From Aureliella helgolandensis (GTDB lineage Bacteria; Planctomycetota; Planctomycetia; Pirellulales; Pirellulaceae): a stretch of DNA of 64,000 nt. Below are positions 1-64,000 of the stretch, in pieces; position 1 is the first letter of the stretch; every line of letters starts with the position of its first letter. Location: contig NZ_CP036298.1 of the NCBI RefSeq assembly GCF_007752135.1, forward strand, positions 4,092,001 to 4,156,000, in the 5' to 3' direction. Under the pieces are notes generated by a model. It searched no databases and was not told the DNA's origin. It saw only the letters and a program-made list of their open reading frames with translations. Position numbers and translations under genes: made by a program.

Positions 1-272
1 ACGTCTACTTGATGATCGAAGCCATGAGCGATGGCGGAGTCGCCCAAGGACTTCCGCGCCAAGTTGCTACACGAATGGCGGCTCAAACACTTCTGGGGGC
101 CGCGCAAATGGTTCTCCAAACCGAACTGCATCCCGGCGTGTTGAAGGATCAGGTGACAAGTCCTGGCGGAACGACGATCGCAGCAATCCGCTCTCTGGAG
201 TCGGCTGGATTTCGGAGCGCGTTGATCGAAGCTGTTGCGGCGGCCGCTCAGCGTAGCCAAGAACTGGCTTAG
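1..272 (+). CDS. proC: Pyrroline-5-carboxylate reductase, C-terminal part
   Basis: This is the 3' end of a gene that begins before the window; the frame is open from base 3. The product reduces 1-pyrroline-5-carboxylate to L-proline with NAD(P)H in the cytoplasm, the last step of proline synthesis. The visible part is the dimerisation domain of the family: an [15 protein letters not shown] helix, then [13 protein letters not shown] and the signature [19 protein letters not shown], followed by a short terminal helix ending in QELA. These segments follow the family closely, with no frameshift. The Rossmann domain that binds NAD(P) lies outside the window. A strong hairpin sits 32 bases after the stop codon, so transcription may end there before the next gene. 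Confidence 0.93.
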
Positions 273-304
273 GACCGTCGGAACTATTATTGGCGGATTG
301 TCGC

Positions 305-324
305 CGAACCGCTCCAGCGGTTCG
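305..324 (+). terminator. GC-rich hairpin after proC
   Basis: A perfect 9-base inverted repeat, CGAACCGCT and AGCGGTTCG separated by CC, lies 32 bases after the proC stop and 85 bases before the next start. There is no T-run after it, so it is not a classical intrinsic terminator. A second perfect palindrome, CGCCGATCGGCG, follows at 335-346. The pair could mark the end of the proC transcript or be an operator for the downstream phosphoesterase gene. Confidence 0.35.
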
Positions 325-408
325 TTCGGGAAATCGCCGATCGGCGGAGCGATCTGTCGACGCTTATGGTTCCGACCGTCCCTAGTCTCAACAATCAAGG
401 AGCTCCCT

Positions 409-1464
409 ATGATCTATCAGCGGTTGTGTTTTGTTCTACTCGCGGTTCCTCTGGCCGTTATCGCCCCGGCTGTGCGACCACCGGTCAGCCACGGGCAGGA
501 CGCGCCGCTTAGGCGGATTCTGTTTGGCTCTTGCATTCAACAAGATGAGCCTACGCCAATTTTCCACACCATGTTGGAGACCGAACCGCAACTCCTGTTG
601 TTGCTGGGAGACAATATCTATGCCGATACTTCAGACAACCAAGTCATGCGCGACAAGTATCAGAGGTTGGCGAAAAATCGAGCCTTTTTAGAATTGCGAT
701 CGAGCTGCCCGTTGATGGCAACATGGGACGATCACGATTTTGGTATCAATGACGGCGGTGCGGCTTTTGCATCCCGAGACCAAGCCCAAGTCGCCTTCCT
801 CGATTTCTGGGATACGCCACTTAATTCTCCCAAACGAGCCCAGGCGGGCGTCTACGACTCAAAGATCTTCGGGCCGCCTGGCAAACGAATTCAAGTCATC
901 ATGCTTGATACGCGGTACTTTCGATCACCACTGAAGGTCGGGGAACGCCGGGTGGGAGGCCCCTACGAGCCGGATGATGATCGGGAAAAGACGATGCTCG
1001 GTGACATGCAATGGCATTGGTTGGAACGGCAATTACGCGAGCCTGCCGAATTGCGCATCATTGCCAGTAGTATTCAGTTTGTAGCAGAGTCTGCTGGGCA
1101 GGAAGCCTGGGCCAACCTCCCACACGAACGCCGACGCATGATCGATCTAATACAAAGCACGGGGGCTAAGGGCGTTCTATTTGTGAGTGGCGATCGCCAT
1201 TGGGCTGAACTCTCGATCGAACGCGAACGGGTACCCTACCCACTGCTAGATGCAACTTCTAGCAGTTTCAACCAAAAGCACCCCAGAGGTACGCCGACGA
1301 AGAATCGTTTTCGGGCAGTCGATCAGACCTACCACCATGAGAACTTTGGCATCTTGACCATCGACTGGGACAAGGCCGACCCGCAAATCAAGCTTGAGAT
1401 ACGCAATATCGCGAATGTAGCCCAGATCCAATGGCACATCCGTCTCAGTGAGCTTCAACCGTAG
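409..1464 (+). CDS. PhoD-like alkaline phosphatase family protein (secreted)
   Basis: A 351-residue exported metallophosphoesterase of the PhoD/PhoD-like family, expected to cleave phosphate mono- or diesters outside the cytoplasmic membrane. The start ATG at 409 is chosen because AAGGAG lies six bases upstream and the protein then opens with a signal peptide (LCFVLLAVPLAVIAPA). Family motifs follow in order: ILFGSCIQQ, LLGDNIYAD (metal-binding Asp and Asn), ATWDDHDFG (DDHD), MLDTRYFRS, and near the end SGDRHWAEL with the metal-binding His. The frame extends upstream to 235, but that part has no signal peptide or ribosome site and is probably non-coding. It stands alone between proC and convergent genes. 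The exact substrate cannot be told from sequence. Confidence 0.88.
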   Translation: MIYQRLCFVLLAVPLAVIAPAVRPPVSHGQDAPLRRILFGSCIQQDEPTPIFHTMLETEPQLLLLLGDNIYADTSDNQVMRDKYQRLAKNRAFLELRSSCPLMATWDDHDFGINDGGAAFASRDQAQVAFLDFWDTPLNSPKRAQAGVYDSKIFGPPGKRIQVIMLDTRYFRSPLKVGERRVGGPYEPDDDREKTMLGDMQWHWLERQLREPAELRIIASSIQFVAESAGQEAWANLPHERRRMIDLIQSTGAKGVLFVSGDRHWAELSIERERVPYPLLDATSSSFNQKHPRGTPTKNRFRAVDQTYHHENFGILTIDWDKADPQIKLEIRNIANVAQIQWHIRLSELQP

Positions 1465-1626
1465 AGCGTTAGCAGGGTGGTAGCAGGGCACTACTAAAGG
1501 GCGACGAACTTAATGAAGCTCAGATTGCGTCTCGCTACCACTTGGGCTGACCGCGGACCTGTTGCCACGCCTCCATGGATGTTGGCTGCTTGGCAGCGCT
1601 GTAGCGGCGGCAATCGAATGGCTGCA

Positions 1627-1686
1627 GGGAATCTCGGGAGTTGGATCCTGCGCAAGTGAAACCTGGGCAAATGAATCTCGGGCAAG
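1627..1686. repeat. Degenerate 15-base tandem repeat, four units
   Basis: The 244-base gap between the phosphoesterase and the next gene holds four adjacent 15-base units (1627, 1642, 1657, 1672). On the minus strand they read TTGCCCGAGATTCAT, TTGCCCAGGTTTCAC, TTGCGCAGGATCCAA and CTCCCGAGATTCCCT. Units share a skeleton of TTGCCC-GAGATTCA with drift. No credible gene covers the gap. It is one of several short tandem arrays of similar unit size in this window. Confidence 0.6.
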
Positions 1687-1708
1687 GCAATTAGAGTGCG
1701 GCACTATG

Positions 1709-3148
1709 CTAGTAGCCGATGCCTGCCCTGAGCATTAAAGTGGAGTTGAGGTCGAGGCTGTCGGCAGGCGAATATTTGTAGATCAATTCGCGATCAAAGA
1801 CGTAACCAACTTCAAAGAAGCCAGTGCGCCGACCCTCGCGCATTTGGTCGTTGCGGCCCCATTCGAATCCCAGGGCTAGACGAATATCGTTGATGTCGAT
1901 CGAATCGGTTGCACCGCTAGTTCGCTCCACAGTCCAGGCCCCGCCTCCGTAGTGACCGGCCACATACCACCAGCTATCGACGGTTCCGATAGTTGACAGA
2001 TAGTGGGCCAATTTGGGTTCAGGAAAAAAGATGTCGAAGCGAGTTTCTGCGTTGGGTTGCCATAGGAGACCGCCCGCCGGTAAGAGCTTCGTCTTGTTGC
2101 GGTCGAGATACAAGACGCCCAGTTTCAGGGTCGCTTTGGGGGTGATTCTCAAACGCCCAATCGCCCGGCCTTGGATGCGAAGACTTTCCGAGGTCGCAGT
2201 ATTGAAGTCGGTAAACATTCCGACTCGGAGTCCCAATTCCGCCCCCACAATTCGTTGTACATCAGATTGCCAGCCCGTATCTAAAAATGCGGAATAGGCC
2301 AGTGCTGGCAGATCGGCAGTTGCGGGAGGTTTGGGCCCAGACCATTGGTGCAAGGAAAAACTGGGCATAATATAAAGCGGCTGATTGGAGAACAAAAAGT
2401 TGGGCCACAGCATAGCAATGGCCAAATCGGTGTCGTTGATCGACAAGTCGTCCGTACTGTCGCCGCCGCTCAACCATGTGTGCCGGAACCGCGATCCCTG
2501 AAACAGGCGTTGGAAATCAGGCGATCCAGTAGGACTTGAAAAGATCGTACCCTGCGGGTTCCAATTCGAGGGAGCTCCACCGATCGTACCTCCGGGCGGC
2601 GGTGGGTAGACCCCATAGCCAGGAGTTCCGTAGCCATAGCCACTCGCCGAATTATAAGGCGAACTAGGGAACAAGGCGGATGGTGAGCTATTCGGGTAAA
2701 CGCCCGGTTGCGAATACGGACTTCCGCCACCGGAAAAACTCCCTATCGTGGCGCTTTGCCCAGTCCCTGGGAATGGAGCCGGTGCACCGTTGTAGCCTGG
2801 GTACCCTCCAACGTTGCCCGCGGGTGAGGCCGAGTAGGGATTCGCAGAGTAGCTGGGAGGAAGTTGCGTAGCAGTTGGTGCTACGTTGTAGCTAGGGTTG
2901 TAAGATGGAGTGTAGACTTGTGCCGTTGCCGTGGGTGCCGCTGACGCATACGGGTCGAAGGTTGAGCTGCCGAACCCTGTGGACGGATAGACTCCCGCCT
3001 GCGTTGCCGGATTGATGGGAACCATTTGAGGCTGCCCACCATTGATAGGCCGCAAACCGGAGGCGGTCTGCGCCAATGTGGAGGGCTCGGCGGCGATTAG
3101 CAACCAGCCTGACAAGAGTAGTATTACGATTCGCTGCGTGCTAAGCAT
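1709..3148 (-). CDS. Probable outer-membrane beta-barrel protein with proline/tyrosine-rich N-terminal region
   Basis: A 479-residue exported protein of unknown function. The ATG at 3148 gives a clean signal peptide (IVILLLSGWLLIAAEPSTLAQ); an upstream TTG at 3190 would add 14 hydrophilic residues. Residues of about 30-210 are low in complexity, rich in Pro, Tyr, Ser, Gly and Ala, with recurring SYNPSYN and GYGYGTPGYG patterns. From about residue 220 the sequence changes to alternating polar and aromatic strands (for example LAIAMLWPNFLFSNQPLYIM, RLRITPKATLKLGVLYLD) and ends LMLRAGIGY. A terminal aromatic residue is usual for barrels inserted by the BAM machinery. The fold is inferred from this pattern; I do not recognise a named family. 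The preceding gene lies on the other strand. Confidence 0.7.
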   Translation of the reverse strand: MLSTQRIVILLLSGWLLIAAEPSTLAQTASGLRPINGGQPQMVPINPATQAGVYPSTGFGSSTFDPYASAAPTATAQVYTPSYNPSYNVAPTATQLPPSYSANPYSASPAGNVGGYPGYNGAPAPFPGTGQSATIGSFSGGGSPYSQPGVYPNSSPSALFPSSPYNSASGYGYGTPGYGVYPPPPGGTIGGAPSNWNPQGTIFSSPTGSPDFQRLFQGSRFRHTWLSGGDSTDDLSINDTDLAIAMLWPNFLFSNQPLYIMPSFSLHQWSGPKPPATADLPALAYSAFLDTGWQSDVQRIVGAELGLRVGMFTDFNTATSESLRIQGRAIGRLRITPKATLKLGVLYLDRNKTKLLPAGGLLWQPNAETRFDIFFPEPKLAHYLSTIGTVDSWWYVAGHYGGGAWTVERTSGATDSIDINDIRLALGFEWGRNDQMREGRRTGFFEVGYVFDRELIYKYSPADSLDLNSTLMLRAGIGY

Positions 3149-3289
3149 CAATCGGCCTAGTGAGTCGAGGGGGCGATCCTTGGCGTGCAATCGCCTCCGA
3201 TGACAAAAGTTGTTGTGCTTTAGCTAGTAACCGATTTGGAAAGAAGCCGTCAATATCTATTCGAGATTAACTCAAGTTTGGGGCTTTAG

Positions 3290-3700
3290 ATGACGGGTGG
3301 GGTTCGGGTGCTGGTTAAGCTAGCACGGATTGCGTGGGCCAGTCCCTATAGCTGTCTAGGTATTTTGATCGGCCTAGCGGGACTTTGCAGCGGAGGAGGG
3401 GCGGTGTACCGCGAGGGCGCCCTTGAATTCTACGGGGGCGCAACGCGGTGGTTGGTGAGGCATTTGCCGACCGGCAAACGCACCATGGGGTTTACCTTAG
3501 GTCATACGATCCTCGGGCAGAATGCTCACGAGCTCATCGCGGTTGGAAAGCACGAGCGAGTGCATGTGCGGCAATTCGAATTGTGGGGCCCGTTGATGGG
3601 CCCCGCCTATCTCTCAGCCTCGGCCTGGCAGTGGCTGAGAGGTAGAGATGCTTATCGGGACAATCCCTTTGAAGTCGAAGCGTATCGCGAAGCGCCTTAG
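3290..3700 (+). CDS. Small membrane protein with an HExxH motif
   Basis: A 136-residue protein with one hydrophobic segment near the N-terminus (about residues 17-36). At residues 88-95 it carries HERVHVRQ, an HExxH zinc-protease-like motif followed by a Gln, then WGPLMGPAYLSAS, and ends with NPFEVEAYREA, which could supply a further acidic ligand. The HExxHxxQ layout recalls the short metalloprotease-like DUF4157 core, and the phrase RGRDAYRDNPFE is, from memory, typical of a small conserved family of unknown function. Whether it has peptidase activity is unknown. It ends three bases from the stop of the convergent large gene. Confidence 0.72.
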   Translation: MTGGVRVLVKLARIAWASPYSCLGILIGLAGLCSGGGAVYREGALEFYGGATRWLVRHLPTGKRTMGFTLGHTILGQNAHELIAVGKHERVHVRQFELWGPLMGPAYLSASAWQWLRGRDAYRDNPFEVEAYREAP

Positions 3701-3703
3701 CCG

Positions 3704-6172
3704 TTAGTTGTTGGTGTCGTCGTACACGAAGGTTCCCTCTTCTTTGACAACGCCCACATTGAGATTTTGGCTGGTGAGCTGGCTGCGTACCACGCGGGTT
3801 CCAGCTTGGTTATGTTGCACTTGGAACTGGTAGGTGCGTTGGTCGCCAATGGCCATCTCTGAAATCGGCTCGAATTGGACGACCGATCCGCTCTGCTTGT
3901 AGCCGACTTGAGCGATGACATCGACCAACTTAGCACCTTCCGGTAGTTCCACATCGAGTTTCACATTGCGATCCGGCTTGTTGCCCACGTTGACTACGCT
4001 CACCGTGTAGGTGGTGCTTGCGCCGACTTCGATTGAGCCATCGTTTTGGCTGATTTTGAATTCCAGCTCTGCCAATCCTTCGACGTTCACTTGACCATTC
4101 GCCTCGGCCGACAGGTTCAGGTCGGCGGTGGCCTTGACCGAAAAGGCTTGGGTGCCCAGCTCGACCGGCAGCACCGTGACTTGGAACGGTGCAGGCTGTC
4201 CGGCCGGAAGCGATTCCAGCCCAACTCGCAACGTGTGTCGCGCGGGATCGTAGTTAGCTTGGGGGACGTCGGAAGACATGTACTTCAATCCGGCAGGTAG
4301 ATGGACGACGAAGTTTAAATTGGTCGCCGCTGCAGTGCCGTTGTTAAGAATGGTGAAACGGTAATTGGCGGGGCGTTCCAGGTAGCGAAGCTTAGGCCCT
4401 TCGATACTTGCCACCAACTGTGGTGAACGCACGTCGACAGCGATCGATTTTTCCGCCAGGACTCCGTCTCCGGATACTGCGCGGACGGCACACTCGGCGG
4501 TACCGGGTTGAACGGCCGTGAAGGCCAGTGTCGTAATGCGGATCGATTGTCCGGGATGCAAGTCTCCCAGGGGGGCTTCAAGTTGCGAAACACCGCTTTC
4601 GTGCCGGATCTGCTCTGGAATGTCGGCTTCGAGACGCACGCCGCGAGCGATGCCGGTTCCAACGTTCTTGATATTGACGATCACTTGTTGAAAATCGCCA
4701 ATCAAGACTTCTGCTTGGCTCTCAAGTGTCAGTTCCAATTTGGGCTTGGTGGCTAGCATTCTCGTGGAGGCTTGGGCTGCGAAGTGAAAAGTCGCAACGC
4801 TTCCCAACTCCCCTTCAATCTCGGGAATCAGATCGAGTTGAATGGAGCGTTCGCCACCGGCCGCTAGCTGTCCTAGGTTCCAAGTTAGCACGCCCTCAGC
4901 GGTGGGAGTAATTGCGGGCTCCGCGGAGACAAATTTGGTACCGCGTGGGAGCTTGTCGACGATAGTGATGTCGTGAGCGATTGCGTTCCCTGCATTGCGG
5001 AGAATGTAAATGATGCTCGCTTTCTTGCCTACTTGAATCTCTTCAGGCGAGCGTTTCTCAAGTTGCAGAACGGGGCTCTGCATCCCATCGAGATGTCGGT
5101 TGCCAGGCTGATCGCTTAAGAGGCTCGCGACTTGAGCGGTGAGACGAGTCCCAGTCGTTCCGCTCGTCTCAGGCAGTCGTGTGGGGCTATTGCGGGTTGC
5201 ATCGGAAACGCCTTCGGGGACTCGGGCTGGTGGCGCGCCGGATAGGCTGCCTGCTGAGTAGGACGGCGTGTTCAGGGAGGTGTTAGGGGCGGCGGGGAAT
5301 CCGCCGTCCGCACCAAGGCCGCTGTTTGAAGTGCCGCTGAGTAACGCGGGCGGGGGTGCGCTGCGAGTCGGTGTGTTTAGGTCGGTGGGTTGCATTACAC
5401 CACGCTGGGTGTCGGACATCCGATTGGAAGATGCGCCGTAGTTGCTCGCGCTACGCTGGGGAAGCGAGGGAATGGCATCCGCTGCCGAGCGGGCATCTGA
5501 CGTTGGCGATGAGTCTTGTTCTGGCTGCGTTGGAGGAGCCGATGAGGTGTTGGTGATGGGGACCAAAACTGGTGACGGCGCTTCGACGGGCGGAGGTAAA
5601 CTGCCCGCTTTCTCGCCAGCTGGTTCAGAGACCGTTGGTTCCTCAGCTGGTGGGGTCGGGAAGTTGGCGGTTGGAAGCGATGTGGAAGTTCCCAGGGAGC
5701 TTGGGGCATTCGCTTGTTGGGCTGGGGCGGTTGGCGTGGACGAAGGCGCGTTGCCTAACCAGGTCGGTAGACTCGCACTTGCAGCAGGCATCGTGGACGG
5801 GGGGGCGGGAGAGGACGGCAGGGAGCTTGGTAACTCTTCCGCGGCAGATGCTAAAACGACCGATGAAGAGGGAAGTGCATCGGGTGGCATTCGCAACGGA
5901 TTGTCCGAGTCGTCGTCGCTCTCGGCCGCGTGCTCCGGAAGGCCCTCGTTGTTGGCGCGCACGATGGGCTTGCTGAGACTCGCGTAGGAGCCGTTCAACC
6001 CAGGTGCGCTCGCATTGATCGCAATCGGTTGGGCTGGCTTCGGCGCTAAGGCGATCGGCTCGGTGACTTCGTGTTCGCGCTGCCGAGAATCGTGTTGAGC
6101 CATCACAATGGCACATGCACCAAGCACGATGATTCCGCCGATGGTCGCTAGGCGAGTACTAGTTTTCTTCAT
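3704..6172 (-). CDS. Large surface protein with DUF11/CARDB-type repeats
   Basis: An 822-residue exported protein. It opens with a membrane segment (TIGGIIVLGACAIVMAQ), followed by about 320 residues rich in Ser, Pro, Ala and Thr that are likely disordered or glycosylated. The C-terminal half, from about residue 365, is made of four to five immunoglobulin-like repeats of about 115 residues. Each has the DUF11 pattern: a parallel such as SPEEIQVGKKASIIYILRNA or NDGSIEVGASTTYTVSVVN, then IVDKLPRGTKFVSA or LDVELPEGAKLVDV. Such repeats are known from planctomycete and other bacterial envelope proteins, where they serve structural or adhesive roles. The ATG at 6172 is the only start placing the membrane segment at the N-terminus. 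It is divergent from the thioredoxin gene. Confidence 0.82.
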   Translation of the reverse strand: MKKTSTRLATIGGIIVLGACAIVMAQHDSRQREHEVTEPIALAPKPAQPIAINASAPGLNGSYASLSKPIVRANNEGLPEHAAESDDDSDNPLRMPPDALPSSSVVLASAAEELPSSLPSSPAPPSTMPAASASLPTWLGNAPSSTPTAPAQQANAPSSLGTSTSLPTANFPTPPAEEPTVSEPAGEKAGSLPPPVEAPSPVLVPITNTSSAPPTQPEQDSSPTSDARSAADAIPSLPQRSASNYGASSNRMSDTQRGVMQPTDLNTPTRSAPPPALLSGTSNSGLGADGGFPAAPNTSLNTPSYSAGSLSGAPPARVPEGVSDATRNSPTRLPETSGTTGTRLTAQVASLLSDQPGNRHLDGMQSPVLQLEKRSPEEIQVGKKASIIYILRNAGNAIAHDITIVDKLPRGTKFVSAEPAITPTAEGVLTWNLGQLAAGGERSIQLDLIPEIEGELGSVATFHFAAQASTRMLATKPKLELTLESQAEVLIGDFQQVIVNIKNVGTGIARGVRLEADIPEQIRHESGVSQLEAPLGDLHPGQSIRITTLAFTAVQPGTAECAVRAVSGDGVLAEKSIAVDVRSPQLVASIEGPKLRYLERPANYRFTILNNGTAAATNLNFVVHLPAGLKYMSSDVPQANYDPARHTLRVGLESLPAGQPAPFQVTVLPVELGTQAFSVKATADLNLSAEANGQVNVEGLAELEFKISQNDGSIEVGASTTYTVSVVNVGNKPDRNVKLDVELPEGAKLVDVIAQVGYKQSGSVVQFEPISEMAIGDQRTYQFQVQHNQAGTRVVRSQLTSQNLNVGVVKEEGTFVYDDTNN

Positions 6173-6889
6173 AGTTGGCGACGTCCATGTCGACAGGGGT
6201 GTGTCAAAAAAGTCGCATTACGCGGGAGTGCCGTTGGGGAGGCAAATGCAGGCTATCCAAGCTGCTATCTTGCTTGGTAGCAAATCCTTCAACTGGGCGG
6301 TAGGGCAAAACTGGCTTGTTGGACGAATCGTGCCAGTTCGCCGCTAAATGCTAGCAACTTCAGCTCCCCTCGGCTAGCGGCTTGACTTCGCAAGACTTCC
6401 TCGCTGGATTGGCAACACGTCTTCGGCTGAGGACACGCTCGATGCGGCTACTATTTAGGCAGTTGGGGGAACTGCAAGACGGAATGCGCTGATAGCTGGC
6501 AGCCTTGATGCTCGTCCTAAAGATTTGAAAGTGTATGCGGCGTTTGAGGAGCAGATAGTGTCCAAGGAAAGCCCATTGGTTTGGAGATGGAATGATCGGA
6601 ATCGGGACGCGGCCGGGGAGTTCTATTCCCGCTGTGGCTTGAGCAATGTATCGCCCCAACGATGGCGAAACGCCCTTAAACGCACTTGAGACCGAGGGCA
6701 CCGACATCGGATTTTGTGGATAGATTGCTCTGCAATTGCCTTGAGGGATCGAGCCGGACCGTGCCGGATTGTTTAGACTGAACAAGATAAGCCAGAGCTT
6801 GCTCGGTCGATTGGACGATCTTGAATTGGTGGGACGGCTCCTCCCCCTAAACGGCTCACTCAAAACGATTCCTCAAGGACCTCATTCCC
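6173..6889. other. 717-base divergent gap with no supported gene
   Basis: The stretch separates two divergently transcribed genes and must hold both promoters. Open frames on both strands give compositions with no domain, no signal peptide and no ribosome site, so I call none. AAGGA at about 6874 is the ribosome site of the thioredoxin gene. No clear hairpin or tandem repeat was found. Confidence 0.5.
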
Positions 6890-7381
6890 ATGCCAAGCCA
6901 AAGTCTATCGCGACTGACCACGATTATCTGCGTGATTGGTGTCTTCTTTATTGCTCGTTCAATGCTTTCGCCTCCCGGGACGCCTGGTGCGGCTGATCTA
7001 CCCCGTTCCGTCGAGCAAATCCCGCAGGGGGGCGCTGAGAATCCGCTCACGCAAGCCGAGCTCGAGAATCGAGTCGTGGATGCCACTGATGACAATTTCA
7101 GGCAGTTGCTATCGCAGGCGAGTGGCCCGGTCCTGATCGATTTCCATGCCGATTGGTGCGGTCCCTGTCGCATTCAAGGCGGCATTCTTGAGGAAGTCGC
7201 TTCTACTCTGAAGGCAGGAAAAATCTTGAAGGTCGACGTGGACGCCAATCCGCAGTTGGCGGGGGTGTTCAAGGTTTCCTCCATTCCGATGCTAGTTTTG
7301 TATCGCGATGGAGAGTTTGTGAAGTCCATCGTTGGCGTCGCATCCAAGGACGAAGTTCAAACGATGCTCGCTGTACAATAA
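6890..7381 (+). CDS. Membrane-anchored thioredoxin-fold protein
   Basis: A 163-residue thioredoxin with an N-terminal membrane anchor or signal peptide (TTIICVIGVFFIARSML) and a short spacer. The thioredoxin domain spans about residues 65-160: VVDATDDNFRQLL, VLIDFHADWCGPCRIQ with the redox pair Cys-Gly-Pro-Cys, then KVDVDANPQLAGVFKVSSIPML with the cis-proline, and ending in a helix. It is likely to reduce or exchange disulfides on the outer side of the cytoplasmic membrane. AAGGA about 12 bases upstream supports the ATG at 6890. No redox partner lies nearby; the downstream region is the palindrome cluster. Confidence 0.9.
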   Translation: MPSQSLSRLTTIICVIGVFFIARSMLSPPGTPGAADLPRSVEQIPQGGAENPLTQAELENRVVDATDDNFRQLLSQASGPVLIDFHADWCGPCRIQGGILEEVASTLKAGKILKVDVDANPQLAGVFKVSSIPMLVLYRDGEFVKSIVGVASKDEVQTMLAVQ

Positions 7382-7600
7382 AGGTATCGTAGCAACAGGC
7401 CCCGTAAGCCTACAGGCCGAGCATCGCGATCAGTCCCCAGGCATTTCCTCTGCGGATGATCGCCCCCCAAGCGGCATGCGAATTTCTGATTGTTGTGCTC
7501 ACACTCTGCCACCTCACGCACCCCCTGCCGAATACGTGCCTTGGAGTGAGGGCCCATTGCCCCAAGGCCCCTGCCTGCCAACAACCTTCCAGGGGACAGT

Positions 7601-7632
7601 CCCCGTGTACTCATCTCCCCGTGTACTCATCG
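7601..7632. repeat. 16-base tandem duplication
   Basis: CCCCGTGTACTCATCT at 7601-7616 is followed directly by CCCCGTGTACTCATCG at 7617-7632: two units differing only in the last base, overlapping the right arm of the first palindrome of the cluster. Confidence 0.85.
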
Positions 7633-7870
7633 CGCGCCCCGCTGTCAGCATCCTATTGCCGTGGTCTGCCCCCACGGGCCTCCAACTGGTGGACTCACGG
7701 GGTCTGTCCGCAGGACTCACGAGGGCTGTCCCCAATAGTGCCATGTAGTGGAATCCGGGGACTGACCCCACGAAGGACACGCACACCGCTGCAGTTCGGA
7801 CGCAGGGGTGTGTCCCCAAGCATTCTTGCAGGCATTGCACGGGGTCTGTCCCCATGAAGCACGGGCAATT

Positions 7871-7933
7871 GGTTCGCGGGGTCTGTCCCCATTGTGATTC
7901 GTCGGTTCGCGGGGTCTGTCCCCATTGTGATTC
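7871..7933. repeat. 33-base tandem duplication containing the palindrome
   Basis: GGTTCGC, the palindrome and ATTGTGATTC recur with a 33-base period at 7871 and 7904, identical over 30 bases. It shows that the palindrome cluster can grow by local tandem duplication. Confidence 0.9.
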
Positions 7934-8122
7934 CCTCCGGGGTGGGGACCTCGGGGAGGCCCACGGAACGCGCGCTGGCAGCTTAGGGCGTGTCCCCACG
8001 GGCGTTGGGGGGCGGGAATGCTGTCATTGGATGCCGCCGTTGGGTCATAAAAGACCGACGCTGACTATAATAGCAATCCGGCACTTCGCGCGTTCCCACT
8101 TATGGGGAGGTGAGTAGTAGGG

Positions 8123-11100
8123 ATGTTTCTCGTGTTAAAAAGTTCGATGGCGATGATTTTGATGTACAGGCTGCGGCACGCGCCGCAAATGATCTCAAAG
8201 TGCTTGATCCGCGTTTTCATGTGCATCTGTGGAGTGTTTGCCGGTGGTCGGCCTGCGGAGGGACACCGCGTGTGGGGACTAGAAACCCTCGAACCACGCC
8301 TGCCGCTGGCGGGTGTTCCTGGCTTGGTTCCGGTGGGCGAGCAGCCTTCCGGAGGCTTGGAGGGCAAGATCGTGTTTACCTCGGCAGGCCATGGTTGGCA
8401 GTGGAATAGCAATTTGAATCGTTGGGCTACCGACCGTGGAAATCTCCTCTCGATGGTCGAAGATTTCGGCAATCAAGATCAGCTAACCTACTACGCCGAC
8501 TACCTACTTCGCGCCGGTGCTACCGTCGTTCCCATGCGACCGGTTGGACGCCAAGCCAATGAGGTGGTCCTCGACAATGACTCTCCCGGGGTCACCTTTA
8601 CAGGAAGTTGGAGCAACAACACAGCGGGGCCACGTTGGTACGACGAGGACTATGGTGCGGCCCTGGACGCAGTCAAGTACCGCTTTGCGACCGCTAACGG
8701 TACTCAGGAAAGCGCGGTAGCAACGTACACACCGGAGATTCCAGACGCCGGGTTCTATCCGGTATATGCGTGGGTTGCCGCTAGCAGCAACCGCACCGAG
8801 CAATTGTACCGCGTCAATCACAGCGGGGGACAAACAGAGGTTAGCATCGACCATCGACAGGTGGGCAACGGCTGGATCTACTTGGGGACCTACCATTTTG
8901 ATTCGGGGAGTTCGCCTAGCGACGGGTCGGTGCAGATCAGCAATCTTTCCAGCGGTGGTGGTTCCGTGGTGATTGCGGACGCCATCCGCTTTGGAAATGG
9001 CATGGGAGATCTACCATGGGGGGCTGGGGGGATCGGCAGCGGGGATGTCTCCGGTTATCCGCGTGAGGATGAAGATTCCTTGGTGTGGCTGTGGCGTTCG
9101 GTAGGCCAATCGACCAGTTTTTCGTCTCCCTCGGCTGTAATTGGTACCAGCAATGTCTCGGCTCCGATTCGCATGGCTGAATGGATGAATGCAGATTCCA
9201 ATCCCTACGGTACGAGCGTCTACGTAGGATTCCACTCCAACGCCACGACGGGGAATCCCGCTACGGCGTCCAGTCGAGGTGCGATCGGGCTGATTTCAGC
9301 CTCCGATCCGACCCCGAACCAAGCCGCCTTGGCCGCGAGTACGGGACGGCAAATCAATACTGACCTGCGCGCCCTTGACGGACAATTCGAGCACGATTGG
9401 AGCACTCGCACGGGCTACACGCTGGCTGGCGGTTTTGGAGAGATCACCAATGCACGCTCTGGTGGCGAGTTCGATGCGACCATTATCGAAGTCGCATTTC
9501 ATGACAATACCGAGGATGCGGAATTGCTGCGCGACCCCAAAGTGCGTGACCAATTGGCGCGCAGCACCTACGAAGCGACGCTCGAGCATTTGATCAATTT
9601 CAATGGTTCTACTTCAAAACCGGAGAATATCACGCTGCCTTCCGCACCGCTGCGGGTGGCCGTCAGTAGCCAAGCCGCAGGTGAAGTCACTCTGCAGTGG
9701 TCAGCCGGGCCGAGTTCGTCGGGCGGAGTTAATGGAGTTTATGGCAGTCCGGCGGACGGGTTTCGCGTTTACGCTTCCGTCGACGGTTACGGTTTTGATG
9801 GTGGAACCTATGTCGCTGGCGGAGCCCAAACGAGCTTGACGCTTAGTGGATTTGACGCAGCACGCCCCTATTATTTCAAGGTGGTGGCAGAAAACGCAGG
9901 CGGGCAATCGCTGGCTTCTGAAGTGCTTACGGCGCTGCCCAGTGGCGGGGCCAAGCAGGTGTTGATCGTCAACGGTTACGATCGGCTCGACCGCAGCCAA
10001 AATTTTAAACTTCCGTTTCTTGGCGGAGCGACCACTGACCACGTGTGGAATCGCTTCAACAACAGTCGCGATTACGTCGTACAGCACCATGAAGCCATCT
10101 TAGCGGCGCGACCTGGCATTCACGTAGAGAGTGCCAGCAACGAAGCGATTATCGACGGAACCCTCGACCTCCAATCCTATGATTCGGTGTTCTGGATCCT
10201 GGGACGTGAGTCGACTGCGGACCACACGCTTGATGCCTCAGAACAAGTCCTCGTCGAAGAATTCTTGGCCGCCGGCGGCAATCTGTTGATTACCGGTTCG
10301 GAGCTGGGCTACGACTTATACGGCCAGAACCAGGGACGCGGATTCTTCCGCTCCACGCTCGGCGCGTCCTATGTGGCGGACAATGCGAACACGCATTCGA
10401 TCGCGACTTCTTCATCCGGCATCTTCGCCGGCTTGCCTCAATTTGAATTCTCCGACGGCTCGAGCTTCTCAAGTCTGGATGGACAGGTCTATGACGTCTC
10501 CTCGCCCGATGTGCTGAGTCCGGAATCGGGCGCGCAGGCTGCACTCCTGTATAGTGGCGGCGGCGTTGCTGCAGTGCAGAAAGCGGGAACCACGGGGCAA
10601 GGGAATCTCGTCCTCTTCGGTTTCCCTTTTGAGTCCATCGTGGATCCCGCAATCCGTTCCGCTGCGATGGGGAACATTCTAGATTTCTTCGCGCTTCAGC
10701 CTCCGCAAATTCAGTATCCCAGCGTGCTTGACGTGATTGTTGCCTCCAGCAGCTGGGATGCTGCGGCCATTGACCTCGTCGACGGGCAAGGGACAGCAGC
10801 AGGCAATGGTCTGGGGCTGTCGCTGGTTGGCGGTGAGCAGCTTGTAAACCTGACATGGCAAACAATCGATCGCATCTACCTAGTGTTCGATCGCGATGTT
10901 GCCGACTCGTTTAATTCCGAGAACGTTTCTCTCATTGGTACAAATGTTGCCGACTACGGAGATCGGCTGCAGCTAGCCTTTGGCCAAGCTGGAGCTCTCA
11001 TCGGGACGCTTGCCCTCGATACGCCTCTACATAACGATGCACTCGTATTGAGCCTGTCCGACGCGATCGTTGATACACTCGGGAATCCATTGGACGGTGA

Positions 11101-12061
11101 GTGGATCGATGGGATCAGTACGCGGTCGGGGGATGAAACCGGTGGTGGACAGTTCAATTTCCGTATCAATAGCTTGCCTGGCGATGCCGATCAAAGTGGT
11201 GGGATCACCATCAGTGATATTCTCGAGGTCAACGCGCTTCGCGGAACCATCCCGGACAATTTGACGGAAGCTCGCATAGATATTGATCGCAGCGGTGGTA
11301 TTACCATTGTGGATATTCTATCGATCAATGCGTTGCGCGGAACTGTGTTACCCACTCCGCCGGAACCAGTCGCCCTAGGGGCGGTAGGGGACAATGCCCA
11401 GCGATTCGCATTGTCGACCTCCGGCCAGAAGCAAAGCAAGGGATTTGATCGGTTGGCAACGGATTTTGAGACTGCTCCCATCGCTGAACCGGTTAGCGCT
11501 CCTGAGCCTTCCTTCGTCCGGGATCTCGCTACTGTCCCCGTCGCTGGGGATGTTCCAGTGAATGTTCCAGTGAATGTTCCAGTGAATGTTCCAGTGAATG
11601 AGTTGGCCAGCGATTCTGCCAACGCATCTATTGCAGCACCTGAGAGGGCCTCCGCTACTGAACTTGTTAGTGCACCAGCGGTTCAATCCCTGACCGAGCC
11701 AGCCAACGAGAGTCGGATCGAGACGTTGGATGAGACTGTGGACGAGACTGTGGACGAGACTGTGGACGAGACTGTGGACGAGACTGTGGACGAGACTGTG
11801 GACGAGACTGTAGCGGTGGTCGCGACTGATCTGAATCAGGAGCCGGTTAGCGAGCCCAATTCTGAGAGTGCCAACAGCGAACTGGCCGTTAGTGCGGAGA
11901 CCGCCAGTGAACCCAGTCGGCAGGTTTGTCGCAGTCCCGACCCTGCGGAACATCAGCGAGCGCTGGAGGAGATGGGGTACGTCCCCCCCCTAGTTAATGA
12001 GTCGACTTTGGAAAGCCGCAAACTATACTGGGTGGAACGGCAATCCACGTCCATCGAATAA
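8123..12061 (+). CDS. N-acetylmuramoyl-L-alanine amidase-like protein with golvesin-like insert, FN3 and dockerin domains
   Basis: A 1312-residue modular protein. Residues 53-64 (LETLEPRLPLAG) match the LEPR-type N-terminal motif of planctomycete exported proteins. An amidase_3-type peptidoglycan hydrolase appears split: GKIVFTSAGHGW (zinc His 90), then a golvesin/Xly-type beta domain at about 148-291, then VYVGFHSNA (His 371) and IIEVAFHDN with the catalytic Glu 456. A fibronectin III-like module (about 505-600) and an amidotransferase-like domain (about 610-860) follow. Two calcium-binding dockerin-type segments lie at about 1017-1070 (GDADQSGGITISDI, IDIDRSGGITIVDI). The acidic tail has VPVN and DETV repeats. 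Peptidoglycan cleavage and surface assembly are inferred. ATG 8150 is an alternative start. Confidence 0.85.
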   Translation: MFLVLKSSMAMILMYRLRHAPQMISKCLIRVFMCICGVFAGGRPAEGHRVWGLETLEPRLPLAGVPGLVPVGEQPSGGLEGKIVFTSAGHGWQWNSNLNRWATDRGNLLSMVEDFGNQDQLTYYADYLLRAGATVVPMRPVGRQANEVVLDNDSPGVTFTGSWSNNTAGPRWYDEDYGAALDAVKYRFATANGTQESAVATYTPEIPDAGFYPVYAWVAASSNRTEQLYRVNHSGGQTEVSIDHRQVGNGWIYLGTYHFDSGSSPSDGSVQISNLSSGGGSVVIADAIRFGNGMGDLPWGAGGIGSGDVSGYPREDEDSLVWLWRSVGQSTSFSSPSAVIGTSNVSAPIRMAEWMNADSNPYGTSVYVGFHSNATTGNPATASSRGAIGLISASDPTPNQAALAASTGRQINTDLRALDGQFEHDWSTRTGYTLAGGFGEITNARSGGEFDATIIEVAFHDNTEDAELLRDPKVRDQLARSTYEATLEHLINFNGSTSKPENITLPSAPLRVAVSSQAAGEVTLQWSAGPSSSGGVNGVYGSPADGFRVYASVDGYGFDGGTYVAGGAQTSLTLSGFDAARPYYFKVVAENAGGQSLASEVLTALPSGGAKQVLIVNGYDRLDRSQNFKLPFLGGATTDHVWNRFNNSRDYVVQHHEAILAARPGIHVESASNEAIIDGTLDLQSYDSVFWILGRESTADHTLDASEQVLVEEFLAAGGNLLITGSELGYDLYGQNQGRGFFRSTLGASYVADNANTHSIATSSSGIFAGLPQFEFSDGSSFSSLDGQVYDVSSPDVLSPESGAQAALLYSGGGVAAVQKAGTTGQGNLVLFGFPFESIVDPAIRSAAMGNILDFFALQPPQIQYPSVLDVIVASSSWDAAAIDLVDGQGTAAGNGLGLSLVGGEQLVNLTWQTIDRIYLVFDRDVADSFNSENVSLIGTNVADYGDRLQLAFGQAGALIGTLALDTPLHNDALVLSLSDAIVDTLGNPLDGEWIDGISTRSGDETGGGQFNFRINSLPGDADQSGGITISDILEVNALRGTIPDNLTEARIDIDRSGGITIVDILSINALRGTVLPTPPEPVALGAVGDNAQRFALSTSGQKQSKGFDRLATDFETAPIAEPVSAPEPSFVRDLATVPVAGDVPVNVPVNVPVNVPVNELASDSANASIAAPERASATELVSAPAVQSLTEPANESRIETLDETVDETVDETVDETVDETVDETVDETVAVVATDLNQEPVSEPNSESANSELAVSAETASEPSRQVCRSPDPAEHQRALEEMGYVPPLVNESTLESRKLYWVERQSTSIE
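11552..11599 (+). repeat. 12-base tandem repeat (VPVN), four units, in the amidase gene
   Basis: Four exact copies of GTTCCAGTGAAT encode VPVN four times in the low-complexity C-terminal tail. Exact identity at the DNA level suggests recent expansion. Confidence 0.95.
11729..11812 (+). repeat. 12-base tandem repeat (DETV), seven units, in the amidase gene
   Basis: Seven copies of GACGAGACTGTG, with GAT in the first and GTA in the last, encode DETV seven times. The near-perfect repeat preserves the reading frame and produces a strongly acidic strip close to the C-terminus. Confidence 0.95.
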
Positions 12062-12079
12062 GCCTATTCAGGAACCCCC

Positions 12080-12694
12080 ATGCTACGTTTCGTGCGAACC
12101 TTGCTGCTTGCTGCTTCAATAGCGTCTAGCTCCGTCCTATCCGCACAGGCCGGGGTCGTTATTTCTTTCGCTCAGGCAATTAGCGAAGTGGAGATACCGA
12201 CTAGCGGATCCTCCAGTTTCACCGTTGAAGTTCGTATGCGTACGGATGTTGGGACAGCCGCGATAACGGGTTATGACATCCCCATCGATCTTGCGGCACC
12301 CGAGGGGAAAGGCCTACCGCTCGGCTGGAGTGTTTCTGGATTCACCAAGCTACTAGATTTCGGCAGCGATGTCTTTTTTCCAGGTCCACTAGCACTCACT
12401 CCGGATCAGGGGGACATCCTGGTGGGTGACGTCAGCCTGGGTGGAAGTGTGGAGTTCGGCACCGATCCCCTATCGCTGTTCTCGTTTACGATCGATGTCA
12501 CTTCGGAGGCTCAACCGGGCCAGTTCACTGCCACCGTTTTGAGCGGCTCATTGTTGGACATTGGTGGTGTTGCCAAAAGTGACGTCGCTATCGAGAATTC
12601 CGCGTTATTTCAGGCCACCTCCGTCCCCGAGCCCAGTGGGCTGATGCTGCTCGTGGCCGCCAGCCCGCTCTTCTTCCGGCGGCGTCGCGATTGA
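12080..12694 (+). CDS. PEP-CTERM sorted protein, possibly cohesin-like
   Basis: A 204-residue exported protein with a signal peptide (LLLAASIASSSVLSAQA) and, at the end, VPEPSGLMLLVAASPLFF followed by basic residues: a standard PEP-CTERM signal, used for exosortase-dependent sorting to the cell surface. Between them is one beta-rich domain with SFTVEVRMRTDVG, ITGYDIPIDL, GDILVGDVSLGG and LSLFSFTIDVTSEAQPGQF. That order (defined beta strands, then a strand describing the summed quantity) is like cohesin domains, but the similarity is weak by eye. AGGAA sits upstream of the ATG, and the gene starts 18 bases after the dockerin-bearing amidase, so the two are probably one transcript. Confidence 0.85.
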   Translation: MLRFVRTLLLAASIASSSVLSAQAGVVISFAQAISEVEIPTSGSSSFTVEVRMRTDVGTAAITGYDIPIDLAAPEGKGLPLGWSVSGFTKLLDFGSDVFFPGPLALTPDQGDILVGDVSLGGSVEFGTDPLSLFSFTIDVTSEAQPGQFTATVLSGSLLDIGGVAKSDVAIENSALFQATSVPEPSGLMLLVAASPLFFRRRRD

Positions 12695-12770
12695 CACGCT
12701 GGTGAATCCCAGTGCATCGTGCTGGCTGTGCCTATCTTGGCAACTGAGGCTTGTCTCTAACGGCGATTGC

Positions 12771-12789
12771 TGGTCTTCAGACTAGACCA
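12771..12789. terminator. Weak hairpin between convergent genes
   Basis: TGGTCT and AGACCA, separated by seven bases, form a six-pair stem in the gap between the PEP-CTERM gene and the convergent small gene. There is no T-run. It may serve as a two-way transcript end, but the stem is short. Confidence 0.25.
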
Positions 12790-12859
12790 ACCCGTCGCCG
12801 CTCAACAATGATTGTCGCGAGCTTGATTTCACCCGTTGGAGGGCTCTATTCGCACGCAG

Positions 12860-13156
12860 TCAGGAAGAAGCAAGCACCCAATATCCTGCGAGGCCTACTA
12901 GGCACACAAAGCATGCAGACGTGCGCACGCAGCCCGAATTTCCGCGAGATTTCCCCAATGCGTCGGGCTGTTTTTCTTCAAGTTCCTGGAGTAGAGCCTC
13001 TATGAAGTTCTTCGCTTCTAGTAGACTGACACCTCGCGCGGATTGATACAATTTGATGGCGCGCAACTTTCGCCCAGCGTAGATGCTCTCCAAAATTTGA
13101 TCCATCAACTCTGGAGGGACATTTTCGGTTTCAGTAGTCGATTCTTCCATGGCCAT
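12860..13156 (-). CDS. Small protein with ribosomal L7/L12 C-domain-like segment and C-terminal membrane helix
   Basis: A 98-residue protein. Residues about 25-62 (QILESIYAGRKLRAIKLYQ, then GVSLLEAKNFIEALLQEL) follow the pattern of the L7/L12 C-terminal domain, in which a Lys-Ile-Lys strand is followed by TGLGLKEAK and an acidic helix. In L7/L12 that surface binds translation factors. Here it is carried by a short protein whose C-terminus (CFVCLVGLAGYWVLASS) looks like a membrane helix, so it is not the ribosomal protein. Similar free-standing domains occur in many bacteria with no known role. Starts at 13156 or 13150 are both possible. It lies downstream of the enolase-superfamily gene on the same strand. 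Confidence 0.65.
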   Translation of the reverse strand: MAMEESTTETENVPPELMDQILESIYAGRKLRAIKLYQSARGVSLLEAKNFIEALLQELEEKQPDALGKSRGNSGCVRTSACFVCLVGLAGYWVLASS

Positions 13157-13234
13157 TTGCCCAAAATTGATTGGTCGGATTTTGAGTTCTTCGAATGCTA
13201 CTCAGCACATCTGAATTGAAACAGAAACGTCCAC

Positions 13235-14338
13235 TTAGGATACGTCCACGACCCGTGGTCCAAGGACATCGGTTCTGGGCTGGATGCCCAGCCCGGCTTC
13301 GTTGCTCGCTTGCATGAATCCTTGAACGCGCTCAGGTGCTCCGCTGGCATTGCTGACGGAAACATAACTATTGAAATCGGTACTGGTGAAACGGAAGGCT
13401 TCTGGAGTACTGTGCGCAAAATGCGCGATGGCTGCGGTGGTGATATCTCCACCCCAACTATCTTCCAGCGTCATAGCGATCCCCATGGAAACGCATAGAT
13501 CTCGAGCTTGTTTGGCTTTGGTTAGTCCTCCAAGCTTACTGATTTTTAGATTGACCAGATCCATTGCGAGATCGGCTTTAGCTCGCAGCAGCATATCGAG
13601 ACAGTCGATGTTTTCATCCAGTACAAACGGGTGCGTAGTATTGCGCCGCACGGCTAAGCACTCTTCGTAGGACAGACAGGGTTGTTCGATGTAGACATCG
13701 AGATCTTGGACTGCGCGCACGACCCGCATAGCTTCATGTTGCGTCCAGCCGGTGTTGGCATCGGCGACCAGTCGGTCGGTGGCTTTGAGGACCGACCGCG
13801 CTGCGCGGATGCGTTCAATATCGGTATCCGGATCTCCTCCAACCTTGAGTTGAAAACGTGTATAGCCCTGTTGGCTGTATTCGGTGACTTTCTGACTCAT
13901 CTCATCGGGGGATTGCTGAGAGATGGCGCGATACAAGCGTACGCTATCACCATAGCGACCTCCCATTAGTACACAAACTGGCAAATTGGTTTGCTTGCCC
14001 AGGATATCCCAGCAAGCCATATCAATACCGCTCTTCACGTAAGCATGCCCTTTAAGAGCTGCATCCATGCGGTGGTTGACCTTGTGCAGTTCACACGGAT
14101 CGTAGCCGAGTAGGTGCGGCGCCAATTCACGGAGTCCAGTTCGAACGCCTTCGGCATAGGCAGGTAGATAGAAGGGCCCCAGCGGGCAGACTTCGCCGTA
14201 GCCGACGAGTCCGGAATCCGTCTCTATGCCAACGACGGTGCTATCGAACACGGAAACCGATTTTCCACCAGACCAGTGATAGGATCCCTCGACTAGTGGG
14301 AGCTCAACACGGTGAGCAAAAATACGCGTTATCTTCAT
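13235..14338 (-). CDS. Enolase-superfamily enzyme (mandelate racemase/muconate lactonizing type)
   Basis: A 367-residue cytoplasmic enzyme of the enolase superfamily, which abstracts an alpha proton next to a carboxylate using Mg2+. The start ATG at 14338 begins [15 protein letters not shown], the usual capping-domain strand. Visible active-site elements are FQLKVGG (catalytic Lys on strand 2), VADANTGW (metal Asp), VYIEQPC (metal Glu), LDENID (metal Asp/Glu) and LKISKLGG (Lys on strand 6), followed by EDSWGGD. This Lys/Lys layout is shared by muconate cycloisomerases, dipeptide epimerases and cis-3-hydroxyproline dehydratases; the EDSWGGD end favours the last group. The substrate cannot be fixed by eye. 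It is divergent from the PfpI-like gene, 193 bases away. Confidence 0.85.
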
Positions 14339-14531
14339 GCAATTACCTAGAGTAGCAAGGGCGAGCAATTCTGTTGTCATCGCGAGCACCCAACGGCATT
14401 CCTTAAGCCGTCGTAGGAACTCGGCAATGCGTTTCTACTTGTGACAGATCGTTGGGTTGGCTGCAATACGGCTGACAATAGACTATGATTCTGGTCTACG
14501 GATACGAAATACTCTAGAGGAAACTGAATTG

Positions 14532-15089
14532 ATGAAAAAGGTGCTAGTGGTCATAGGGGACGCAACCGAGTTGCTCGATACGATGTACCCCTATTATCGA
14601 TTGCAAGAAGCTGGGTTTCAACCTGTGGTAACGGCGCCCGAGAAACGGAAGTATCAGCTCGTATTGCATGAAATCAAACCGGGATGGACGATCACGAAGG
14701 AGTGGGAGGGATATACGCTTGACTGTGATGTTCCCTTCTCGGAAGTGAAGGAAGCGGAGTACGCGGGAATCTTTTTCTCGGGAGGTCGCGCTCCGGAATA
14801 TATCCGTTACGACACCAATCTCGTTCGAATCACCAAACACTTCTTTGCAGAGAATAAGCCGATCGCCAGCGTCTGTCACGGCGTGGAGATACCTGCCTAT
14901 GCGGATTGTGTCCGCGGACGACGCATGGCCACGGTTTCCAAATGTCGCTTTGATCTGGAAGTCTGCGGCGGGATTTTTGTCGATGAGCCCTGTGTGGTGG
15001 ATGGGAATCTCTTCAGTGGTCGCACCTTTCATGACAATGGATCGTATGTGGGGCCGTGGATTGAGATGCTGCAGCAGCAGAATTCCTGA
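14532..15089 (+). CDS. DJ-1/PfpI family protein
   Basis: A 185-residue cytoplasmic protein of the DJ-1/PfpI superfamily, which includes glyoxalases, chaperones and peptidase-like enzymes. AGAGGAAA upstream fixes the ATG at 14532, with MKKVLVVIGDATELLDT as the first strand. The conserved nucleophile region is IASVCHGVEI with Cys 118 at the nucleophile elbow; the accompanying Glu is in GRAPEY. The segment RFDLEVCGGIFVDEPCVVDG corresponds to the family's strand before the terminal helix. Which activity it has is unknown. The next gene on the same strand starts 32 bases later, so co-transcription with the cytochrome pair is possible. Confidence 0.85.
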   Translation: MKKVLVVIGDATELLDTMYPYYRLQEAGFQPVVTAPEKRKYQLVLHEIKPGWTITKEWEGYTLDCDVPFSEVKEAEYAGIFFSGGRAPEYIRYDTNLVRITKHFFAENKPIASVCHGVEIPAYADCVRGRRMATVSKCRFDLEVCGGIFVDEPCVVDGNLFSGRTFHDNGSYVGPWIEMLQQQNS

Positions 15090-15121
15090 TTCCCATACCG
15101 ACATCCCCAAGATAACACCTA

Positions 15122-17743
15122 ATGCATCCCGCCGTGAACATGCCTTCTCCCCGCCCAGTCGTTGTCCTAGCTCTCTTGGTATGGCTGCTACCACAAGTAG
15201 CAAGTTCCCAAGATTCTCGTGCGAGGAGGGCCGCTACACTGCCAGTCGATGCACCCGCCTTTGTTCCTGGCTTTGAACGTTTCGGGCGACATGCTGACAT
15301 CGATTCCATTGCCTCCGGGCGATTGCTGATTAGCGAATTGAGCTGTGGTGCGTGTCATGCGACGGACGTTCCAGATCTGCAGCCCAAAGGTGGACCGCGA
15401 TTGGAGAGTGTGGGCGAACGACTGCAGGCAGATTGGCTTTATGACTACCTCAACAGCTCACACGCTCCGCAGCACGGCACGACGATGCCCAACGTGTTGT
15501 CTAAGCTCGATCGCAACTCACGGCAGGATGTGGCCTTAGCTTTAGCCGCGTTCTTGGCCACACAGCGGAAGCCCTTGCCCGAGATCAAGGCGACTGGAGC
15601 GATCCCCGTTCCGTTGGAATTCTGGAAGCTTGGTGATGTGCAGCGGGGGACGGAATTGTTTCATCAGGTAGGCTGCGTTGCCTGTCACGCGCCCGATCCT
15701 GACTATGAAACCGTGGTCGAATCCAATTCGGCACTCGACGAACTCTTTGAAGAGCTTTCGACAGAAGAGTTGGAGGAGATGGGGCTGGCTTCCGCTGCCC
15801 GCAAGGTCGATTCGGTACCACTTGGCGAACTTGGCAATAAGTATTCCTTGCGCGGATTGGCTCGTTTCCTGCACGATCCACTGTCGGTTCGACCGAGCGG
15901 CCGGATGCCCGGATTTAAGCTCCTCCCCTCCGATGCGGCTGACATCGCGTCCTATCTGTTGAGCCGTGAGTCGACGAGTGCGAGCGAGACAAGTTCCTCC
16001 GGTAGTCCAGCTGAGCAGCTTGGCGTGCTGCATTCCGAGACGGAAGGATACGAGCAAGCTTTGGCGGGACGAATGAAGACTCAAACGCTGGGCGAATTGG
16101 CTGAACAAGGGCGTGGGTTGTTCGCTTCGATGAATTGCAATCAATGCCATGCGCTGTCTGGAGAGGAAACTGCTACGACGCTACCGCCGATGGAGCAACT
16201 GGATTCCCAGTCAGCGGTTGGTTGTCTGTCGGACTCTCCCACGCGATCGGTTCGTTTCTCGCTCGATGCAGTTCAAGTTGGGGCGATTCGTACGGCGCTG
16301 GCGGATGCTGCCACTCCCAGAGGGCTGGAGCCACCGTCTCGGCTGCAACACTTATTGTTGCAACGGAATTGTTACGCTTGTCATGAACGCGAGGAATTGG
16401 GTGGGGTTGGACGGTTCCGCAAGCCGTTTTTTGAAACAGTTGCCGGAATCGACCTAGGCGATGAGGGGCGTTTGCCACCTCCGCTGACAAATGTGGGCCG
16501 CAAATTGCAGCTGAGTTGGCTTAAGAAAGTGTTGTTGGGCCAGAATGCGGATATTCGCAAGCACATGCACATTCGCATGCCAGCGTTTGGTGCGGAATTG
16601 GCCGACGAGCTCCCGCAGTTGCTGGCAACCAGCGACGAAGTGGATTCGGCTCCAGAGTCCGCGGTGTGGGACTCCACCCTCTGGGATTTAGGCGCAACGC
16701 TGCCGCAGGTTGGGCGTGAGTTGGTCGACAACGGTTGTGTGCAGTGCCATCCGTTTCGCGGCTATGCGCTGCCGGGAGTGGTTGGAGTCGATTTGCAGGG
16801 AATTGCTAACCGTGTCCAGCCGAGCTGGTTCAGCGAGTTCATTGAGAATCCGGGCCTAGTAAAAAAGCAAACGCGAATGCCTACGTTTTTCCCTAAGGGG
16901 AAGAGCCAACAGCCTCATTTGCTGGGCGGGAACGTGCATTCTCAAATTGGTGCGATCTGGAGCTATCTGCGCGACCTGGATAAGCAGCCGCTGCCTGAGA
17001 AGATCAGCGCTGCGCGGGCTGAAAACTATGAGCTGAAGCCGACGGATCGGCCGATTCTGCTGCGAACATTTATGAAGGATGCCGGAACTCACGCGTTGGC
17101 CGTTGGATTTCCTGCCGGGGTGCATTTCGCCTTCGATACGGAACGGGTCCGCTTGGCAAACGCGTGGCGCGGACGCTTTATCGATGCCCAGGGGACGTGG
17201 TTTATCCGCTTTGCACCTCTAGCAGAGCCGCTGGGCGATCGGGTGCAAGCGATCCAATTTGGTGCTCCTTTTGCGCGGCCGAAGGACGAATCGGCGAGTT
17301 GGTCCGCTGATCAACTTTGGCCCCCACATGGATCGCGGATTCATTTTCGTGGGTATCGCCTGGACGAAGGCGGCATTCCCACGTTTCTCTACGAAGTGGA
17401 TGGTATTGGCATTGAGGATCGAATCGAGCCCCATGGCCAGCAGGGGCTTTTACGCACGCTTTCGCTGCGCCCGGTCACCTCGCATGCGTCGGTGGGTGAG
17501 GAATCAGCCGCGGCCGAAGCACCGGAAACCGATCGCCTGTGGTTCAACGCCAATTACGGACACGACTTGCAAATCCTCAATGCATTCGAGAGTAAGAATG
17601 AATTGGGATTGCGCGTCAGGCTAGAGGTTTCAAGTTCGGATTTGCCCGTTTCCGTTCGCGCTGCATCAGACGATGGTGCGGTCTGGGCAGTGCCGCTAGA
17701 TGTGAAACAGCCCATAGATTTGAAGGTTGAGTATCAATGGTAG
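15122..17743 (+). CDS. Five-haem exported cytochrome c
   Basis: An 873-residue exported protein with a signal peptide (VVVLALLVWLLPQVASSQ) and five covalent haem sites: CGACH at 75, CVACH at 185, CNQCH at 339, CYACH at 417 and CVQCH at 539. Each haem module is followed by a Met-containing segment that could supply the sixth ligand (for example GTTMPN, SGRMPGF, IRMPAF, QTRMPTF). The C-terminal third has no haem motif and looks like a beta domain. It is likely a periplasmic electron acceptor. The stop overlaps the start of the next gene (ATGGTAG), a layout expected for a dehydrogenase and its cytochrome. Similar fused or paired proteins are common in planctomycetes. Confidence 0.9.
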   Translation: MHPAVNMPSPRPVVVLALLVWLLPQVASSQDSRARRAATLPVDAPAFVPGFERFGRHADIDSIASGRLLISELSCGACHATDVPDLQPKGGPRLESVGERLQADWLYDYLNSSHAPQHGTTMPNVLSKLDRNSRQDVALALAAFLATQRKPLPEIKATGAIPVPLEFWKLGDVQRGTELFHQVGCVACHAPDPDYETVVESNSALDELFEELSTEELEEMGLASAARKVDSVPLGELGNKYSLRGLARFLHDPLSVRPSGRMPGFKLLPSDAADIASYLLSRESTSASETSSSGSPAEQLGVLHSETEGYEQALAGRMKTQTLGELAEQGRGLFASMNCNQCHALSGEETATTLPPMEQLDSQSAVGCLSDSPTRSVRFSLDAVQVGAIRTALADAATPRGLEPPSRLQHLLLQRNCYACHEREELGGVGRFRKPFFETVAGIDLGDEGRLPPPLTNVGRKLQLSWLKKVLLGQNADIRKHMHIRMPAFGAELADELPQLLATSDEVDSAPESAVWDSTLWDLGATLPQVGRELVDNGCVQCHPFRGYALPGVVGVDLQGIANRVQPSWFSEFIENPGLVKKQTRMPTFFPKGKSQQPHLLGGNVHSQIGAIWSYLRDLDKQPLPEKISAARAENYELKPTDRPILLRTFMKDAGTHALAVGFPAGVHFAFDTERVRLANAWRGRFIDAQGTWFIRFAPLAEPLGDRVQAIQFGAPFARPKDESASWSADQLWPPHGSRIHFRGYRLDEGGIPTFLYEVDGIGIEDRIEPHGQQGLLRTLSLRPVTSHASVGEESAAAEAPETDRLWFNANYGHDLQILNAFESKNELGLRVRLEVSSSDLPVSVRAASDDGAVWAVPLDVKQPIDLKVEYQW

Positions 17744-19404
17744 AGTTGCTCTGGATCGCACGGAATCTAACGGGAGAGATGCTAGGCTCTCCGCAGAGAG
17801 GAAATTTTCCTGGGAAGAGACCCGGTGGATTCCCGTTGCGGTGCGCTCTAGTGCTGATCGTATGCGTGGTGGCCCGCCCCTGTTGGTCCGCAGAGGAAGG
17901 CGACTATTACCGCCTGGTAACGGTCGTGGCCGCCGGTGCGGGTGCCGAGTCGCGTTCTGCTACCTGGACACCACCGCCTGAAGGCTTAGTGTTGGAGGTC
18001 AGCGGAATTGCTGAGTACGATGAAGACCGGATTGCGGTCGCCATTCGTAAAGGCGAAGTCTGGATCCTAGGAGGAGTCTATGACGAGCCTCCGGAAAACC
18101 TGACCTATCAACGGTTTGCATCGGCACTTCATGAACCCCTAGGCCTGCTGCAGCATCAAGATTCATTGTTCACCGTGCAACGCAGTGAGCTGACGCAATT
18201 GCGTGACACGAATTCCGATGATCAGGCCGACGAGTATTTGACGGTTGCGAAGGGGTGGGGAGTTACAGGCCAGTATCATGAGTATGCGTATGGTCCGGAG
18301 ATTGATGGGCAGGGCAACCTGTGGCTCACACTGAACATCGGCTTGGGAGTCAAAGGAGACGAGTTGAAACGCATTGTTCCCAACGCTCCTCTGGGATACC
18401 GGCAGGGACTCTGGCGAGGCTGGGGGATGAGGGTGGAGCCCAATGGCACGCTGGTTCCAGTGGCTGCGGGGATGCGCTCGCCCAGCGGACTGGGGGCGAA
18501 TTTGGCGGGGGACATGTTCTACACCGACCAGCAGGGGAATTGGGTAGCTACGAATTCCCTGCATCATCTGCGGGAGGGAGCCTTCTATCACCACGCCGAA
18601 GCCTTGGCATCGATGAACGAGCCAGGTTCAACGGTAGCTGGAATCGAGACGGTTCCCAACGGCCTGCCCCTGCCTCAGGCGATAGAGCAATTCAAGCAGC
18701 TCAAGCCGCCGGCAGTTTGGTTTCCCTATAAGAAAATGGGCCAATCCACAACTGACATTGTCGTCGACGCAAGTGCAGGGGAATTCGGTCCTTTTCATGG
18801 GCAATTGTTTGTCGGGGAATTTACGCAAGCGGCGATGAGTCGCGTTTTTCTAGAGCGGGTGGATGGAGAGTACCAAGGCGCCTGCTTCCCCTTTCGCAGT
18901 GGATTTGCCTCGGCTGTTTTCCGCATGATGCAGGGCCGCGACGGGAGTCTTTTTGTGGGATTAACCAATCGTGGCTGGAGCAGTCTGGGCACCGCCTCCT
19001 ACGGCCTCCAGCGGCTCGTCTGGACCGGAGAAACCCCCTTCGAAATACTCGAGATGCGAGCTCAGTCCGATGGGTTTGAACTGGAATTCACCAAGCCTGT
19101 CGATCGGGAAAGTGTGGAAGCGGCGGGGGCGTTTGCGATGCAGCAATACACCTACCTCTACCACTCGACTTATGGCAGTGACGAAATTCAAACTCGAGAG
19201 GTACCGATCCGGTTGGTCCATGTTTCAGAAGATGGATTGACCGTGCGAATTACCGTGGACGGCATGCGGGAGTTGTTCGTGCATGAGCTGCTAGCGGCAG
19301 GCGTGCGCGATTTAGAGGGGAATTCCCTGCTACATTCCCGCGCGTACTATACGCTAAATAGGATTCCACGAGCACCGATTCATTCCGCAAAAGGTCGCCG
19401 CTAG
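17737..19404 (+). CDS. Sorbosone/glucose dehydrogenase-like beta-propeller
   Basis: A 555-residue exported protein with a signal segment (LRCALVLIVCVVARPCWSA) after an N-terminal stretch of about 35 residues. The body reads as a propeller of the glucose/sorbosone dehydrogenase type, with EGLVLEVSGIAEYDEDRIAV, LHEPLGLLQHQDSLFTVQ, TNSDDQADEY, YGPEIDGQGNLWLT, GMRSPSGLGANLAGDMFYTD and GQLFVGEFTQAAMSRV. Such proteins are thought to oxidise sugars or alcohols and pass electrons to cytochrome c. Its start overlaps the stop of the five-haem cytochrome by seven bases, supporting a shared function. The last 120 residues form an extra beta domain. The substrate is unknown. Confidence 0.85.
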   Translation: MVELLWIARNLTGEMLGSPQRGNFPGKRPGGFPLRCALVLIVCVVARPCWSAEEGDYYRLVTVVAAGAGAESRSATWTPPPEGLVLEVSGIAEYDEDRIAVAIRKGEVWILGGVYDEPPENLTYQRFASALHEPLGLLQHQDSLFTVQRSELTQLRDTNSDDQADEYLTVAKGWGVTGQYHEYAYGPEIDGQGNLWLTLNIGLGVKGDELKRIVPNAPLGYRQGLWRGWGMRVEPNGTLVPVAAGMRSPSGLGANLAGDMFYTDQQGNWVATNSLHHLREGAFYHHAEALASMNEPGSTVAGIETVPNGLPLPQAIEQFKQLKPPAVWFPYKKMGQSTTDIVVDASAGEFGPFHGQLFVGEFTQAAMSRVFLERVDGEYQGACFPFRSGFASAVFRMMQGRDGSLFVGLTNRGWSSLGTASYGLQRLVWTGETPFEILEMRAQSDGFELEFTKPVDRESVEAAGAFAMQQYTYLYHSTYGSDEIQTREVPIRLVHVSEDGLTVRITVDGMRELFVHELLAAGVRDLEGNSLLHSRAYYTLNRIPRAPIHSAKGRR

Positions 19405-19442
19405 GTGCGTCTGCGTCGGGGCGACCACGGGTTTGCGTTGAC

Positions 19443-19467
19443 GATTCAATTCTGTTTTAATTGAATC
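19443..19467. promoter_or_regulatory. AT-rich perfect palindrome before pntAA
   Basis: GATTCAATT and AATTGAATC, separated by seven bases, form a perfect nine-base inverted repeat 36 bases before the transhydrogenase operon start. There is no T-run after it and the stem is AT-rich, so an operator for a dimeric regulator is more likely than a terminator. No regulator gene is adjacent. Confidence 0.4.
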
Positions 19468-19503
19468 CTGTACCGCTTCAAGACTTCAACGGTTGGTGAG
19501 TTC

Positions 19504-20664
19504 ATGAAAATTGCTGTGCTCAAAGAACGCTATCCTGGAGAACGCCGCGTTGCATTGACTCCGGCCAACGTCCCGCAACTGGCGAAGTTGGGTATTGAAG
19601 TATTGATAGAACGGGGAGCTGGCGTAGAGGCCGGATTCCCTGATAAGCAGTACGAAGAGAAGGGAGCCGTGCTGGTCGAAGATCCTGCCGCTGCTTTGCA
19701 AGCCGACGTTCTCTTGCAAGTCCGTTCGGCAGGCATGGACGCCGACAATGGAGAGCTCGTACGCTCCCATTTGCAGGCGGGGAAGATCGTAATTGGTTCG
19801 TGTGATCCCTTGGGGAAGCCCCAAGCGATCGCCGACTGGGCGGGGACCGGCGTCAGTCTGTTCTCGCTGGAGTTGATTCCGCGGATTACGCGGGCACAGA
19901 GCATGGACGTGCTATCCTCGCAGGCCACGATTGCTGGATATCGTGCTGTCTTGGAGGCGGCCACTGAGCTACCGAAGCTGTTTCCCATGATGATGACCGC
20001 AGCTGGCACGCTGACCGCTGCAAAAGTCTTTGTGATTGGCGCTGGGGTGGCTGGTTTGCAAGCCATTGCCACCGCCCGCAAACTGGGCGCGATCGTTTCG
20101 GCCTACGACGTGCGGCCGGCGTGCCGTGAGCAAGTCGAGAGCTTGGGGGGGAAGTTTGTGGAGTTGGAAATCGATGCTACCAGCTCCGAAGATAAAGGCG
20201 GCTACGCCAAAGCGATGGACGAGGAATTCTATCGCAAGCAACGAGCCTTGATGGCGGATGTGGTTGCTGGGAGCGATGTGGTGATTACCACAGCCGCAAT
20301 TCCTGGAAGAAAATCGCCGTTGTTGGTGACCGCCGAAGCCGTTCGTGGTATGCCTGCGGGAGGGGTGATTATCGATTTAGCTGCCGAACGCGGTGGCAAT
20401 TGTGAACTGAGCCAGCCCGACCAACGCGTACACGAGCACGGAATCACGATTCTGGGGCCGACCAACATCGCTGCCGAAATCCCCAATCATGCCAGTCAAA
20501 TGCTGGGCAATAACGTTGTCAAATTCTTGGCAAATATGGTCAAAGAAGGACGTTTGGAAATGAATCTCGAAGATGAAATTGTTCGTGATACACTGGTCGT
20601 CCACAAGGGTGAAATTACGAACGATCGCATACGTAGTAGTCTCGCGCCCGCCAGTTCCGATTAG
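19504..20664 (+). CDS. pntAA: Proton-translocating NAD(P) transhydrogenase, subunit alpha part 1 (NAD-binding)
   Basis: A 386-residue NAD(H)-binding subunit of the proton-pumping transhydrogenase that reduces NADP+ with NADH. The start has the family phrase MKIAVLKERYPGERRVALTP and shows the alanine-dehydrogenase-like N-domain. RAQSMDVLSSQATIAGYRAV is the family signature, and the Rossmann fold follows as VIGAGVAGLQAIATARKLGA with AYDVR closing the NAD site. Near 215-235 is the mobile-loop region (EDKGGYAKAMDEEFYRKQ). The split into three genes is the bacterial layout found in Rhodospirillum. Subunits 2 and beta follow at once. Confidence 0.96.
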   Translation: MKIAVLKERYPGERRVALTPANVPQLAKLGIEVLIERGAGVEAGFPDKQYEEKGAVLVEDPAAALQADVLLQVRSAGMDADNGELVRSHLQAGKIVIGSCDPLGKPQAIADWAGTGVSLFSLELIPRITRAQSMDVLSSQATIAGYRAVLEAATELPKLFPMMMTAAGTLTAAKVFVIGAGVAGLQAIATARKLGAIVSAYDVRPACREQVESLGGKFVELEIDATSSEDKGGYAKAMDEEFYRKQRALMADVVAGSDVVITTAAIPGRKSPLLVTAEAVRGMPAGGVIIDLAAERGGNCELSQPDQRVHEHGITILGPTNIAAEIPNHASQMLGNNVVKFLANMVKEGRLEMNLEDEIVRDTLVVHKGEITNDRIRSSLAPASSD

Positions 20665-20798
20665 ATTGCCGGTAGGGCGTGCTAGGGATATAGCGCCAAT
20701 TTTGCAGGGCTGTGAGGCTTCCTGTGATTGTGGCATCTCTCTGGCATTCTCCTGCAGCGAATTCCCTGCTCATTCAAACTCTAGATCGGCCTTCCCTT

Positions 20799-21323
20799 AT
20801 GTTGCACAAGCGAATTGTTCCCGTCTGTTTCCTTGTACTTCTATGCCTTGGTGGCGTCCCGTTGCTTCGTCCCGTTTCCGGGCAATCGACGTCGGAGAAG
20901 CCAGGGGCAGTCGATTCGCAGGCGCGGGAGGGGGGGCCAGCTGAGGCAGAAGAGAGTTCTCTGTCGACGGAGGTCTTGACTGAGACCACCGGCTCAGCGG
21001 CGAGCGTGGGGGCTGCCGATCCCAACATGCGGATGGTATCCAAGACAGCGATCTTGGTCGGGAGTCTGACCGTGTTCCTCTTGGCCGTGTTTGTTGGATT
21101 TGAAGTGATTACCAAGGTACCGCCCACACTACATACGCCGCTCATGTCTGGCTCGAACGCCATTAGTGGAATCACGGTCGTGGGCGCTATTCTAACTGCT
21201 GGACATAGCCTGGGCGGATTTGGCGCAATCCTGGGGATGTTGGCAGTTGTGTTGGCGATGGTCAATGTCGTAGGCGGCTTTCTGGTAACCCACCGAATGC
21301 TGAAGATGTTCAAGAAACGCTAG
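20799..21323 (+). CDS. pntAB: Proton-translocating NAD(P) transhydrogenase, subunit alpha part 2 (membrane)
   Basis: A 174-residue membrane subunit. The last 110 residues are the four-helix PntAB domain: TAILVGSLTVFLLAVFVGFE, then VPPTLHTPLMSGSNAISGI, VVGAILTAG and two further helices ending in a basic tail. Together with PntB it forms the proton channel. Most PntAB proteins are close to 100 residues; here an extra N-terminal 65 residues consist of a signal-peptide-like helix (IVPVCFLVLLCLGGVPLL) and an acidic spacer. The start at ATG 20799 has no strong ribosome site; a longer frame from 20712 exists. Its position between pntAA and pntB makes the assignment firm. Confidence 0.93.
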   Translation: MLHKRIVPVCFLVLLCLGGVPLLRPVSGQSTSEKPGAVDSQAREGGPAEAEESSLSTEVLTETTGSAASVGAADPNMRMVSKTAILVGSLTVFLLAVFVGFEVITKVPPTLHTPLMSGSNAISGITVVGAILTAGHSLGGFGAILGMLAVVLAMVNVVGGFLVTHRMLKMFKKR

Positions 21324-21456
21324 CCTGATACTTATCCGCTATTTTTCCAACCACAGTCATGAGCGGTGAATCCAGCTGAGGCAGATCGGTTCCGGCCGCT
21401 TGCCTCCTGCGTCAGCTCGCAAACTCCTGTTGCAATTTCCTACGAAACGATCCACC

Positions 21457-22845
21457 ATGACCGGCTCCGCACCACTGCTACTCGCCTACCTCGCCTCATC
21501 GCTCCTATTCATCCTGGGGCTTAAGCAAATGTCGCATCCGCGTTCTGCGGTTCGCGGTATTGTGATCGCTTCGATGGGGATGCTGGTTGCAATTGTGGCA
21601 ACCTTGCTTGATCCGCAAGTGGCTGGCTATACCTACATCGTGGTGGGGCTGATCGTGGGCAGCGCGCTCGGAGCCTATTTGGCGCTGTCGGTTGAAATGA
21701 CGTCGATGCCACAAATGGTCGGCCTGCTCAATGCGCTCGGTGGTGGTGCATCGACGCTGGTGGCATGGGCCGATTTGGAACTCTCTCAAAACCAAACCGT
21801 CGATACTTTGATCGCGGTTGGCCTATCCGGCCTGATTGGAACCGTCACGTTTTGGGGAAGTTTAGTTGCATACGCCAAATTGGAAGAGTTCAAGAAATTC
21901 AAAAAGCCGTTTAGCTTGCCCATGCAACCGGTGATCAACGGCGCACTTTTGCTACTGGCACTGGTGTTCATCGGCATGCTGGCAACAGCGGATGCGGGCA
22001 CAGGACAAACCACCAGCTATGTGTTGATCTTGGTGGTCGCTAGCGTCCTGGGCCTGTTTTTAGTGCTGCCCATCGGTGGTGCCGACATGCCGGTGGTCGT
22101 TTCCCTGATGAACTCCTACTCCGGATTGGCGGGGGCAGCTACGGGATTTGTGATTGACAACAACGCGTTGATTATCGCTGGGTCTCTGGTGGGAGCCTCG
22201 GGGGTGATCTTGACTCAAATTATGTGCAAGGCCATGAATCGGTCCCTGGTCAATGTGCTATTCGGGAAGATGGCTGGTGGCAGTTCTGGGGGCGATACCG
22301 ATGAAGTGTATGCCAATGTTCGGAGTACCTCTGCAGATGACGTGGCGATGATCCTCGATGGAGCGCAGCGAGTCGTGTTTGTTCCTGGGTATGGAATGGC
22401 GGTAGCGCAGGCGCAGCACGCGGTTCGAGATTTGAGCAAGTTGCTGGAAGCGAATGGAGCGACCGTGGAGTATGCCATTCACCCCGTCGCCGGTCGTATG
22501 CCGGGCCATATGAATGTACTGTTGGCCGAAGCGGACATTAGCTACGACAAACTCAAAGAGATGGATGAAATCAATCCCACGTTGGATAGTGTGGACGTTG
22601 CGATTGTGATTGGTGCCAACGATGTCGTGAATCCTGTTGCCAAGACCGACCCCAATAGTCCTATTGCGGGCATGCCCATTATCGAAGTTGACAAGTGTCG
22701 TACCGTGATTGTGATAAAGCGGAGTTTGAGCCCTGGATTTGCAGGCATTCCCAATCCGCTATTTGCACTCCCGAATACGCTCATGCTCTTCGCCGACGGT
22801 CAACAAGCAGTGATGGATATCACCAAAGCCATCAAGGAACTGTGA
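21457..22845 (+). CDS. pntB: Proton-translocating NAD(P) transhydrogenase, subunit beta
   Basis: A 462-residue membrane subunit with an N-terminal set of hydrophobic helices (for example YLASSLLFILGLK, GIVIASMGMLVAIVATLL, GALLLLALVFIGMLATA) and a C-terminal NADP(H)-binding domain. The latter has VVFVPGYGMAVAQAQHAV, the HPVAGRMPGHMNVLLAEA segment, VDVAIVIGANDVVNP and IKRSLSPGFAGIPNPLF, all standard for PntB. ATG 21457 fits the first helix; the frame extends upstream to 21400 without support. It closes the three-gene operon, and its stop lies only 17 bases from the convergent DUF1501 gene. Confidence 0.96.
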   Translation: MTGSAPLLLAYLASSLLFILGLKQMSHPRSAVRGIVIASMGMLVAIVATLLDPQVAGYTYIVVGLIVGSALGAYLALSVEMTSMPQMVGLLNALGGGASTLVAWADLELSQNQTVDTLIAVGLSGLIGTVTFWGSLVAYAKLEEFKKFKKPFSLPMQPVINGALLLLALVFIGMLATADAGTGQTTSYVLILVVASVLGLFLVLPIGGADMPVVVSLMNSYSGLAGAATGFVIDNNALIIAGSLVGASGVILTQIMCKAMNRSLVNVLFGKMAGGSSGGDTDEVYANVRSTSADDVAMILDGAQRVVFVPGYGMAVAQAQHAVRDLSKLLEANGATVEYAIHPVAGRMPGHMNVLLAEADISYDKLKEMDEINPTLDSVDVAIVIGANDVVNPVAKTDPNSPIAGMPIIEVDKCRTVIVIKRSLSPGFAGIPNPLFALPNTLMLFADGQQAVMDITKAIKEL

Positions 22846-22862
22846 TGCTAGGCTGGGGGTGA

Positions 22863-24356
22863 TCAGACCAGCAGCTCGGTTACGACACGCCCATGAACGT
22901 CAGTCAAACGAAACTCGCGTCCTTGGAAGCGGAATGTGAACCGCTCATGTTGAATTCCCAGAAGGTGCAAGAGAGTTGCATGCAAGTCATGCACACTGAC
23001 CGGATTTTCGACGACATTGACACTGTAGTCGTCGGTGGCGCCCCAAGTCATACCGGGGCGCATGCCGCCGCCGGCACACCACATTGTAAAGCAACTGGGG
23101 TGGTGATCGCGTCCATAGTTGTCGGCCTTGAGTACCCCTTGAGAGTAAATGGTACGGCCAAACTCACCTCCCCAAATGACCAACGTGTCGTCCAGCAGCC
23201 CACGTTGCTTGAGATCGATCAGTAGAGCGGCGGTTGCTTGGTCGGTATCCTTGCATTGGCGTCGCACCTGGTTTGGCAGGCTACCGTGGGAATCCCAGCC
23301 TTGGTGAAATAGCTGCACAAAGCGTACCCCACGTTCAATAAGGCGTCGTGCAACCAAGCAGTTGTAAGCGTATTTGCCTTGCTTCTGAACGTCAGGTCCA
23401 TACATCTTGAGCGTGGCGGCAGACTCTTGCGATAGGTCGAGCAGTTCAGGAACGGATGCCTGCATTTGGAAGGCCATTTCGTACTGAGCGATTCTGGTAG
23501 CGATGTCGGAGTGGGCCACTGTTTCTTGACGAATGCGATTGAGCTTCGCTAAACCATTGAGCATCTCACGACGTTGTGGGCGAGAGATGCCGGCGGGATC
23601 TTGGATGTCCAGTACCGGCTCTCCATTGTTGCGAAATTTAACTCCCTGGTACTGGGCTGGAAGAAATCCGCTTCCCCAGAGCCGGTCATAGAGGGGCTGC
23701 CCCGTTTTGCCGCTACCCTTGGAGCTCATCGCAACGAATGCCGGGAGTTCCGCGTTGAAGCTGCCGAGGCCGTAGGCGAGCCAAGCCCCGATGCTCGGCC
23801 GTCCAGGCAATTGCGAGCCTGTTTGTTGGAAAGTGATGGCAGGATCATGGTTGATTGCGTCGGTATGCATTGAACGAATCATGCACAGCTCGTCGACCTG
23901 AGTTGCCAAATGCGGCATGACTTCGCTCATCCACGTCCCGGAGTCTCCGTGTTGCGCAAACTTGAATAGACTGGGCGCGACTGGAAAGCTCGCTTGGGCT
24001 GACGACATGGTCGTTTTGCGGGCGGCGGGATAGATCGACTCCGGCACCTCTTCACCGAAGCGGGTCGCCAAATTGGGTTTGTAATCAAATAGATCCATCT
24101 GTGCCGGACCTCCCGATTGGAACAGGTAGATCACACGTTTCGCGCGCGGAGGATGATGGGGCAGTCCTAAGCCTGCGGCTGGAGGCAGTCCCAGCTCCGA
24201 ATGCTGGTCAGCTGCAGGCGTCCCATTCTCTGTCGCCAATACTTGCTGGGAGGGCTGCCCCAGGCGACTCAGTGATGCGAGGGCCAGGGAGCCGAGCAAC
24301 CAGGAGCGTCGATGGCAGAAAAGCGGGGGATTCGACTCATGCGAATTGTTCGTCAT
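22863..24356 (-). CDS. DUF1501 family exported protein
   Basis: A 497-residue protein of the DUF1501 family, structurally related to the alkaline-phosphatase/sulfatase fold and abundant in planctomycetes. The N-terminus has a twin-arginine-like signal (FCHRRSWLLGSLALASLSRLG), suggesting folded export. Family motifs are RVIYLFQSGGPAQMDLFDYKP, EVMPHLATQVDELCMIRSMH, INHDPA, RRLIERGVRFVQLFHQGWDSH, LLDDTLVIWGGEFGRT, GRDHHP and, near the end, HDLHATLLHLLGI. The catalytic role is not known. AAGGA upstream of the ATG at 24356 supports the start. The gene follows the DUF1553 gene with a five-base gap; this pair is a recurrent planctomycete unit. Confidence 0.93.
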   Translation of the reverse strand: MTNNSHESNPPLFCHRRSWLLGSLALASLSRLGQPSQQVLATENGTPAADQHSELGLPPAAGLGLPHHPPRAKRVIYLFQSGGPAQMDLFDYKPNLATRFGEEVPESIYPAARKTTMSSAQASFPVAPSLFKFAQHGDSGTWMSEVMPHLATQVDELCMIRSMHTDAINHDPAITFQQTGSQLPGRPSIGAWLAYGLGSFNAELPAFVAMSSKGSGKTGQPLYDRLWGSGFLPAQYQGVKFRNNGEPVLDIQDPAGISRPQRREMLNGLAKLNRIRQETVAHSDIATRIAQYEMAFQMQASVPELLDLSQESAATLKMYGPDVQKQGKYAYNCLVARRLIERGVRFVQLFHQGWDSHGSLPNQVRRQCKDTDQATAALLIDLKQRGLLDDTLVIWGGEFGRTIYSQGVLKADNYGRDHHPSCFTMWCAGGGMRPGMTWGATDDYSVNVVENPVSVHDLHATLLHLLGIQHERFTFRFQGREFRLTDVHGRVVTELLV

Positions 24357-24361
24357 CAAAC

Positions 24362-26782
24362 TCAATCCTTGTGAATGGCTTCGTCCAAGTTGAGCAGGAG
24401 CGATGCGATTAGGGTGATTGCAGCTTGTTCATGCCTTGGCTGTTGACACGCATTGGGAGATTCCCCATGTTCTAACAGCTGTTGTGCAGCTGCGGGATGT
24501 GAGGAAAAGTCTTCAACGGTGGAGGCATAGATCGACTCCAGCTCTCGTAGTTCCGCCGGGGAGGGGGGGCGACCGAGCACTTGCATGAACATCGCCCGCA
24601 TGCGACTAACGGGTGTGAGCTCTGCCTCGCGATCCACAAACGCGGCTAGGTTTCGCGCCGCTTCCATATAGGTCTTGTTGTTCAGTAAGGTTAATGCTTG
24701 CAGTGGAGTGTTGGTCGGATCGATCCGTACCGAGCAGACTTCCCGACCGGCAGCATTGAAGCTAACCATATCAGGCGGAGGAATCGTTCTGCGCCAGTAA
24801 GTGTACAAACTGCGACGGAAGAGATTGGCGCCCGAATCTTGTTTGTAGGTGTTATTGGAAATAGAGCTCCAGATTTTGGGTGGCATATAGGGCTTGACCG
24901 ACTCCCCACCCATCGAGTTGACGAGTAGACCACTGCTGGCAAGCGCTTGATCACGCAATTCGAAACCGGTGAGGCGTATTCGAGGTCCGCGGGCCCACCA
25001 GCGGTTGGTGGAATCTTGCTGGACCTGTTCGGGGCGAAGGGAGGAGGACTGTTGAAACGTGGCGCTCGTCACGATCAAACGCTGTAGATGTTGCAGATCC
25101 CAACCCGCTTCGATGAGCTCTACCGCTAGCCAGTCGAGCAATTGTGGATGGCTCGGCAAGCTGCCCTGGGTGCCGAGATTTTCGCTGCTTGTCACCAACC
25201 CGACACCGAAGAATTGCTGCCAAATGCGATTGACTGCAACTCGTGCCGTAAGCGGATTGCGGCGGTCCACCAGCCAGTCGACCAGTTCGAGACGATTGGA
25301 CGGTTGGTCTGCGCTGTCCCACTGTAGTGCGGTGGGCATTGCCGGAAACAATGGGTGTGATTTGTCGGGTGCATCGTAGACACCGCGTTCTAACCGATAG
25401 GTCGGTCGTGGTTCGGGCAGATCCTGCATGACCATAACGGTCCCTGGCTTACCGGCTTGCGGGCGCTGCAGGCCATTCCCCGCTTCCTTCCTAGCTGAAG
25501 TGAGACGCACCGGATCGGGAGTAAGGCGGTGATCTTCCGATTTGTTGATTAGTGGCCAGGTTGCGGGTAGTTGAATAAAGGGAGGACTGTTGCCATTGTT
25601 CGGCCCGACACCATGTTCGGCCACACTGTTGAAATAGGCGAAGATTTGATAATACTCACGGTGGGAAAGGGGGTCGTACTTGTGATCATGGCACCTGGCG
25701 CAACCAACCGTTAGGCCTAGAAAAACGGTGCCAAACGTGTCCGTCCTATCCACTACATTTTCAATACGCCATTCTTCCGCGATGGAACCATCTTCAGAAT
25801 TGATGCGATGATTACGGCAAAATCCTGATGCCACTTGTTGCCACAGCGTGGCGTTCGGTATTAAGTCTCCTGCCAATTGCTCGCGGATAAATTGGTCGTA
25901 CGGCATGTGTTCATTGAAAGCTTTCAAAACCCAATCACGCCAGGCAGATTGATAGCGGTAGCGATCATTCTGGTAACCGTCGGTGTCCGCATACCGGGCC
26001 GCTTCCAGCCACCCGAGAGCCATGTGCTCTCCGTAGCTCGGCGATTGAAAGAGTCGGTCCGTCGCTTCTCGAATGGCGGCCGAAAGCGATTCGTGCTGGC
26101 AAACCTCTAGGAAGGCCAGTGTTTCTTGGGTCGTGGGTGGTAATCCAGTTAAGTTGAAAGTCAGCCGTCGGAGCAACGCGTGGGGTTCCGCCACTGGCGC
26201 TTGAGACAACCCCGCTCTTTTCAGCCCCGCTACGATAAAGGAGTCAATTGGATTGTGACAAATGGGCTTCGGGGCGTTCGCTGAAGGGTCGGAAGGCTGT
26301 TTGGCAATGGAGGGTAGTGGAGGGCGTTCAATGAAGCGGAAGCTCCAGTGCCGCTGGTACTCCGCTCCGCTCGCCACCCATTCTCGCAACACCTGCTTCT
26401 GCTCATCTGACAACTGCTTGGTGCTCTCCGGCGGGGGCATTTGCTGAGCTGGATCTGCCGAATGGATTCGCTCGACCAGTGAGCTAACTCCCTTGGTTGA
26501 ATCACTCTTTAAGACATGGGCTGCTGACTGGGGCACATCGAGCCGCAAATCCGCCTCACGCGTGTTGGCATCCGGCCCATGGCAGGCAAAGCACTTGTCC
26601 GCCAATATGGGCAATACATCTTTCGCGTACTCCCACTCCACAGCGTGGGACTGCGCAGTGATCGTCATGCCGAGTAAACAACCTGCGATCCTACCGATGT
26701 TTCGAAACCGCGTTTGGGCAAAACGAAGGTGCCGCGAACTACGTCTTAGATGGGGAGGCAGCAGGTGAAACCAAGAAAACAT
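24362..26782 (-). CDS. DUF1549/DUF1553 protein with planctomycete-type cytochrome c domain
   Basis: An 806-residue exported protein. After a signal segment (IAGCLLGMTITAQSHA), residues about 50-150 are the planctomycete cytochrome c domain with DVLPILADKCFACHGPDA (haem site CFACH) and DPAQQMPPPES supplying a Met. DUF1549 follows (about 175-390: PIDSFIVAGLKRAGL, RRLTFNLTGLPPT, DTDGYQNDRYRYQSAWRDWV, GLTVGCARCHDHKYDP with a second CxxCH), then DUF1553 (about 510-790: FPAMPTALQWDSADQPSNRL, NRIWQQFFGVGLV, SPSPAELRELESIYA). The function of these proteins is unsettled. It is encoded with the DUF1501 gene in one transcript. ATG 26782 is the start. Confidence 0.92.
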   Translation of the reverse strand: MFSWFHLLPPHLRRSSRHLRFAQTRFRNIGRIAGCLLGMTITAQSHAVEWEYAKDVLPILADKCFACHGPDANTREADLRLDVPQSAAHVLKSDSTKGVSSLVERIHSADPAQQMPPPESTKQLSDEQKQVLREWVASGAEYQRHWSFRFIERPPLPSIAKQPSDPSANAPKPICHNPIDSFIVAGLKRAGLSQAPVAEPHALLRRLTFNLTGLPPTTQETLAFLEVCQHESLSAAIREATDRLFQSPSYGEHMALGWLEAARYADTDGYQNDRYRYQSAWRDWVLKAFNEHMPYDQFIREQLAGDLIPNATLWQQVASGFCRNHRINSEDGSIAEEWRIENVVDRTDTFGTVFLGLTVGCARCHDHKYDPLSHREYYQIFAYFNSVAEHGVGPNNGNSPPFIQLPATWPLINKSEDHRLTPDPVRLTSARKEAGNGLQRPQAGKPGTVMVMQDLPEPRPTYRLERGVYDAPDKSHPLFPAMPTALQWDSADQPSNRLELVDWLVDRRNPLTARVAVNRIWQQFFGVGLVTSSENLGTQGSLPSHPQLLDWLAVELIEAGWDLQHLQRLIVTSATFQQSSSLRPEQVQQDSTNRWWARGPRIRLTGFELRDQALASSGLLVNSMGGESVKPYMPPKIWSSISNNTYKQDSGANLFRRSLYTYWRRTIPPPDMVSFNAAGREVCSVRIDPTNTPLQALTLLNNKTYMEAARNLAAFVDREAELTPVSRMRAMFMQVLGRPPSPAELRELESIYASTVEDFSSHPAAAQQLLEHGESPNACQQPRHEQAAITLIASLLLNLDEAIHKD

Positions 26783-26784
26783 GC

Positions 26785-26970
26785 GTGTTGAGACTCTCTA
26801 CGACTAGGGCTATCACACCCGAAACTAGATTTCAGGCAAGGTTCAAGGCAAGGTTCAAGGCAAGGTTGATTGGCGTGTTTAAAGGCGTGTTTAAAGGCGT
26901 GTTTAAAGGCGGTGCACGTCGAGCGGAAGCCTTCGAGGCGGATGCTTGGAGGAGCGTTAAACGCAGCTAG
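26785..26970 (+). other. Possible 61-residue cationic repeat peptide
   Basis: A GTG-initiated frame immediately divergent from the DUF1553 gene reads TRFQARFKARFKARLIG and then GVFKGVFKGVFKGGARR: two in-frame triplets of basic, aromatic units that would form a cationic amphipathic segment. The frame is a direct product of the 12-base tandem repeats, has no good ribosome site and no recognisable relatives, so it is listed as a possibility and not as a gene. Confidence 0.25.
26830..26909. repeat. Two adjacent 12-base tandem arrays, three units each
   Basis: TTCAAGGCAAGG occurs three times at 26830-26865 (first unit slightly different), and after eight bases CGTGTTTAAAGG occurs three times exactly at 26874-26909. 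Both units are 12 bases, so any frame is kept. They lie in the 700-base gap 26783-27481; the remainder of that gap shows no gene that I can support. Confidence 0.92.
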
Positions 26971-27481
26971 AGATCAGGAAGCGGCCTGTTCGTCTTCCAA
27001 CAAATTCCTCTCGCATTGAGAAATGAGCAAGTCGTTTGCCGGGTTTACTCAAATTGGGCACCGCGACGCCATTCTACCCCATCTGCTCTCTGCCCGTGCT
27101 AATTGCTCCGAGTCCCTCGCCAACGGAGCGTACGCCTTGACGGCACTCGCCACGCAGACAACCCCAAATGGGGCAAGTGAAAACGGGAGACGCGTTATCG
27201 CTATTGGGCAGGGCGAGGACAATAAATCGCTGCTGCCGGCCCGATCGAATATTGCCATCAGTGGCCGAGGCGCTGAGGCCAGATAGCGAGCTGGGGACAC
27301 TGCAATAGGTACGGCCTAGCGGGAGTGGGCATGGGCGGATTCCATGCTGGAGTCGATAACTCATGCTGGTCAGCATTAGCTATAATTTGAGTTAGAAACT
27401 ATCACCAAGCATTGCCGCGAAGTGTTTCGCGTTTGCGAGCAACGCGACCTCGTACACGCAGATTGCTGCAGGACAACTACT

Positions 27482-30400
27482 GTGCCCTCAAATCAAAATC
27501 TTTGCAAATGTTGGAAATCGATTGCCCCCATTTTTCTCCTTGCATTCTGTCAATTGGTGGGCCCTGTATGGCTGCTAGCAAGTAGTCCGGACCTGGCGGG
27601 TGCCGGAGAGAGACCGCACATTGTCTTTTTTCTGTCCGATGATCACACTTTGACCGATTCCTCTCTTTACGGTGCGAGCGATATTGCGACTCCCAACATG
27701 GAGCGCATCGCTACGGCTGGCATGACCTTCAGTCAAGCCTTTGTGATTTCCCCCTCTTGTGCGCCGAGCCGCGCAGCCTTGCTGACTGGCATGACACCAG
27801 CTCACAACGGAGCGGAAGCGAATCATTCCCGTCCCCACGCACGACTCAAAAAGTTTCCTGCGTATCTCCAAGAACAGGGCTATGAAGTCGTCGCGTTTGG
27901 CAAAGTGGGCCATTATGTGCAGACGCCTGAGTACGGGTTCGATCTCGCCAAGCATTTTACCTATCACGATGATGTCGCCGTAGCTGAAGCCGTGAAGTGG
28001 CTTGAAAATCGCCGCAACGACAAACCGCTTTGTCTATTTGTGGGTACCAATTGGCCTCATGTTCCCTGGCCCACCGCCACCGATGTTCCGTTGGACAGTG
28101 TGAAGATCCCCCAAAACCATGTCCGTACTCCAGAGACACGGCGAGCACGTGCTAAATACTACCAAGCGATCCAAATCATGGACGGTGAGCTGGGCAGTGT
28201 CTTCGATGCTGCCTATCGGAAGCTCGGTGAAAACACTCTGTTCATTCATAGCAGTGATCATGGTGCCCAGTGGCCGTTTGGCAAGTGGAATTTGTACGAT
28301 GCCGGGATTCGTACGCCGCTGGTGGCAACCTGGCCTGGGAAGATCGCAGCGGGTTCGAAGTCGGATGCTTTAGTCTCTTGGATCGATTTGCTCCCCACGG
28401 TGCTCGACGCGGTTGGCGCGGCGGTACCTGCGTCACTCGATGGGCAATCGATTCTACCGGTTCTCACTGGGCACAAGTCCAAGCATCGTAGCGAGATCTA
28501 CACCACGCATAGCGGCGATGGAAACTTCAATGTCTATCCAGCGCGCAGCGTTCGAGACGAACGGTTCAAGTACATTCGAAACCTGTATCCTGAATTTCAG
28601 TTCGATTCCCATGTAACGAAAGTCAGCAAAGAAGATGCATATTGGTCGAGTTGGGTTGAGAAGGCGCGCACGGTGCCTGCTGCAGCTCGCAAGGTGCGTC
28701 GGTATCAACAGCGTCCCGCCGAAGAGCTTTACGACCTCACGACCGATCCCGATGAGGAACACAATCTGGCTCAGCAGCCTGAGCAACTGGACCGCTTGCG
28801 ATCCATGCGCGAAAAACTCGACGTTTGGCTCCAGGAACAAGAGGATCGCCCAACCGTGTTTGGCATGCCAACACTGCTGCCCCAAGCAAGGACTCCACCC
28901 AATGTCATTACGGTGTTGATTGATGACATGGGGTGGCAGGATCTATCTTGTTTCGGTGGTCAAGATGTCGAGACCAAGCATCTTGACCGTTTAGCCGAGG
29001 AGGGACTGCGTTTCACCAATTTCTATGTGAATTCGCCGATCTGTTCCTCCTCACGCACGGCTCTAACCACCGGCAATTTTCCGGCGCGGCACCGCATTAC
29101 TTCCTATCTAGCCAGACGGGAGCTGAATGAGAGTCGCGGAATGGCACAATGGTTGGATGCAGGAGTTGCGACACTACCTCGGATGGTATCGGAAGCCGGT
29201 TATGCGACCGGGCATTTTGGAAAATGGCACATGGGTGGCCAACGCGATGTTGGTGACGCTCCACTGATTACTGAGTATGGTTTTGATGCTTCGCTTACCA
29301 ATTTCGAAGGCTTGGGACCTCGCATCCTGCCATTGTGCGATGCTTTCGACGGGACTGAGCCGAAGCGCCATGATCTGGGCAGCGCTAAACTCGGACGTGG
29401 ACCGATTGAATGGCAAGATCGCTCGACGATTACACAGCGTTTCGTCGATCGCGCGCTAGAATTTATCGACGAATCGGTCGCCCAGCAGCAACCGTTCTAC
29501 ATCAACGTTTGGCCCGACGACGTACACTCGCCATTCTTCCCCCCGCAAGCTCTTCGCGGAGATGGGGCAAAGCGGACACTGTATCTGGCCGTGTTGAAGA
29601 CCATGGATCAACAGTTGGGAGCTCTTTTCGATCGAGTTCGCAACGATCCACTATTGCGAGAAAACACTCTCATTGTGGTTGCCAGCGACAATGGCCACGA
29701 GCCGGGGGCCGGCAGCGGTGGGCCCTTGCGAGGGGAGAAGGGAAGTCTCTACGAAGGCGGCATCCGCAGTCCGTTAATCGTATGGGGCCCCGGCTTGGTG
29801 GAAGCTGCCGCGGCAGGCACTACCAACAACACGACTACTGCCTCCAGCGTAGATTTAGTCGCCTCTCTTATGAATTTGTGCCATGTGAAGACGCCCGTTG
29901 GCTACCAATGCGACGGTGAGGATCTGCTAGCTGCCTTGCTCGGTAAAACCAGTGCACAGCGCACTGGGCCGCTTTTCTGGAGGCGTCCGCCGGATCGGCC
30001 TGGAACCGCTAAGCATCCGGCTCCCGATCTAGCCATCCGAGATAAGCAATGGAAGCTCTTGTGTGATGTCGAAGGCCAGCACCCCCAGCTGTATGACCTT
30101 TCAACTGATGTCGCAGAGGCGGAGGATGTTTCTAAAGCTCATCCGCAGATTGTCAAACGGCTTACCAAAGCTGTGCTCGCCTGGAATGGAGCGCTGCCAG
30201 TAGACGGTGTGGGGGCCGCACAGCAGATTGGCGGATTGCCGCTGAGACAATTCATCAATCCCATTGCAGAAGGAGCGGATCCTAGCGTGGTATGGGATGG
30301 CGAACGCTATCTGTGGGCCACGAGTCATGGCAACCGTGCCGTTTCAGTCTGGTCCTCGCCCACGCTGACTAGTCTAGGGACCCAGCATTCGATCTGGCAG

Positions 30401-31807
30401 GCTCCCGAGAGTGGACCGTTCTCACAAGAGGTGTGGGCACCAGAGTTGTTGCGTATCGGGGATCGCTGGTATGTTTATGTGGCTGCCAGCGATGGAGAGA
30501 ATCGAAATCATTTGCAATACGTTCTCGAGTCGGAAACGAGCGATCCGTTGAGCAACTATACCCTGCATGGGCCACTCTACACGGGTGATGACTTCGATGC
30601 TCAGGAGAACAATATTTGGGCAATTGACATGACGGTTTTGCAGCAGCGCGACCAATTGTTCGCAATCTGGTCTGGCTGGTCCGACGCAACCAGCGATCGG
30701 CAACTGCTGTACATCGCACCCATGAAGTCTCCGACGGAGGTTGCCGGTCCACGCGTTCAATTGTGCAACCCCGATGACTTTCTGTGGGAACGCGTCGAGG
30801 AGACCGCAGCGTCACGAGGGCTGCACGAGGGGCCTCAAGTCCTGCAGCGAGCGGGAAGAACCTTTGTGGTGTATTCCTGCGGTGCTTCGTGGTTGCCGAC
30901 GTACAAGTTAGGAATGCTGGAACTAACCGGCGACAACCCACTGGATCCGGCGGATTGGCACAAGTTTCCCAAGCCTGTCTTTGAGAGCACGGATCGTACC
31001 TATGGAGTTGGACATGGCAGTTTCGTTCCCTCTCCCGATCAATCGCAATGGTGGCATGTCTACCATGCCAAACGAGACCGCGAGCCGGGGTGGCGGCGTG
31101 CGATTTTTGTGCAGCCGCTAGATTGGGATGAGCAGGGGCTCCCTCGGTTTGGAACGCCCGTGCCCTCGAACACGCCTTTGGCCATACCAGCGGGTACCCT
31201 TGTGCCACCGTTGAAGACGCAGCGCAAGATTGATTTTGGCAGTGCGACGGTCGCTGGACTGTTTGACACGTATGCCCATCACCAATTCGTGAGCTGGGAG
31301 GAAGGAGCGGGAGTGCATTTAGGGCGAGTGCCTGAGCAACCGGTGAACACCTATCGAGCGGGGGAAAAGCTGACTCTGCGTGTCGGAGTCTACAAGGATG
31401 TCGAGCTTACGGCCAAGTTTTCATTTGTTTCGGGCGACCGCGACGCGGGTGTCTTGTTCCGCGTCAGTGGTCCTTCCGTTGGCTATGACGCACAGCGAGG
31501 GTATTTCGCCGGACTGGTTCCCCGTCGTGGGACCGTCGTGCTAGGAAAGACCGATGGTGTCCGCTGGCATCACCTGGCCGACGCTCCCGTGGAAATTGAT
31601 TGGACGCAAGACCAGCAACTGCGCATACGCGCGCTCAAGAATCGAATCGAAATTTTCGTGAATGGTGCCACAGAACCAAGTCTGTCGGTGAATGATGGGA
31701 CCTACCCCACGGGCACGGTTGGCATTCGGGTAGTCGACACTCATGCCATTTTCAAATCTTTACAAGTGCTGCCGCGAAACCAAAAATCCTTGACCCCGCA
31801 ACAATAG
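27482..31807 (+). CDS. Fusion protein: sulfatase - sulfatase - GH43-like glycosidase - lectin-like domain
   Basis: A 1441-residue exported polypeptide. The GTG at 27482 has GCAGGA eight bases upstream and opens a signal peptide (IAPIFLLAFCQLVGPVWLL). Sulfatase 1 (about 44-455) has HIVFFLSDDH, SPSCAPSRAALLTG with formylglycine Cys 93, and GKVGHY. Sulfatase 2 (about 472-905) has VITVLIDDMGW, ICSSSRTALTTG with Cys 521, HFGKWHMGG and VASDNGHEP. A five-bladed GH43-like propeller follows (about 916-1235) with the three acidic residues expected in that family: Asp 933 (GADPSVVW), Asp 1049 (AIDMTV) and Glu 1116 (HEGPQVL). A beta-sandwich domain ends the protein. It should remove sulfate and cleave glycosidic links of a sulfated polysaccharide; the substrate is unknown. 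Confidence 0.9.
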   Translation: MPSNQNLCKCWKSIAPIFLLAFCQLVGPVWLLASSPDLAGAGERPHIVFFLSDDHTLTDSSLYGASDIATPNMERIATAGMTFSQAFVISPSCAPSRAALLTGMTPAHNGAEANHSRPHARLKKFPAYLQEQGYEVVAFGKVGHYVQTPEYGFDLAKHFTYHDDVAVAEAVKWLENRRNDKPLCLFVGTNWPHVPWPTATDVPLDSVKIPQNHVRTPETRRARAKYYQAIQIMDGELGSVFDAAYRKLGENTLFIHSSDHGAQWPFGKWNLYDAGIRTPLVATWPGKIAAGSKSDALVSWIDLLPTVLDAVGAAVPASLDGQSILPVLTGHKSKHRSEIYTTHSGDGNFNVYPARSVRDERFKYIRNLYPEFQFDSHVTKVSKEDAYWSSWVEKARTVPAAARKVRRYQQRPAEELYDLTTDPDEEHNLAQQPEQLDRLRSMREKLDVWLQEQEDRPTVFGMPTLLPQARTPPNVITVLIDDMGWQDLSCFGGQDVETKHLDRLAEEGLRFTNFYVNSPICSSSRTALTTGNFPARHRITSYLARRELNESRGMAQWLDAGVATLPRMVSEAGYATGHFGKWHMGGQRDVGDAPLITEYGFDASLTNFEGLGPRILPLCDAFDGTEPKRHDLGSAKLGRGPIEWQDRSTITQRFVDRALEFIDESVAQQQPFYINVWPDDVHSPFFPPQALRGDGAKRTLYLAVLKTMDQQLGALFDRVRNDPLLRENTLIVVASDNGHEPGAGSGGPLRGEKGSLYEGGIRSPLIVWGPGLVEAAAAGTTNNTTTASSVDLVASLMNLCHVKTPVGYQCDGEDLLAALLGKTSAQRTGPLFWRRPPDRPGTAKHPAPDLAIRDKQWKLLCDVEGQHPQLYDLSTDVAEAEDVSKAHPQIVKRLTKAVLAWNGALPVDGVGAAQQIGGLPLRQFINPIAEGADPSVVWDGERYLWATSHGNRAVSVWSSPTLTSLGTQHSIWQAPESGPFSQEVWAPELLRIGDRWYVYVAASDGENRNHLQYVLESETSDPLSNYTLHGPLYTGDDFDAQENNIWAIDMTVLQQRDQLFAIWSGWSDATSDRQLLYIAPMKSPTEVAGPRVQLCNPDDFLWERVEETAASRGLHEGPQVLQRAGRTFVVYSCGASWLPTYKLGMLELTGDNPLDPADWHKFPKPVFESTDRTYGVGHGSFVPSPDQSQWWHVYHAKRDREPGWRRAIFVQPLDWDEQGLPRFGTPVPSNTPLAIPAGTLVPPLKTQRKIDFGSATVAGLFDTYAHHQFVSWEEGAGVHLGRVPEQPVNTYRAGEKLTLRVGVYKDVELTAKFSFVSGDRDAGVLFRVSGPSVGYDAQRGYFAGLVPRRGTVVLGKTDGVRWHHLADAPVEIDWTQDQQLRIRALKNRIEIFVNGATEPSLSVNDGTYPTGTVGIRVVDTHAIFKSLQVLPRNQKSLTPQQ

Positions 31808-31862
31808 CTGGTTAGCATTTACTAATTCTGTCCTGCCAGCACCTGCAGCTTGGGTAGCATTC

Positions 31863-32360
31863 GTGTTTTTCCCTCTCACGCCATCAACACCAATTCAACG
31901 GCTTGGCCAAGTCGCGTGGGGGCTCGTATCCCGGCAGGGGCGGTTTGTGCCTCTGGTGCTTGCCGCTTGGCTGCTGTTGAGCATGTTGCAGGCGGAAGCT
32001 TTTGCTGCTGGGTGCCACTATCTGGACTCCGCTGAGCATGCTGCGGATTCATCGCGTTTGGTCATGGCAGGCAATTTTGGCGTAATGGAGCGTGGAAATG
32101 TTGTTCAGGTCTATCGGGACGGACAATTGCTGTATTTTCCGCACCCCGAAGGGACGAATTGCCATGGTCCAGGATGCAAAAAGGGCAATTCTGGAACTGA
32201 GATCAAGAGTGTGAGCCTTGTGCGTTTGAGGCTTTCCGATTGCCCGAACCTGACGACGCGCCTTGTTCCGGAGCGTTTCTCGACGCGCTTCAACCTTGAT
32301 GAAGCAAACTGCATCAAGAGCAGAACCTCTGACGGCATCTTCCGTCCACCTCGAGTCTAA
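31863..32360 (+). CDS. Small exported protein of unknown function
   Basis: A 165-residue protein opening with GTG and a signal peptide (RFVPLVLAAWLLLSMLQAEAFA). The mature part begins GCHYLDSAEHAADSS and has VQVYRDGQLLYFPHPEGTNC, then CHGPGCK, a Cys-rich turn that could be a disulfide or a metal site, and ends in a basic stretch. I recognise no family. It lies 55 bases after the sulfatase fusion, on the same strand, so it may share its transcript. The start is uncertain: no clear ribosome site is visible, but the signal peptide supports the frame. Confidence 0.6.
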   Translation: MFFPLTPSTPIQRLGQVAWGLVSRQGRFVPLVLAAWLLLSMLQAEAFAAGCHYLDSAEHAADSSRLVMAGNFGVMERGNVVQVYRDGQLLYFPHPEGTNCHGPGCKKGNSGTEIKSVSLVRLRLSDCPNLTTRLVPERFSTRFNLDEANCIKSRTSDGIFRPPRV

Positions 32361-32865
32361 CCTTGGCATGTTTCAAATGTCTTGGTCGTAGCTTGATGAC
32401 TTGGTTGAATTGCATGCTGCAATCGACAATCAGCATCGTTGGTGATTGCGCTGGCTTCAGTGATTGAATCAGTGCTGTGTTGTGGGTTGCCTGGTGCCAT
32501 TCCATGTCGCTGGCCTGCGTCTCGTAGACTGCGAACTGCCTTTCTATCAATCGGTCTGAAGTGTCCAGGACCGCCTAACAAGCAATCTGCTGCGTTACCG
32601 TGCGCACACTGTTGCATCCGTTCTGGATGGAGCTTGCACTCGGCAAGCGGTTGCTCAAGCCGTCAAAGTCGTCCTTGGAATCGGACGAAATCGTTGTGGT
32701 CCATAACGCGCTGAACAGCAATTTTCCAATGCACAAACTTCCAATGCACAAACGCAGATGGACTTTGCTGCGCGGATTGAAGGACGCGGTTCCATTCGAC
32801 CGACTTCGGCCAAACTCTTCCAATCATTCTCAATGGCAATCTGCCTCAATCCTAAAGACAACTCA
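32361..32865. other. 505-base gap before the DUF1559 gene, with a 15-base tandem duplication
   Basis: No gene is supported here. TTCCAATGCACAAAC is repeated in tandem at 32724-32738 and 32739-32753. The DUF1559 frame is open back to 32758, but the conserved protein starts at 32866, so the rest is probably leader sequence. No convincing promoter or hairpin was seen. Confidence 0.6.
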
Positions 32866-33852
32866 ATGTTTCTAAAAATACAGACTCCTCTTGTTCGAAA
32901 GCATCTGCCCCGAAGGGCGTTCACTTTGGTTGAACTACTCGTGGTGGTCGCGATCATCGGTGTACTGGTGGGATTGCTTCTGCCTGCGGTTCAAGCAGCC
33001 CGAGAAGCGGCCCGAAGAATGCAGTGTAGCAATAACCTAAAGCAGATCGCACTGGCTCTACACAACTATGCTTCTGCGAACCAGCGTCTTCCATCCAACG
33101 TAAACCACGTCTCAATGTCGGCTCATGCCGCGCTACTCCCCCATCTTGAGCAAGGGAATGCAGCGAATTTGATCGATTGGGGAGTTTCGTGGAGCCATCC
33201 CAACAACGACCTTGTGCGCGTGACGTCGGTATCCACCTTTAGCTGTCCATCGGATCCAGTGAGCGACTCACCAGTGGACTGGGCGACGACGAACTACAGA
33301 TGCAACCAGGGATCGGGCTTCCTAAATGGCCTACCCCCAACGGACGCTTCCGACGCCAACTATGGACAACCAGAACCCAATGGACCGTTTGTCCCCAAGC
33401 AGTATTTGAAACTCAGCAGCATTACTGATGGCACCTCGAACACCGCTGCTTTTAGCGAGCACGGCATAGGAGACTTCAGCAATGCGGTATCAAGTCCCAT
33501 GGACACTTTCTGGCCCAAAACCTACCCCGACACTGCGGACGAGGCCATGGAATTCTGCCAAGCCATTGATCCGTTGGACCTGCAGTTTCAGCGAGTGAGT
33601 GACGTGGGGGCCCCATGGCTGCAGGGGTACCATTCGACGTCGAGCTACTTTCACGTGTCTCCACCGCAGTTTCGATCGTGCATGTTTCCGCCTGGGCGAA
33701 TTGCTACGACAGCAAAAAGCTATCACACCGGAGGAGTTCAAGTTGCGCGATGCGATGGTTCCGTCAATTTTGTGGCGGAGAGCATTGACATAGCCGTCTG
33801 GCGTTCGCTTGGCAGTCGCAATGGAGGCGAAAGCCTAGGGAGCTTGGAATGA
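32866..33852 (+). CDS. DUF1559 pilin-like protein
   Basis: A 328-residue DUF1559 protein with a type II/IV pilin-like N-terminus: a basic leader, then [20 protein letters not shown] with the Phe and Glu at the prepilin processing site, [14 protein letters not shown] and [15 protein letters not shown]. The C-terminal half ends with the planctomycete H-x9-DG element ([14 protein letters not shown]). These proteins are processed by prepilin peptidase and are present in large numbers in planctomycetes; their role may be fibre or surface formation but is not established. ATG 32866 places the leader correctly; 32833 and 32758 are longer alternatives. Its stop overlaps the next gene by ATGA, so both are translated together. 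Confidence 0.93.
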
Positions 33853-34307
33853 GTAAGCAAAGGATGCGTGGCCGTTCGACCTACGCAGCCCAAATTCGGT
33901 ATCGAGCGACCACTCCAGCCACGGTACGTTCGATGGTTAGAAGTCGCTGGCTGCTGATGGGAATTGTAGTCCTAGGCTTAGCCTGTACCCCTCAAGCGAT
34001 TCCTGCCTCTGACGTCGGGGAAGCTCGAGCCATTTTGACGACCGTTCTGGATGCTTGGCAGGCTGGCAAGATCGCCGCGGATCTGCGGGAGCAGAGTCCG
34101 CCGGTCTACGTGGCGGAGGAATCCTGGGAGAACGGTACACCGTTGCTGAGCTACGAACTGCTCGACCAAGGTGCGCTCCATGGGACGAATGTCCGATTTG
34201 CAGTGACGCTACGTACAAAGACCGCGAAGAAGGCGGCCAGGCAGCTTAAAGCCTTCTACTTAGTGACCACGCGCCCCGCCCTCACCGTCGCGCGTGCTGA
34301 TCGGTGA
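33849..34307 (+). CDS. Small exported protein coupled to DUF1559 gene
   Basis: A 152-residue protein whose ATG lies inside the stop of the DUF1559 gene (ATGA). After a basic N-terminus it has one hydrophobic segment ([15 protein letters not shown]) that may be a signal peptide; the Cys is not in a good lipobox. The mature part has [20 protein letters not shown] followed by [20 protein letters not shown] and DVRFAVTL-like strands, a helix-then-sheet order reminiscent of NTF2-like proteins. Small partners of this type are often found directly after DUF1559 genes in planctomycetes. No catalytic motif is visible and its function is unknown. Confidence 0.75.
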
Positions 34308-34378
34308 CAGTGCCGATTGGGAGCCCAATACTTTTGATCAACAATATCTAAAATCAACCAACTCAAATCAGGTATCCA

Positions 34379-35839
34379 ATGAAATTTCAGAATTCTTACA
34401 TCCGTCTACTACTGCGCAGCTTATTTGCATTCGTAATCATGGGGGAAATCAATCTTCAGGGACAAACTGCCGTGGATCTCCCACGTCCCACTCCCATCAC
34501 TCGCCCGGAAATGAAGTCGCTCCTCGAAACTGTTAAGGAGCGTACACCACGGATTCCTCTACCCGATTTGACTGAACGAGATCGCGAGATTCTAGGTCAG
34601 CGGTCTGACGATTATGAGACGCGCCTAAAGTATCACTTTCTCCCTCAGCTCGATGGAGCAGCAATGAACGGGAAGATGCCTAGAACAGGCAATTCTCCTC
34701 GAGGAAACTTTAGGAGCTCTGAGGAGGGGATGACGCTCGACTATGGTTTTAAGGTGGAATTGTTCTGGATTGTTTCCCGTGTCAACAACTGTCAATACTG
34801 TCTGGGGCATCAGGAGTCGAAGTTGCTCAGCGCTGGTCGAAGTGAAGATCGTATTGCCATGCTCGATGGCGATTGGCGCCAGTTCCAACCCGCCGAGCAA
34901 GCGGCCTATGCTTTTGCGCGAAAGTTCACTTTCGAACCCCATTTGTTGGTGGATGAGGATATCGAGCATCTCACAATGCATTTCGACGATCAGCAAATCA
35001 TTGAGATGATTCTTTCCATGGCGTGGAACAACTCGATCAATCGCTGGAAAGAAGGCGTAGGGGTTCCACAGCGTCAGGATGAAGGGGGCTACTCCCGACT
35101 TGATGTGTCGAAGACTCCTCAAACACTTCAACAGGTTGCCGAGTCGGTCGTTCCACTCCCACGTGGCAGCTACGAAACGCCAACTTCCCCTGCATTCTTA
35201 ACGAAAACGAGTGGCGTGGCTGTAGTGCATTATGATCGCCGCACGGGACGTGCGACTACCGCCACGGTGGAACATCGTCCAGCGTTGGAAGATCGATACA
35301 GCGTGCTGCGTTCACTCGCAGCCACTCGGACTCGCAGTGCCAGGTTGCCCTTGGTGGATGGACAACACGTGGCGGCTCGACTCAATCTTGAGCAACATTC
35401 GATAGAACCACAGGCTTGGTTAAGGTTGCTCGCCAATTTTCCGCAGGAGGGAAAACGTCGAGCCCAGGCGTTGTTGGCCGCTGAAGAGGATCCGCAACTC
35501 GATCCGTTGCTGGTCGCGCAATTAGGCTGGATCGTGGCCCGCAAAGATCGAGCTTGGTATGCAGCCGGCCGCGCAATGAAGAAGCTCATGGATCTCGGAC
35601 AATCTATGGACGAAGTCTTCGCGCTCGATGCGGACTGGTCCGGTATGTCAGGCGAACGCCAGGCATTGTTTACGGTTGCTCAGAATTTAGCAGCCTCACC
35701 TGTAGTACTGACGGACGCGCAAGTGGCAATCGCGGTCGAACGAACGAGTCCAGGGGAAGTGACGCGAGTGGTCAATCTGGTAGCCCAATATGCTGCCTTC
35801 AATCGACTCACGGAAGCCGCCGGGTTGGCCTTGGATTGA
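34379..35839 (+). CDS. Duplicated AhpD/carboxymuconolactone decarboxylase-like protein, second copy inactive
   Basis: A 486-residue exported protein with two copies of an AhpD-like helical domain. Copy one has VELFWIVSRVNNCQYCLGHQ, with Glu 127, Cys 138, Cys 141 and His 144 forming the usual CxxC-xx-H proton-relay set, and then SEDRIAMLDGDW. Copy two aligns well (AQLGWIVARKDRAWYAAGRA, SMDEVFALDADW), but both Cys are Ala (392 and 395) and the His is Arg (398). The first may handle peroxide or another oxidant; the second is probably structural, as a half-dimer. The signal region is short (LLLRSLFAFVIMGEINLQG). AGGT precedes the ATG. Confidence 0.85.
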   Translation: MKFQNSYIRLLLRSLFAFVIMGEINLQGQTAVDLPRPTPITRPEMKSLLETVKERTPRIPLPDLTERDREILGQRSDDYETRLKYHFLPQLDGAAMNGKMPRTGNSPRGNFRSSEEGMTLDYGFKVELFWIVSRVNNCQYCLGHQESKLLSAGRSEDRIAMLDGDWRQFQPAEQAAYAFARKFTFEPHLLVDEDIEHLTMHFDDQQIIEMILSMAWNNSINRWKEGVGVPQRQDEGGYSRLDVSKTPQTLQQVAESVVPLPRGSYETPTSPAFLTKTSGVAVVHYDRRTGRATTATVEHRPALEDRYSVLRSLAATRTRSARLPLVDGQHVAARLNLEQHSIEPQAWLRLLANFPQEGKRRAQALLAAEEDPQLDPLLVAQLGWIVARKDRAWYAAGRAMKKLMDLGQSMDEVFALDADWSGMSGERQALFTVAQNLAASPVVLTDAQVAIAVERTSPGEVTRVVNLVAQYAAFNRLTEAAGLALD

Positions 35840-35934
35840 TCTCAACATCACCCACAGCAGAGAGCTTGTGTAGGGTAAGGGGCCAAGGCGTGCGATCCAA
35901 AAGCATACCTTGGCTCGGGATTCGCAAGAAAAAA

Positions 35935-35998
35935 AGTGGAAGCAGTGTCCAGTGGAAGCAGTGTCCAGAGGAAGCAGTGTCCAGTGGAAGCGATATCC
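35935..35998. repeat. 16-base tandem repeat, four units
   Basis: AGTGGAAGCAGTGTCC occurs four times with a 16-base period from 35935, the third with AGAGG and the fourth ending CGATATCC. It fills part of the 213-base gap between convergent genes. No gene, hairpin or phage-like element is linked to it. Confidence 0.9.
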
Positions 35999-36052
35999 AG
36001 TTGTGTGCCGCTGCCGGACGCCAGGTGCACCGTGTAGAGTGCCTTGCACGGG

Positions 36053-37123
36053 CTACACGTACGGATAGCTTGGATCAATTAAATGCAAATGTTTCATTTC
36101 CAGCCAAAATTCGCTGGGCACCTGGCTGTCTAAGGATTGAATATGAGATTCGACGCGATCCGCGCGACTGGAGCTGAGCGCAATGGAGCGAATGCTGGGA
36201 TGAGAACGGCCAAAAGCCACTCCAGCGTTGAAGGGCGAGATCTGGTGCGCTTCGCAACATTGTTGAAATTGTTCGCGCCACTTGAGCATTTGAGCATCGG
36301 CTGAGTCCTGGGGATCGACAGCGCGATAATTGAAAAATTCGCCGCCCAGCAGAAAGCCACCGTGAAAGAGGGCCGAATTGATGAGTGTCACCCCGCGTGC
36401 GGCGAGTGAGTGCATCAATTCGATCAAGGCGGGTGGGTGTTGCATGATCGTGAAGCTATTCGCAAACATGACCCAATCAAAATCGCAGTGCTCGGAAAGT
36501 TCGCGGATGGTTTGCCAGTTTTTAGCGCCCACGCCGGTGGCGAGCACTTGACCTGCATCGCGCAGCTCAATCAAGGCGCGGTAGGCGCCCAAAATGTCAT
36601 CCATTCGCCGCGAGCGATCGGTGCGATCTGTAGCCGCGGCAAGGTATTCATCGGGGTCATGGACGGAGACCAGTTGCGCAGAGAATTTACCGAGCAGCTG
36701 ATTCCCTTCCTCCCAACAGCGTAGAATCCCATCGTAGCTGATGTCTTGAACGGCATCGAATTTGAGATCAACCCAGGCGCCCGGTTCAAAGGTTGGTTCT
36801 GGAGTCACGAGTGGAGTCCGACGCCATCCCAGTTTATTACTAATGAAGACTTGATTCGGATCGGCTTCGAGTGCCTCGAGCTCTCGACCGATGACTTCCA
36901 GTGAGAGCCCCGCGCCGTACTTACCAGCGGTATCGATCACGACTGGCGAGAAGCCACTATCAATCCAGGCAGCCACGATGTCGTTTTTCTCTTCGTCATC
37001 AATCGCTCGAAACATATTGCCCAGGCTGGTAGCACCGAAGATCAACGGTGGCAGTTGCAGTTTCCCTTCGCGATTGAACCCTGGTCCCGAACGCGTGCGG
37101 TTGCTACCTGCTTGATCTGTCAT
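36053..37123 (-). CDS. Aldo/keto reductase, probable L-fucose (deoxysugar) dehydrogenase
   Basis: A 356-residue cytoplasmic aldo/keto reductase. The tetrad is visible: Asp in VVIDTAGKYG and Tyr in the same stretch, Lys in FISNKLGW and His in QLVSVHDPDEY. ATG 37123 has AAGGA six bases upstream and overlaps the stop of the lactonase gene by ATGA. The family includes the D-threo-aldose/L-fucose dehydrogenases, which oxidise L-fucose to L-fucono-1,5-lactone with NAD(P)+. The neighbouring amidohydrolase would then open the lactone. That pairing is why I favour a fucose or similar sugar. An alternative is an unrelated pyridoxal or galactose reductase. Confidence 0.87.
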   Translation of the reverse strand: MTDQAGSNRTRSGPGFNREGKLQLPPLIFGATSLGNMFRAIDDEEKNDIVAAWIDSGFSPVVIDTAGKYGAGLSLEVIGRELEALEADPNQVFISNKLGWRRTPLVTPEPTFEPGAWVDLKFDAVQDISYDGILRCWEEGNQLLGKFSAQLVSVHDPDEYLAAATDRTDRSRRMDDILGAYRALIELRDAGQVLATGVGAKNWQTIRELSEHCDFDWVMFANSFTIMQHPPALIELMHSLAARGVTLINSALFHGGFLLGGEFFNYRAVDPQDSADAQMLKWREQFQQCCEAHQISPFNAGVAFGRSHPSIRSIALSSSRADRVESHIQSLDSQVPSEFWLEMKHLHLIDPSYPYV

Positions 37124-37974
37124 GTTCCATCCTTTGGAGTTTCTAATTGCAAACCATAGGCTTTGATAGCGGAATCCGCCCAAAACCACTTCTGTTCTCC
37201 TGCGGACAGCCCCCCAGTCAATTCTTCGACTGCGGCAACCCACGCTTTATACTCGCTGCGCAGCAAGCAGACTGGCCAATCGCTACCGAACATTAGCCGT
37301 TCAGGGCCAAATGATTCGAGCGCTACATCCCAATAGGGCTGCAGGGTTTGAGCGGACCAACTCGCATCGCGAACCTCGGTCACCACACCGGAGAACTTGC
37401 AACTTACGTTGGGACGCAGGCTGAGCTCCTTGATATTGCGAGCCCAAGCCTGATCAAATTCGGATTCCCTTACGGTGGGTTTCGCAATGTGGTCCAAGAC
37501 AAAGACTTGGTTGGGGTGCTGGTCGACGAACGAAATTGCTTGGGGCAATTGTCGGGCATAGATCAGAAGGTCGTACACTAGACCGTAGGCGTTCAATTGT
37601 GCGATGCCACGCCCAAAATCTGCGTCGAGAAGGAAATCGTCGGGTTCATCCTGTACGACGTGTCGGACTCCTTTGAGCCAAGGCGACTGAACCAGCAGGT
37701 CGAGTTCATCGCAGACGCTCGGTCCGGCCAGTTCGACCCAGCCTACCACGCCGGCGATCATCTTGGAATCTTCGGCCAACCCTAGCAACCACTGGCTTTC
37801 AAGGATCGACTGACGGGCTTGTACGGTAATCGCAGCGGAGACACCGGAAGAGGCAACCGCAACTTCAAGGTCAGCGGCCGTGAAATCGCGTCGCAGGAGC
37901 GACATTTCGGAATTGATCCAGCCATACTGCTCCGCAGAGTAATCCCAAAGGTGATGATGGCTATCGATGCGCAC
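37120..37974 (-). CDS. Amidohydrolase family 2, probable L-fuconolactonase
   Basis: A 284-residue cytoplasmic hydrolase of the amidohydrolase 2 family. The GTG at 37974 gives the conserved start VRIDSHHHLWDY with the His-x-His metal site; the rest includes GVVGWVELAGP, LKGVRHVVQDEPDDFLL, VFVLDHIAKPTV, KFSGVVTEV and LMFGSDWPVCLL with the metal Asp. The order of these motifs matches L-fucono-1,5-lactonases, which convert fuconolactone to fuconate. The frame extends upstream to 38049 without family similarity. The stop overlaps the start of the aldo/keto reductase, showing that the two are a coupled pair. Downstream fuconate dehydratase is not seen here. Confidence 0.87.
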   Translation of the reverse strand: MRIDSHHHLWDYSAEQYGWINSEMSLLRRDFTAADLEVAVASSGVSAAITVQARQSILESQWLLGLAEDSKMIAGVVGWVELAGPSVCDELDLLVQSPWLKGVRHVVQDEPDDFLLDADFGRGIAQLNAYGLVYDLLIYARQLPQAISFVDQHPNQVFVLDHIAKPTVRESEFDQAWARNIKELSLRPNVSCKFSGVVTEVRDASWSAQTLQPYWDVALESFGPERLMFGSDWPVCLLRSEYKAWVAAVEELTGGLSAGEQKWFWADSAIKAYGLQLETPKDGT

Positions 37975-38072
37975 GGTCGTTCCCGAACAAAAGAGGTGGA
38001 ATTTGGAGAGGCGGCAACGTGAGGGGTGGGGCGATTGCGGGGGACACACGGCTTACCCGCGTTTGACGCCGA

Positions 38073-38513
38073 CTACTCAGCCGTGGGCAGTTCCGAGCGT
38101 CGCGTTGAGTAGGGCATGTCGGCAAATCGCCAGAATTGAACCGTTTTCTCGCCTGTGCGCCAAGAGAAAAAGGCTTCTCGTCCATTCACGATGGTGGGGA
38201 ATTCAATCCCGCCCTCTTCGGTCTGTCGTAAAAATACGCCCAGACTCTCCAGTTCGGCACGGTAGCGCCAAATTTTCTCGTACTCTTCCTGCAGATCCGC
38301 GCGGCTTTCCGCCAATTCGTCATCGTAGAGCGGTCCAGACGAGAGCGTTGTGCCCTTTCGGAAGAGTCGATGCAAGTCCGTACGACGTCCGGTAACGTTA
38401 CGAAACACTTCCGCGATATCGGTCGCAATCGATCGCACCAGCGGAAGCATTGCGTTCGCTTCTTCAATGGAGAAGCGCTTGGTGGATTTCGTCGAAGTAG
38501 CGTTGTCGTTCAT
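38073..38513 (-). CDS. DUF2203 family protein
   Basis: A 146-residue cytoplasmic protein of the DUF2203 family. It starts with a Ser/Thr-rich tip and then KRFSIEEANAMLPLVRSIAT, the family signature, and contains a helical section (ADLQEEYEKIWRYRAELESL) followed by GVFLRQTEEGGIEFPTIVNG and FFSWRTGEKTVQFWRFADMP. Its function is unknown; it is widely distributed in bacteria and is sometimes next to metabolic genes. It is upstream of the fucose pair on the same strand with a 98-base gap from the lactonase start, so it may share a promoter with them. Confidence 0.88.
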   Translation of the reverse strand: MNDNATSTKSTKRFSIEEANAMLPLVRSIATDIAEVFRNVTGRRTDLHRLFRKGTTLSSGPLYDDELAESRADLQEEYEKIWRYRAELESLGVFLRQTEEGGIEFPTIVNGREAFFSWRTGEKTVQFWRFADMPYSTRRSELPTAE

Positions 38514-38935
38514 TGGAAATGTTCAGCGCTGGCTACTGAGGTGTGAATGCCAATAAATATTCACATTCGAAATCGACCGCATCTTCCGGAAACACGTGTG
38601 TTTACAACGGCGAGGCCCTCTTATCAGCAAAGCCTCAATTTTATCTCACGGTTGACGGATTGTCTAATTCAGACCTGGTCCACCAACTTTATAACAAGCG
38701 AGACTGCGTTACAGCTATTCGCTTCGGCGCGCAATTCCTTTTTCAGGAGTCGCTTGCTCGTGACGCATCCAAAGCTCCCACTCCTTCAACATCCCTAGCA
38801 TTTTCCTGAGTCACACGCCGCTGACCTCATCGCGAAGGCGCGTTCCTTCGAGGCCGGCGGCCATCGCTTCCGTATCACTGTAGTGAGCGGCACAACTAGT
38901 CGATCCTCCGCTAGCTCGGGGCTACCCCTGCAACA

Positions 38936-38954
38936 ATTGCAGGGATAAATGGCG
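38936..38954. other. Perfect eight-base hairpin in intergenic region
   Basis: CCCTGCAA and TTGCAGGG are separated by CAA, giving a tight stem-loop in the 738-base gap 38514-39251. There is no T-run on either side, so it is not a classical terminator. A six-pair hairpin, CGAAGG and CCTTCG, lies at 38833-38850. Apart from these and the small peptide gene at 39027-39116, I see nothing else in the gap. Confidence 0.35.
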
Positions 38955-39026
38955 GGCTTGCATGGATGCAAGCTGATTCTCTAAGCACTAGGAACCAATC
39001 CCGCCAGCCAGGGCTCAGCGGTCGCA

Positions 39027-39116
39027 CTACTTCTTGCGGTGGCGAATCTTCGCGCGATTCCTTCGCTTCTTACGTCCAACTTTCCGACGACCTTTTCCGC
39101 TTTTCTTAACGCCCAC
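39027..39116 (-). CDS. Tiny highly basic protein (29 residues)
   Basis: A GTG-started frame of 29 codons and a stop, too short for usual gene-finding limits. It begins MGVKKSGKGRRKVGRKK and ends RHRKK: about 18 of 29 residues are Lys, Arg or His, with no acidic residue. AGGAA lies about nine bases before the GTG. The Lys/Arg-dense composition resembles small ribosomal or nucleic-acid-binding proteins such as bTHX or the AURKAIP1/COX24-type peptide, but I cannot assign it to a family. Codons are varied, so it is not a simple repeat. It follows the SelA-like gene on the same strand, 136 bases after its stop. Confidence 0.6.
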   Translation of the reverse strand: MGVKKSGKGRRKVGRKKRRNRAKIRHRKK

Positions 39117-39251
39117 TAATCGATTCCTGTTAACAACCGCAGAGAAATAAAATGACGAATATCATTCCGATCGCTTAGTCTAGCAATAGCAGGCACTTAA
39201 GCGAAGGTGATATTGGTCGGTTCGCGACAAGAATTTGCACGCAATCCTATT

Positions 39252-40631
39252 CTAGCCACCAGATTCCATGGTGGAATGGGAGGCACCGTCTGCATTGGGT
39301 ACTAATGCCGACACCGCCTCTACCAACTCATGATCGGCACTTGGCATGATAAAACGTAGGTCAAAGTAGGCATGAGTTGCGTCGTAATCTGCCAGAATTG
39401 CCCGACCCTCCCGGTGCTGCCGCAGCGGATCGGTAATCGAGGCGACAGTCGATCGGGGAGTTAATTTAACCGCCCAATTCGAAAGTTCGTAGCGATTCCA
39501 GGGGGCGGGCCCGATTGGAATACGGCGTTCCACGGCTTCGGCCATGGCAATGGGACCGTAGTCATTGAGCTGGATTACCAGTCGACTGGCGCGATCTTTC
39601 AGATTTTCGGGGTTCAGCTGCAGTGCGGAGGCTACTCCAGCTTCGGACTCATTCCCCTGCTGTTCGAATTGCAATGTGATTACGGCTGCGGCTAGCCCAG
39701 GCCCGCTCAGGGCAACACCACCCATGTCGGCCAGCCGCTGCAATTTCCCTAAGCGAGCGTCCTCGCCGGCTACCAATACGCCTCTTGGACCTCCTAGCAG
39801 GAAGTTCAGTGGCAAAATAATGCCGTCGACGCCGCTCGCCAGCCGCTGACTGGCCAGGGGGCAATGCAGCGTCTCAGCCACGGCGGGACTAACGACGCCG
39901 TCCAGCAGAATCTCTAGGACTTGGGCTCCGCTTGCTTGAGCTGCCTCAATCGCGGCGGTTCGCTGCGCGGCGGCTTCCGATGGGGGGAGACTGTTGGGGC
40001 TGACCAAAACCACTAGCTGACTTGGCTGCACCAGCGTCTGTTGCCAGTCATCCACCGTGGTCTGATTCGTAGCCCCAATCTCAGTGATTGGCAAGTTGGC
40101 TAATTCCAAGAGCGAGCTGACGTCTCCCAGTACGGCGATGCGCAGCAGATCACTGCGGGCGACCACTAGACTCGTTGCCCCAAACTGCTTGGCGACGAGA
40201 CGCAATGCATTGCCCACATCGCTGACCCAAGCGGTATGGGCGCATCCCAGCGTCGTTCGGCCAACCTGTTGGGCACGCATCTGAAGCTCTTCTAGGAACT
40301 GGAATGAAAGTGCGGCATTGGCGTAGCCATAGGCAACTGCGGAAGCCATGGAGCTACCCGCAAGTTGAGGATGAAAGAGCTGTCCCGTGGCGTTAAGCAC
40401 GGCCGTTGCAGCCCGCCGACTACCCTGGATTCCTGTCATCGATTCCAGCCACACGCGGGTCTGCCGCCACGCATCCTGCATCTTCTCAATCGGGTTGAGC
40501 TCTTTGACCCCCATTTTGCTCAGCGTCTCGCGAACGCTGGCTGTTAATTCTGGTTGCTGGAGCACATCGAGGACTCTTTCCATAGCCGCTGCGGGAAGGA
40601 TATCGTCGAGTCGCCGAGGTATTTTGATCAT
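39252..40631 (-). CDS. SelA-like PLP-fold protein lacking the PLP lysine
   Basis: A 459-residue cytoplasmic protein that aligns along its length with selenocysteine synthase SelA: IPRRLDDILPAAAMERVL for the N-terminal helix, VLNATGQLFHPQLAGSS for the INATGVVLHTNLG motif, TTLGCAHTAWVSDVGNALRL for the AE-x-A-VVNNNAAA region, and FLLGGPRGVLVAG for DKLLGGPQAGII. In SelA the Lys of DKLLGGPQ binds PLP; here it is Phe 277, and the preceding Asp is Asn. So it should not form the usual aldimine and is unlikely to make selenocysteinyl-tRNA. No selB, selD or selC is nearby. The role is unknown; a scaffold or altered enzyme is possible. Confidence 0.8.
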   Translation of the reverse strand: MIKIPRRLDDILPAAAMERVLDVLQQPELTASVRETLSKMGVKELNPIEKMQDAWRQTRVWLESMTGIQGSRRAATAVLNATGQLFHPQLAGSSMASAVAYGYANAALSFQFLEELQMRAQQVGRTTLGCAHTAWVSDVGNALRLVAKQFGATSLVVARSDLLRIAVLGDVSSLLELANLPITEIGATNQTTVDDWQQTLVQPSQLVVLVSPNSLPPSEAAAQRTAAIEAAQASGAQVLEILLDGVVSPAVAETLHCPLASQRLASGVDGIILPLNFLLGGPRGVLVAGEDARLGKLQRLADMGGVALSGPGLAAAVITLQFEQQGNESEAGVASALQLNPENLKDRASRLVIQLNDYGPIAMAEAVERRIPIGPAPWNRYELSNWAVKLTPRSTVASITDPLRQHREGRAILADYDATHAYFDLRFIMPSADHELVEAVSALVPNADGASHSTMESGG

Positions 40632-40818
40632 GCCTGAGTCCGGTTGGCTGTGGTGGATGCTAATGGGGGGCGTAGTTTGGTAGCGGAAGTCCCAATTGTA
40701 GCGGATTTATAGGACTGGAATGCTAGACGCCTAGGTGCTTTTTAGTGGAGCTTGCCGCATGCGCCAAAAGTGGGGCTAACCTTTAGCTCAGTGTTCTCCA
40801 GTTGTGAGAGTGGATGCC

Positions 40819-41778
40819 ATGATTGATACAAGCCGTGATAGTCTGATTCCGATCAGCTTAGCCACTCTGTCGGTAGATACCGCATTGGGGATTGATATTT
40901 ATTTGCGGAGCAGTGTCCGCGATCGCCCAGTCCTCTTCTGCGGTGGAGACGACATACCCGATCGCAAGCGTTTTGCGCGTCTCTGTGAGGATGGGGATGT
41001 CCGGCTGTTTATCGATCGCAATGAACGCCCCAAATACCAAGCCTACCTGTGTGAAAACATTGACACGTTGCTGGAGAACGAAAGCTCCATGTCGCCCCTG
41101 GAGCAGTTGTCTGTCTTGAGCGAAGTCATGCGTGACGTGCTCGACGAGCAGTTCTCAAAACGCGATACCGGTCAAATCGTTACCATTTCGCAGAAGCTCG
41201 GGGAGTGCACCAGTCGCGTACTCAGCAACCAACCGCCGCTGACTAAGCAACTTTGCAGCGTCCTACACCATGACTATGCGACCTTTACACACAGTACCAA
41301 TGTCTCTCTGTATTGCTCCGTGCTAGCCAAGGCGCTCGGTTTTAGTGAGCAGGATATAAGCGAGGTTGCGGCTGGCGGTTTGTTGCATGATGTCGGCAAA
41401 TTGCAAATTGATCCGCGAATCCTGACTAAGCCGGATCGACTCGATGAATTTGAATATCGAGAAATTCAGAAGCACCCTACGATTGGATTTTGCGAATTGA
41501 GAGAGCGCGAAGATGTAACGCTAGCGCAGCTAATGATGGTCTACCAGCATCACGAGCGGTGCGATGGAAGCGGATATCCCGTCGGGATTACTGCCGAGGA
41601 AATTCACCCCTACTCCAAAGTCTGTTCTATTGTTGATGTGTACGAGGCCTTAACTTCCCACCGACCTTACCGTCACCCGATGACCGTCAGTACAGCACTG
41701 TCAGTTCTCGAGCGTGGTGGCGAGCGCGAATTTGATCCGGAGATGCTACGATGCTGGCGCCAACTAGTGACGGAGTGA
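40819..41778 (+). CDS. HD-GYP domain protein, probable c-di-GMP phosphodiesterase
   Basis: A 319-residue cytoplasmic protein. The first 130 residues are a regulatory region that I do not recognise. The HD-GYP domain follows: HDYATFTHSTNVSLYCS, GGLLHDVGKLQIDPRIL with His 190 and Asp 191, IQKHPTIGF, and HHERCDGSGYPVGI with Gly 252-Tyr-Pro, which is the GYP motif. All metal-binding residues seem to be in place, so it should hydrolyse cyclic di-GMP. GAGAG before ATG 40819 supports the start; GTG 40804 is possible. Its last 28 bases overlap the PilZ gene, which would be its c-di-GMP receptor partner. Confidence 0.93.
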   Translation: MIDTSRDSLIPISLATLSVDTALGIDIYLRSSVRDRPVLFCGGDDIPDRKRFARLCEDGDVRLFIDRNERPKYQAYLCENIDTLLENESSMSPLEQLSVLSEVMRDVLDEQFSKRDTGQIVTISQKLGECTSRVLSNQPPLTKQLCSVLHHDYATFTHSTNVSLYCSVLAKALGFSEQDISEVAAGGLLHDVGKLQIDPRILTKPDRLDEFEYREIQKHPTIGFCELREREDVTLAQLMMVYQHHERCDGSGYPVGITAEEIHPYSKVCSIVDVYEALTSHRPYRHPMTVSTALSVLERGGEREFDPEMLRCWRQLVTE

Positions 41779-42185
41779 CCGATGGTAGCTTGCCCGTACC
41801 GCCGCTACTCGTACAACTCCCCAAAGAGCTCGAAAAGTTCTTTCAAGAGTCGGGGTATCTCTCCACGACCGCTGAAGAAGAGCGCCGCAATGCGCGCTTG
41901 CGGGTGCGACAAGTCGGTACGATGACAATGGAGCTGACGAAACGCTCAGAGGTGCTGTACTCCTCCGATGATTTTTCAGCAATCAGCTCCGTGTTGATCA
42001 AGGACCTTTCACGCAGTGGAGTTGGCTTTCTGTACCACCGGGAAGTGTTTCCGGGAGAAAGCGTCCAAATCCAGTTGAAAGGACGACGACTCAAAGCCAA
42101 GACCGTGCGTTGCCGTCGTTTAGGACCGAAATGTTACGAAGTCGGCTGCTTGGTTTCGGTCGTTGGCCGCGATACCACGGCCTAG
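41751..42185 (+). CDS. PilZ domain protein
   Basis: A 144-residue cytoplasmic protein. It has the two c-di-GMP-binding motifs of PilZ: RRNAR at 45-49 (RxxxR) and DLSRSG at 85-90 (DxSxxG), followed by VGFLYHREVFPGESVQIQL and a beta barrel ending in VGCLVSVV. GGAG lies nine bases before the ATG. It starts inside the end of the HD-GYP gene, so the enzyme that removes c-di-GMP and a receptor for it are translated together. It ends 92 bases before the sugar transferase start, suggesting that it controls exopolysaccharide synthesis. The first 40 residues are of unknown role. Confidence 0.92.
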   Translation: MLAPTSDGVTDGSLPVPPLLVQLPKELEKFFQESGYLSTTAEEERRNARLRVRQVGTMTMELTKRSEVLYSSDDFSAISSVLIKDLSRSGVGFLYHREVFPGESVQIQLKGRRLKAKTVRCRRLGPKCYEVGCLVSVVGRDTTA

Positions 42186-42276
42186 TGCGGAGCCCCCTAC
42201 GCCTGGGACTTCCGTCGACCAGCGAATGACTCTTGACTCACCACTTACCACCAGAGAACTGTCCACCCATTCCGCT

Positions 42277-43677
42277 ATGTCGAACCTAAGAATCCACATC
42301 TCCAAGTCCCCGCTGAATTTTATCCAGCGCGTCTGTGATGCTGCAGTGATTGGTTCGACCCTTTATGCTAGCCAGTGGCTTACGGGAAACGCGATAAGTG
42401 ATCGAACTCTGCTGGCAATTCTAGTCGCCATCGGAGTTTACTCGATGGTGAGCGAAGCCGCTTCCGCGTACCGAGCCGACACGGGGCGATCAGCGAATCA
42501 CGATCTTGCGATCGTGTTGTCGAGCTGGCTGGTTACCGTTTTGCTGCTGGTTGTGATCGCCTTCTTCAGCCGCCATAGCGAGTATTTTGCGCGTGCAAGT
42601 GTGCTGAGCTGGATCTTCCTAGCGGGCGCCGCATTGGGCCTTTCACGCATGTTGTTTCGCATCGCCATTGAGCTGATGATCGCCAGTGGCTGGTCGACGC
42701 GTCGCATGGCCATCGCGGGGTTGAATGAGCTGGGTGTGCAACTGATGCGGAATGCGGAAGCGAATCCGAGCTGTGGACTGAAGATGGTCGGCTTCTACGA
42801 TGACCGGGCAAAAGATCGTTGGCTGGTGAAAGATCATTCCGAACAGTTTTTGGGTTCGCTCAATCACCTCGTTGATGAAGCGAAAGCTGGAAACATTGAT
42901 ACGGTATTTGTCACTCTGCCGATGCGAGCAGAGTCTCGCATTCGCTGGTTGCTCGAGCAATTGGCGGACACTACCGTCAGCGCCTATATCGTCCCTGACT
43001 TCTTTGTCTTTGAACTGCTGCACTCGCGATGGAATAACATCGGGAATCTGCCAGCGGTGAGCGTCTTCGAAACTCCGTTGTACGGAGTCGATAGTTGGCT
43101 AAAAAGAGCCTTTGACTTAAGTATTGCAACTTTGGGGCTGATCGCAATATCACCGATTATGGTTGCATGTGCGATACTCGTTAAAGTGTCGAGTGCGGGG
43201 CCCGTGTTCTTCCGACAACGGCGCTACGGCTTAGATGGGAAAGAGATCTGGGTCTGGAAGTTTCGTTCCATGCGAACCTGTGACAATGGAAGCGTTGTAG
43301 CTCAAGCCACCAAGGCGGATCCACGGATTACCCGGATTGGTAGTGTGCTGCGGAAGACTTCCCTCGACGAACTGCCCCAGCTGTTCAATGTAATCGAAGG
43401 CTCGATGTCGCTGGTGGGGCCACGCCCCCACGCCTCAGCGCACAATGAACATTATCGAAAACTGATTCGTGGTTATATGCTCCGCCACAAGGTCAAGCCT
43501 GGGATTACAGGTCTCGCTCAAGTTGAGGGATACCGCGGCGAAACAGAAACGCTCGACAAGATGCAAAAGCGGATCGATTTCGACCATCGCTACATTCAGC
43601 AATGGTCCCTATGGCTTGATTTCAAGATCCTAGTTCGGACTCTGTTCGTCGTCTTCAAACAAGACAATGCTTACTGA
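42277..43677 (+). CDS. Polyprenyl glycosylphosphotransferase (exopolysaccharide initiation)
   Basis: A 466-residue inner-membrane enzyme that transfers a sugar phosphate to undecaprenyl phosphate, starting assembly of an exopolysaccharide. It has four or five N-terminal helices (from about residue 15; for example LAIVLSSWLVTVLLLVVIAFF), a Rossmann-like CoA_binding_3 domain (MAIAGLNELGVQLMRNAEAN) and the C-terminal transferase: FDLSIATLGLIAISPIMVAC, VFFRQRRYGLDGKEIWVWKF, DELPQLFNVIEGSMSLVGPR and KVKPGITGLAQVEGYRG. ATG 42226 would add 17 residues; neither start has a good ribosome site. HD-GYP and PilZ genes lie directly upstream. No other exopolysaccharide gene is in the window. Confidence 0.93.
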   Translation: MSNLRIHISKSPLNFIQRVCDAAVIGSTLYASQWLTGNAISDRTLLAILVAIGVYSMVSEAASAYRADTGRSANHDLAIVLSSWLVTVLLLVVIAFFSRHSEYFARASVLSWIFLAGAALGLSRMLFRIAIELMIASGWSTRRMAIAGLNELGVQLMRNAEANPSCGLKMVGFYDDRAKDRWLVKDHSEQFLGSLNHLVDEAKAGNIDTVFVTLPMRAESRIRWLLEQLADTTVSAYIVPDFFVFELLHSRWNNIGNLPAVSVFETPLYGVDSWLKRAFDLSIATLGLIAISPIMVACAILVKVSSAGPVFFRQRRYGLDGKEIWVWKFRSMRTCDNGSVVAQATKADPRITRIGSVLRKTSLDELPQLFNVIEGSMSLVGPRPHASAHNEHYRKLIRGYMLRHKVKPGITGLAQVEGYRGETETLDKMQKRIDFDHRYIQQWSLWLDFKILVRTLFVVFKQDNAY

Positions 43678-43753
43678 TCCGTTCACCACTGCGGCGAATG
43701 CTTGGATGAGCATGCGCGAGGCTGGCGCTGCCGGTCGAGTGGATTCAACTCAC

Positions 43754-45445
43754 CTAGCGTTCGATCCGGAATGGCTTGCGATCAGCAAAGACCGCACCAG
43801 ACGTTTCTTCCAGCTGTCTCTGTAGCTTAGTTTTGGCTTGAGCAATCGTGTCGTGTTGTTGCTCTAGGGCTTGGGCCGCAATATCCCATTGAGTCTCGAA
43901 TGCCGCCTGCATGCGTTTGACTGAAGCCGCATGGCTAGCCTCTAATTCCTCGCGAACCGCAACGCGGTTATCGGTGGTCGGGTGCATTTCTTCGATGATC
44001 CGTAACACCCCCTCTGGAAGGCTCCCAACGACGGCAAAGGATGGTGTTGACCAAGTTCCTGACAAAGCGATTTTCAAGATTTGGTCCTCGCTTCCGCCAG
44101 CCTGCATAGCAGATCCCAACAGGCTAGCCTCAGGACTAGTGAGTTGCGTCAGAGAGGCTGCATCGAACTGAAGCTCACCCTGCACCTCCTCATCCTCCAC
44201 CGTCAGCCAGCCCCTGAAGTTCGGTTGGGCGGCCGCTGCTTGGTCTCCGGAAGATTGAGCACCGGAGGAGATGAGTGTGTCACTGAATTCAACAGTACGC
44301 GAACGCTGCATTTCGACCTGCTGTACCAAGACGCGATAGTCCCTGGCTGGTGACGAGCACTGAAATTCCCATTCCCCGGCGGAGGTGCTCCAATGCCCGT
44401 TGGGGTCGGTTTGCTTAAGTTTTCCCCAGAGTTCAAACGGATACTCTTGGCCAAAGAAGGCGAAGTCTCCGTGGACATGCATGTTGGCAACCTCAAAGAA
44501 CGGTGTTGATCTCGAGCTGTGCCAAATGTTTTGGTCATAGGCAGGTGGCTGGTGGGAAAAACGAGATTGGGTCAACCGCGTTGCAATCTCAACATAAGGA
44601 ACCGCCTGTTGCCACAGTTGCTTTACCGCTACCTTGATCAGATTCAATTCCGCGTCGCGGCGGCGGGCAAATTTTGCGGACTGCTTACTTTGTTCCTCAA
44701 AATAGGATTCAAGTTGTTTTAAGTCACCACGCAGCAAGCTGGGCATTCGCTCAGCGGATGCAAGGAATTCCTCTTTGAGCAAATCCAACTTGGAGGCGAG
44801 TTCAACCTGTTCCGCCTCAAGCACCAGGACTTTTTTCAGACGGTCACTTAGCTCGCGTTCTAGTCGGAGCGGATTGTCGGTTTGCGCCGTAGCCTTTCCA
44901 ACTTCGGCGCATACAGCCTGAAGTGTTCCAGCTTGAGCGGCGAGTTCCTGGATTCTATCGGCGTATTGCTTTGCGACACTCTCGGGATCGTTCAAGCAAC
45001 GAAATTTCTCGGCGAGTGCACTCCAGTCGTATTCGGCGTGCCGCGTGTTGAGGAATTGTTCCCAAGCGGATGGGGTTGCGTTTGAAACATTCCGTAGTTC
45101 AGGTACGACCGCATTGCCCATAAAGAGCCGTGCGTCACGAACGAGGAAATGCGGTACCTCAAGCCGTTGGTTGACTAGAGAGTTCCACTCCACTGCCAGC
45201 CAACCGCGTTCTGCCGAAAAACCAAAGCTGCGACAGCCATGCTGAGAAGCCCAGCGCATGTCCCGTATTTCGATGACAGAGTGCTGTGGATGAACATGCA
45301 GTCCGCCGACAGCGACGTCGGAGGAAATCAAGTTAGCGACCAACAGCTGATCGATCCAAGTACGCATCGGACGGATCATCAGGCACGCACAACCTGCTAA
45401 CAGGATGCAGGTTCCCCACCAGAGTCGTCGCCGGCTTACAAGCAT
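43754..45445 (-). CDS. TIGR03545 family membrane protein
   Basis: A 563-residue protein with one N-terminal membrane helix (WGTCILLAGCACLMI) and a large part outside the membrane. Early residues VGGLHVHPQHSVIEIRDMRW resemble AsmA-like N-termini. A coiled-coil section follows at about 145-290 (ESVAKQYADRIQELAAQAG, ELASKLDLLKEEFLASAERM), then a beta region (EVANMHVHGDFAFFGQEYPF, FRGWLTVEDEEVQGELQFD) and a helical tail. This layout and the neighbouring gene are those of the TIGR03545/TIGR03546 pair. The ATG overlaps the upstream stop by one base (TAATG), so the two are coupled. The function is unknown. Confidence 0.8.
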   Translation of the reverse strand: MLVSRRRLWWGTCILLAGCACLMIRPMRTWIDQLLVANLISSDVAVGGLHVHPQHSVIEIRDMRWASQHGCRSFGFSAERGWLAVEWNSLVNQRLEVPHFLVRDARLFMGNAVVPELRNVSNATPSAWEQFLNTRHAEYDWSALAEKFRCLNDPESVAKQYADRIQELAAQAGTLQAVCAEVGKATAQTDNPLRLERELSDRLKKVLVLEAEQVELASKLDLLKEEFLASAERMPSLLRGDLKQLESYFEEQSKQSAKFARRRDAELNLIKVAVKQLWQQAVPYVEIATRLTQSRFSHQPPAYDQNIWHSSRSTPFFEVANMHVHGDFAFFGQEYPFELWGKLKQTDPNGHWSTSAGEWEFQCSSPARDYRVLVQQVEMQRSRTVEFSDTLISSGAQSSGDQAAAAQPNFRGWLTVEDEEVQGELQFDAASLTQLTSPEASLLGSAMQAGGSEDQILKIALSGTWSTPSFAVVGSLPEGVLRIIEEMHPTTDNRVAVREELEASHAASVKRMQAAFETQWDIAAQALEQQHDTIAQAKTKLQRQLEETSGAVFADRKPFRIER

Positions 45446-46605
45446 TAGTGATCAATCCTGTCGCGAATTGTCTTGAGGTGGTGGAGAAGGTATCGCAGTG
45501 CCTCTTCGTGACGCGTTTCAATGCTCACCACCGTAGAATCGATGGCTGGGCCGGGAGTCTCCGCATCGGTGGACGAGGCGAGCGGTGAATCTGCAACCGT
45601 CGCTCCCGGGCGCAATTGCGTTCGCTGCGCCGGCTCGCTGGCCCCTGACGCAATGCCCTCCGTCGGCGGATGTTTGGCGGCGGAGTGAGGTGCGGAGAGG
45701 GGATGTGAATTTGACGTAGACATCGTTGGCGGGGCAGCCGGATTGGCCGACGCCGGTGGAAGTGGTGTGTTGTCGTACTTGGACGGCGTTGCCGCTGGCG
45801 TTTTGTGGCGAACTTCAATGAACGTCTCTGAATCGAGATCTGCTAGAAGTTCGTCGACGAGGGACGTGATCTCGACAGCCCGACCAAGCGTTTGTGCTGT
45901 ATCGGTAACGTGCGAGCCACTTCCGGTGGAGTAGGTGTCGTGGCAGTCGTTCAAGACCTGTTGCAACTCGACGGCGGCCGGTGGCAGTGACGTCAGGGAG
46001 TCTCCTGCTACGGGGACAGCCCGCTGGGATGCGTCTGTCGCCGCAGCCCGAGGTTCCTCACATTGCAGCGAATCTTGGGAAGCGATGGTAGCGAGTCTGT
46101 CAGTTTCCGGTGAGGACTCAATCGCCCTTTGAGATGCCTCGGTCTGCTCAGACGCGACGCTCCATTGGTCTTCGCCGACAGATGGTTTGCGCAACATGGG
46201 CTTGAGCAATAGATAGCACACACCGAAGGTGGGAATGAACAACAGGCTCCCCACAATGCAGCCGCCTAAGACCAGGGAGTTTTGAAGTCCAACCCAGGCG
46301 AGCATTCCAATTGCATCCCAGCGTGTCCACCAATCGTTGAGGCTCGAGGAGTGCAACCACTCCAACCCCAAGCTCCCGATGGCTGCGTGGGCCGGGTAGG
46401 CAAGTATGCTCACCACCGCAGCACTGGCCGCAAAAGCCATGAGGTGAACCGGCAATAGTACCGTCAGGCAGGCGAAGGCTGCGAAAAGAACGCTAAGTTT
46501 TGGTAGCAATCCACACAGGACGCCCCAGGCAATCGCCAGTGCGACTTGCGCGGGGGCGTGCCTTGAGGAGGTCACTCTCAGAAGGCGGCAGAGCATCCTG
46601 CTCAT
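45445..46605 (-). CDS. TIGR03546 family membrane protein (DUF2062-like)
   Basis: A 386-residue membrane protein whose first 150 residues have four hydrophobic segments (QVALAIAWGVLCGLLPKLSV, LMAFAASAAVVSILAYPAHA, WVGLQNSLVLGGCIVGSLLF, FGVCYLLLKPML) of the DUF2062-like TIGR03546 family. The following 230 residues are rich in Ser, Ala, Pro and Thr and probably disordered. The pair with TIGR03545 recurs across marine gammaproteobacteria and planctomycetes, which suggests a shared envelope role, but none is known. The start ATG at 46605 lies at the edge of a 720-base divergent gap. The disordered tail is unusually long compared with the core. Confidence 0.82.
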   Translation of the reverse strand: MSRMLCRLLRVTSSRHAPAQVALAIAWGVLCGLLPKLSVLFAAFACLTVLLPVHLMAFAASAAVVSILAYPAHAAIGSLGLEWLHSSSLNDWWTRWDAIGMLAWVGLQNSLVLGGCIVGSLLFIPTFGVCYLLLKPMLRKPSVGEDQWSVASEQTEASQRAIESSPETDRLATIASQDSLQCEEPRAAATDASQRAVPVAGDSLTSLPPAAVELQQVLNDCHDTYSTGSGSHVTDTAQTLGRAVEITSLVDELLADLDSETFIEVRHKTPAATPSKYDNTPLPPASANPAAPPTMSTSNSHPLSAPHSAAKHPPTEGIASGASEPAQRTQLRPGATVADSPLASSTDAETPGPAIDSTVVSIETRHEEALRYLLHHLKTIRDRIDH

Positions 46606-47325
46606 TCAGCCAACTCCAATTCGTGTCGTGCAAGTCCAGTGTGCTAGGGCCGAGCGATTTGGCGCCACTGCGAGCAAGTACTCGCCGCTCCACTTGCTTG
46701 GAACGCATGGCAGCCCATCCATCGGTTCCAGTTGTTTCGAAAAGTCGCGTCTTAGGGTTTAGGGAAAGGGATCTTTCCAGGACGCACTTGGTAGCTCATG
46801 GCCGAATTCCCTCCCCGTCTCCCCCAAACCCCCAGATTGGTTTGCCTGCATTGCACCCCACCTGAGACGGCTGGGAGTGGCACGCCATCCTCGGCTTGAG
46901 GCACCCATTGGGCTGTCAGAGAGGGCGTGTCTCAGCAACCTAGCGTCAGCTGCAGCCGGCTTCAGTACCGTGACTTAGGGGCTAGGATCGGCAGGCAAGG
47001 TGGGCACCGGTCTTCGCGAGCGATTGGAGCTCCAGCAAGTCTGAACTGCTCGCTGGAGGCCACGCCCAGGACGTTACTCGGCGCGTGACCGGTGGGGCTT
47101 GGCCCAGTCCATGATTGCAGACTGGGTTTCATGTCCGTGGCGTTGCTCGGTAAGGGGACCTGTTGCGGGTCGCAGCTGGTGGCAGATGGCACCGATCGGG
47201 GGGCGTACTAATTTCCTGTCCGATTGTCTCAGCACGCTGCGTCGGCTTTGTTTATACTGCTTGCCAGCCTCGTATTCCGGCCCGGCAAACAAAGGCAAAG
47301 GCTTGAGTCCCTTACAGGAAGCATC
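46606..47325. other. 720-base divergent gap with no supported gene
   Basis: The region lies between the TIGR03546 gene and the MoxR gene and holds both promoters. Frames on both strands lack a ribosome site and domain pattern. The only local elements noticed are a palindrome (TGGAGCTCCA near 47025-47034) and the ribosome site AGGAA of the MoxR gene at about 47316. Confidence 0.5.
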
Positions 47326-48345
47326 ATGAGTTCAGGTATCGCAGACGTAAAGAAACTGAGTGACGATGATGTGCAAGCCATCGATCGCTTGCAGCAGGCC
47401 TACCGTCAACTCGTGGACGAGTTGGGCAAAGTCATTGTGGGGCAACGCGATACGATAGAGCAACTTGCGATCTGTCTTTTCGCGCGACGCCATGCACTCT
47501 TAATGGGCGTGCCCGGGTTGGCCAAGACGCTGCTGGTGAGCAAGTTGGCGGAGACGCTATCGCTCAATTTCAACCGCATCCAGTTCACGCCCGATTTGAT
47601 GCCCATGGATATCACCGGTACGGATATCTTGCAGGATAGCGAGGGGGGCCGCCGGGAGTTTCAGTTTATCCAAGGGCCGGTGTTTGCCAACATTGTGCTG
47701 GCGGATGAGATCAATCGTGCACCGCCAAAAACACAAGCTGCCATGCTCGAAGCGATGCAAGAGCAGCGAGTCACCGTGTTGGGGAAAGTGTTTGATCTCC
47801 CTCCGCCGTTCATGGTGCTAGCTACGCAGAATCCTGTGGAGCAGGAGGGGACCTACCCCTTGCCGGAAGCACAGTTGGATCGTTTCATGTCCTTGATCGA
47901 GTTGGACTACCCCAACGAGGAGGAGGAGATTCAGATTGCGCGCACGACTACCGGAGACGATTTGGTTACGCTGCGGCATTTGATGAGCGCCGAGGATATC
48001 ATTGGCCATCAAAACCTCGTCCGTCGAATACCGGTGCCGGATCACATTTACACCTATTCCGCTCGACTGGTGCGTAAGACTCGGCCTGGCGGGGAGACTA
48101 GTCCCGACTGGCTCAAACCGCTGGTGTCGTGGGGCGGTGGACCGCGCGCGGTACAGAATCTGATTTTGGGCGCCAAAGCCCGAGCTGCCTTGCATGGCAG
48201 TTACATGGTTCGCAGCGAAGATGTCAAAGCCGTAGCACCCTCGGTTCTGACTCACCGCATCATCACCACCTTTGCAGCTCAGGCGGAGCGCGTATCTGCG
48301 AAAGATATTATCAAGAGGCTGATCGAAGAAACCCCTGACGCTTAG
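47326..48345 (+). CDS. MoxR-type AAA+ ATPase
   Basis: A 339-residue cytoplasmic AAA+ ATPase. The Walker A is GVPGLAKT, Walker B is IVLADEINRAPPKTQ, sensor 1 is FMVLATQNPVEQEGTYPLPEAQLDRF, and the end has the usual helical lid. MoxR proteins work with von Willebrand-type proteins to activate metal- or cofactor-containing complexes. AGGAA seven bases before the ATG at 47326 sets the start; the frame runs back to 47224. It heads a long same-strand run: DUF58 follows after 27 bases and two von Willebrand proteins after that. This order is similar to the Bat (aerotolerance) operons of Bacteroides and to planctomycete clusters. Confidence 0.95.
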   Translation: MSSGIADVKKLSDDDVQAIDRLQQAYRQLVDELGKVIVGQRDTIEQLAICLFARRHALLMGVPGLAKTLLVSKLAETLSLNFNRIQFTPDLMPMDITGTDILQDSEGGRREFQFIQGPVFANIVLADEINRAPPKTQAAMLEAMQEQRVTVLGKVFDLPPPFMVLATQNPVEQEGTYPLPEAQLDRFMSLIELDYPNEEEEIQIARTTTGDDLVTLRHLMSAEDIIGHQNLVRRIPVPDHIYTYSARLVRKTRPGGETSPDWLKPLVSWGGGPRAVQNLILGAKARAALHGSYMVRSEDVKAVAPSVLTHRIITTFAAQAERVSAKDIIKRLIEETPDA

Positions 48346-48371
48346 CCCCACCTCTACGCAAACGCGAACCT

Positions 48372-49283
48372 ATGAGTACAGATCGACAGCAACGCAGCTT
48401 TCTCGACCCGGCGCTGCTTGCGCGGTTAGGAGCCCTTCCACTCCTATCCCGCAAGCCGATGTTGGGGAGTGTCTCTGGCCGCCATTCAAGTCCGCACCGA
48501 GGGGCCAGCGTCGAGTTCGCTGAATACCGCAAGTATGTTCCTGGAGATGATTTGCGTCGGCTGGACTGGCGGGCCTACGGCAGGACGGATCGCTTTTACA
48601 TCAAAGAGTTCGAGGCCGATACCAATCTGCGGATGGTCTTGGTCGTCGATACCAGTGGTTCGATGAACTTCGGGTCTGTGGGAGCCACGAAACTCGAATA
48701 CGCACGGCGTATCGCTGGCGCGTTGAGCTATTTGGCGATCCAGCAGGGGGATGCCGTGGGACTCGCTTGCGTCGCGCAAGGCATTGCTCAGAACATACCG
48801 GCGCGCCGAAGTCCGGCGCATTTGAGTCAGATTTTCGATACGCTCGAAGCGGCTCAGCCGCAGGGAGAAACCGGCTTGGTTGCCGTGTTGCACGAGTTGG
48901 CGGAGACCGTCCGCCAGCGTGCCCTAATCGTCGTCTTGTCGGACTTCTTTGTGGAGCCGGAAGAGCTCCGCGAGTGTTTCGAGCACTTGAGGTTCCGCAA
49001 GCATGACGTCTCAGCATTCCAGTTGCTTGATCCCGAAGAACTGGCCTTTGACTTCCAACGCCCGACACGGTTTATCGATATGGAAGGTGGAACCGCGATC
49101 TTCGCCGACCCCGTGGAAATTGCCGATCGTTACCATCGCGCCTTGGCGGAATATTTAGAGAGCTTACGCAAAGTCATGCTGGAAACCGCCGTCGATTATC
49201 GACGAGTGTCGATCGATACCGAATGTGAAACTGAGTTGAAGAACTTCTTGGTGGAACGAGCGATGCGGAGACGCGGATCATGA
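48372..49283 (+). CDS. DUF58 protein with von Willebrand-type MIDAS motif
   Basis: A 303-residue DUF58 protein. The DUF58 signature is HRGASVEFAEYRKYVPGDDL followed by RRLDWRAYGRTDRFYIKEFE; a MIDAS metal site is visible as VVDTSGSMNFG (Asp 93, Ser 95, Ser 97). The remainder is a von Willebrand A fold: IAGALSYLAIQQGDAVGLAC, LIVVLSDFFVEPEELRECF. It is expected to be a partner or target of the MoxR ATPase. It has no membrane helix. The stop overlaps the next gene by ATGA, so translation is coupled. Confidence 0.94.
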   Translation: MSTDRQQRSFLDPALLARLGALPLLSRKPMLGSVSGRHSSPHRGASVEFAEYRKYVPGDDLRRLDWRAYGRTDRFYIKEFEADTNLRMVLVVDTSGSMNFGSVGATKLEYARRIAGALSYLAIQQGDAVGLACVAQGIAQNIPARRSPAHLSQIFDTLEAAQPQGETGLVAVLHELAETVRQRALIVVLSDFFVEPEELRECFEHLRFRKHDVSAFQLLDPEELAFDFQRPTRFIDMEGGTAIFADPVEIADRYHRALAEYLESLRKVMLETAVDYRRVSIDTECETELKNFLVERAMRRRGS

Positions 49284-51367
49284 GCTTTCTCCAGCCGCTG
49301 ATGCTGATTGCTTTACCTCTAATCGCCCTGCCCATTCTGATTCATCTGATCAACCAATGGCGGTATCAAACGAAGCAGTGGGGGGCAATGATGTTTCTGC
49401 TCTCTGCCAATCGGATGAATCGCGGCTTTGCCAAGCTGAGGCAATGGTTGATCTTGGCCATGCGGACTCTGGCCATTGCCGGCCTGATTTTGGCCGTTGC
49501 TCGCCCCTTGGCCAGCGGGATGTTGGGCTGGACCGGTGGAGGCAAGACCGACACCACTCTGGTCCTGCTCGATCGTTCGCCCAGTATGCAACAGCAAGGA
49601 ATCGGTGGCGACACCAAGCTGGCGACCGCCCGGCGGCAACTCACCGACGCCTTGCAAACCCTGGGGAGTCAACATTGGGTGACGATCGATTCGACCACCG
49701 GCCGTCCCCAGGCGTTCGAATCGCTGGCCGCTCTAATGGACTCACCGGCACTGGCCGCATCGAGTGCCACGGCAGATCTTCCCAGCATGATGCAGTCCGC
49801 CCTAGATTACCTGCAAGAGAATCGGCCGGGACCGACCGAAGTCTGGATCGCCTCCGATTTACGGGCCAAGGACTGGAATGCAGACAGCGGATCCTGGAGC
49901 TTGATTCGCGAAGGGTTCGAGCAGTTGCCCCAATCGGTTCGCTTCAATCTTCTGGCCTATCCGAGTCCCACTAAAGACAATTTGGCGATTCGCGTCAGTG
50001 AAGTCCGCCGCGCAAAGGTGTTGAATCAGGGCGTCGATAGTAGTGAACTGCTGTTGTCGATGACCATTACCAAGTCGAATGCGAGTTCGTCTACTACCGC
50101 ATCAGAATCTTCCGCTTCGGCGCAGGCCAACTCGGTCGAGAGTGTTCCGGTGGAGATCGAGATCGATGGCGCCCGCAGTACGCTGACCGTCGAACTATCC
50201 GGCAACCAAGCCGAATTGCGCAACCAACGCGTTCCCTTGGCTAGCCAACAACAGCGTGGCTGGGGGCGAGTCTCACTGCCGGCAGATTCCAACAATGCCG
50301 ACAACGACTTCTATTTCGTGTTCGACGACCCGCCTGTGCGACGCGTGGTCATCGTCACCGAAGACCGCTCCGCGACGCGTGCGGTAGAGATTGCTGCAGC
50401 GGTGACCGAGGATGGAACGGACAATGCAGCGGTGGAAATCTTGACGCCCGACCAGCTCGATTCGCTCGTACTCGATGAAACCTCTTTGCTGATGTGGCAA
50501 ACGACGCTGCCTGGAGCCGACTTGGCTCCAGCCATCGAAGACTATGTAGACAAGGGGGGGCAAGTCTTGTTCTTTCCTCCCACCAGCTTGACCTCGGGCG
50601 GTTTGGGCATGAGCAGCGGGCAGTTCCTGGGGATAGCGTGGGGCGCCTGGCTCGACAATCAAAAGGAGGTCTTTGTCGAAAACTGGCGGGGAGATCAGGA
50701 CCTCCTAGCGGCTACCGCTAGCGGCACGGGGCTGCCCGTGGGGCAGTTGAAGCTAAGCGGTTACGCGCGATTGAAGACCGAAGAGGATTTGACTCGACTG
50801 GCAACACTGACGGGCGGTGATCCACTGCTAGCTCGCTTGCCGACCGAACGCGGAGGAGTCTACTTCTGCACGGCATCTCCCTCTCCAGCCGCTTCCTCCA
50901 TGGCAGAGAGCGGCGTGGTGTTATTCGTTACAGTTCAACGCGCCATCCTCCGCGGACAGGAAGCTCTGGGCAATACCACGCAACGCACGGCGACGGGCGG
51001 AGACATGGATTCTGGGGGGGCCAGTCAGACGGTTGATTGGCGCCAAGTCGCAGGGCCTGAGGAAGTCTTGTCGACCGAGTTTGGGTCGCAGGCGGGGGTC
51101 TATCGCACCGAAAAACGAATGTTTGCTGTCAATCGCGATGCTTCCGAAGATCGCCTTGAACAAGTGGGGGATGAACGTTTGGAAAGTCTTTTTGCAGGCT
51201 TGCCGCTGGCCCGAGTTGACGAGCAAGCGGGAAGTCTCTCGGGAATCGTGCGCGAAGTCTGGAGAATGTTTCTTATCTGCATGATCGTGGCCCTGTTGCT
51301 AGAAGCGATTTTGTGCCTTCCACGTTACCGACCGTCTAACCAACTCGGTCCCAAAGCCACCACTTGA
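49280..51367 (+). CDS. BatA-type membrane protein with von Willebrand domain
   Basis: A 695-residue membrane protein. The BatA N-terminal domain has MSFLQPLMLIALPLIALPIL as first helix, then HLINQWRYQTKQWGAMMFL and LRQWLILAMRTLAIAGLILA as second. A von Willebrand A domain with a MIDAS-like motif VLLDRSPSMQQ (about 95-105) follows, with LDYLQENRPGPTEVWIASDL. A further beta domain and a GATase-like segment (residues about 350-460) come before a last helix (FLICMIVALLLEAILCL). It should stay in the cytoplasmic membrane with its large domain outside. It may sense or process envelope complexes together with MoxR and DUF58. A slippage-prone Ser/Ala stretch near 255-275 is low in complexity. Confidence 0.9.
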   Translation: MSFLQPLMLIALPLIALPILIHLINQWRYQTKQWGAMMFLLSANRMNRGFAKLRQWLILAMRTLAIAGLILAVARPLASGMLGWTGGGKTDTTLVLLDRSPSMQQQGIGGDTKLATARRQLTDALQTLGSQHWVTIDSTTGRPQAFESLAALMDSPALAASSATADLPSMMQSALDYLQENRPGPTEVWIASDLRAKDWNADSGSWSLIREGFEQLPQSVRFNLLAYPSPTKDNLAIRVSEVRRAKVLNQGVDSSELLLSMTITKSNASSSTTASESSASAQANSVESVPVEIEIDGARSTLTVELSGNQAELRNQRVPLASQQQRGWGRVSLPADSNNADNDFYFVFDDPPVRRVVIVTEDRSATRAVEIAAAVTEDGTDNAAVEILTPDQLDSLVLDETSLLMWQTTLPGADLAPAIEDYVDKGGQVLFFPPTSLTSGGLGMSSGQFLGIAWGAWLDNQKEVFVENWRGDQDLLAATASGTGLPVGQLKLSGYARLKTEEDLTRLATLTGGDPLLARLPTERGGVYFCTASPSPAASSMAESGVVLFVTVQRAILRGQEALGNTTQRTATGGDMDSGGASQTVDWRQVAGPEEVLSTEFGSQAGVYRTEKRMFAVNRDASEDRLEQVGDERLESLFAGLPLARVDEQAGSLSGIVREVWRMFLICMIVALLLEAILCLPRYRPSNQLGPKATT

Positions 51368-51384
51368 TTTAGGGTTCAGTCTGA

Positions 51385-53580
51385 ATGACAGAGACCAGTT
51401 TTGCTTTTCAGTGGACCACGTTGTCTTTGGTGATTTCGGTCGTCGCGATAGTGGCAGTCTGCGCACTGAGCTGGTTGACATGGCTGCGTAGTGGCATGCG
51501 CCGCGCCGTCTTTTTTCTAGAAATGCTGCGCGTCGCGATTGTCGCGGTAGCAATTTTTCTATTGAACCAACCCGAAACTTTGCAAGAGTTTCGGCCCACA
51601 GAGAAGCCCACTCTCGTCGTGCTGGGCGATCGTTCGCTGAGCATGAATACGCAAGATGTAGGTTTGGAGACCGATTCTTCCCTACCGCTAGTCACTCGTT
51701 CCTCGGCGGTCGACCCGATGCTCGACCCGTCTACCTGGGAGATGCTCAACGATGACTTCGAAGTCGTTCTAACTCCATTTTCGACCGCCGACGCAGCGTC
51801 GAAAACCAATCTTCATGAAGCGTTGATGCAGTCGCAAACCGAGCATGCCAGCTTGAGAGCCGTGGTGCTTGCTTCGGATGGAGATTGGAACGAGGGGTTG
51901 CCTCCCGTTCAAGCCGCCATGCGGATGCGACTGGCCAATGTGCCCATCTTTAGCATGCCTATCGGCTCTCAAACGCGACTTCCGGATCTGGATTTGTTGA
52001 GTTTTGATGTCCCTACCTTCGGCGTCGCAGCGAAAAATGTGCGTATTCCGTTTACGATCGAAAGCTCGCTGCCGCGCGATCATGTGGCTCAAGTTGAATT
52101 GAGAATTTCCGATGGTACCCTACTGAAGCAGCAGGTTCAGGTCGCGGCGATGGGACGCACCACCGATGCGATCGTTTGGAAACCCGATGCGGTCGGCGAC
52201 TACACGCTATCGCTCACGATTCCGGCCTATCCTGGTGAGCAGATTACCGCCAACAACACTCGGGAAACTCCCATGGTTGTTCGCGAGGAAAAGCTCAAAG
52301 TCTTGGTGATCGAATCTCTACCACGCTGGGAATATCGCTACCTTCGCAACGCGCTCTCGCGCGACCCCGGAGTTGAGGTCAGCTGCCTGCTGTTTCATCC
52401 AGGCTTAAGTAAAGTTGGTGGCGGAAATCGGGATTACATTCCAGCTTTCCCCGAAGGGCTCGAGGAGCTCTCGCAGTATGACGTGGTGTTTGTGGGAGAT
52501 GTAGGCCTAGAGGAGGGACAGCTGACCGAAGAGCAATGCCGATTGCTCAAGGGCCTGGTGGAACAACAGGCCAGTGGACTCGTCTTCATGCCGGGCATGA
52601 AAGGGTATGAAATGTCACTGGTCAATTCTCCACTCGATTCGTTGTTGCCAGTCGTCTTTGACGAAGCACAACCGACGGGTTGGGGCTCTCGGACGCCAAG
52701 CCATTTTGGGCTCACCGAATTAGGCCGCCGGAGCTTGCTGACCAAACTGGCGGACACTCAAGATGAAAATCTGCAAGTCTGGCAGAACCTGCCGGGTTTC
52801 CAATGGAATGCACCGGTGATTCGCGCCAAAGCTGGGACCGATGTCTTGGCGGTTCACGAGGAGTCGTCCAATGAGTATGGACGCATCCCGCTGTTGGTTA
52901 CTCGCACGTTCGGTGCCGGCAAGGTGCTCTTTATGGGCACCGACGGTGCGTGGCGTTGGCGGCGTGGGGTGGAAGACCTTTACCACTACCGATTTTGGGG
53001 ACAAGTCGTGCGTTGGATGGCCTACCAACGCAATATGGCTGAAGGCGAGCAAATGCGGTTCTACTATTCCCCCGAACAACCTCAAGTACGGCAAACGGTC
53101 GCGTTGAATGCGAACGTGATGGAGAAGAGCGGTGAACCGCTAAGTCGCGGAGAGGTTACCGCCCGTTTCACGGCACCTTCGGGACGCAGTGAAATGGTGA
53201 AATTAGCAAGCACCGGGGCTGAATGGGGCGCCTTTGCAGGTGTGTTTACGCCGACCGAGCCGGGGCCCCATCAAGTTGTATTGCGTTGCAAAGAGAACAA
53301 TAGCGAGCTGCAGGCGACGCTCTTTGTGCAGGGAGCCGTGCTGGAACAAATGGGAAAACCGGCCCGCCCGGAAGTTCTGGCGGAATTGTCGCGCGTCAGT
53401 CGCGGTCGGGTAATTCAGGAAGGTGATTTTACCCAAATTATCAAAGCGGTTACGGAAATGCCCTCCCCCCCGAACGAAATTCGACGAGTTCAACTCTGGA
53501 GTCACCCGCTGGCCGCCGCTACGCTTATAGTATTACTGGGGATGTTTTGGATCGGGCGGAAGATGATTGGCCTGATCTAA
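51385..53580 (+). CDS. Membrane protein with von Willebrand-like and amidotransferase-like domains
   Basis: A 731-residue membrane protein. It opens with two helices (LSLVISVVAIVAVCALSWL, MLRVAIVAVAIFLLNQP), then VVLGDRSLSMNTQDVG, a MIDAS-like motif in a von Willebrand-like domain (about 70-195). A beta domain (200-300) follows and then a class I amidotransferase-like fold: LKVLVIESLPRWEYRYLRNA, YDVVFVGDVGLEEGQLTEEQ, LLKGLVEQQASGLVFMPGMK, without the usual catalytic Cys. The last part has a beta domain and one helix (LAAATLIVLLGMFWIGRKM). Proteins of this layout occur after BatA genes in planctomycetes and their role is not known. It starts 17 bases after the previous stop. Confidence 0.85.
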   Translation: MTETSFAFQWTTLSLVISVVAIVAVCALSWLTWLRSGMRRAVFFLEMLRVAIVAVAIFLLNQPETLQEFRPTEKPTLVVLGDRSLSMNTQDVGLETDSSLPLVTRSSAVDPMLDPSTWEMLNDDFEVVLTPFSTADAASKTNLHEALMQSQTEHASLRAVVLASDGDWNEGLPPVQAAMRMRLANVPIFSMPIGSQTRLPDLDLLSFDVPTFGVAAKNVRIPFTIESSLPRDHVAQVELRISDGTLLKQQVQVAAMGRTTDAIVWKPDAVGDYTLSLTIPAYPGEQITANNTRETPMVVREEKLKVLVIESLPRWEYRYLRNALSRDPGVEVSCLLFHPGLSKVGGGNRDYIPAFPEGLEELSQYDVVFVGDVGLEEGQLTEEQCRLLKGLVEQQASGLVFMPGMKGYEMSLVNSPLDSLLPVVFDEAQPTGWGSRTPSHFGLTELGRRSLLTKLADTQDENLQVWQNLPGFQWNAPVIRAKAGTDVLAVHEESSNEYGRIPLLVTRTFGAGKVLFMGTDGAWRWRRGVEDLYHYRFWGQVVRWMAYQRNMAEGEQMRFYYSPEQPQVRQTVALNANVMEKSGEPLSRGEVTARFTAPSGRSEMVKLASTGAEWGAFAGVFTPTEPGPHQVVLRCKENNSELQATLFVQGAVLEQMGKPARPEVLAELSRVSRGRVIQEGDFTQIIKAVTEMPSPPNEIRRVQLWSHPLAAATLIVLLGMFWIGRKMIGLI

Positions 53581-53661
53581 CCCCATTGTCCCATCCATTT
53601 TGACCGTTCACCCGCGTGGCAAGCGCCCGTGTGAGAACGTCGTCACCCGGGAGTCGAACGC

Positions 53662-56600
53662 ATGAATACTGTCCCGACGGATCGATCCAATACATCATCC
53701 CCCACCGCAGTCGAACGCTTGGTCGTTCCGCAGTCCCTGCAGGCACAACTTTCGGAATTCCGCCGTCGCGTGTGGAGATCCAAGTTGGGAGAAGCCATCG
53801 TGTTGGGGCTGGTGGCCGTGTTGCTGGCCTTTCTCACGGTCTACACTTGCGATCGCCTGTTAGACACACCGCGCAGTGCGCGAACCGCGATTTTTCTGAT
53901 TGCCCTGGCCGCTTGGATTGCAGTCCCCTGGGCCTTGCATCGCTGGATCTGGAAGCATCGCAGCCTGGAGCAGTTGGCCCGCCTCCTGCGCGTTCGCGAA
54001 CCGGCAGTCGGCGATCAACTGTTGAGTGTTATTGAATTGGCCGAGGATGATTCGGAGCAGGCTCGGTCTCGTACGCTGTGTGCGGCTGCAATAACGCAGG
54101 TGGCGGAGACCGCCAAGACTCGCAATTTCAGGGAGGCCGCACCTCCCACGCGGCTCCGCGGCCTTTCCACGGTCTTTGTCTTGGCTACATGCGCCACGAT
54201 CGTCCTGGGGCTACTCTTTCCTGCCGCGGTCGGAAACGCATGGGCACGCTTGGCAACTCCGTGGCGCGACACGCCGCGATACACGTTCACCGAGATCGAA
54301 ACACTTCCGCCCAATCGCGTCGTAGCTCACGGCGAATCCTCCGAACTGGACGTGGTGTTGAAGACCGACAGTCGCTGGCAACCGGCTGCAGCCACTCTTC
54401 GGATCGAGAGTCTTCCCGCGATGACGGCGGAACTCGAGGAGGGGGTATATCATTTCGAATTGCCACCCCAGACGTCACCTATTGTTGCTCGTTTGAAGGT
54501 TGGGGATTTTGTCCAATCACTGCGAGTAGAACCCAAACTTCGGCCCGAGCTCACGTCGGCTTCAGCGCAGGTGCAACTTCCGGAATATCTCCAACGCCCA
54601 CAAACGGTAGAGCAAGATGTCCGTAGTGGTTCGCTGAGCGTGGTAGAGGGGAGTCAAGCGACGGTGCGAGCGACCGCTTCCCGTCCGTTAAATCGGGCGA
54701 CGGTCAATGAGGTAGAGGTGCCTGTCGAGGAGGCCAGTTTTGCTACCGCCAGCCTACCGGTTGCCGGAGAGGCTTCGAGGCTTAAGATGAATTGGGAGGA
54801 CTTTGATGGTCTCGCTGGCCGCGATGCCTTTGAGCTCACCGTGCAGTCACTGGTTGACGAACTGCCGTCGGTGGTATCCCAGAATTTGCCGCGGCAGGCG
54901 GTCGTGCTCGACAGCGAACAGATTAACTTTCAAGCTTTGGCAGCGGACGACTTTGGAATCAAGCGGTTGGGGATGTCTTGGAAGGGGCTCGACGACCGAT
55001 TGTTGGCCGATGCCGCTGAAGGCGAGAAAGTTCTGTCTGCCGGAGCACCCGAAAGCTCTTCCATGCAGGTCCCCGCAACGTTTTCAGCCAATTCTCTCGA
55101 GATTCCGGCGCAGCCGATTGAAGTTCGATTGTGGGTCGAGGATTACAAGCCGGATCACGAACGGGTCTACTCGCAGCCGCATTTGCTCTATGTCCTCACG
55201 GCGGAACAACACGCGATCTGGATTACTGAGCAACTCAGTAAATGGCATCGCGAATCGCTCGATGTCCGCGACAAGGAATTGCAACTTCACGCGACGAACA
55301 AGCGTTTACGCGAAATGTCCGAAGAAGAATTGCAAGATGAAGAGTTGCGAAAGGAGTTGCGGCGACAGTCCTCTCTCGAAGCCTCCAATGGCCGAAGACT
55401 TGCCGGACTCTCGAAGAATGGCGAGGATCTATTGCGGCAGGCCGCGCGCAATCCGGAAATTGGCGTGGGGCATTTGGACCGCTGGGCGGAGATGTTGCAG
55501 GTCTTGAATGACATAGGTGCCAATCGCATGCCATCGGTGTCCGACTTATTGCAAAAGGCTGCTGCCGAGACCAAGCTGGCCCGCCCCTCGAACAAGAAGA
55601 CCGCCCCGGTGGCTGGCCAGGTCCGCAATGCGAGTGGCGGTTCAGGGCCACCTTCGGAAGAGAAAGAGAATCAACCCGAGCAGCCGATGATCCCGAAAGT
55701 GGTCGACAGCGAGTCGTCCATGCAACCACAGGAAAATCAAGAGCAAGAAGAGTCGGGCCCACCCAAGAAGAAGTTTAACGGCAGCCGCCAGGGGCTAGCG
55801 GGTACGACCCTCGCCGGCCCTGCGAAGTCCTCCCCCAACGATCCTGAGGAAGAGGAGCAGGAGGAAGAGGAAACGATGGATCAGGCAATTCACGAACAAG
55901 CGGATCTGTTAGCAGAGTTTGAGAAGATCGCGGATGAGCTAAATACCGTTCTAGCCAATCTCGAAGGTTCCACCCTGGTCAAGAGGCTCAAGGCCGCTTC
56001 GCGTGAGCAAAACCAGGTGGCAGAAAAGATCAGTTCGCGAATCGACACGATCTTTGGACGCGGTAAGCAGCTGCCTGCAGAAGACAAGGAAATTCTGAAG
56101 GAGCTGACGGTCGTTGAAGAAAAGAGTAGCCAGGCCATCTCCTACATCATGGACGATATGCAAAGCTACTTTGAGCGTCGCCGCATGAACCAATTTAAAG
56201 TTGTGCTGGAAGATATGAAGGAATCGGAAGTGCTCGTGGCGCTTCGTACCCTCGGTGAAGAGATCCCCGTCGAGCATGGTATGTCCATTGCCCAAGCCGA
56301 ATATTGGTCCGATACGATGGATCGTTGGGCTGAGGATTTGGTCGACCCGGCCGGGAGCGGACAGTGTCCCGGTTGCAAGACCTCCGACTCGCTGCCGCCA
56401 TCGTTGATTCTGGAAGTGCTCCGCATCCTTGAGAGTGAAGTGAATTTGCGCGAGGAGACGCGAGTGGCGGAGCAGGCGCGCAGTGCAGTGGAAAACTCTG
56501 TCCACCGTCACACAGCGTTCGGCCTGCGAGATACGCAAGAGGCACTCAAGAAACGGACCGATGCGGTAGTGGTCGATATCCTCGAGTTGCCGGAAGGCAC

Positions 56601-56973
56601 GCAGCGTTTTGGTAAAGAGATTGACTTGTTGACCTCCGTCAGCCGTGTGATGGCGGATGCCCAGTCGATTCTTGGCTCCGAAGAAACGGGCTCCACCGCC
56701 ATCGCAGCAGAGACGGAAGCCATCGAATTGTTGCTACAGTGCAAACGCATCAATCCCAAGGGCGGAGGCGGTGGAGGAACGTCACCGGGGGGCGGCGGAA
56801 AGGGGACTACCCAAGATTCAGCCCTCGCTTTGCTCGGCAGTGGACTCAACCAGAACGAGCGACGCGAAGCTCGTGATGTCACGCAGGCCACCGGTGATAC
56901 CGGGCGAGTACTGCCAGCGGAATATCGCGGCGGGTTGGACGAATATTTCCATCGCCTAGAGCAAGGGAAGTAG
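53662..56973 (+). CDS. Large membrane protein with coiled coils (DUF4175-like)
   Basis: An 1103-residue protein with two N-terminal membrane helices (AIVLGLVAVLLAFLTVY, ARTAIFLIALAAWIAVPWAL) and a third (STVFVLATCATIVLGLLF). Residues about 185-510 form beta domains. From about 510 there is a long coiled coil (for example WHRESLDVRDKELQLHA, LREMSEEELQDEELRKELR), then acidic, Pro- and Lys-rich linkers, and helices near 720-1030 with a CPGC pair. A Gly-rich loop and a basic end close the protein. The layout fits the DUF4175-like proteins that follow MoxR/BatA genes. It probably spans the membrane and anchors other proteins; no enzyme motif is visible. Confidence 0.8.
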   Translation: MNTVPTDRSNTSSPTAVERLVVPQSLQAQLSEFRRRVWRSKLGEAIVLGLVAVLLAFLTVYTCDRLLDTPRSARTAIFLIALAAWIAVPWALHRWIWKHRSLEQLARLLRVREPAVGDQLLSVIELAEDDSEQARSRTLCAAAITQVAETAKTRNFREAAPPTRLRGLSTVFVLATCATIVLGLLFPAAVGNAWARLATPWRDTPRYTFTEIETLPPNRVVAHGESSELDVVLKTDSRWQPAAATLRIESLPAMTAELEEGVYHFELPPQTSPIVARLKVGDFVQSLRVEPKLRPELTSASAQVQLPEYLQRPQTVEQDVRSGSLSVVEGSQATVRATASRPLNRATVNEVEVPVEEASFATASLPVAGEASRLKMNWEDFDGLAGRDAFELTVQSLVDELPSVVSQNLPRQAVVLDSEQINFQALAADDFGIKRLGMSWKGLDDRLLADAAEGEKVLSAGAPESSSMQVPATFSANSLEIPAQPIEVRLWVEDYKPDHERVYSQPHLLYVLTAEQHAIWITEQLSKWHRESLDVRDKELQLHATNKRLREMSEEELQDEELRKELRRQSSLEASNGRRLAGLSKNGEDLLRQAARNPEIGVGHLDRWAEMLQVLNDIGANRMPSVSDLLQKAAAETKLARPSNKKTAPVAGQVRNASGGSGPPSEEKENQPEQPMIPKVVDSESSMQPQENQEQEESGPPKKKFNGSRQGLAGTTLAGPAKSSPNDPEEEEQEEEETMDQAIHEQADLLAEFEKIADELNTVLANLEGSTLVKRLKAASREQNQVAEKISSRIDTIFGRGKQLPAEDKEILKELTVVEEKSSQAISYIMDDMQSYFERRRMNQFKVVLEDMKESEVLVALRTLGEEIPVEHGMSIAQAEYWSDTMDRWAEDLVDPAGSGQCPGCKTSDSLPPSLILEVLRILESEVNLREETRVAEQARSAVENSVHRHTAFGLRDTQEALKKRTDAVVVDILELPEGTQRFGKEIDLLTSVSRVMADAQSILGSEETGSTAIAAETEAIELLLQCKRINPKGGGGGGTSPGGGGKGTTQDSALALLGSGLNQNERREARDVTQATGDTGRVLPAEYRGGLDEYFHRLEQGK

Positions 56974-57003
56974 TTTTCCATGTTGTTTGATGGGAGGTTC
57001 AGA

Positions 57004-57993
57004 ATGCAGCAGTCTGTCGCTAATGGCTCGTTTGCCGGTGGCGGGTTCCTCTTCGGAAACTCACCACGAACGGGCCGCTGCCTTATGCTGCTGCCGATTC
57101 TGCTTTGTTCGCTCGTTGGCTCGATCCGCGGGCAGGAGCAGCTGAAGGACGAAGCGGCTGCGGTCAGCGACGACGTGCCTGCTGCGGAGATTGGTGAACA
57201 TCCGGCAGAGCCGATGGTTGCCGACGATGCCGTCCCGTTAGCAGCTGAAGCTGAAGGAATGGTCGCGCCCTTGGCGGTGATTGAACCAGCCGAGGTGCAA
57301 GTGGAAGATGTTATCAATGAATTTCAAGCACCGGGCGACGTCCGAATCCAGCTCCTGTTAAACTATGTCAGTGTTCAAGCCGGTTTGGCTAGGCGTACTT
57401 GTGAGCTTTCGGACCAACAGGAACTGCGGCTCAAGGAGATTGACCAGGCGTGGTTAGCTAAGGAATTGCAACAGCTAGAACGCAGGGATGTGCCAGCTCG
57501 TGGCATCATTGGTGGTATTGCGAGATTCCTGGGAGGCCAGGCTGTGCAGCCGGAGATACAAGCCCAGCAACCTGCCGAACCCTCCGAACAAATCCCCTTG
57601 GTCTTCAAACGCATCGATGCTGAGTTCGAGGGCATTCTGGATGAAACTCAGTTCGCAGAGTTTCGCCAAGAATGCGATGCCAGGGAACAGTTTCGTCGCG
57701 AAGCGGCGGCAGAGTTGATGGTCACCGTGTTGGATCAACACCTATACCTGAGCTTCGATCAACGCGCCGCTCTCAAGGAGGGAATTGCCAAATGGGGAGG
57801 CGGGCAAGACTACTATTGGGGATTCTATTTTCAAAATCTCCAGTATATCCCTGTGGTACCGGATCGGGTGGTATCCCCGTTGCTGACGCGAGAACAGAAG
57901 AATCGTCTAGGTGCACTGCAACGCTGGGATTACAGTCGTATCGATCTCCAGGTGCAAGGCGGCGATATACCTCCCGTACCCTTTGACGAGTGA
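57004..57993 (+). CDS. Exported helical protein of unknown function
   Basis: A 329-residue protein. GGGAGG six bases before the ATG at 57004 favours this start over 56980. A signal segment (CLMLLPILLCSLVGSIRGQ) is followed by an acidic, Ala/Val/Pro-rich spacer (about 45-105) and a mainly helical part: FQAPGDVRIQLLLNYVSVQA, LSDQQELRLKEIDQAWLAKE, LDETQFAEFRQECDAREQFR, ending in QVQGGDIPPVPFDE. No family is recognised. The next gene encodes a protein of similar make-up (DQQTQKL / DQQELRL segments), so the two may be related copies. Its stop overlaps a possible GTG start of that gene. Confidence 0.75.
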   Translation: MQQSVANGSFAGGGFLFGNSPRTGRCLMLLPILLCSLVGSIRGQEQLKDEAAAVSDDVPAAEIGEHPAEPMVADDAVPLAAEAEGMVAPLAVIEPAEVQVEDVINEFQAPGDVRIQLLLNYVSVQAGLARRTCELSDQQELRLKEIDQAWLAKELQQLERRDVPARGIIGGIARFLGGQAVQPEIQAQQPAEPSEQIPLVFKRIDAEFEGILDETQFAEFRQECDAREQFRREAAAELMVTVLDQHLYLSFDQRAALKEGIAKWGGGQDYYWGFYFQNLQYIPVVPDRVVSPLLTREQKNRLGALQRWDYSRIDLQVQGGDIPPVPFDE

Positions 57994-58055
57994 GCTCGCG
58001 CAACCGGCCTGCAACTCTCGGTGTCTTTCTCATCAACTCTGCAACTAGGTGTTTT

Positions 58056-58823
58056 GTGAACTCCAAATTCCTGCTTCGAATGCTACTAGGTTGGTGGGGC
58101 TGTGTATGCATGCCTGCTACCTGTCTACAGGCATTTCAGGTCGGCCTATTTGGGCGGGCAGAACCGGATCTAGTCGCGACGTATGTCTTTAATGGCAGAG
58201 ATGAAGCAACCTTTCGGGCAGATTTGCAACGGCAAGGCGCCGTCCAGCTCCAGCGTTTGCAGACGGTAGTTGAGCTGACCGACCAACAAACCCAGAAACT
58301 GGAATTGGCAATCAAGGGGGATGTTACTCGATTCTTTCGAGATGTAGGGGAGGTCCGTGAACAAACCCAAGGGGTTAACCAGAACGATCAGGCTGCCATG
58401 CAGCAAGTTTGGCAGTGGGTCATGCCATTGCGTGAACGATCGATGCGAGGCTTGATCGATGAGGATTCGCTCTACCAACGCATGCTGGAAACGACGCTCA
58501 ACGAGTCGCAATGGGCTCTCTACGTGGCGTATCGAGAGCGGCGGCGTACCGCCGAAGCACATGCGATCATTCTCTATACGGTGTCCGAGTTAGATCGCCT
58601 GCTTCCCCTGATGCACAAACAGCGTCAAGCGTTAGTGGAACTGTTGCTAGAGCAACCCTTTCCACGCAAGTTCCGTCCCGAGCAAAAAGCTTACGTGGGA
58701 TTTCTTGTGCTGGGACGAGTCGATTCGACTCGCTTTGAGCAAGTTTTGGATCAGAATCAGAGCAAGGCCGTGGAGCGCATCGTGGCTGGGTATAAGAATT
58801 TCGCCGGAGGGCTTAAGTGGTAG
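58056..58823 (+). CDS. Exported helical protein, likely paralogue of the preceding gene product
   Basis: A 255-residue protein with a signal peptide (LLRMLLGWWGCVCMPATCLQ) from GTG 58056, which has AGG six bases before it; GTG 57990, overlapping the previous stop, is the longer alternative. The mature part has LQRLQTVVELTDQQTQKLEL, a pattern close to CELSDQQELRLKEI of the preceding protein, then helices (VWQWVMPLRERSMRGLIDED, LYQRMLETTLNESQWALYVA) and RPEQKAYVGFLVLGRVDSTR. I recognise no family. Position and similarity suggest that both proteins work with the MoxR-run products in the envelope. Confidence 0.72.
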   Translation: MNSKFLLRMLLGWWGCVCMPATCLQAFQVGLFGRAEPDLVATYVFNGRDEATFRADLQRQGAVQLQRLQTVVELTDQQTQKLELAIKGDVTRFFRDVGEVREQTQGVNQNDQAAMQQVWQWVMPLRERSMRGLIDEDSLYQRMLETTLNESQWALYVAYRERRRTAEAHAIILYTVSELDRLLPLMHKQRQALVELLLEQPFPRKFRPEQKAYVGFLVLGRVDSTRFEQVLDQNQSKAVERIVAGYKNFAGGLKW

Positions 58824-59953
58824 AAATAGTTCAAGCTGGAAATCCGTCATCAGCTCCAGCACAGCACTTGAGCTGGAAGCTAAGAGGCGTGTGGCAACGC
58901 CGTGGTGCAGGCAATGGAGTGTGGGGGATGCTGGCGACGTGGGTGATCCTGGGGATCATTAACGGCACCGGTTTCGCGCAAGCTCCCGCAACTGCAATGG
59001 GCGATGTCGTTCCACGTGATGTCCGTGAAATTTACGATCGCGGCCTGCAGTATTTGATGGAGACTCAGAGCCCTGGAGGGGATTGGACGGATAGCTATTC
59101 GGGCCCTGGGACGACGGGCTTGGCCCTAATGACGTTCCTGGCCTCTGGCGAAGACCCAAATTTCGGAACTTACTCAGTCCCGATTCGCAAAGCAATTCGG
59201 TCGATGATTCGCGCTCAGAATGGTGCAACTGGCTACATGGGGGATAGCATGTACCAGCACGGATTCGCCACTCTGGCGTTGGCGGAGGCCTATGGAGCGA
59301 TCGATGAAACCGACCTGTGGGAGAGCGGGCAACCGCAAGCTGGCAAAGAACGCTCTATTGGTGAAGCGTTGGAATTGGCCGTGCGTTGTTCGGTCACTTC
59401 GCAAGAACGCAATCCGCACAGCGCCTGGCGGTATTCTCCCGGAGCTCGCGATGCAGACACCTCCGTCAGTGGTGCGGTGTTGATGGGGCTGTTGGCAGCT
59501 AGAAATTGCGGGATTGAAGTCCCCGACAAGTCCATTGATAGTTCGATCAAGTATTTTACCTCGCTCACCGGCGATAGTGGTGCGGTGGGATACTCCGGAG
59601 GACTGGGTGGGTTCGGACAATCGATTGCCCGCTCCTCGATTGCCTGCTTGGTTTACAGCATCTCCAAACGCAAAGATTTGCCGCAATATGAGGCAACCAA
59701 GAAATATGTTGTCTCCAACATGAACGAGCAGTCGCATTACGAGGAGTACGCGCGGTACTACGAGGCTCAGGCCTTGTTTCAAGCCAATCTTGAGGACTGG
59801 GAGAAATGGAATCGCTCCTTGATTCGCAAGCTCAAAGAAACCCAAAACGACGATGGCAGCTTTAACGGACAATTCGGTGGCTCCACGACCACATCGCTCA
59901 ATCTGCTGTCGTTAGCCCTAAATTATCGCTTCCTACCCGTTTACGAGCGTTAG
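58817..59953 (+). CDS. Prenyltransferase/squalene-cyclase-fold protein (exported)
   Basis: A 378-residue protein with an alpha/alpha barrel like terpene cyclases and prenyltransferases. GGAGG six bases before GTG 58817 fixes the start, which overlaps the previous stop. After a membrane or signal segment (GMLATWVILGIINGTGFAQA) there are repeats: RGLQYLMETQSPGGDWTDSY, SMIRAQNGATGYMGDSMYQH, GAVGYSGGLGGFGQSIARSS and LKETQNDDGSFNGQFGGSTT. The QxxxGDW type of pattern is visible, but the acidic DxDD cyclase motif is not, so catalysis of terpene cyclisation is unlikely. Such domains bind hydrophobic groups or peptides. Co-transcription with the MoxR run is probable. Confidence 0.87.
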   Translation: MVEIVQAGNPSSAPAQHLSWKLRGVWQRRGAGNGVWGMLATWVILGIINGTGFAQAPATAMGDVVPRDVREIYDRGLQYLMETQSPGGDWTDSYSGPGTTGLALMTFLASGEDPNFGTYSVPIRKAIRSMIRAQNGATGYMGDSMYQHGFATLALAEAYGAIDETDLWESGQPQAGKERSIGEALELAVRCSVTSQERNPHSAWRYSPGARDADTSVSGAVLMGLLAARNCGIEVPDKSIDSSIKYFTSLTGDSGAVGYSGGLGGFGQSIARSSIACLVYSISKRKDLPQYEATKKYVVSNMNEQSHYEEYARYYEAQALFQANLEDWEKWNRSLIRKLKETQNDDGSFNGQFGGSTTTSLNLLSLALNYRFLPVYER

Positions 59954-59971
59954 AAAACGAGTCTCTATACC

Positions 59972-62900
59972 ATGCGCAATTTCGGTGCACTGAATGCATT
60001 GCGAACCACCTTCAATCTTTGCTTCGGTACTCTGCTGCTGTCGTCGTGCTGCATTGCGGCTGATGCTGACCAACGCATCCGATTGAAAGACGGGAGCTTT
60101 TCTACCGGCCGGTTAACTCCGTCGGAGATCCCTGGAACCATCGGCTGGCACGCCGATGGATTTGAGGGATCGTTTTCCTTTGATCTGAATGCCGTTCGCT
60201 CGATCTCTTCGGTACTTCCCACTGCGACATTTCCCCCAGCGGATACGGTCACGACTGATTCGTCTGAGCTCCTGTTCGAGCTAGAGGATGGGGCGATGTT
60301 GGTCGGCACGCTCGTTGCGATGGATAGTGAGTGGGTGCAGATTGATTCCAAATTGGCAGGACGCTTGCGGCTTTCACGAGATCAAGTGCTGACGATGGTG
60401 GATGGCGGTTACGCTGGCCAAGTTGTTTATTCTGGGCCCGTGGATGACGAACGCTGGATTCCAATTAGCGATGCGCTGCATTGGGAGTTTCAAGCCGGAA
60501 CGCTTGTTGCCAAGCAGCAGAGGGCCACGATAGTCGGGGATGTAGGGCTGCCCGCGAAATCTCAGATTAGCCTGACGCTGAGCTGGCGAGGTGTGCCCGA
60601 TTTCGTCATTTCTTTAGGCACTCTAGCCACCAATAAAGTATCGGCCGTGGATGAAGTCCCCTCTGCTGCACGGTTGGAAATCTGGGACCAAGAATTGGTG
60701 CTGGTGCGGGAGATCGATGGCGCTGCGGATATCGCGATGCTGATGAATCTCAGTGGACTCAACCAACGCGTTACTCTGACCGTCTATTTAGATCAATTAG
60801 CGGGGCGAGTCGTCGTCTGCGATGCTCACGGGCGCCCGTTGCAGGAATTGTCGCTCGCTACGGAGAATCCTTCCATTCGATCCTCGATCCACATTTCCAA
60901 TACTGGGCCAGGCATGGCCGTCGAACGACTCGAGGTGCGAAATTGGGATGGTATCACTACGACTAGCGGCGAGGGGAGGGGGCAAGTTGTCTTAGAGGAG
61001 GATGGGCGAACTTTGCCCGCCGAAGTCAGCGGATTTGATGCCGCAAATCAAGAAGTGGTACTGCTGCACCAGGATGGCACAGAATCCTCGGTGCCATTAG
61101 CTGAGATCCGCCGCGCGGACATTCGTGCGGTCGCATCCCTGAAGAATGCCGCTACCTCGCAAGAGGCATTGAACGCAGTAGATTTTCCACCCCCGGTTAT
61201 CCAACCTCCGCCGCTGGGTAGTGTCGCAGCGACCGAAGGCGCTCGTGAGCTGGCATCTGCCGACAAAGAAAGTTCGACGCAGGCCGCGGAACACCCTCCA
61301 AAGCAGGAGACCGAATTGCCGGAGGTGGAGGTGATCCTGTCCGATCGAAGCCGCTTGCATGGCCAGTGGCTACCGGCGATCGACGGACGCGCGCGATTTC
61401 AAGCAGTAGGGATCGCGGAGGTGTTGGCGATGGATATTTCAGCCGTCTATGGTTTGATCGGTACCAATGACCGACATTCCTACGATTTGACTGCACACAA
61501 GAACGGGACATTGAAGCTGCGTGAATCGCAGCTGGCTGGATACCTCGAAGAGGAGAACGACCAAGCGTCGCATCGCGCGGTGCGATGGCATCCCCATGGA
61601 AGTCGCGAAGGATGCAGCGTCACCCAGGATGCCAATGGTGCGATTGTCTATCGCGCTCCGCTACCCAAATTAGATGGCGATTTCCAGAAGGTAAGGCGTG
61701 CTCAGCCCACGGTTTTAAAGGGAATTCAAATGTTCCTCGGGGGCAGGGGGCCAACCGGGCTGCCAGACTCAGATCTGGTCGCGACAGAATCAGGGAGCGA
61801 GCGTACGCCTCGTGAAATTTCCTTCAGATCGGGAGACGCCATCAACGCAGTGATCGAGAGCATTGACGAGTCTGGGGTAACCTTCTCTTCGGCACAAACG
61901 AACACCACATTTGCAACGCATTCCCAAATGCAACACGCTTGGATAAATGCTAATACCCAAAGCAAACTGGCCACACCCGAAAAACTGCAGAGATTGATGA
62001 CCGTTCCTCGGTCGATGAAGCAAGACCCTCCAACCCATTTGTTGGTATCCAACTCTGGCGACTACTTGCGTGGACGTTTGCTGTCCTTGGACGAGAGTAA
62101 GTTGACGGTAGAAGTACGCCTGTCCATTCTGGAGCTGCCGGTCTCCGAAGTGGCTCAGATTATTTGGCTGCACGATCGCGACTGGGATAACGCGCCGCAG
62201 GCGAAGACCGGTGCGGCGGAGGAGTCGTCTGGCGAAACGGCGGAAGTAGCGAACGCGACGTCCGAGTCTTCGGATGCGGCAACAGGCCCATCGGAGGACA
62301 AGCGTTTTCGGGTGCATGCCATCCGCTCAAGCGATCGCGGCCTGACGTTCGTTCCCACCGGCGTGAGCTCGAATTCATTGCATGGCGACAGTGACTTGTT
62401 GGGAGAATGCAAAGTCCGGATTCAAGACGTCCATCAGTTGTTATTCGGAACCGACATTACCGAAGCGATTCGTGAGTTTCGCGACGATCCTTGGACGCTG
62501 TCGCTGGCGCAGTATCCTCGTGCTTTCTTGGAAGACGGGGAGACCGGCGGAAATTCTGTGGGAGAGCTCTCACCGCTGGTGGGAGAGCTGGCACCCGATT
62601 TCGGCTTGGATACCCTGGCGGGGGAGTCCTTCAGGCTCAGTAAACATCGCGACCGTATTGTCGTCCTCGACTTTTGGGCAAGCTGGTGTGGACCTTGCGT
62701 GCAGTCCATGCCGCTGGTCGAAGCCGCGGTAGCAGAGTTCGGTGCAGACCAAGTGGAATTGGTAGCTGTCAATATTCAGGAGACCCCCGCGCGCATTCAG
62801 GCAGCTGTAGAGCGACTGGGGTTGTCCGCTACCGTTTTGCTGGACGTCGATGGTCAGGTCGCGGCCGCTTACCAGGCCCAAGCCATTCCGCAAACCGTCG

Positions 62901-63001
62901 TGATCGATCGCGAGGGAAAGGTCACGCATCTGTTCGTGGGAGGGGGCTCTCGCTTCATTGTCCAGTTCAAGGCGGCGCTGGAGTCCGTCCTACCCCAGTA
63001 G
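59972..63001 (+). CDS. Large exported protein with Sm-like barrels and C-terminal TlpA-like thioredoxin domain
   Basis: A 1009-residue exported protein. Its first 860 residues carry repeated small beta barrels with the pattern basic-DG-hydrophobic-G: RIRLKDGSFSTGRLTPS, ELLFELEDGAMLVGTLVAMD, EVEVILSDRSRLHGQWLPAI, ISFRSGDAINAVIESID and LLVSNSGDYLRGRLLSLDE. A lectin-like (LamG-type) domain sits at about 165-330. The last 145 residues are a TlpA-type thioredoxin: LAPDFGLDTLAGESFRLSKH, VLDFWASWCGPC (Cys 906 and Cys 909) and AIPQTVVIDREG with the cis-proline. It should act outside the cytoplasm as a reductase or disulfide donor attached to a binding scaffold. It ends the run that starts with MoxR. 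Confidence 0.85.
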   Translation: MRNFGALNALRTTFNLCFGTLLLSSCCIAADADQRIRLKDGSFSTGRLTPSEIPGTIGWHADGFEGSFSFDLNAVRSISSVLPTATFPPADTVTTDSSELLFELEDGAMLVGTLVAMDSEWVQIDSKLAGRLRLSRDQVLTMVDGGYAGQVVYSGPVDDERWIPISDALHWEFQAGTLVAKQQRATIVGDVGLPAKSQISLTLSWRGVPDFVISLGTLATNKVSAVDEVPSAARLEIWDQELVLVREIDGAADIAMLMNLSGLNQRVTLTVYLDQLAGRVVVCDAHGRPLQELSLATENPSIRSSIHISNTGPGMAVERLEVRNWDGITTTSGEGRGQVVLEEDGRTLPAEVSGFDAANQEVVLLHQDGTESSVPLAEIRRADIRAVASLKNAATSQEALNAVDFPPPVIQPPPLGSVAATEGARELASADKESSTQAAEHPPKQETELPEVEVILSDRSRLHGQWLPAIDGRARFQAVGIAEVLAMDISAVYGLIGTNDRHSYDLTAHKNGTLKLRESQLAGYLEEENDQASHRAVRWHPHGSREGCSVTQDANGAIVYRAPLPKLDGDFQKVRRAQPTVLKGIQMFLGGRGPTGLPDSDLVATESGSERTPREISFRSGDAINAVIESIDESGVTFSSAQTNTTFATHSQMQHAWINANTQSKLATPEKLQRLMTVPRSMKQDPPTHLLVSNSGDYLRGRLLSLDESKLTVEVRLSILELPVSEVAQIIWLHDRDWDNAPQAKTGAAEESSGETAEVANATSESSDAATGPSEDKRFRVHAIRSSDRGLTFVPTGVSSNSLHGDSDLLGECKVRIQDVHQLLFGTDITEAIREFRDDPWTLSLAQYPRAFLEDGETGGNSVGELSPLVGELAPDFGLDTLAGESFRLSKHRDRIVVLDFWASWCGPCVQSMPLVEAAVAEFGADQVELVAVNIQETPARIQAAVERLGLSATVLLDVDGQVAAAYQAQAIPQTVVIDREGKVTHLFVGGGSRFIVQFKAALESVLPQ

Positions 63002-63172
63002 TGGGCGTCCTCGGATTCCGCCAGCGTAAGACTGATACGTCCGTCGATTGAGCAAGGCATGGGCTGCCCTATCGGATTCACCAATTCTTAATACACTTGG
63101 GTTGTTGAAAAGAGTGCCCCCATGGGATCCTTGAAAGGATGATAGCACTTCCTACAATCCAAGAGTCAAAAA

Positions 63173-64000
63173 ATGGCCCGGACCGTTCTTTTGGGACTTT
63201 GCCTGCTCGCGATGAGCTCTCTATCGAGCTCGGCATTCTCTCAAGTTGCACTCGACCCCATGTTGCCCGTATACCAACCGATCAGCGGGATCTCTGGTGG
63301 CGTATTGGAGTCCGTGGGATCGGACACGATGAATCGGATGCTGACCCTTTGGGCCGAGGAATTTAAGCGATTCTACCCAGGAGTTCGTCCCTCCGTGGAT
63401 GGCAAAGGATCGTCCAATGCCGTCCCAGCCCTGATTGCGGGAAAGTGCAACTTTGGACCGATGAGCCGCGATGTAAAAGACTCGGAACGGCGTGCCTTCA
63501 GAGCCAAATTTGGATATGAGCCAGTACTGCTGCCGACGAGCATTGACATGCTGGCAGTCTACGTGAACAAAGACAATCCCATTGAGGGTCTTGCCTTCGC
63601 GCAGATCGATGCCATCTTTTCTAGTACGCGCAAACAGGGGTTGTCCCCTAGAACAATGCGTTGGAGCCAACTGGCTCCTTCCGTCAGTGCGGATATTTCC
63701 TGCTATGGCCGCAATGCAGCGAGCGGAACCTACGGCTATTTTAAAGAGGTAGTGTTGGCTGGTGGCGACTACGGCAATTGGGTCAATGAATTGCCGGGCT
63801 CCGCGGGCGTGGTTCAATCTGTCGGTAAGAATGTTGGCGGAATCGGGTACAGTGGCATCGGCTACCAAACTGCCGATGTAAGGGCTCTCAAGATCGCCAA
63901 TGAACCAGGTGGAGAGCTCATTGAAGCGACTCCGCGCGATGCCTATTCGGGCAGATACCCCCTGGCACGTTTCCTCTATTTAGCGGTGAACTACGATCCT
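63173..64000 (+). CDS. pstS: PstS-like phosphate-binding protein, N-terminal part
   Basis: An open frame running from ATG 63173 to the end of the window (276 codons seen), with no stop. A signal peptide (VLLGLCLLAMSSLSSSAFSQ) precedes the conserved core: SVGSDTMNRMLTLWAEEFKR, GKGSSNAVPALIAGKCNFGP, MSRDVKDSE, and the later SCYGRNAASGTYGYFKE and VGGIGYSGIGY. These match the family of periplasmic phosphate-binding proteins of Pst ABC transporters. AAGAG lies before the ATG. A permease set would be expected after the window. A 215-residue frame on the opposite strand across it is a shadow. Confidence 0.92.
   Translation, partial: MARTVLLGLCLLAMSSLSSSAFSQVALDPMLPVYQPISGISGGVLESVGSDTMNRMLTLWAEEFKRFYPGVRPSVDGKGSSNAVPALIAGKCNFGPMSRDVKDSERRAFRAKFGYEPVLLPTSIDMLAVYVNKDNPIEGLAFAQIDAIFSSTRKQGLSPRTMRWSQLAPSVSADISCYGRNAASGTYGYFKEVVLAGGDYGNWVNELPGSAGVVQSVGKNVGGIGYSGIGYQTADVRALKIANEPGGELIEATPRDAYSGRYPLARFLYLAVNYDP

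Follow-up and report, generated by a model that had tools for sequence, protein, structure and literature searches.

A recurrent fusion of two sulfatases and a GH43 glycosidase in Planctomycetota and Verrucomicrobiota that looks like a tool for trimming a sulfated sugar chain

Introduction

Sulfated polysaccharides of algae resist degradation, and the sulfatases of planctomycetes mostly have no assigned targets. Two planctomycete strains encode 122 and 129 of them (PMC4807772), and fusions of a sulfatase with a glycoside hydrolase have already been described in this group (PMC4807772, PMC6388578). In a GH78-S1_25 hybrid the two domains catalyse successive steps in the breakdown of ulvan oligosaccharides (PMC8511951). 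Members of the sulfatase family S1_8 are 2-O-sulfatases that unlock exo-glycosidases (PMC12549532). A natural fusion of two sulfatases with a glycosidase reveals which activities belong together. Here, we describe such a chain in a stretch of 64,000 nucleotides from Aureliella helgolandensis (the window). It is a new form of the known sulfatase–glycosidase fusions, in which two sulfatases are joined with a GH43 domain and, in the window, a C-terminal tail. The chain appears to be a conserved enzyme that trims a sulfated sugar chain of some kind.

Domain organisation

The reading frame is free of stop codons from either of two GTG starts (27422 or 27482) to the stop codon at 31807. A sequence-only reading of this DNA had proposed a single polypeptide with two sulfatases and a GH43-like glycosidase, and this is borne out by the uninterrupted frame and the Pfam matches: two Sulfatase stretches reach 302.6 bits together (cut-off 25), and residues 926-1221 match GH43 with 142 bits (cut-off 32.2). 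All five motifs quoted in that reading occur in the translation, but a fourth module was overlooked there, as residues 1294-1429 match PF06439 (32.2 bits, cut-off 26.8). The protein is probably secreted.

Table 1. Features of the fusion gene, with positions in the window
Feature	Position	Strand	Residues	Remarks
Four-module fusion ORF	27422..31807	+		start GTG 27422 or GTG 27482; 1461 or 1441 aa
Putative signal peptide, hydrophobic N-terminus	27512..27604	+	about 11-41	by-eye reading of translation
S1a, first sulfatase domain	27605..28858	+	about 42-459	nearest S1_8 by sequence
Formylglycine site of S1a	27758..27760	+	Cys93	part of CAPSR
S1b, second sulfatase domain	28892..30196	+	about 471-905	nearest 7stt and S1_16 enzyme 9fo1 by sequence
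CSSSR site of S1b	29042..29056	+	Cys521 to Arg525	Ser523 vs proline in 57/57 aligned relatives
Low-confidence S1b/GH43 joint	30212..30238	+	911-919	model residues 870-878, pLDDT <50
GH43 five-bladed propeller	30257..31201	+	about 926-1240	catalytic Asp933, Asp1049, Glu1116
PF06439 / CBM66-like beta-sandwich	31361..31768	+	1294-1429

S1a belongs to the S1 sulfatases according to its profile, its CxPxR motif and its metal and substrate residues. Besides CAPSR it has Asp53, Asp54, Lys141, His144, His193, Asp259 and Lys268, with roles assigned by analogy with residues named in PMC11760155. In an alignment of 88 rows Cys93 is found in all 85 rows that have a letter there and Arg97 in 84 of 85. A profile search places S1_8A on top (210.8 bits), the best other structure being 5g2v (192.1 bits). 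The fold list of the whole model, in which matches are not broken down by domain, also has a sulfamidase and S1_8A (the latter at 27% identity) high up. Judged from these similarities, S1a is probably an S1_8-like 2-O-sulfatase.

S1b is likewise an S1 sulfatase by profile, by metal and substrate residues and by the cysteine and arginine of its motif, both present in 58/58 aligned rows. The nearest structure is 9fo1 by single sequence and 7stt by profile, with S1_19 enzymes not far below, and 9fo1 shows 28% identity in the whole-model fold list. This suggests an S1_16/S1_19-like enzyme that would desulfate another position than S1a. The sulfate positions of both domains are guesses, because the identities are 27% and 28% and the searches with S1b do not separate S1_16 from S1_19.

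In the window the proline of the S1b maturation motif is missing. The domain reads CSSSR at this site, whereas all 57 aligned relatives read CSPSR, which puts its maturation in doubt. Among 216 sulfatase-like motifs in the fetched loci, collected with a context-filtered pattern, 208 have proline at this position, four threonine, three alanine and one, that of the window alone, serine. This means that S1b could be dead or weakly matured in this strain and the protein could act as S1a plus GH43, a possibility that we consider less likely than not. Threonine and alanine are nevertheless found at the proline position of other sulfatases, the remaining 12 S1b positions tested agree with the family, and S1b is without sign of decay, since its similarity to the sister protein of locus L090 (81%) is like that of S1a (82%).

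The assignment of the third segment to GH43 is confirmed by the profile match given above, the five-bladed propeller and the catalytic Asp/Asp/Glu. The triad is present in 25/25 rows and aligns with that of 9nxj, the exo-1,5-alpha-L-arabinofuranosidase AtAbf43C (PMC12493170). The predicted fold was superimposed on 9nxj by Foldseek with a TM-score of 0.85 by target length, an rmsd of 2.3 and 30% identity, and the nearest solved GH43 structures at this identity include the GH43_26 type.

The tail is likely a sugar-binding module, as suggested by a family profile of 22 rows that matches levanase chains 4azz/4b1l/4b1m (E 2.8e-13), which we take to be a CBM66 module.

Occurrence and inheritance

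The order S1a-S1b-GH43 in one ORF is found in 21 distinct genomes, namely the window, L041 and 19 of the best 80 loci from named genomes (15 complete, four ending at a contig edge). The carriers belong to Planctomycetota and Verrucomicrobiota (for MAGs, the phyla are those given in the record titles), and Neorhodopirellula pilleata, Rhodopirellula maiorica and strain JC639 are carriers in culture. Among the listed matches from 117 genomes of the order of the host, the full order occurs only in its own genome. An assembly or sequencing artefact that fused separate genes is ruled out, because 21 distinct genomes carry the identical order in one ORF; these are many independent assemblies, the genome of the window is a single contig of 8.44 Mb, nothing was found in favour of a joined assembly, and we give it practically no weight.

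The interpretation given in the sequence-only reading stands in part. In its favour, the fusion is real and recurs, GH43 is confirmed, and the components occur apart elsewhere: GH43 with the tail stands alone in L065 and L066, and separate S1a and S1b genes lie within one locus in 8 of the best 80 loci. It is weakened by the sulfatase–glycosidase fusions already known from this group and by the missing motif proline in S1b of this protein. Many relatives retain S1a-S1b without GH43. Six such genomes were searched for a separate GH43 gene; in five of them (G013, G032, G025, G128, G113) there was no match at E 0.001, and the sixth (G042) gave weak partial matches, the best (E 9.7e-15) covering query residues 401-517, i.e. 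the tail region. In 19 S1a-S1b loci no GH43 remnant was found (best E 0.85).

The sulfatase pair and GH43 are inherited jointly: their distances are correlated over 20 fusion rows (Spearman 0.914) and none of 2000 permutations was as high. The tail is frequently missing among relatives. On a quick tree its state changed at least 6 times among 41 scored rows (with L099 scored as having the tail and L102 and L110, rows that end at contig edges, as unknown), and the window, which has the tail, groups with tail-less relatives.

The modules might have been fused for convenience, as neighbouring genes co-secreted for a broad diet, and would then act on different residues or polymers with no handover. 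These bacteria often have sulfatase genes side by side or fused (PMC4807772), and both the eight loci with separate sulfatase genes and the inconstant tail fit such an origin. Nevertheless, the single order across 21 genomes and the joint inheritance argue against it, as does the rarity of partner exchange among these loci (L120 has GH2 and L119 a third sulfatase), and we consider it unlikely.

Gene neighbourhood and substrate

A link with fucose genes 5 kb away, which would make the protein a fucoidan enzyme, had been suggested from the sequence. An aldo/keto reductase and an amidohydrolase are encoded at 36053-38049 and presumably fit a sugar-lactone pathway; in L093, too, the fusion has an amidohydrolase gene next to it, and in L087 genes of the MR_MLE family lie upstream of it. 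However, the two genes of the window are on the opposite strand to the fusion, and the amidohydrolases near two other fusions are 26-37% identical to that of the window or to each other. No fucosidase family appeared among the part of the neighbours run through Pfam, and GH43 enzymes are not known to act as fucosidases. The suggested link is not upheld and fucoidan is a very improbable substrate.

A comparison of 53 loci, which vary in length and in which genes can be missed through the ORF filter, revealed no cluster of neighbour genes shared by more than 3 loci, except for the sulfatase cluster. In L086, L087, L159 and L096 the fusion is followed downstream by orthologs of one further sulfatase, which are 60-73% identical. 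The L087 protein comes closest to structure 6hhm (E 1.2e-83), which PMC9096561 lists as the ulvan xylose-2-sulfatase P18_S1_7. The ortholog in the genome of the window is located 1.1 Mb away from the fusion. The downstream sulfatase of L084 is 27-29% identical to this group and that of L040/G007 24-25%, with 7all, an arylsulfatase, as nearest structure. Ulvan stays a lead as substrate, because other fusions have these different sulfatases downstream.

A XylR-like regulator is encoded near the fusion in L040, and ORFs of L095 and L096 cluster with it; this is a hint at a pentose and no more.

The S1_8-like S1a together with the propeller near GH43_26 is hinting at a sulfated pentose, and the clues to its identity diverge, GH43_26 pointing to arabinose and the relative of 6hhm to xylose.

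Proposed mode of action

We slightly favour the view that the fusion is a multimodular, probably secreted trimming enzyme. The CBM66-like tail would help to keep the ends of a sulfated polysaccharide or oligosaccharide in place, while S1a (2-O) and S1b (another position) would strip sulfates at the non-reducing end. The terminal sugar exposed in this way would then be freed by the exo-type GH43 and is most likely a pentose, either alpha-L-arabinofuranose or beta-D-xylose. In the strain of the window CSSSR may slow the S1b step or abolish it. The order of the domains, its recurrence, the catalytic residues, the predicted fold and the joint inheritance are results of the analysis, whereas secretion, exo mode, the sequence of steps, the sulfate positions and the pentose as substrate are inferred. 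By analogy, the GH78-S1_25 hybrid of ulvan breakdown is likely the appropriate model, and a role dedicated to one polysaccharide is plausible. Our confidence in the trimming function is lowered because the sources on exo- and endo-action conflict and there is no one common downstream partner: P32_S1_8 was assigned as exo and P18_S1_7 as endo (PMC9096561), contrary to PMC8360166, where an S1_8 xylose sulfatase is endolytic and S1_7 exolytic. The many relatives that have S1a-S1b without GH43, the single occurrence of the full order among the listed matches from the 117 genomes and the missing proline of S1b also count against it.

A more specific proposal is that two position-specific exo-sulfatases and a pentosidase are combined on one chain, in a conserved planctomycete–verrucomicrobial enzyme, to process a terminal pentose with several sulfates completely. 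We hold it to be distinctly unlikely; if true, it would point to a polysaccharide that is widespread in algae and ends in doubly sulfated pentoses, and for which no degrading enzyme has been described. The substrate assignment is directly testable with one protein, and the tail-less sister proteins are natural variants for testing the tail.

Comparison with known systems

The tail resembles by profile (E 2.8e-13) the levanase binding module 4azz/4b1l/4b1m, which belongs to another enzyme. AtAbf43C (GH43_26; 9nxg, 9nxj) is the nearest solved GH43 enzyme with shared propeller and catalytic triad, but it is 30% identical, carries CBM42 in place of the tail and is without a sulfatase (PMC12493170). 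Of the enzymes S1_8A, S1_8B and S1_8C of the lambda-carrageenan cascade (9bb9, 9bbd, 9bba; PMC12549532), S1_8A has the solved structure closest to S1a in sequence, but these enzymes are encoded by separate genes and S1_8A shows 27% identity in the fold list. Similarly, AMOR_S1_16A (9fo1; PMC11760155) is one of the solved structures closest to S1b, but differs in its separate gene, its CSPTR motif in the alignment and 28% identity in the fold list. The planctomycetes P1 and P2 have multidomain genes with two sulfatase domains or with a sulfatase and a glycoside hydrolase, and GH43 hits within sulfatases are mentioned for them, but the description of these genes gives neither the triple order nor its spread nor the tail (PMC4807772). 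The hybrid P36 of Formosa agariphila also combines a sulfatase with an exo-glycosidase on one chain, and its glycosidase acts on a non-reducing end that the sulfatase has laid bare, but it is a bacteroidotal protein of families S1_25 and GH78 with one sulfatase and, in the passages considered, no mention of such a tail (PMC8511951).

Module composition and active-site residues

The frame of the fusion gene can begin at either of two GTG codons (Table), the later one being that chosen in a sequence-only reading, and from either of them it stays open up to the stop at 31807. That reading had also placed two sulfatases (here S1a and S1b, of family S1) and a GH43-like propeller in one chain, which is borne out by Pfam scores far over the cut-offs for all three. 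It did not contain the C-terminal PF06439 match (the tail). A profile of 22 relatives was compared with known structures; the propeller matched GH43 entries with AtAbf43C (9nxj) on top, and the tail matched the levanase chains 4azz, 4b1l and 4b1m (E 2.8e-13), which we take to be CBM66. The module order is S1a–S1b–GH43–CBM66-like, and the N-terminus, judged by eye, looks like a signal peptide.

Coordinates of the fusion ORF and of further ORFs and loci (L-numbers, fetched loci of relatives)
Sequence	Position	Feature
Window	27422 or 27482 (GTG) to 31807 (stop)	Fusion ORF, stop-free; residues about 42-459 (S1a), 471-905 (S1b), 926-1240 (GH43), 1294-1429 (tail)
Window	22863-26782	DUF1501 and PSCyt1/PSCyt2/PSD1 pair, divergent from the fusion
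L096	912-15097	On one strand: galactokinase-like kinase, sulfatase-GH2, sulfatase with weak laminin-G-like match, fusion, sulfatase-GH43
L089, MAG titled Verrucomicrobiales	1237-10212	2991-aa ORF: GH2, TraB/GumN-family stretch (174 bits), below-cut-off cellulase-like stretch, then whole S1a-S1b-GH43-tail
L047 (genome shared with L120)	7787-13150	GH2 in place of GH43 behind S1a-S1b
L119	5797-9975	1392-aa ORF with three sulfatase domains
L081 (also L124), Botrimarina colliarenosi	8904-10337	S1a relative split into two ORFs by in-frame TAG

The GH43 residues Asp933, Asp1049 and Glu1116 are present in all 25 aligned rows, and the S1a motif is CAPSR. The S1b of the window agrees with its family at all the remaining 12 positions tested, yet its residue 523 is serine, and 57 of 57 relatives carry proline there. 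Among 216 sulfatase-like motifs of the fetched loci (context-filtered pattern) this position is P in 208, T in four, A in three and S in one, namely the window. Since the formylglycine maturase reads a motif of the C-X-P-X-R type, maturation of this S1b is in doubt from its sequence. The sulfatase motif has been given as C/S-X-P-S/X-R (PMC4807772). On the other hand, S1b resembles its counterpart in L090, a relative without GH43, as closely (81%) as S1a does (82%).

Occurrence in other genomes

The fusion is not an assembly artefact: the window genome is assembled into a single 8.44-Mb contig and the full order recurs elsewhere. It lies in one frame in at least four of 60 genomes (G000, i.e. 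the own genome, and its relatives G007, G027 and G023; up to nine candidates scored per genome). Among the matches listed for 117 genomes drawn from the order (five candidates scored per genome) only the own genome has it. A named genome collection was scanned with an alignment of these four, and the best 80 of 281 relatives were retained; being top scorers, they yield counts that are not prevalences.

ORF analysis found S1a, S1b and GH43 in one ORF in 19 of these 80 loci, 15 complete (L082-L089, L094-L096, L105, L113, L136, L159) and four running off the end of their contig (L091, L092, L093, L099). With the window and L041 this makes 21 distinct genomes, L088 being taken as G023 and L136 as G007, each counted once. 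Going by record titles, the carriers comprise, among others, Neorhodopirellula pilleata, Rhodopirellula maiorica SM1, Rhodopirellula sp. JC639 and Rubripirellula MAGs, and also five MAGs titled Verrucomicrobia of some rank (L089, L092, L095, L096, L099).

S1a-S1b without GH43 occupies one ORF in 17 of the 80, including L119 with its third sulfatase and L120 with GH2; three (L102, L110, L116) are cut before the tail could be judged, and L118 has an apparently broken frame. In the other 40, S1a stands without an S1b relative in its ORF, eight of them (L115, L137, L138, L151, L152, L156, L158, L160) having a separate one (at least 45% identity) in the same locus. One protein (L068) combines S1b, GH43 and the tail but lacks S1a, two (L065, L066) consist of GH43 and the tail only, and in one (L069) no tail was detected behind GH43. 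No GH43-tail relative was found at E 0.001 in five of six tested S1a-S1b-only genomes. The own genome as a whole holds 159 match stretches to the fusion protein, often several per gene; those listed, besides the fusion itself, all lie over sulfatase parts.

Evolutionary history

In a quick S1a-S1b tree (43 rows) the nearest partner of the window is L090, and both belong to a well-supported ten-row clade in which all nine rows besides the window are tail-less; at least six tail changes are needed over 41 scored rows of this tree. In the GH43 tree (29 rows) the window branches off before all other fusions, at a support of no more than 83/74, and the program issued a warning about long branches meeting close to the outgroup. 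L068, with S1b and GH43, and the stand-alone proteins L065 and L066 fall among the fusions. Distances of the two trees correlate over 20 fusions, some of them close kin (Spearman 0.914; none of 2000 permutations as high). Our interpretation is that the four-module gene is old and has lost its tail repeatedly, in the sister of the window as well. Alternatively, the window may have regained its tail from an unsampled source.

Gene neighbourhood

No cluster of non-sulfatase genes occurs in more than three of 53 loci compared. A downstream sulfatase (60-73% identity) recurs in L086, L087, L159 and L096; the L096 copy, from a sequence whose title names another phylum, makes up the leading portion of a sulfatase-GH43 fusion. 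The nearest structure to the L087 copy is 6hhm (E 1.2e-83), the ulvan sulfatase P18_S1_7 (PMC9096561). The downstream sulfatases of L084 (27-29% identical to this group) and L040 from G007 (24-25%; nearest structure the arylsulfatase 7all) differ, which argues against one common partner. An ortholog (69%) is also present in the window genome, at a distance of 1.1 Mb from the fusion; at E 1e-100 none was found in three of 13 genomes tested (G013, G136, G106), matches down to 42% being counted as relatives in the other ten.

In G007 an aldose epimerase overlaps the fusion start and a sulfatase its end. These neighbours and those in L096 are compatible with a sulfated-polysaccharide pathway and do not name the polysaccharide. 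Pairs related to the DUF1501 and PSCyt1/PSCyt2/PSD1 genes of the window occur beside the L047 fusion, whose start is overlapped by the DUF1501 relative and which is preceded by the PSD1 relative, and near an S1b gene in L070; L101 has a DUF1501-like ORF.

Putative function and known systems

The profile search with S1a gave S1_8A of the lambda-carrageenan cascade first (210.8 bits; 5g2v 192.1). For S1b, AMOR_S1_16A (9fo1) is on top by single sequence and 7stt by profile, S1_19 enzymes being slightly lower. A fold search with the model of residues 42-1240 placed sulfamidase, 7stt, 9fo1 and S1_8A near the top of a list that does not distinguish the matched domain. Members of S1_8 are 2-O-sulfatases (PMC12549532), among them a xylose-2-sulfatase of ulvan, described as exo (PMC9096561) or endolytic (PMC8360166), and substrates of S1_16 are Gal/GalNAc 4- or 6-sulfate (PMC11760155). 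GH43 is 30% identical to AtAbf43C, an exo-1,5-alpha-L-arabinofuranosidase (PMC12493170); Xyl-Rha3S from ulvan is also cleaved by GH43 xylosidases (PMC8360166). In view of the likeness to GH43_26 and of the S1_8 and 6hhm relatives a pentose is the favoured substrate sugar, xylose (ulvan) and arabinose not being separable.

The GH43-tail model has a mean pLDDT of 89.9 and the three-domain model 83.7 (pTM 0.66). Since the latter is of low confidence before GH43 and at three places inside it, the predicted domain arrangement is too unreliable for a channelling claim.

Multidomain sulfatases with glycosidase parts, GH43 hits inside sulfatases and a two-sulfatase gene were reported for planctomycetes in 2016 (PMC4807772), and sulfatase-GH fusions for Kiritimatiellales in 2019 (PMC6388578). 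In the part of the open-licence literature surveyed we found no earlier description of the triple order, its spread or the tail. We propose that both sulfatases would clear the non-reducing end of the chain, GH43 would then release the cleared terminal sugar and the tail would hold chain ends. This proposal follows two precedents: the GH78-S1_25 hybrid, whose two domains work in consecutive steps (PMC8511951), and the lambda-carrageenan cascade, where exo-glycosidases need prior 2-O-desulfation (PMC12549532).
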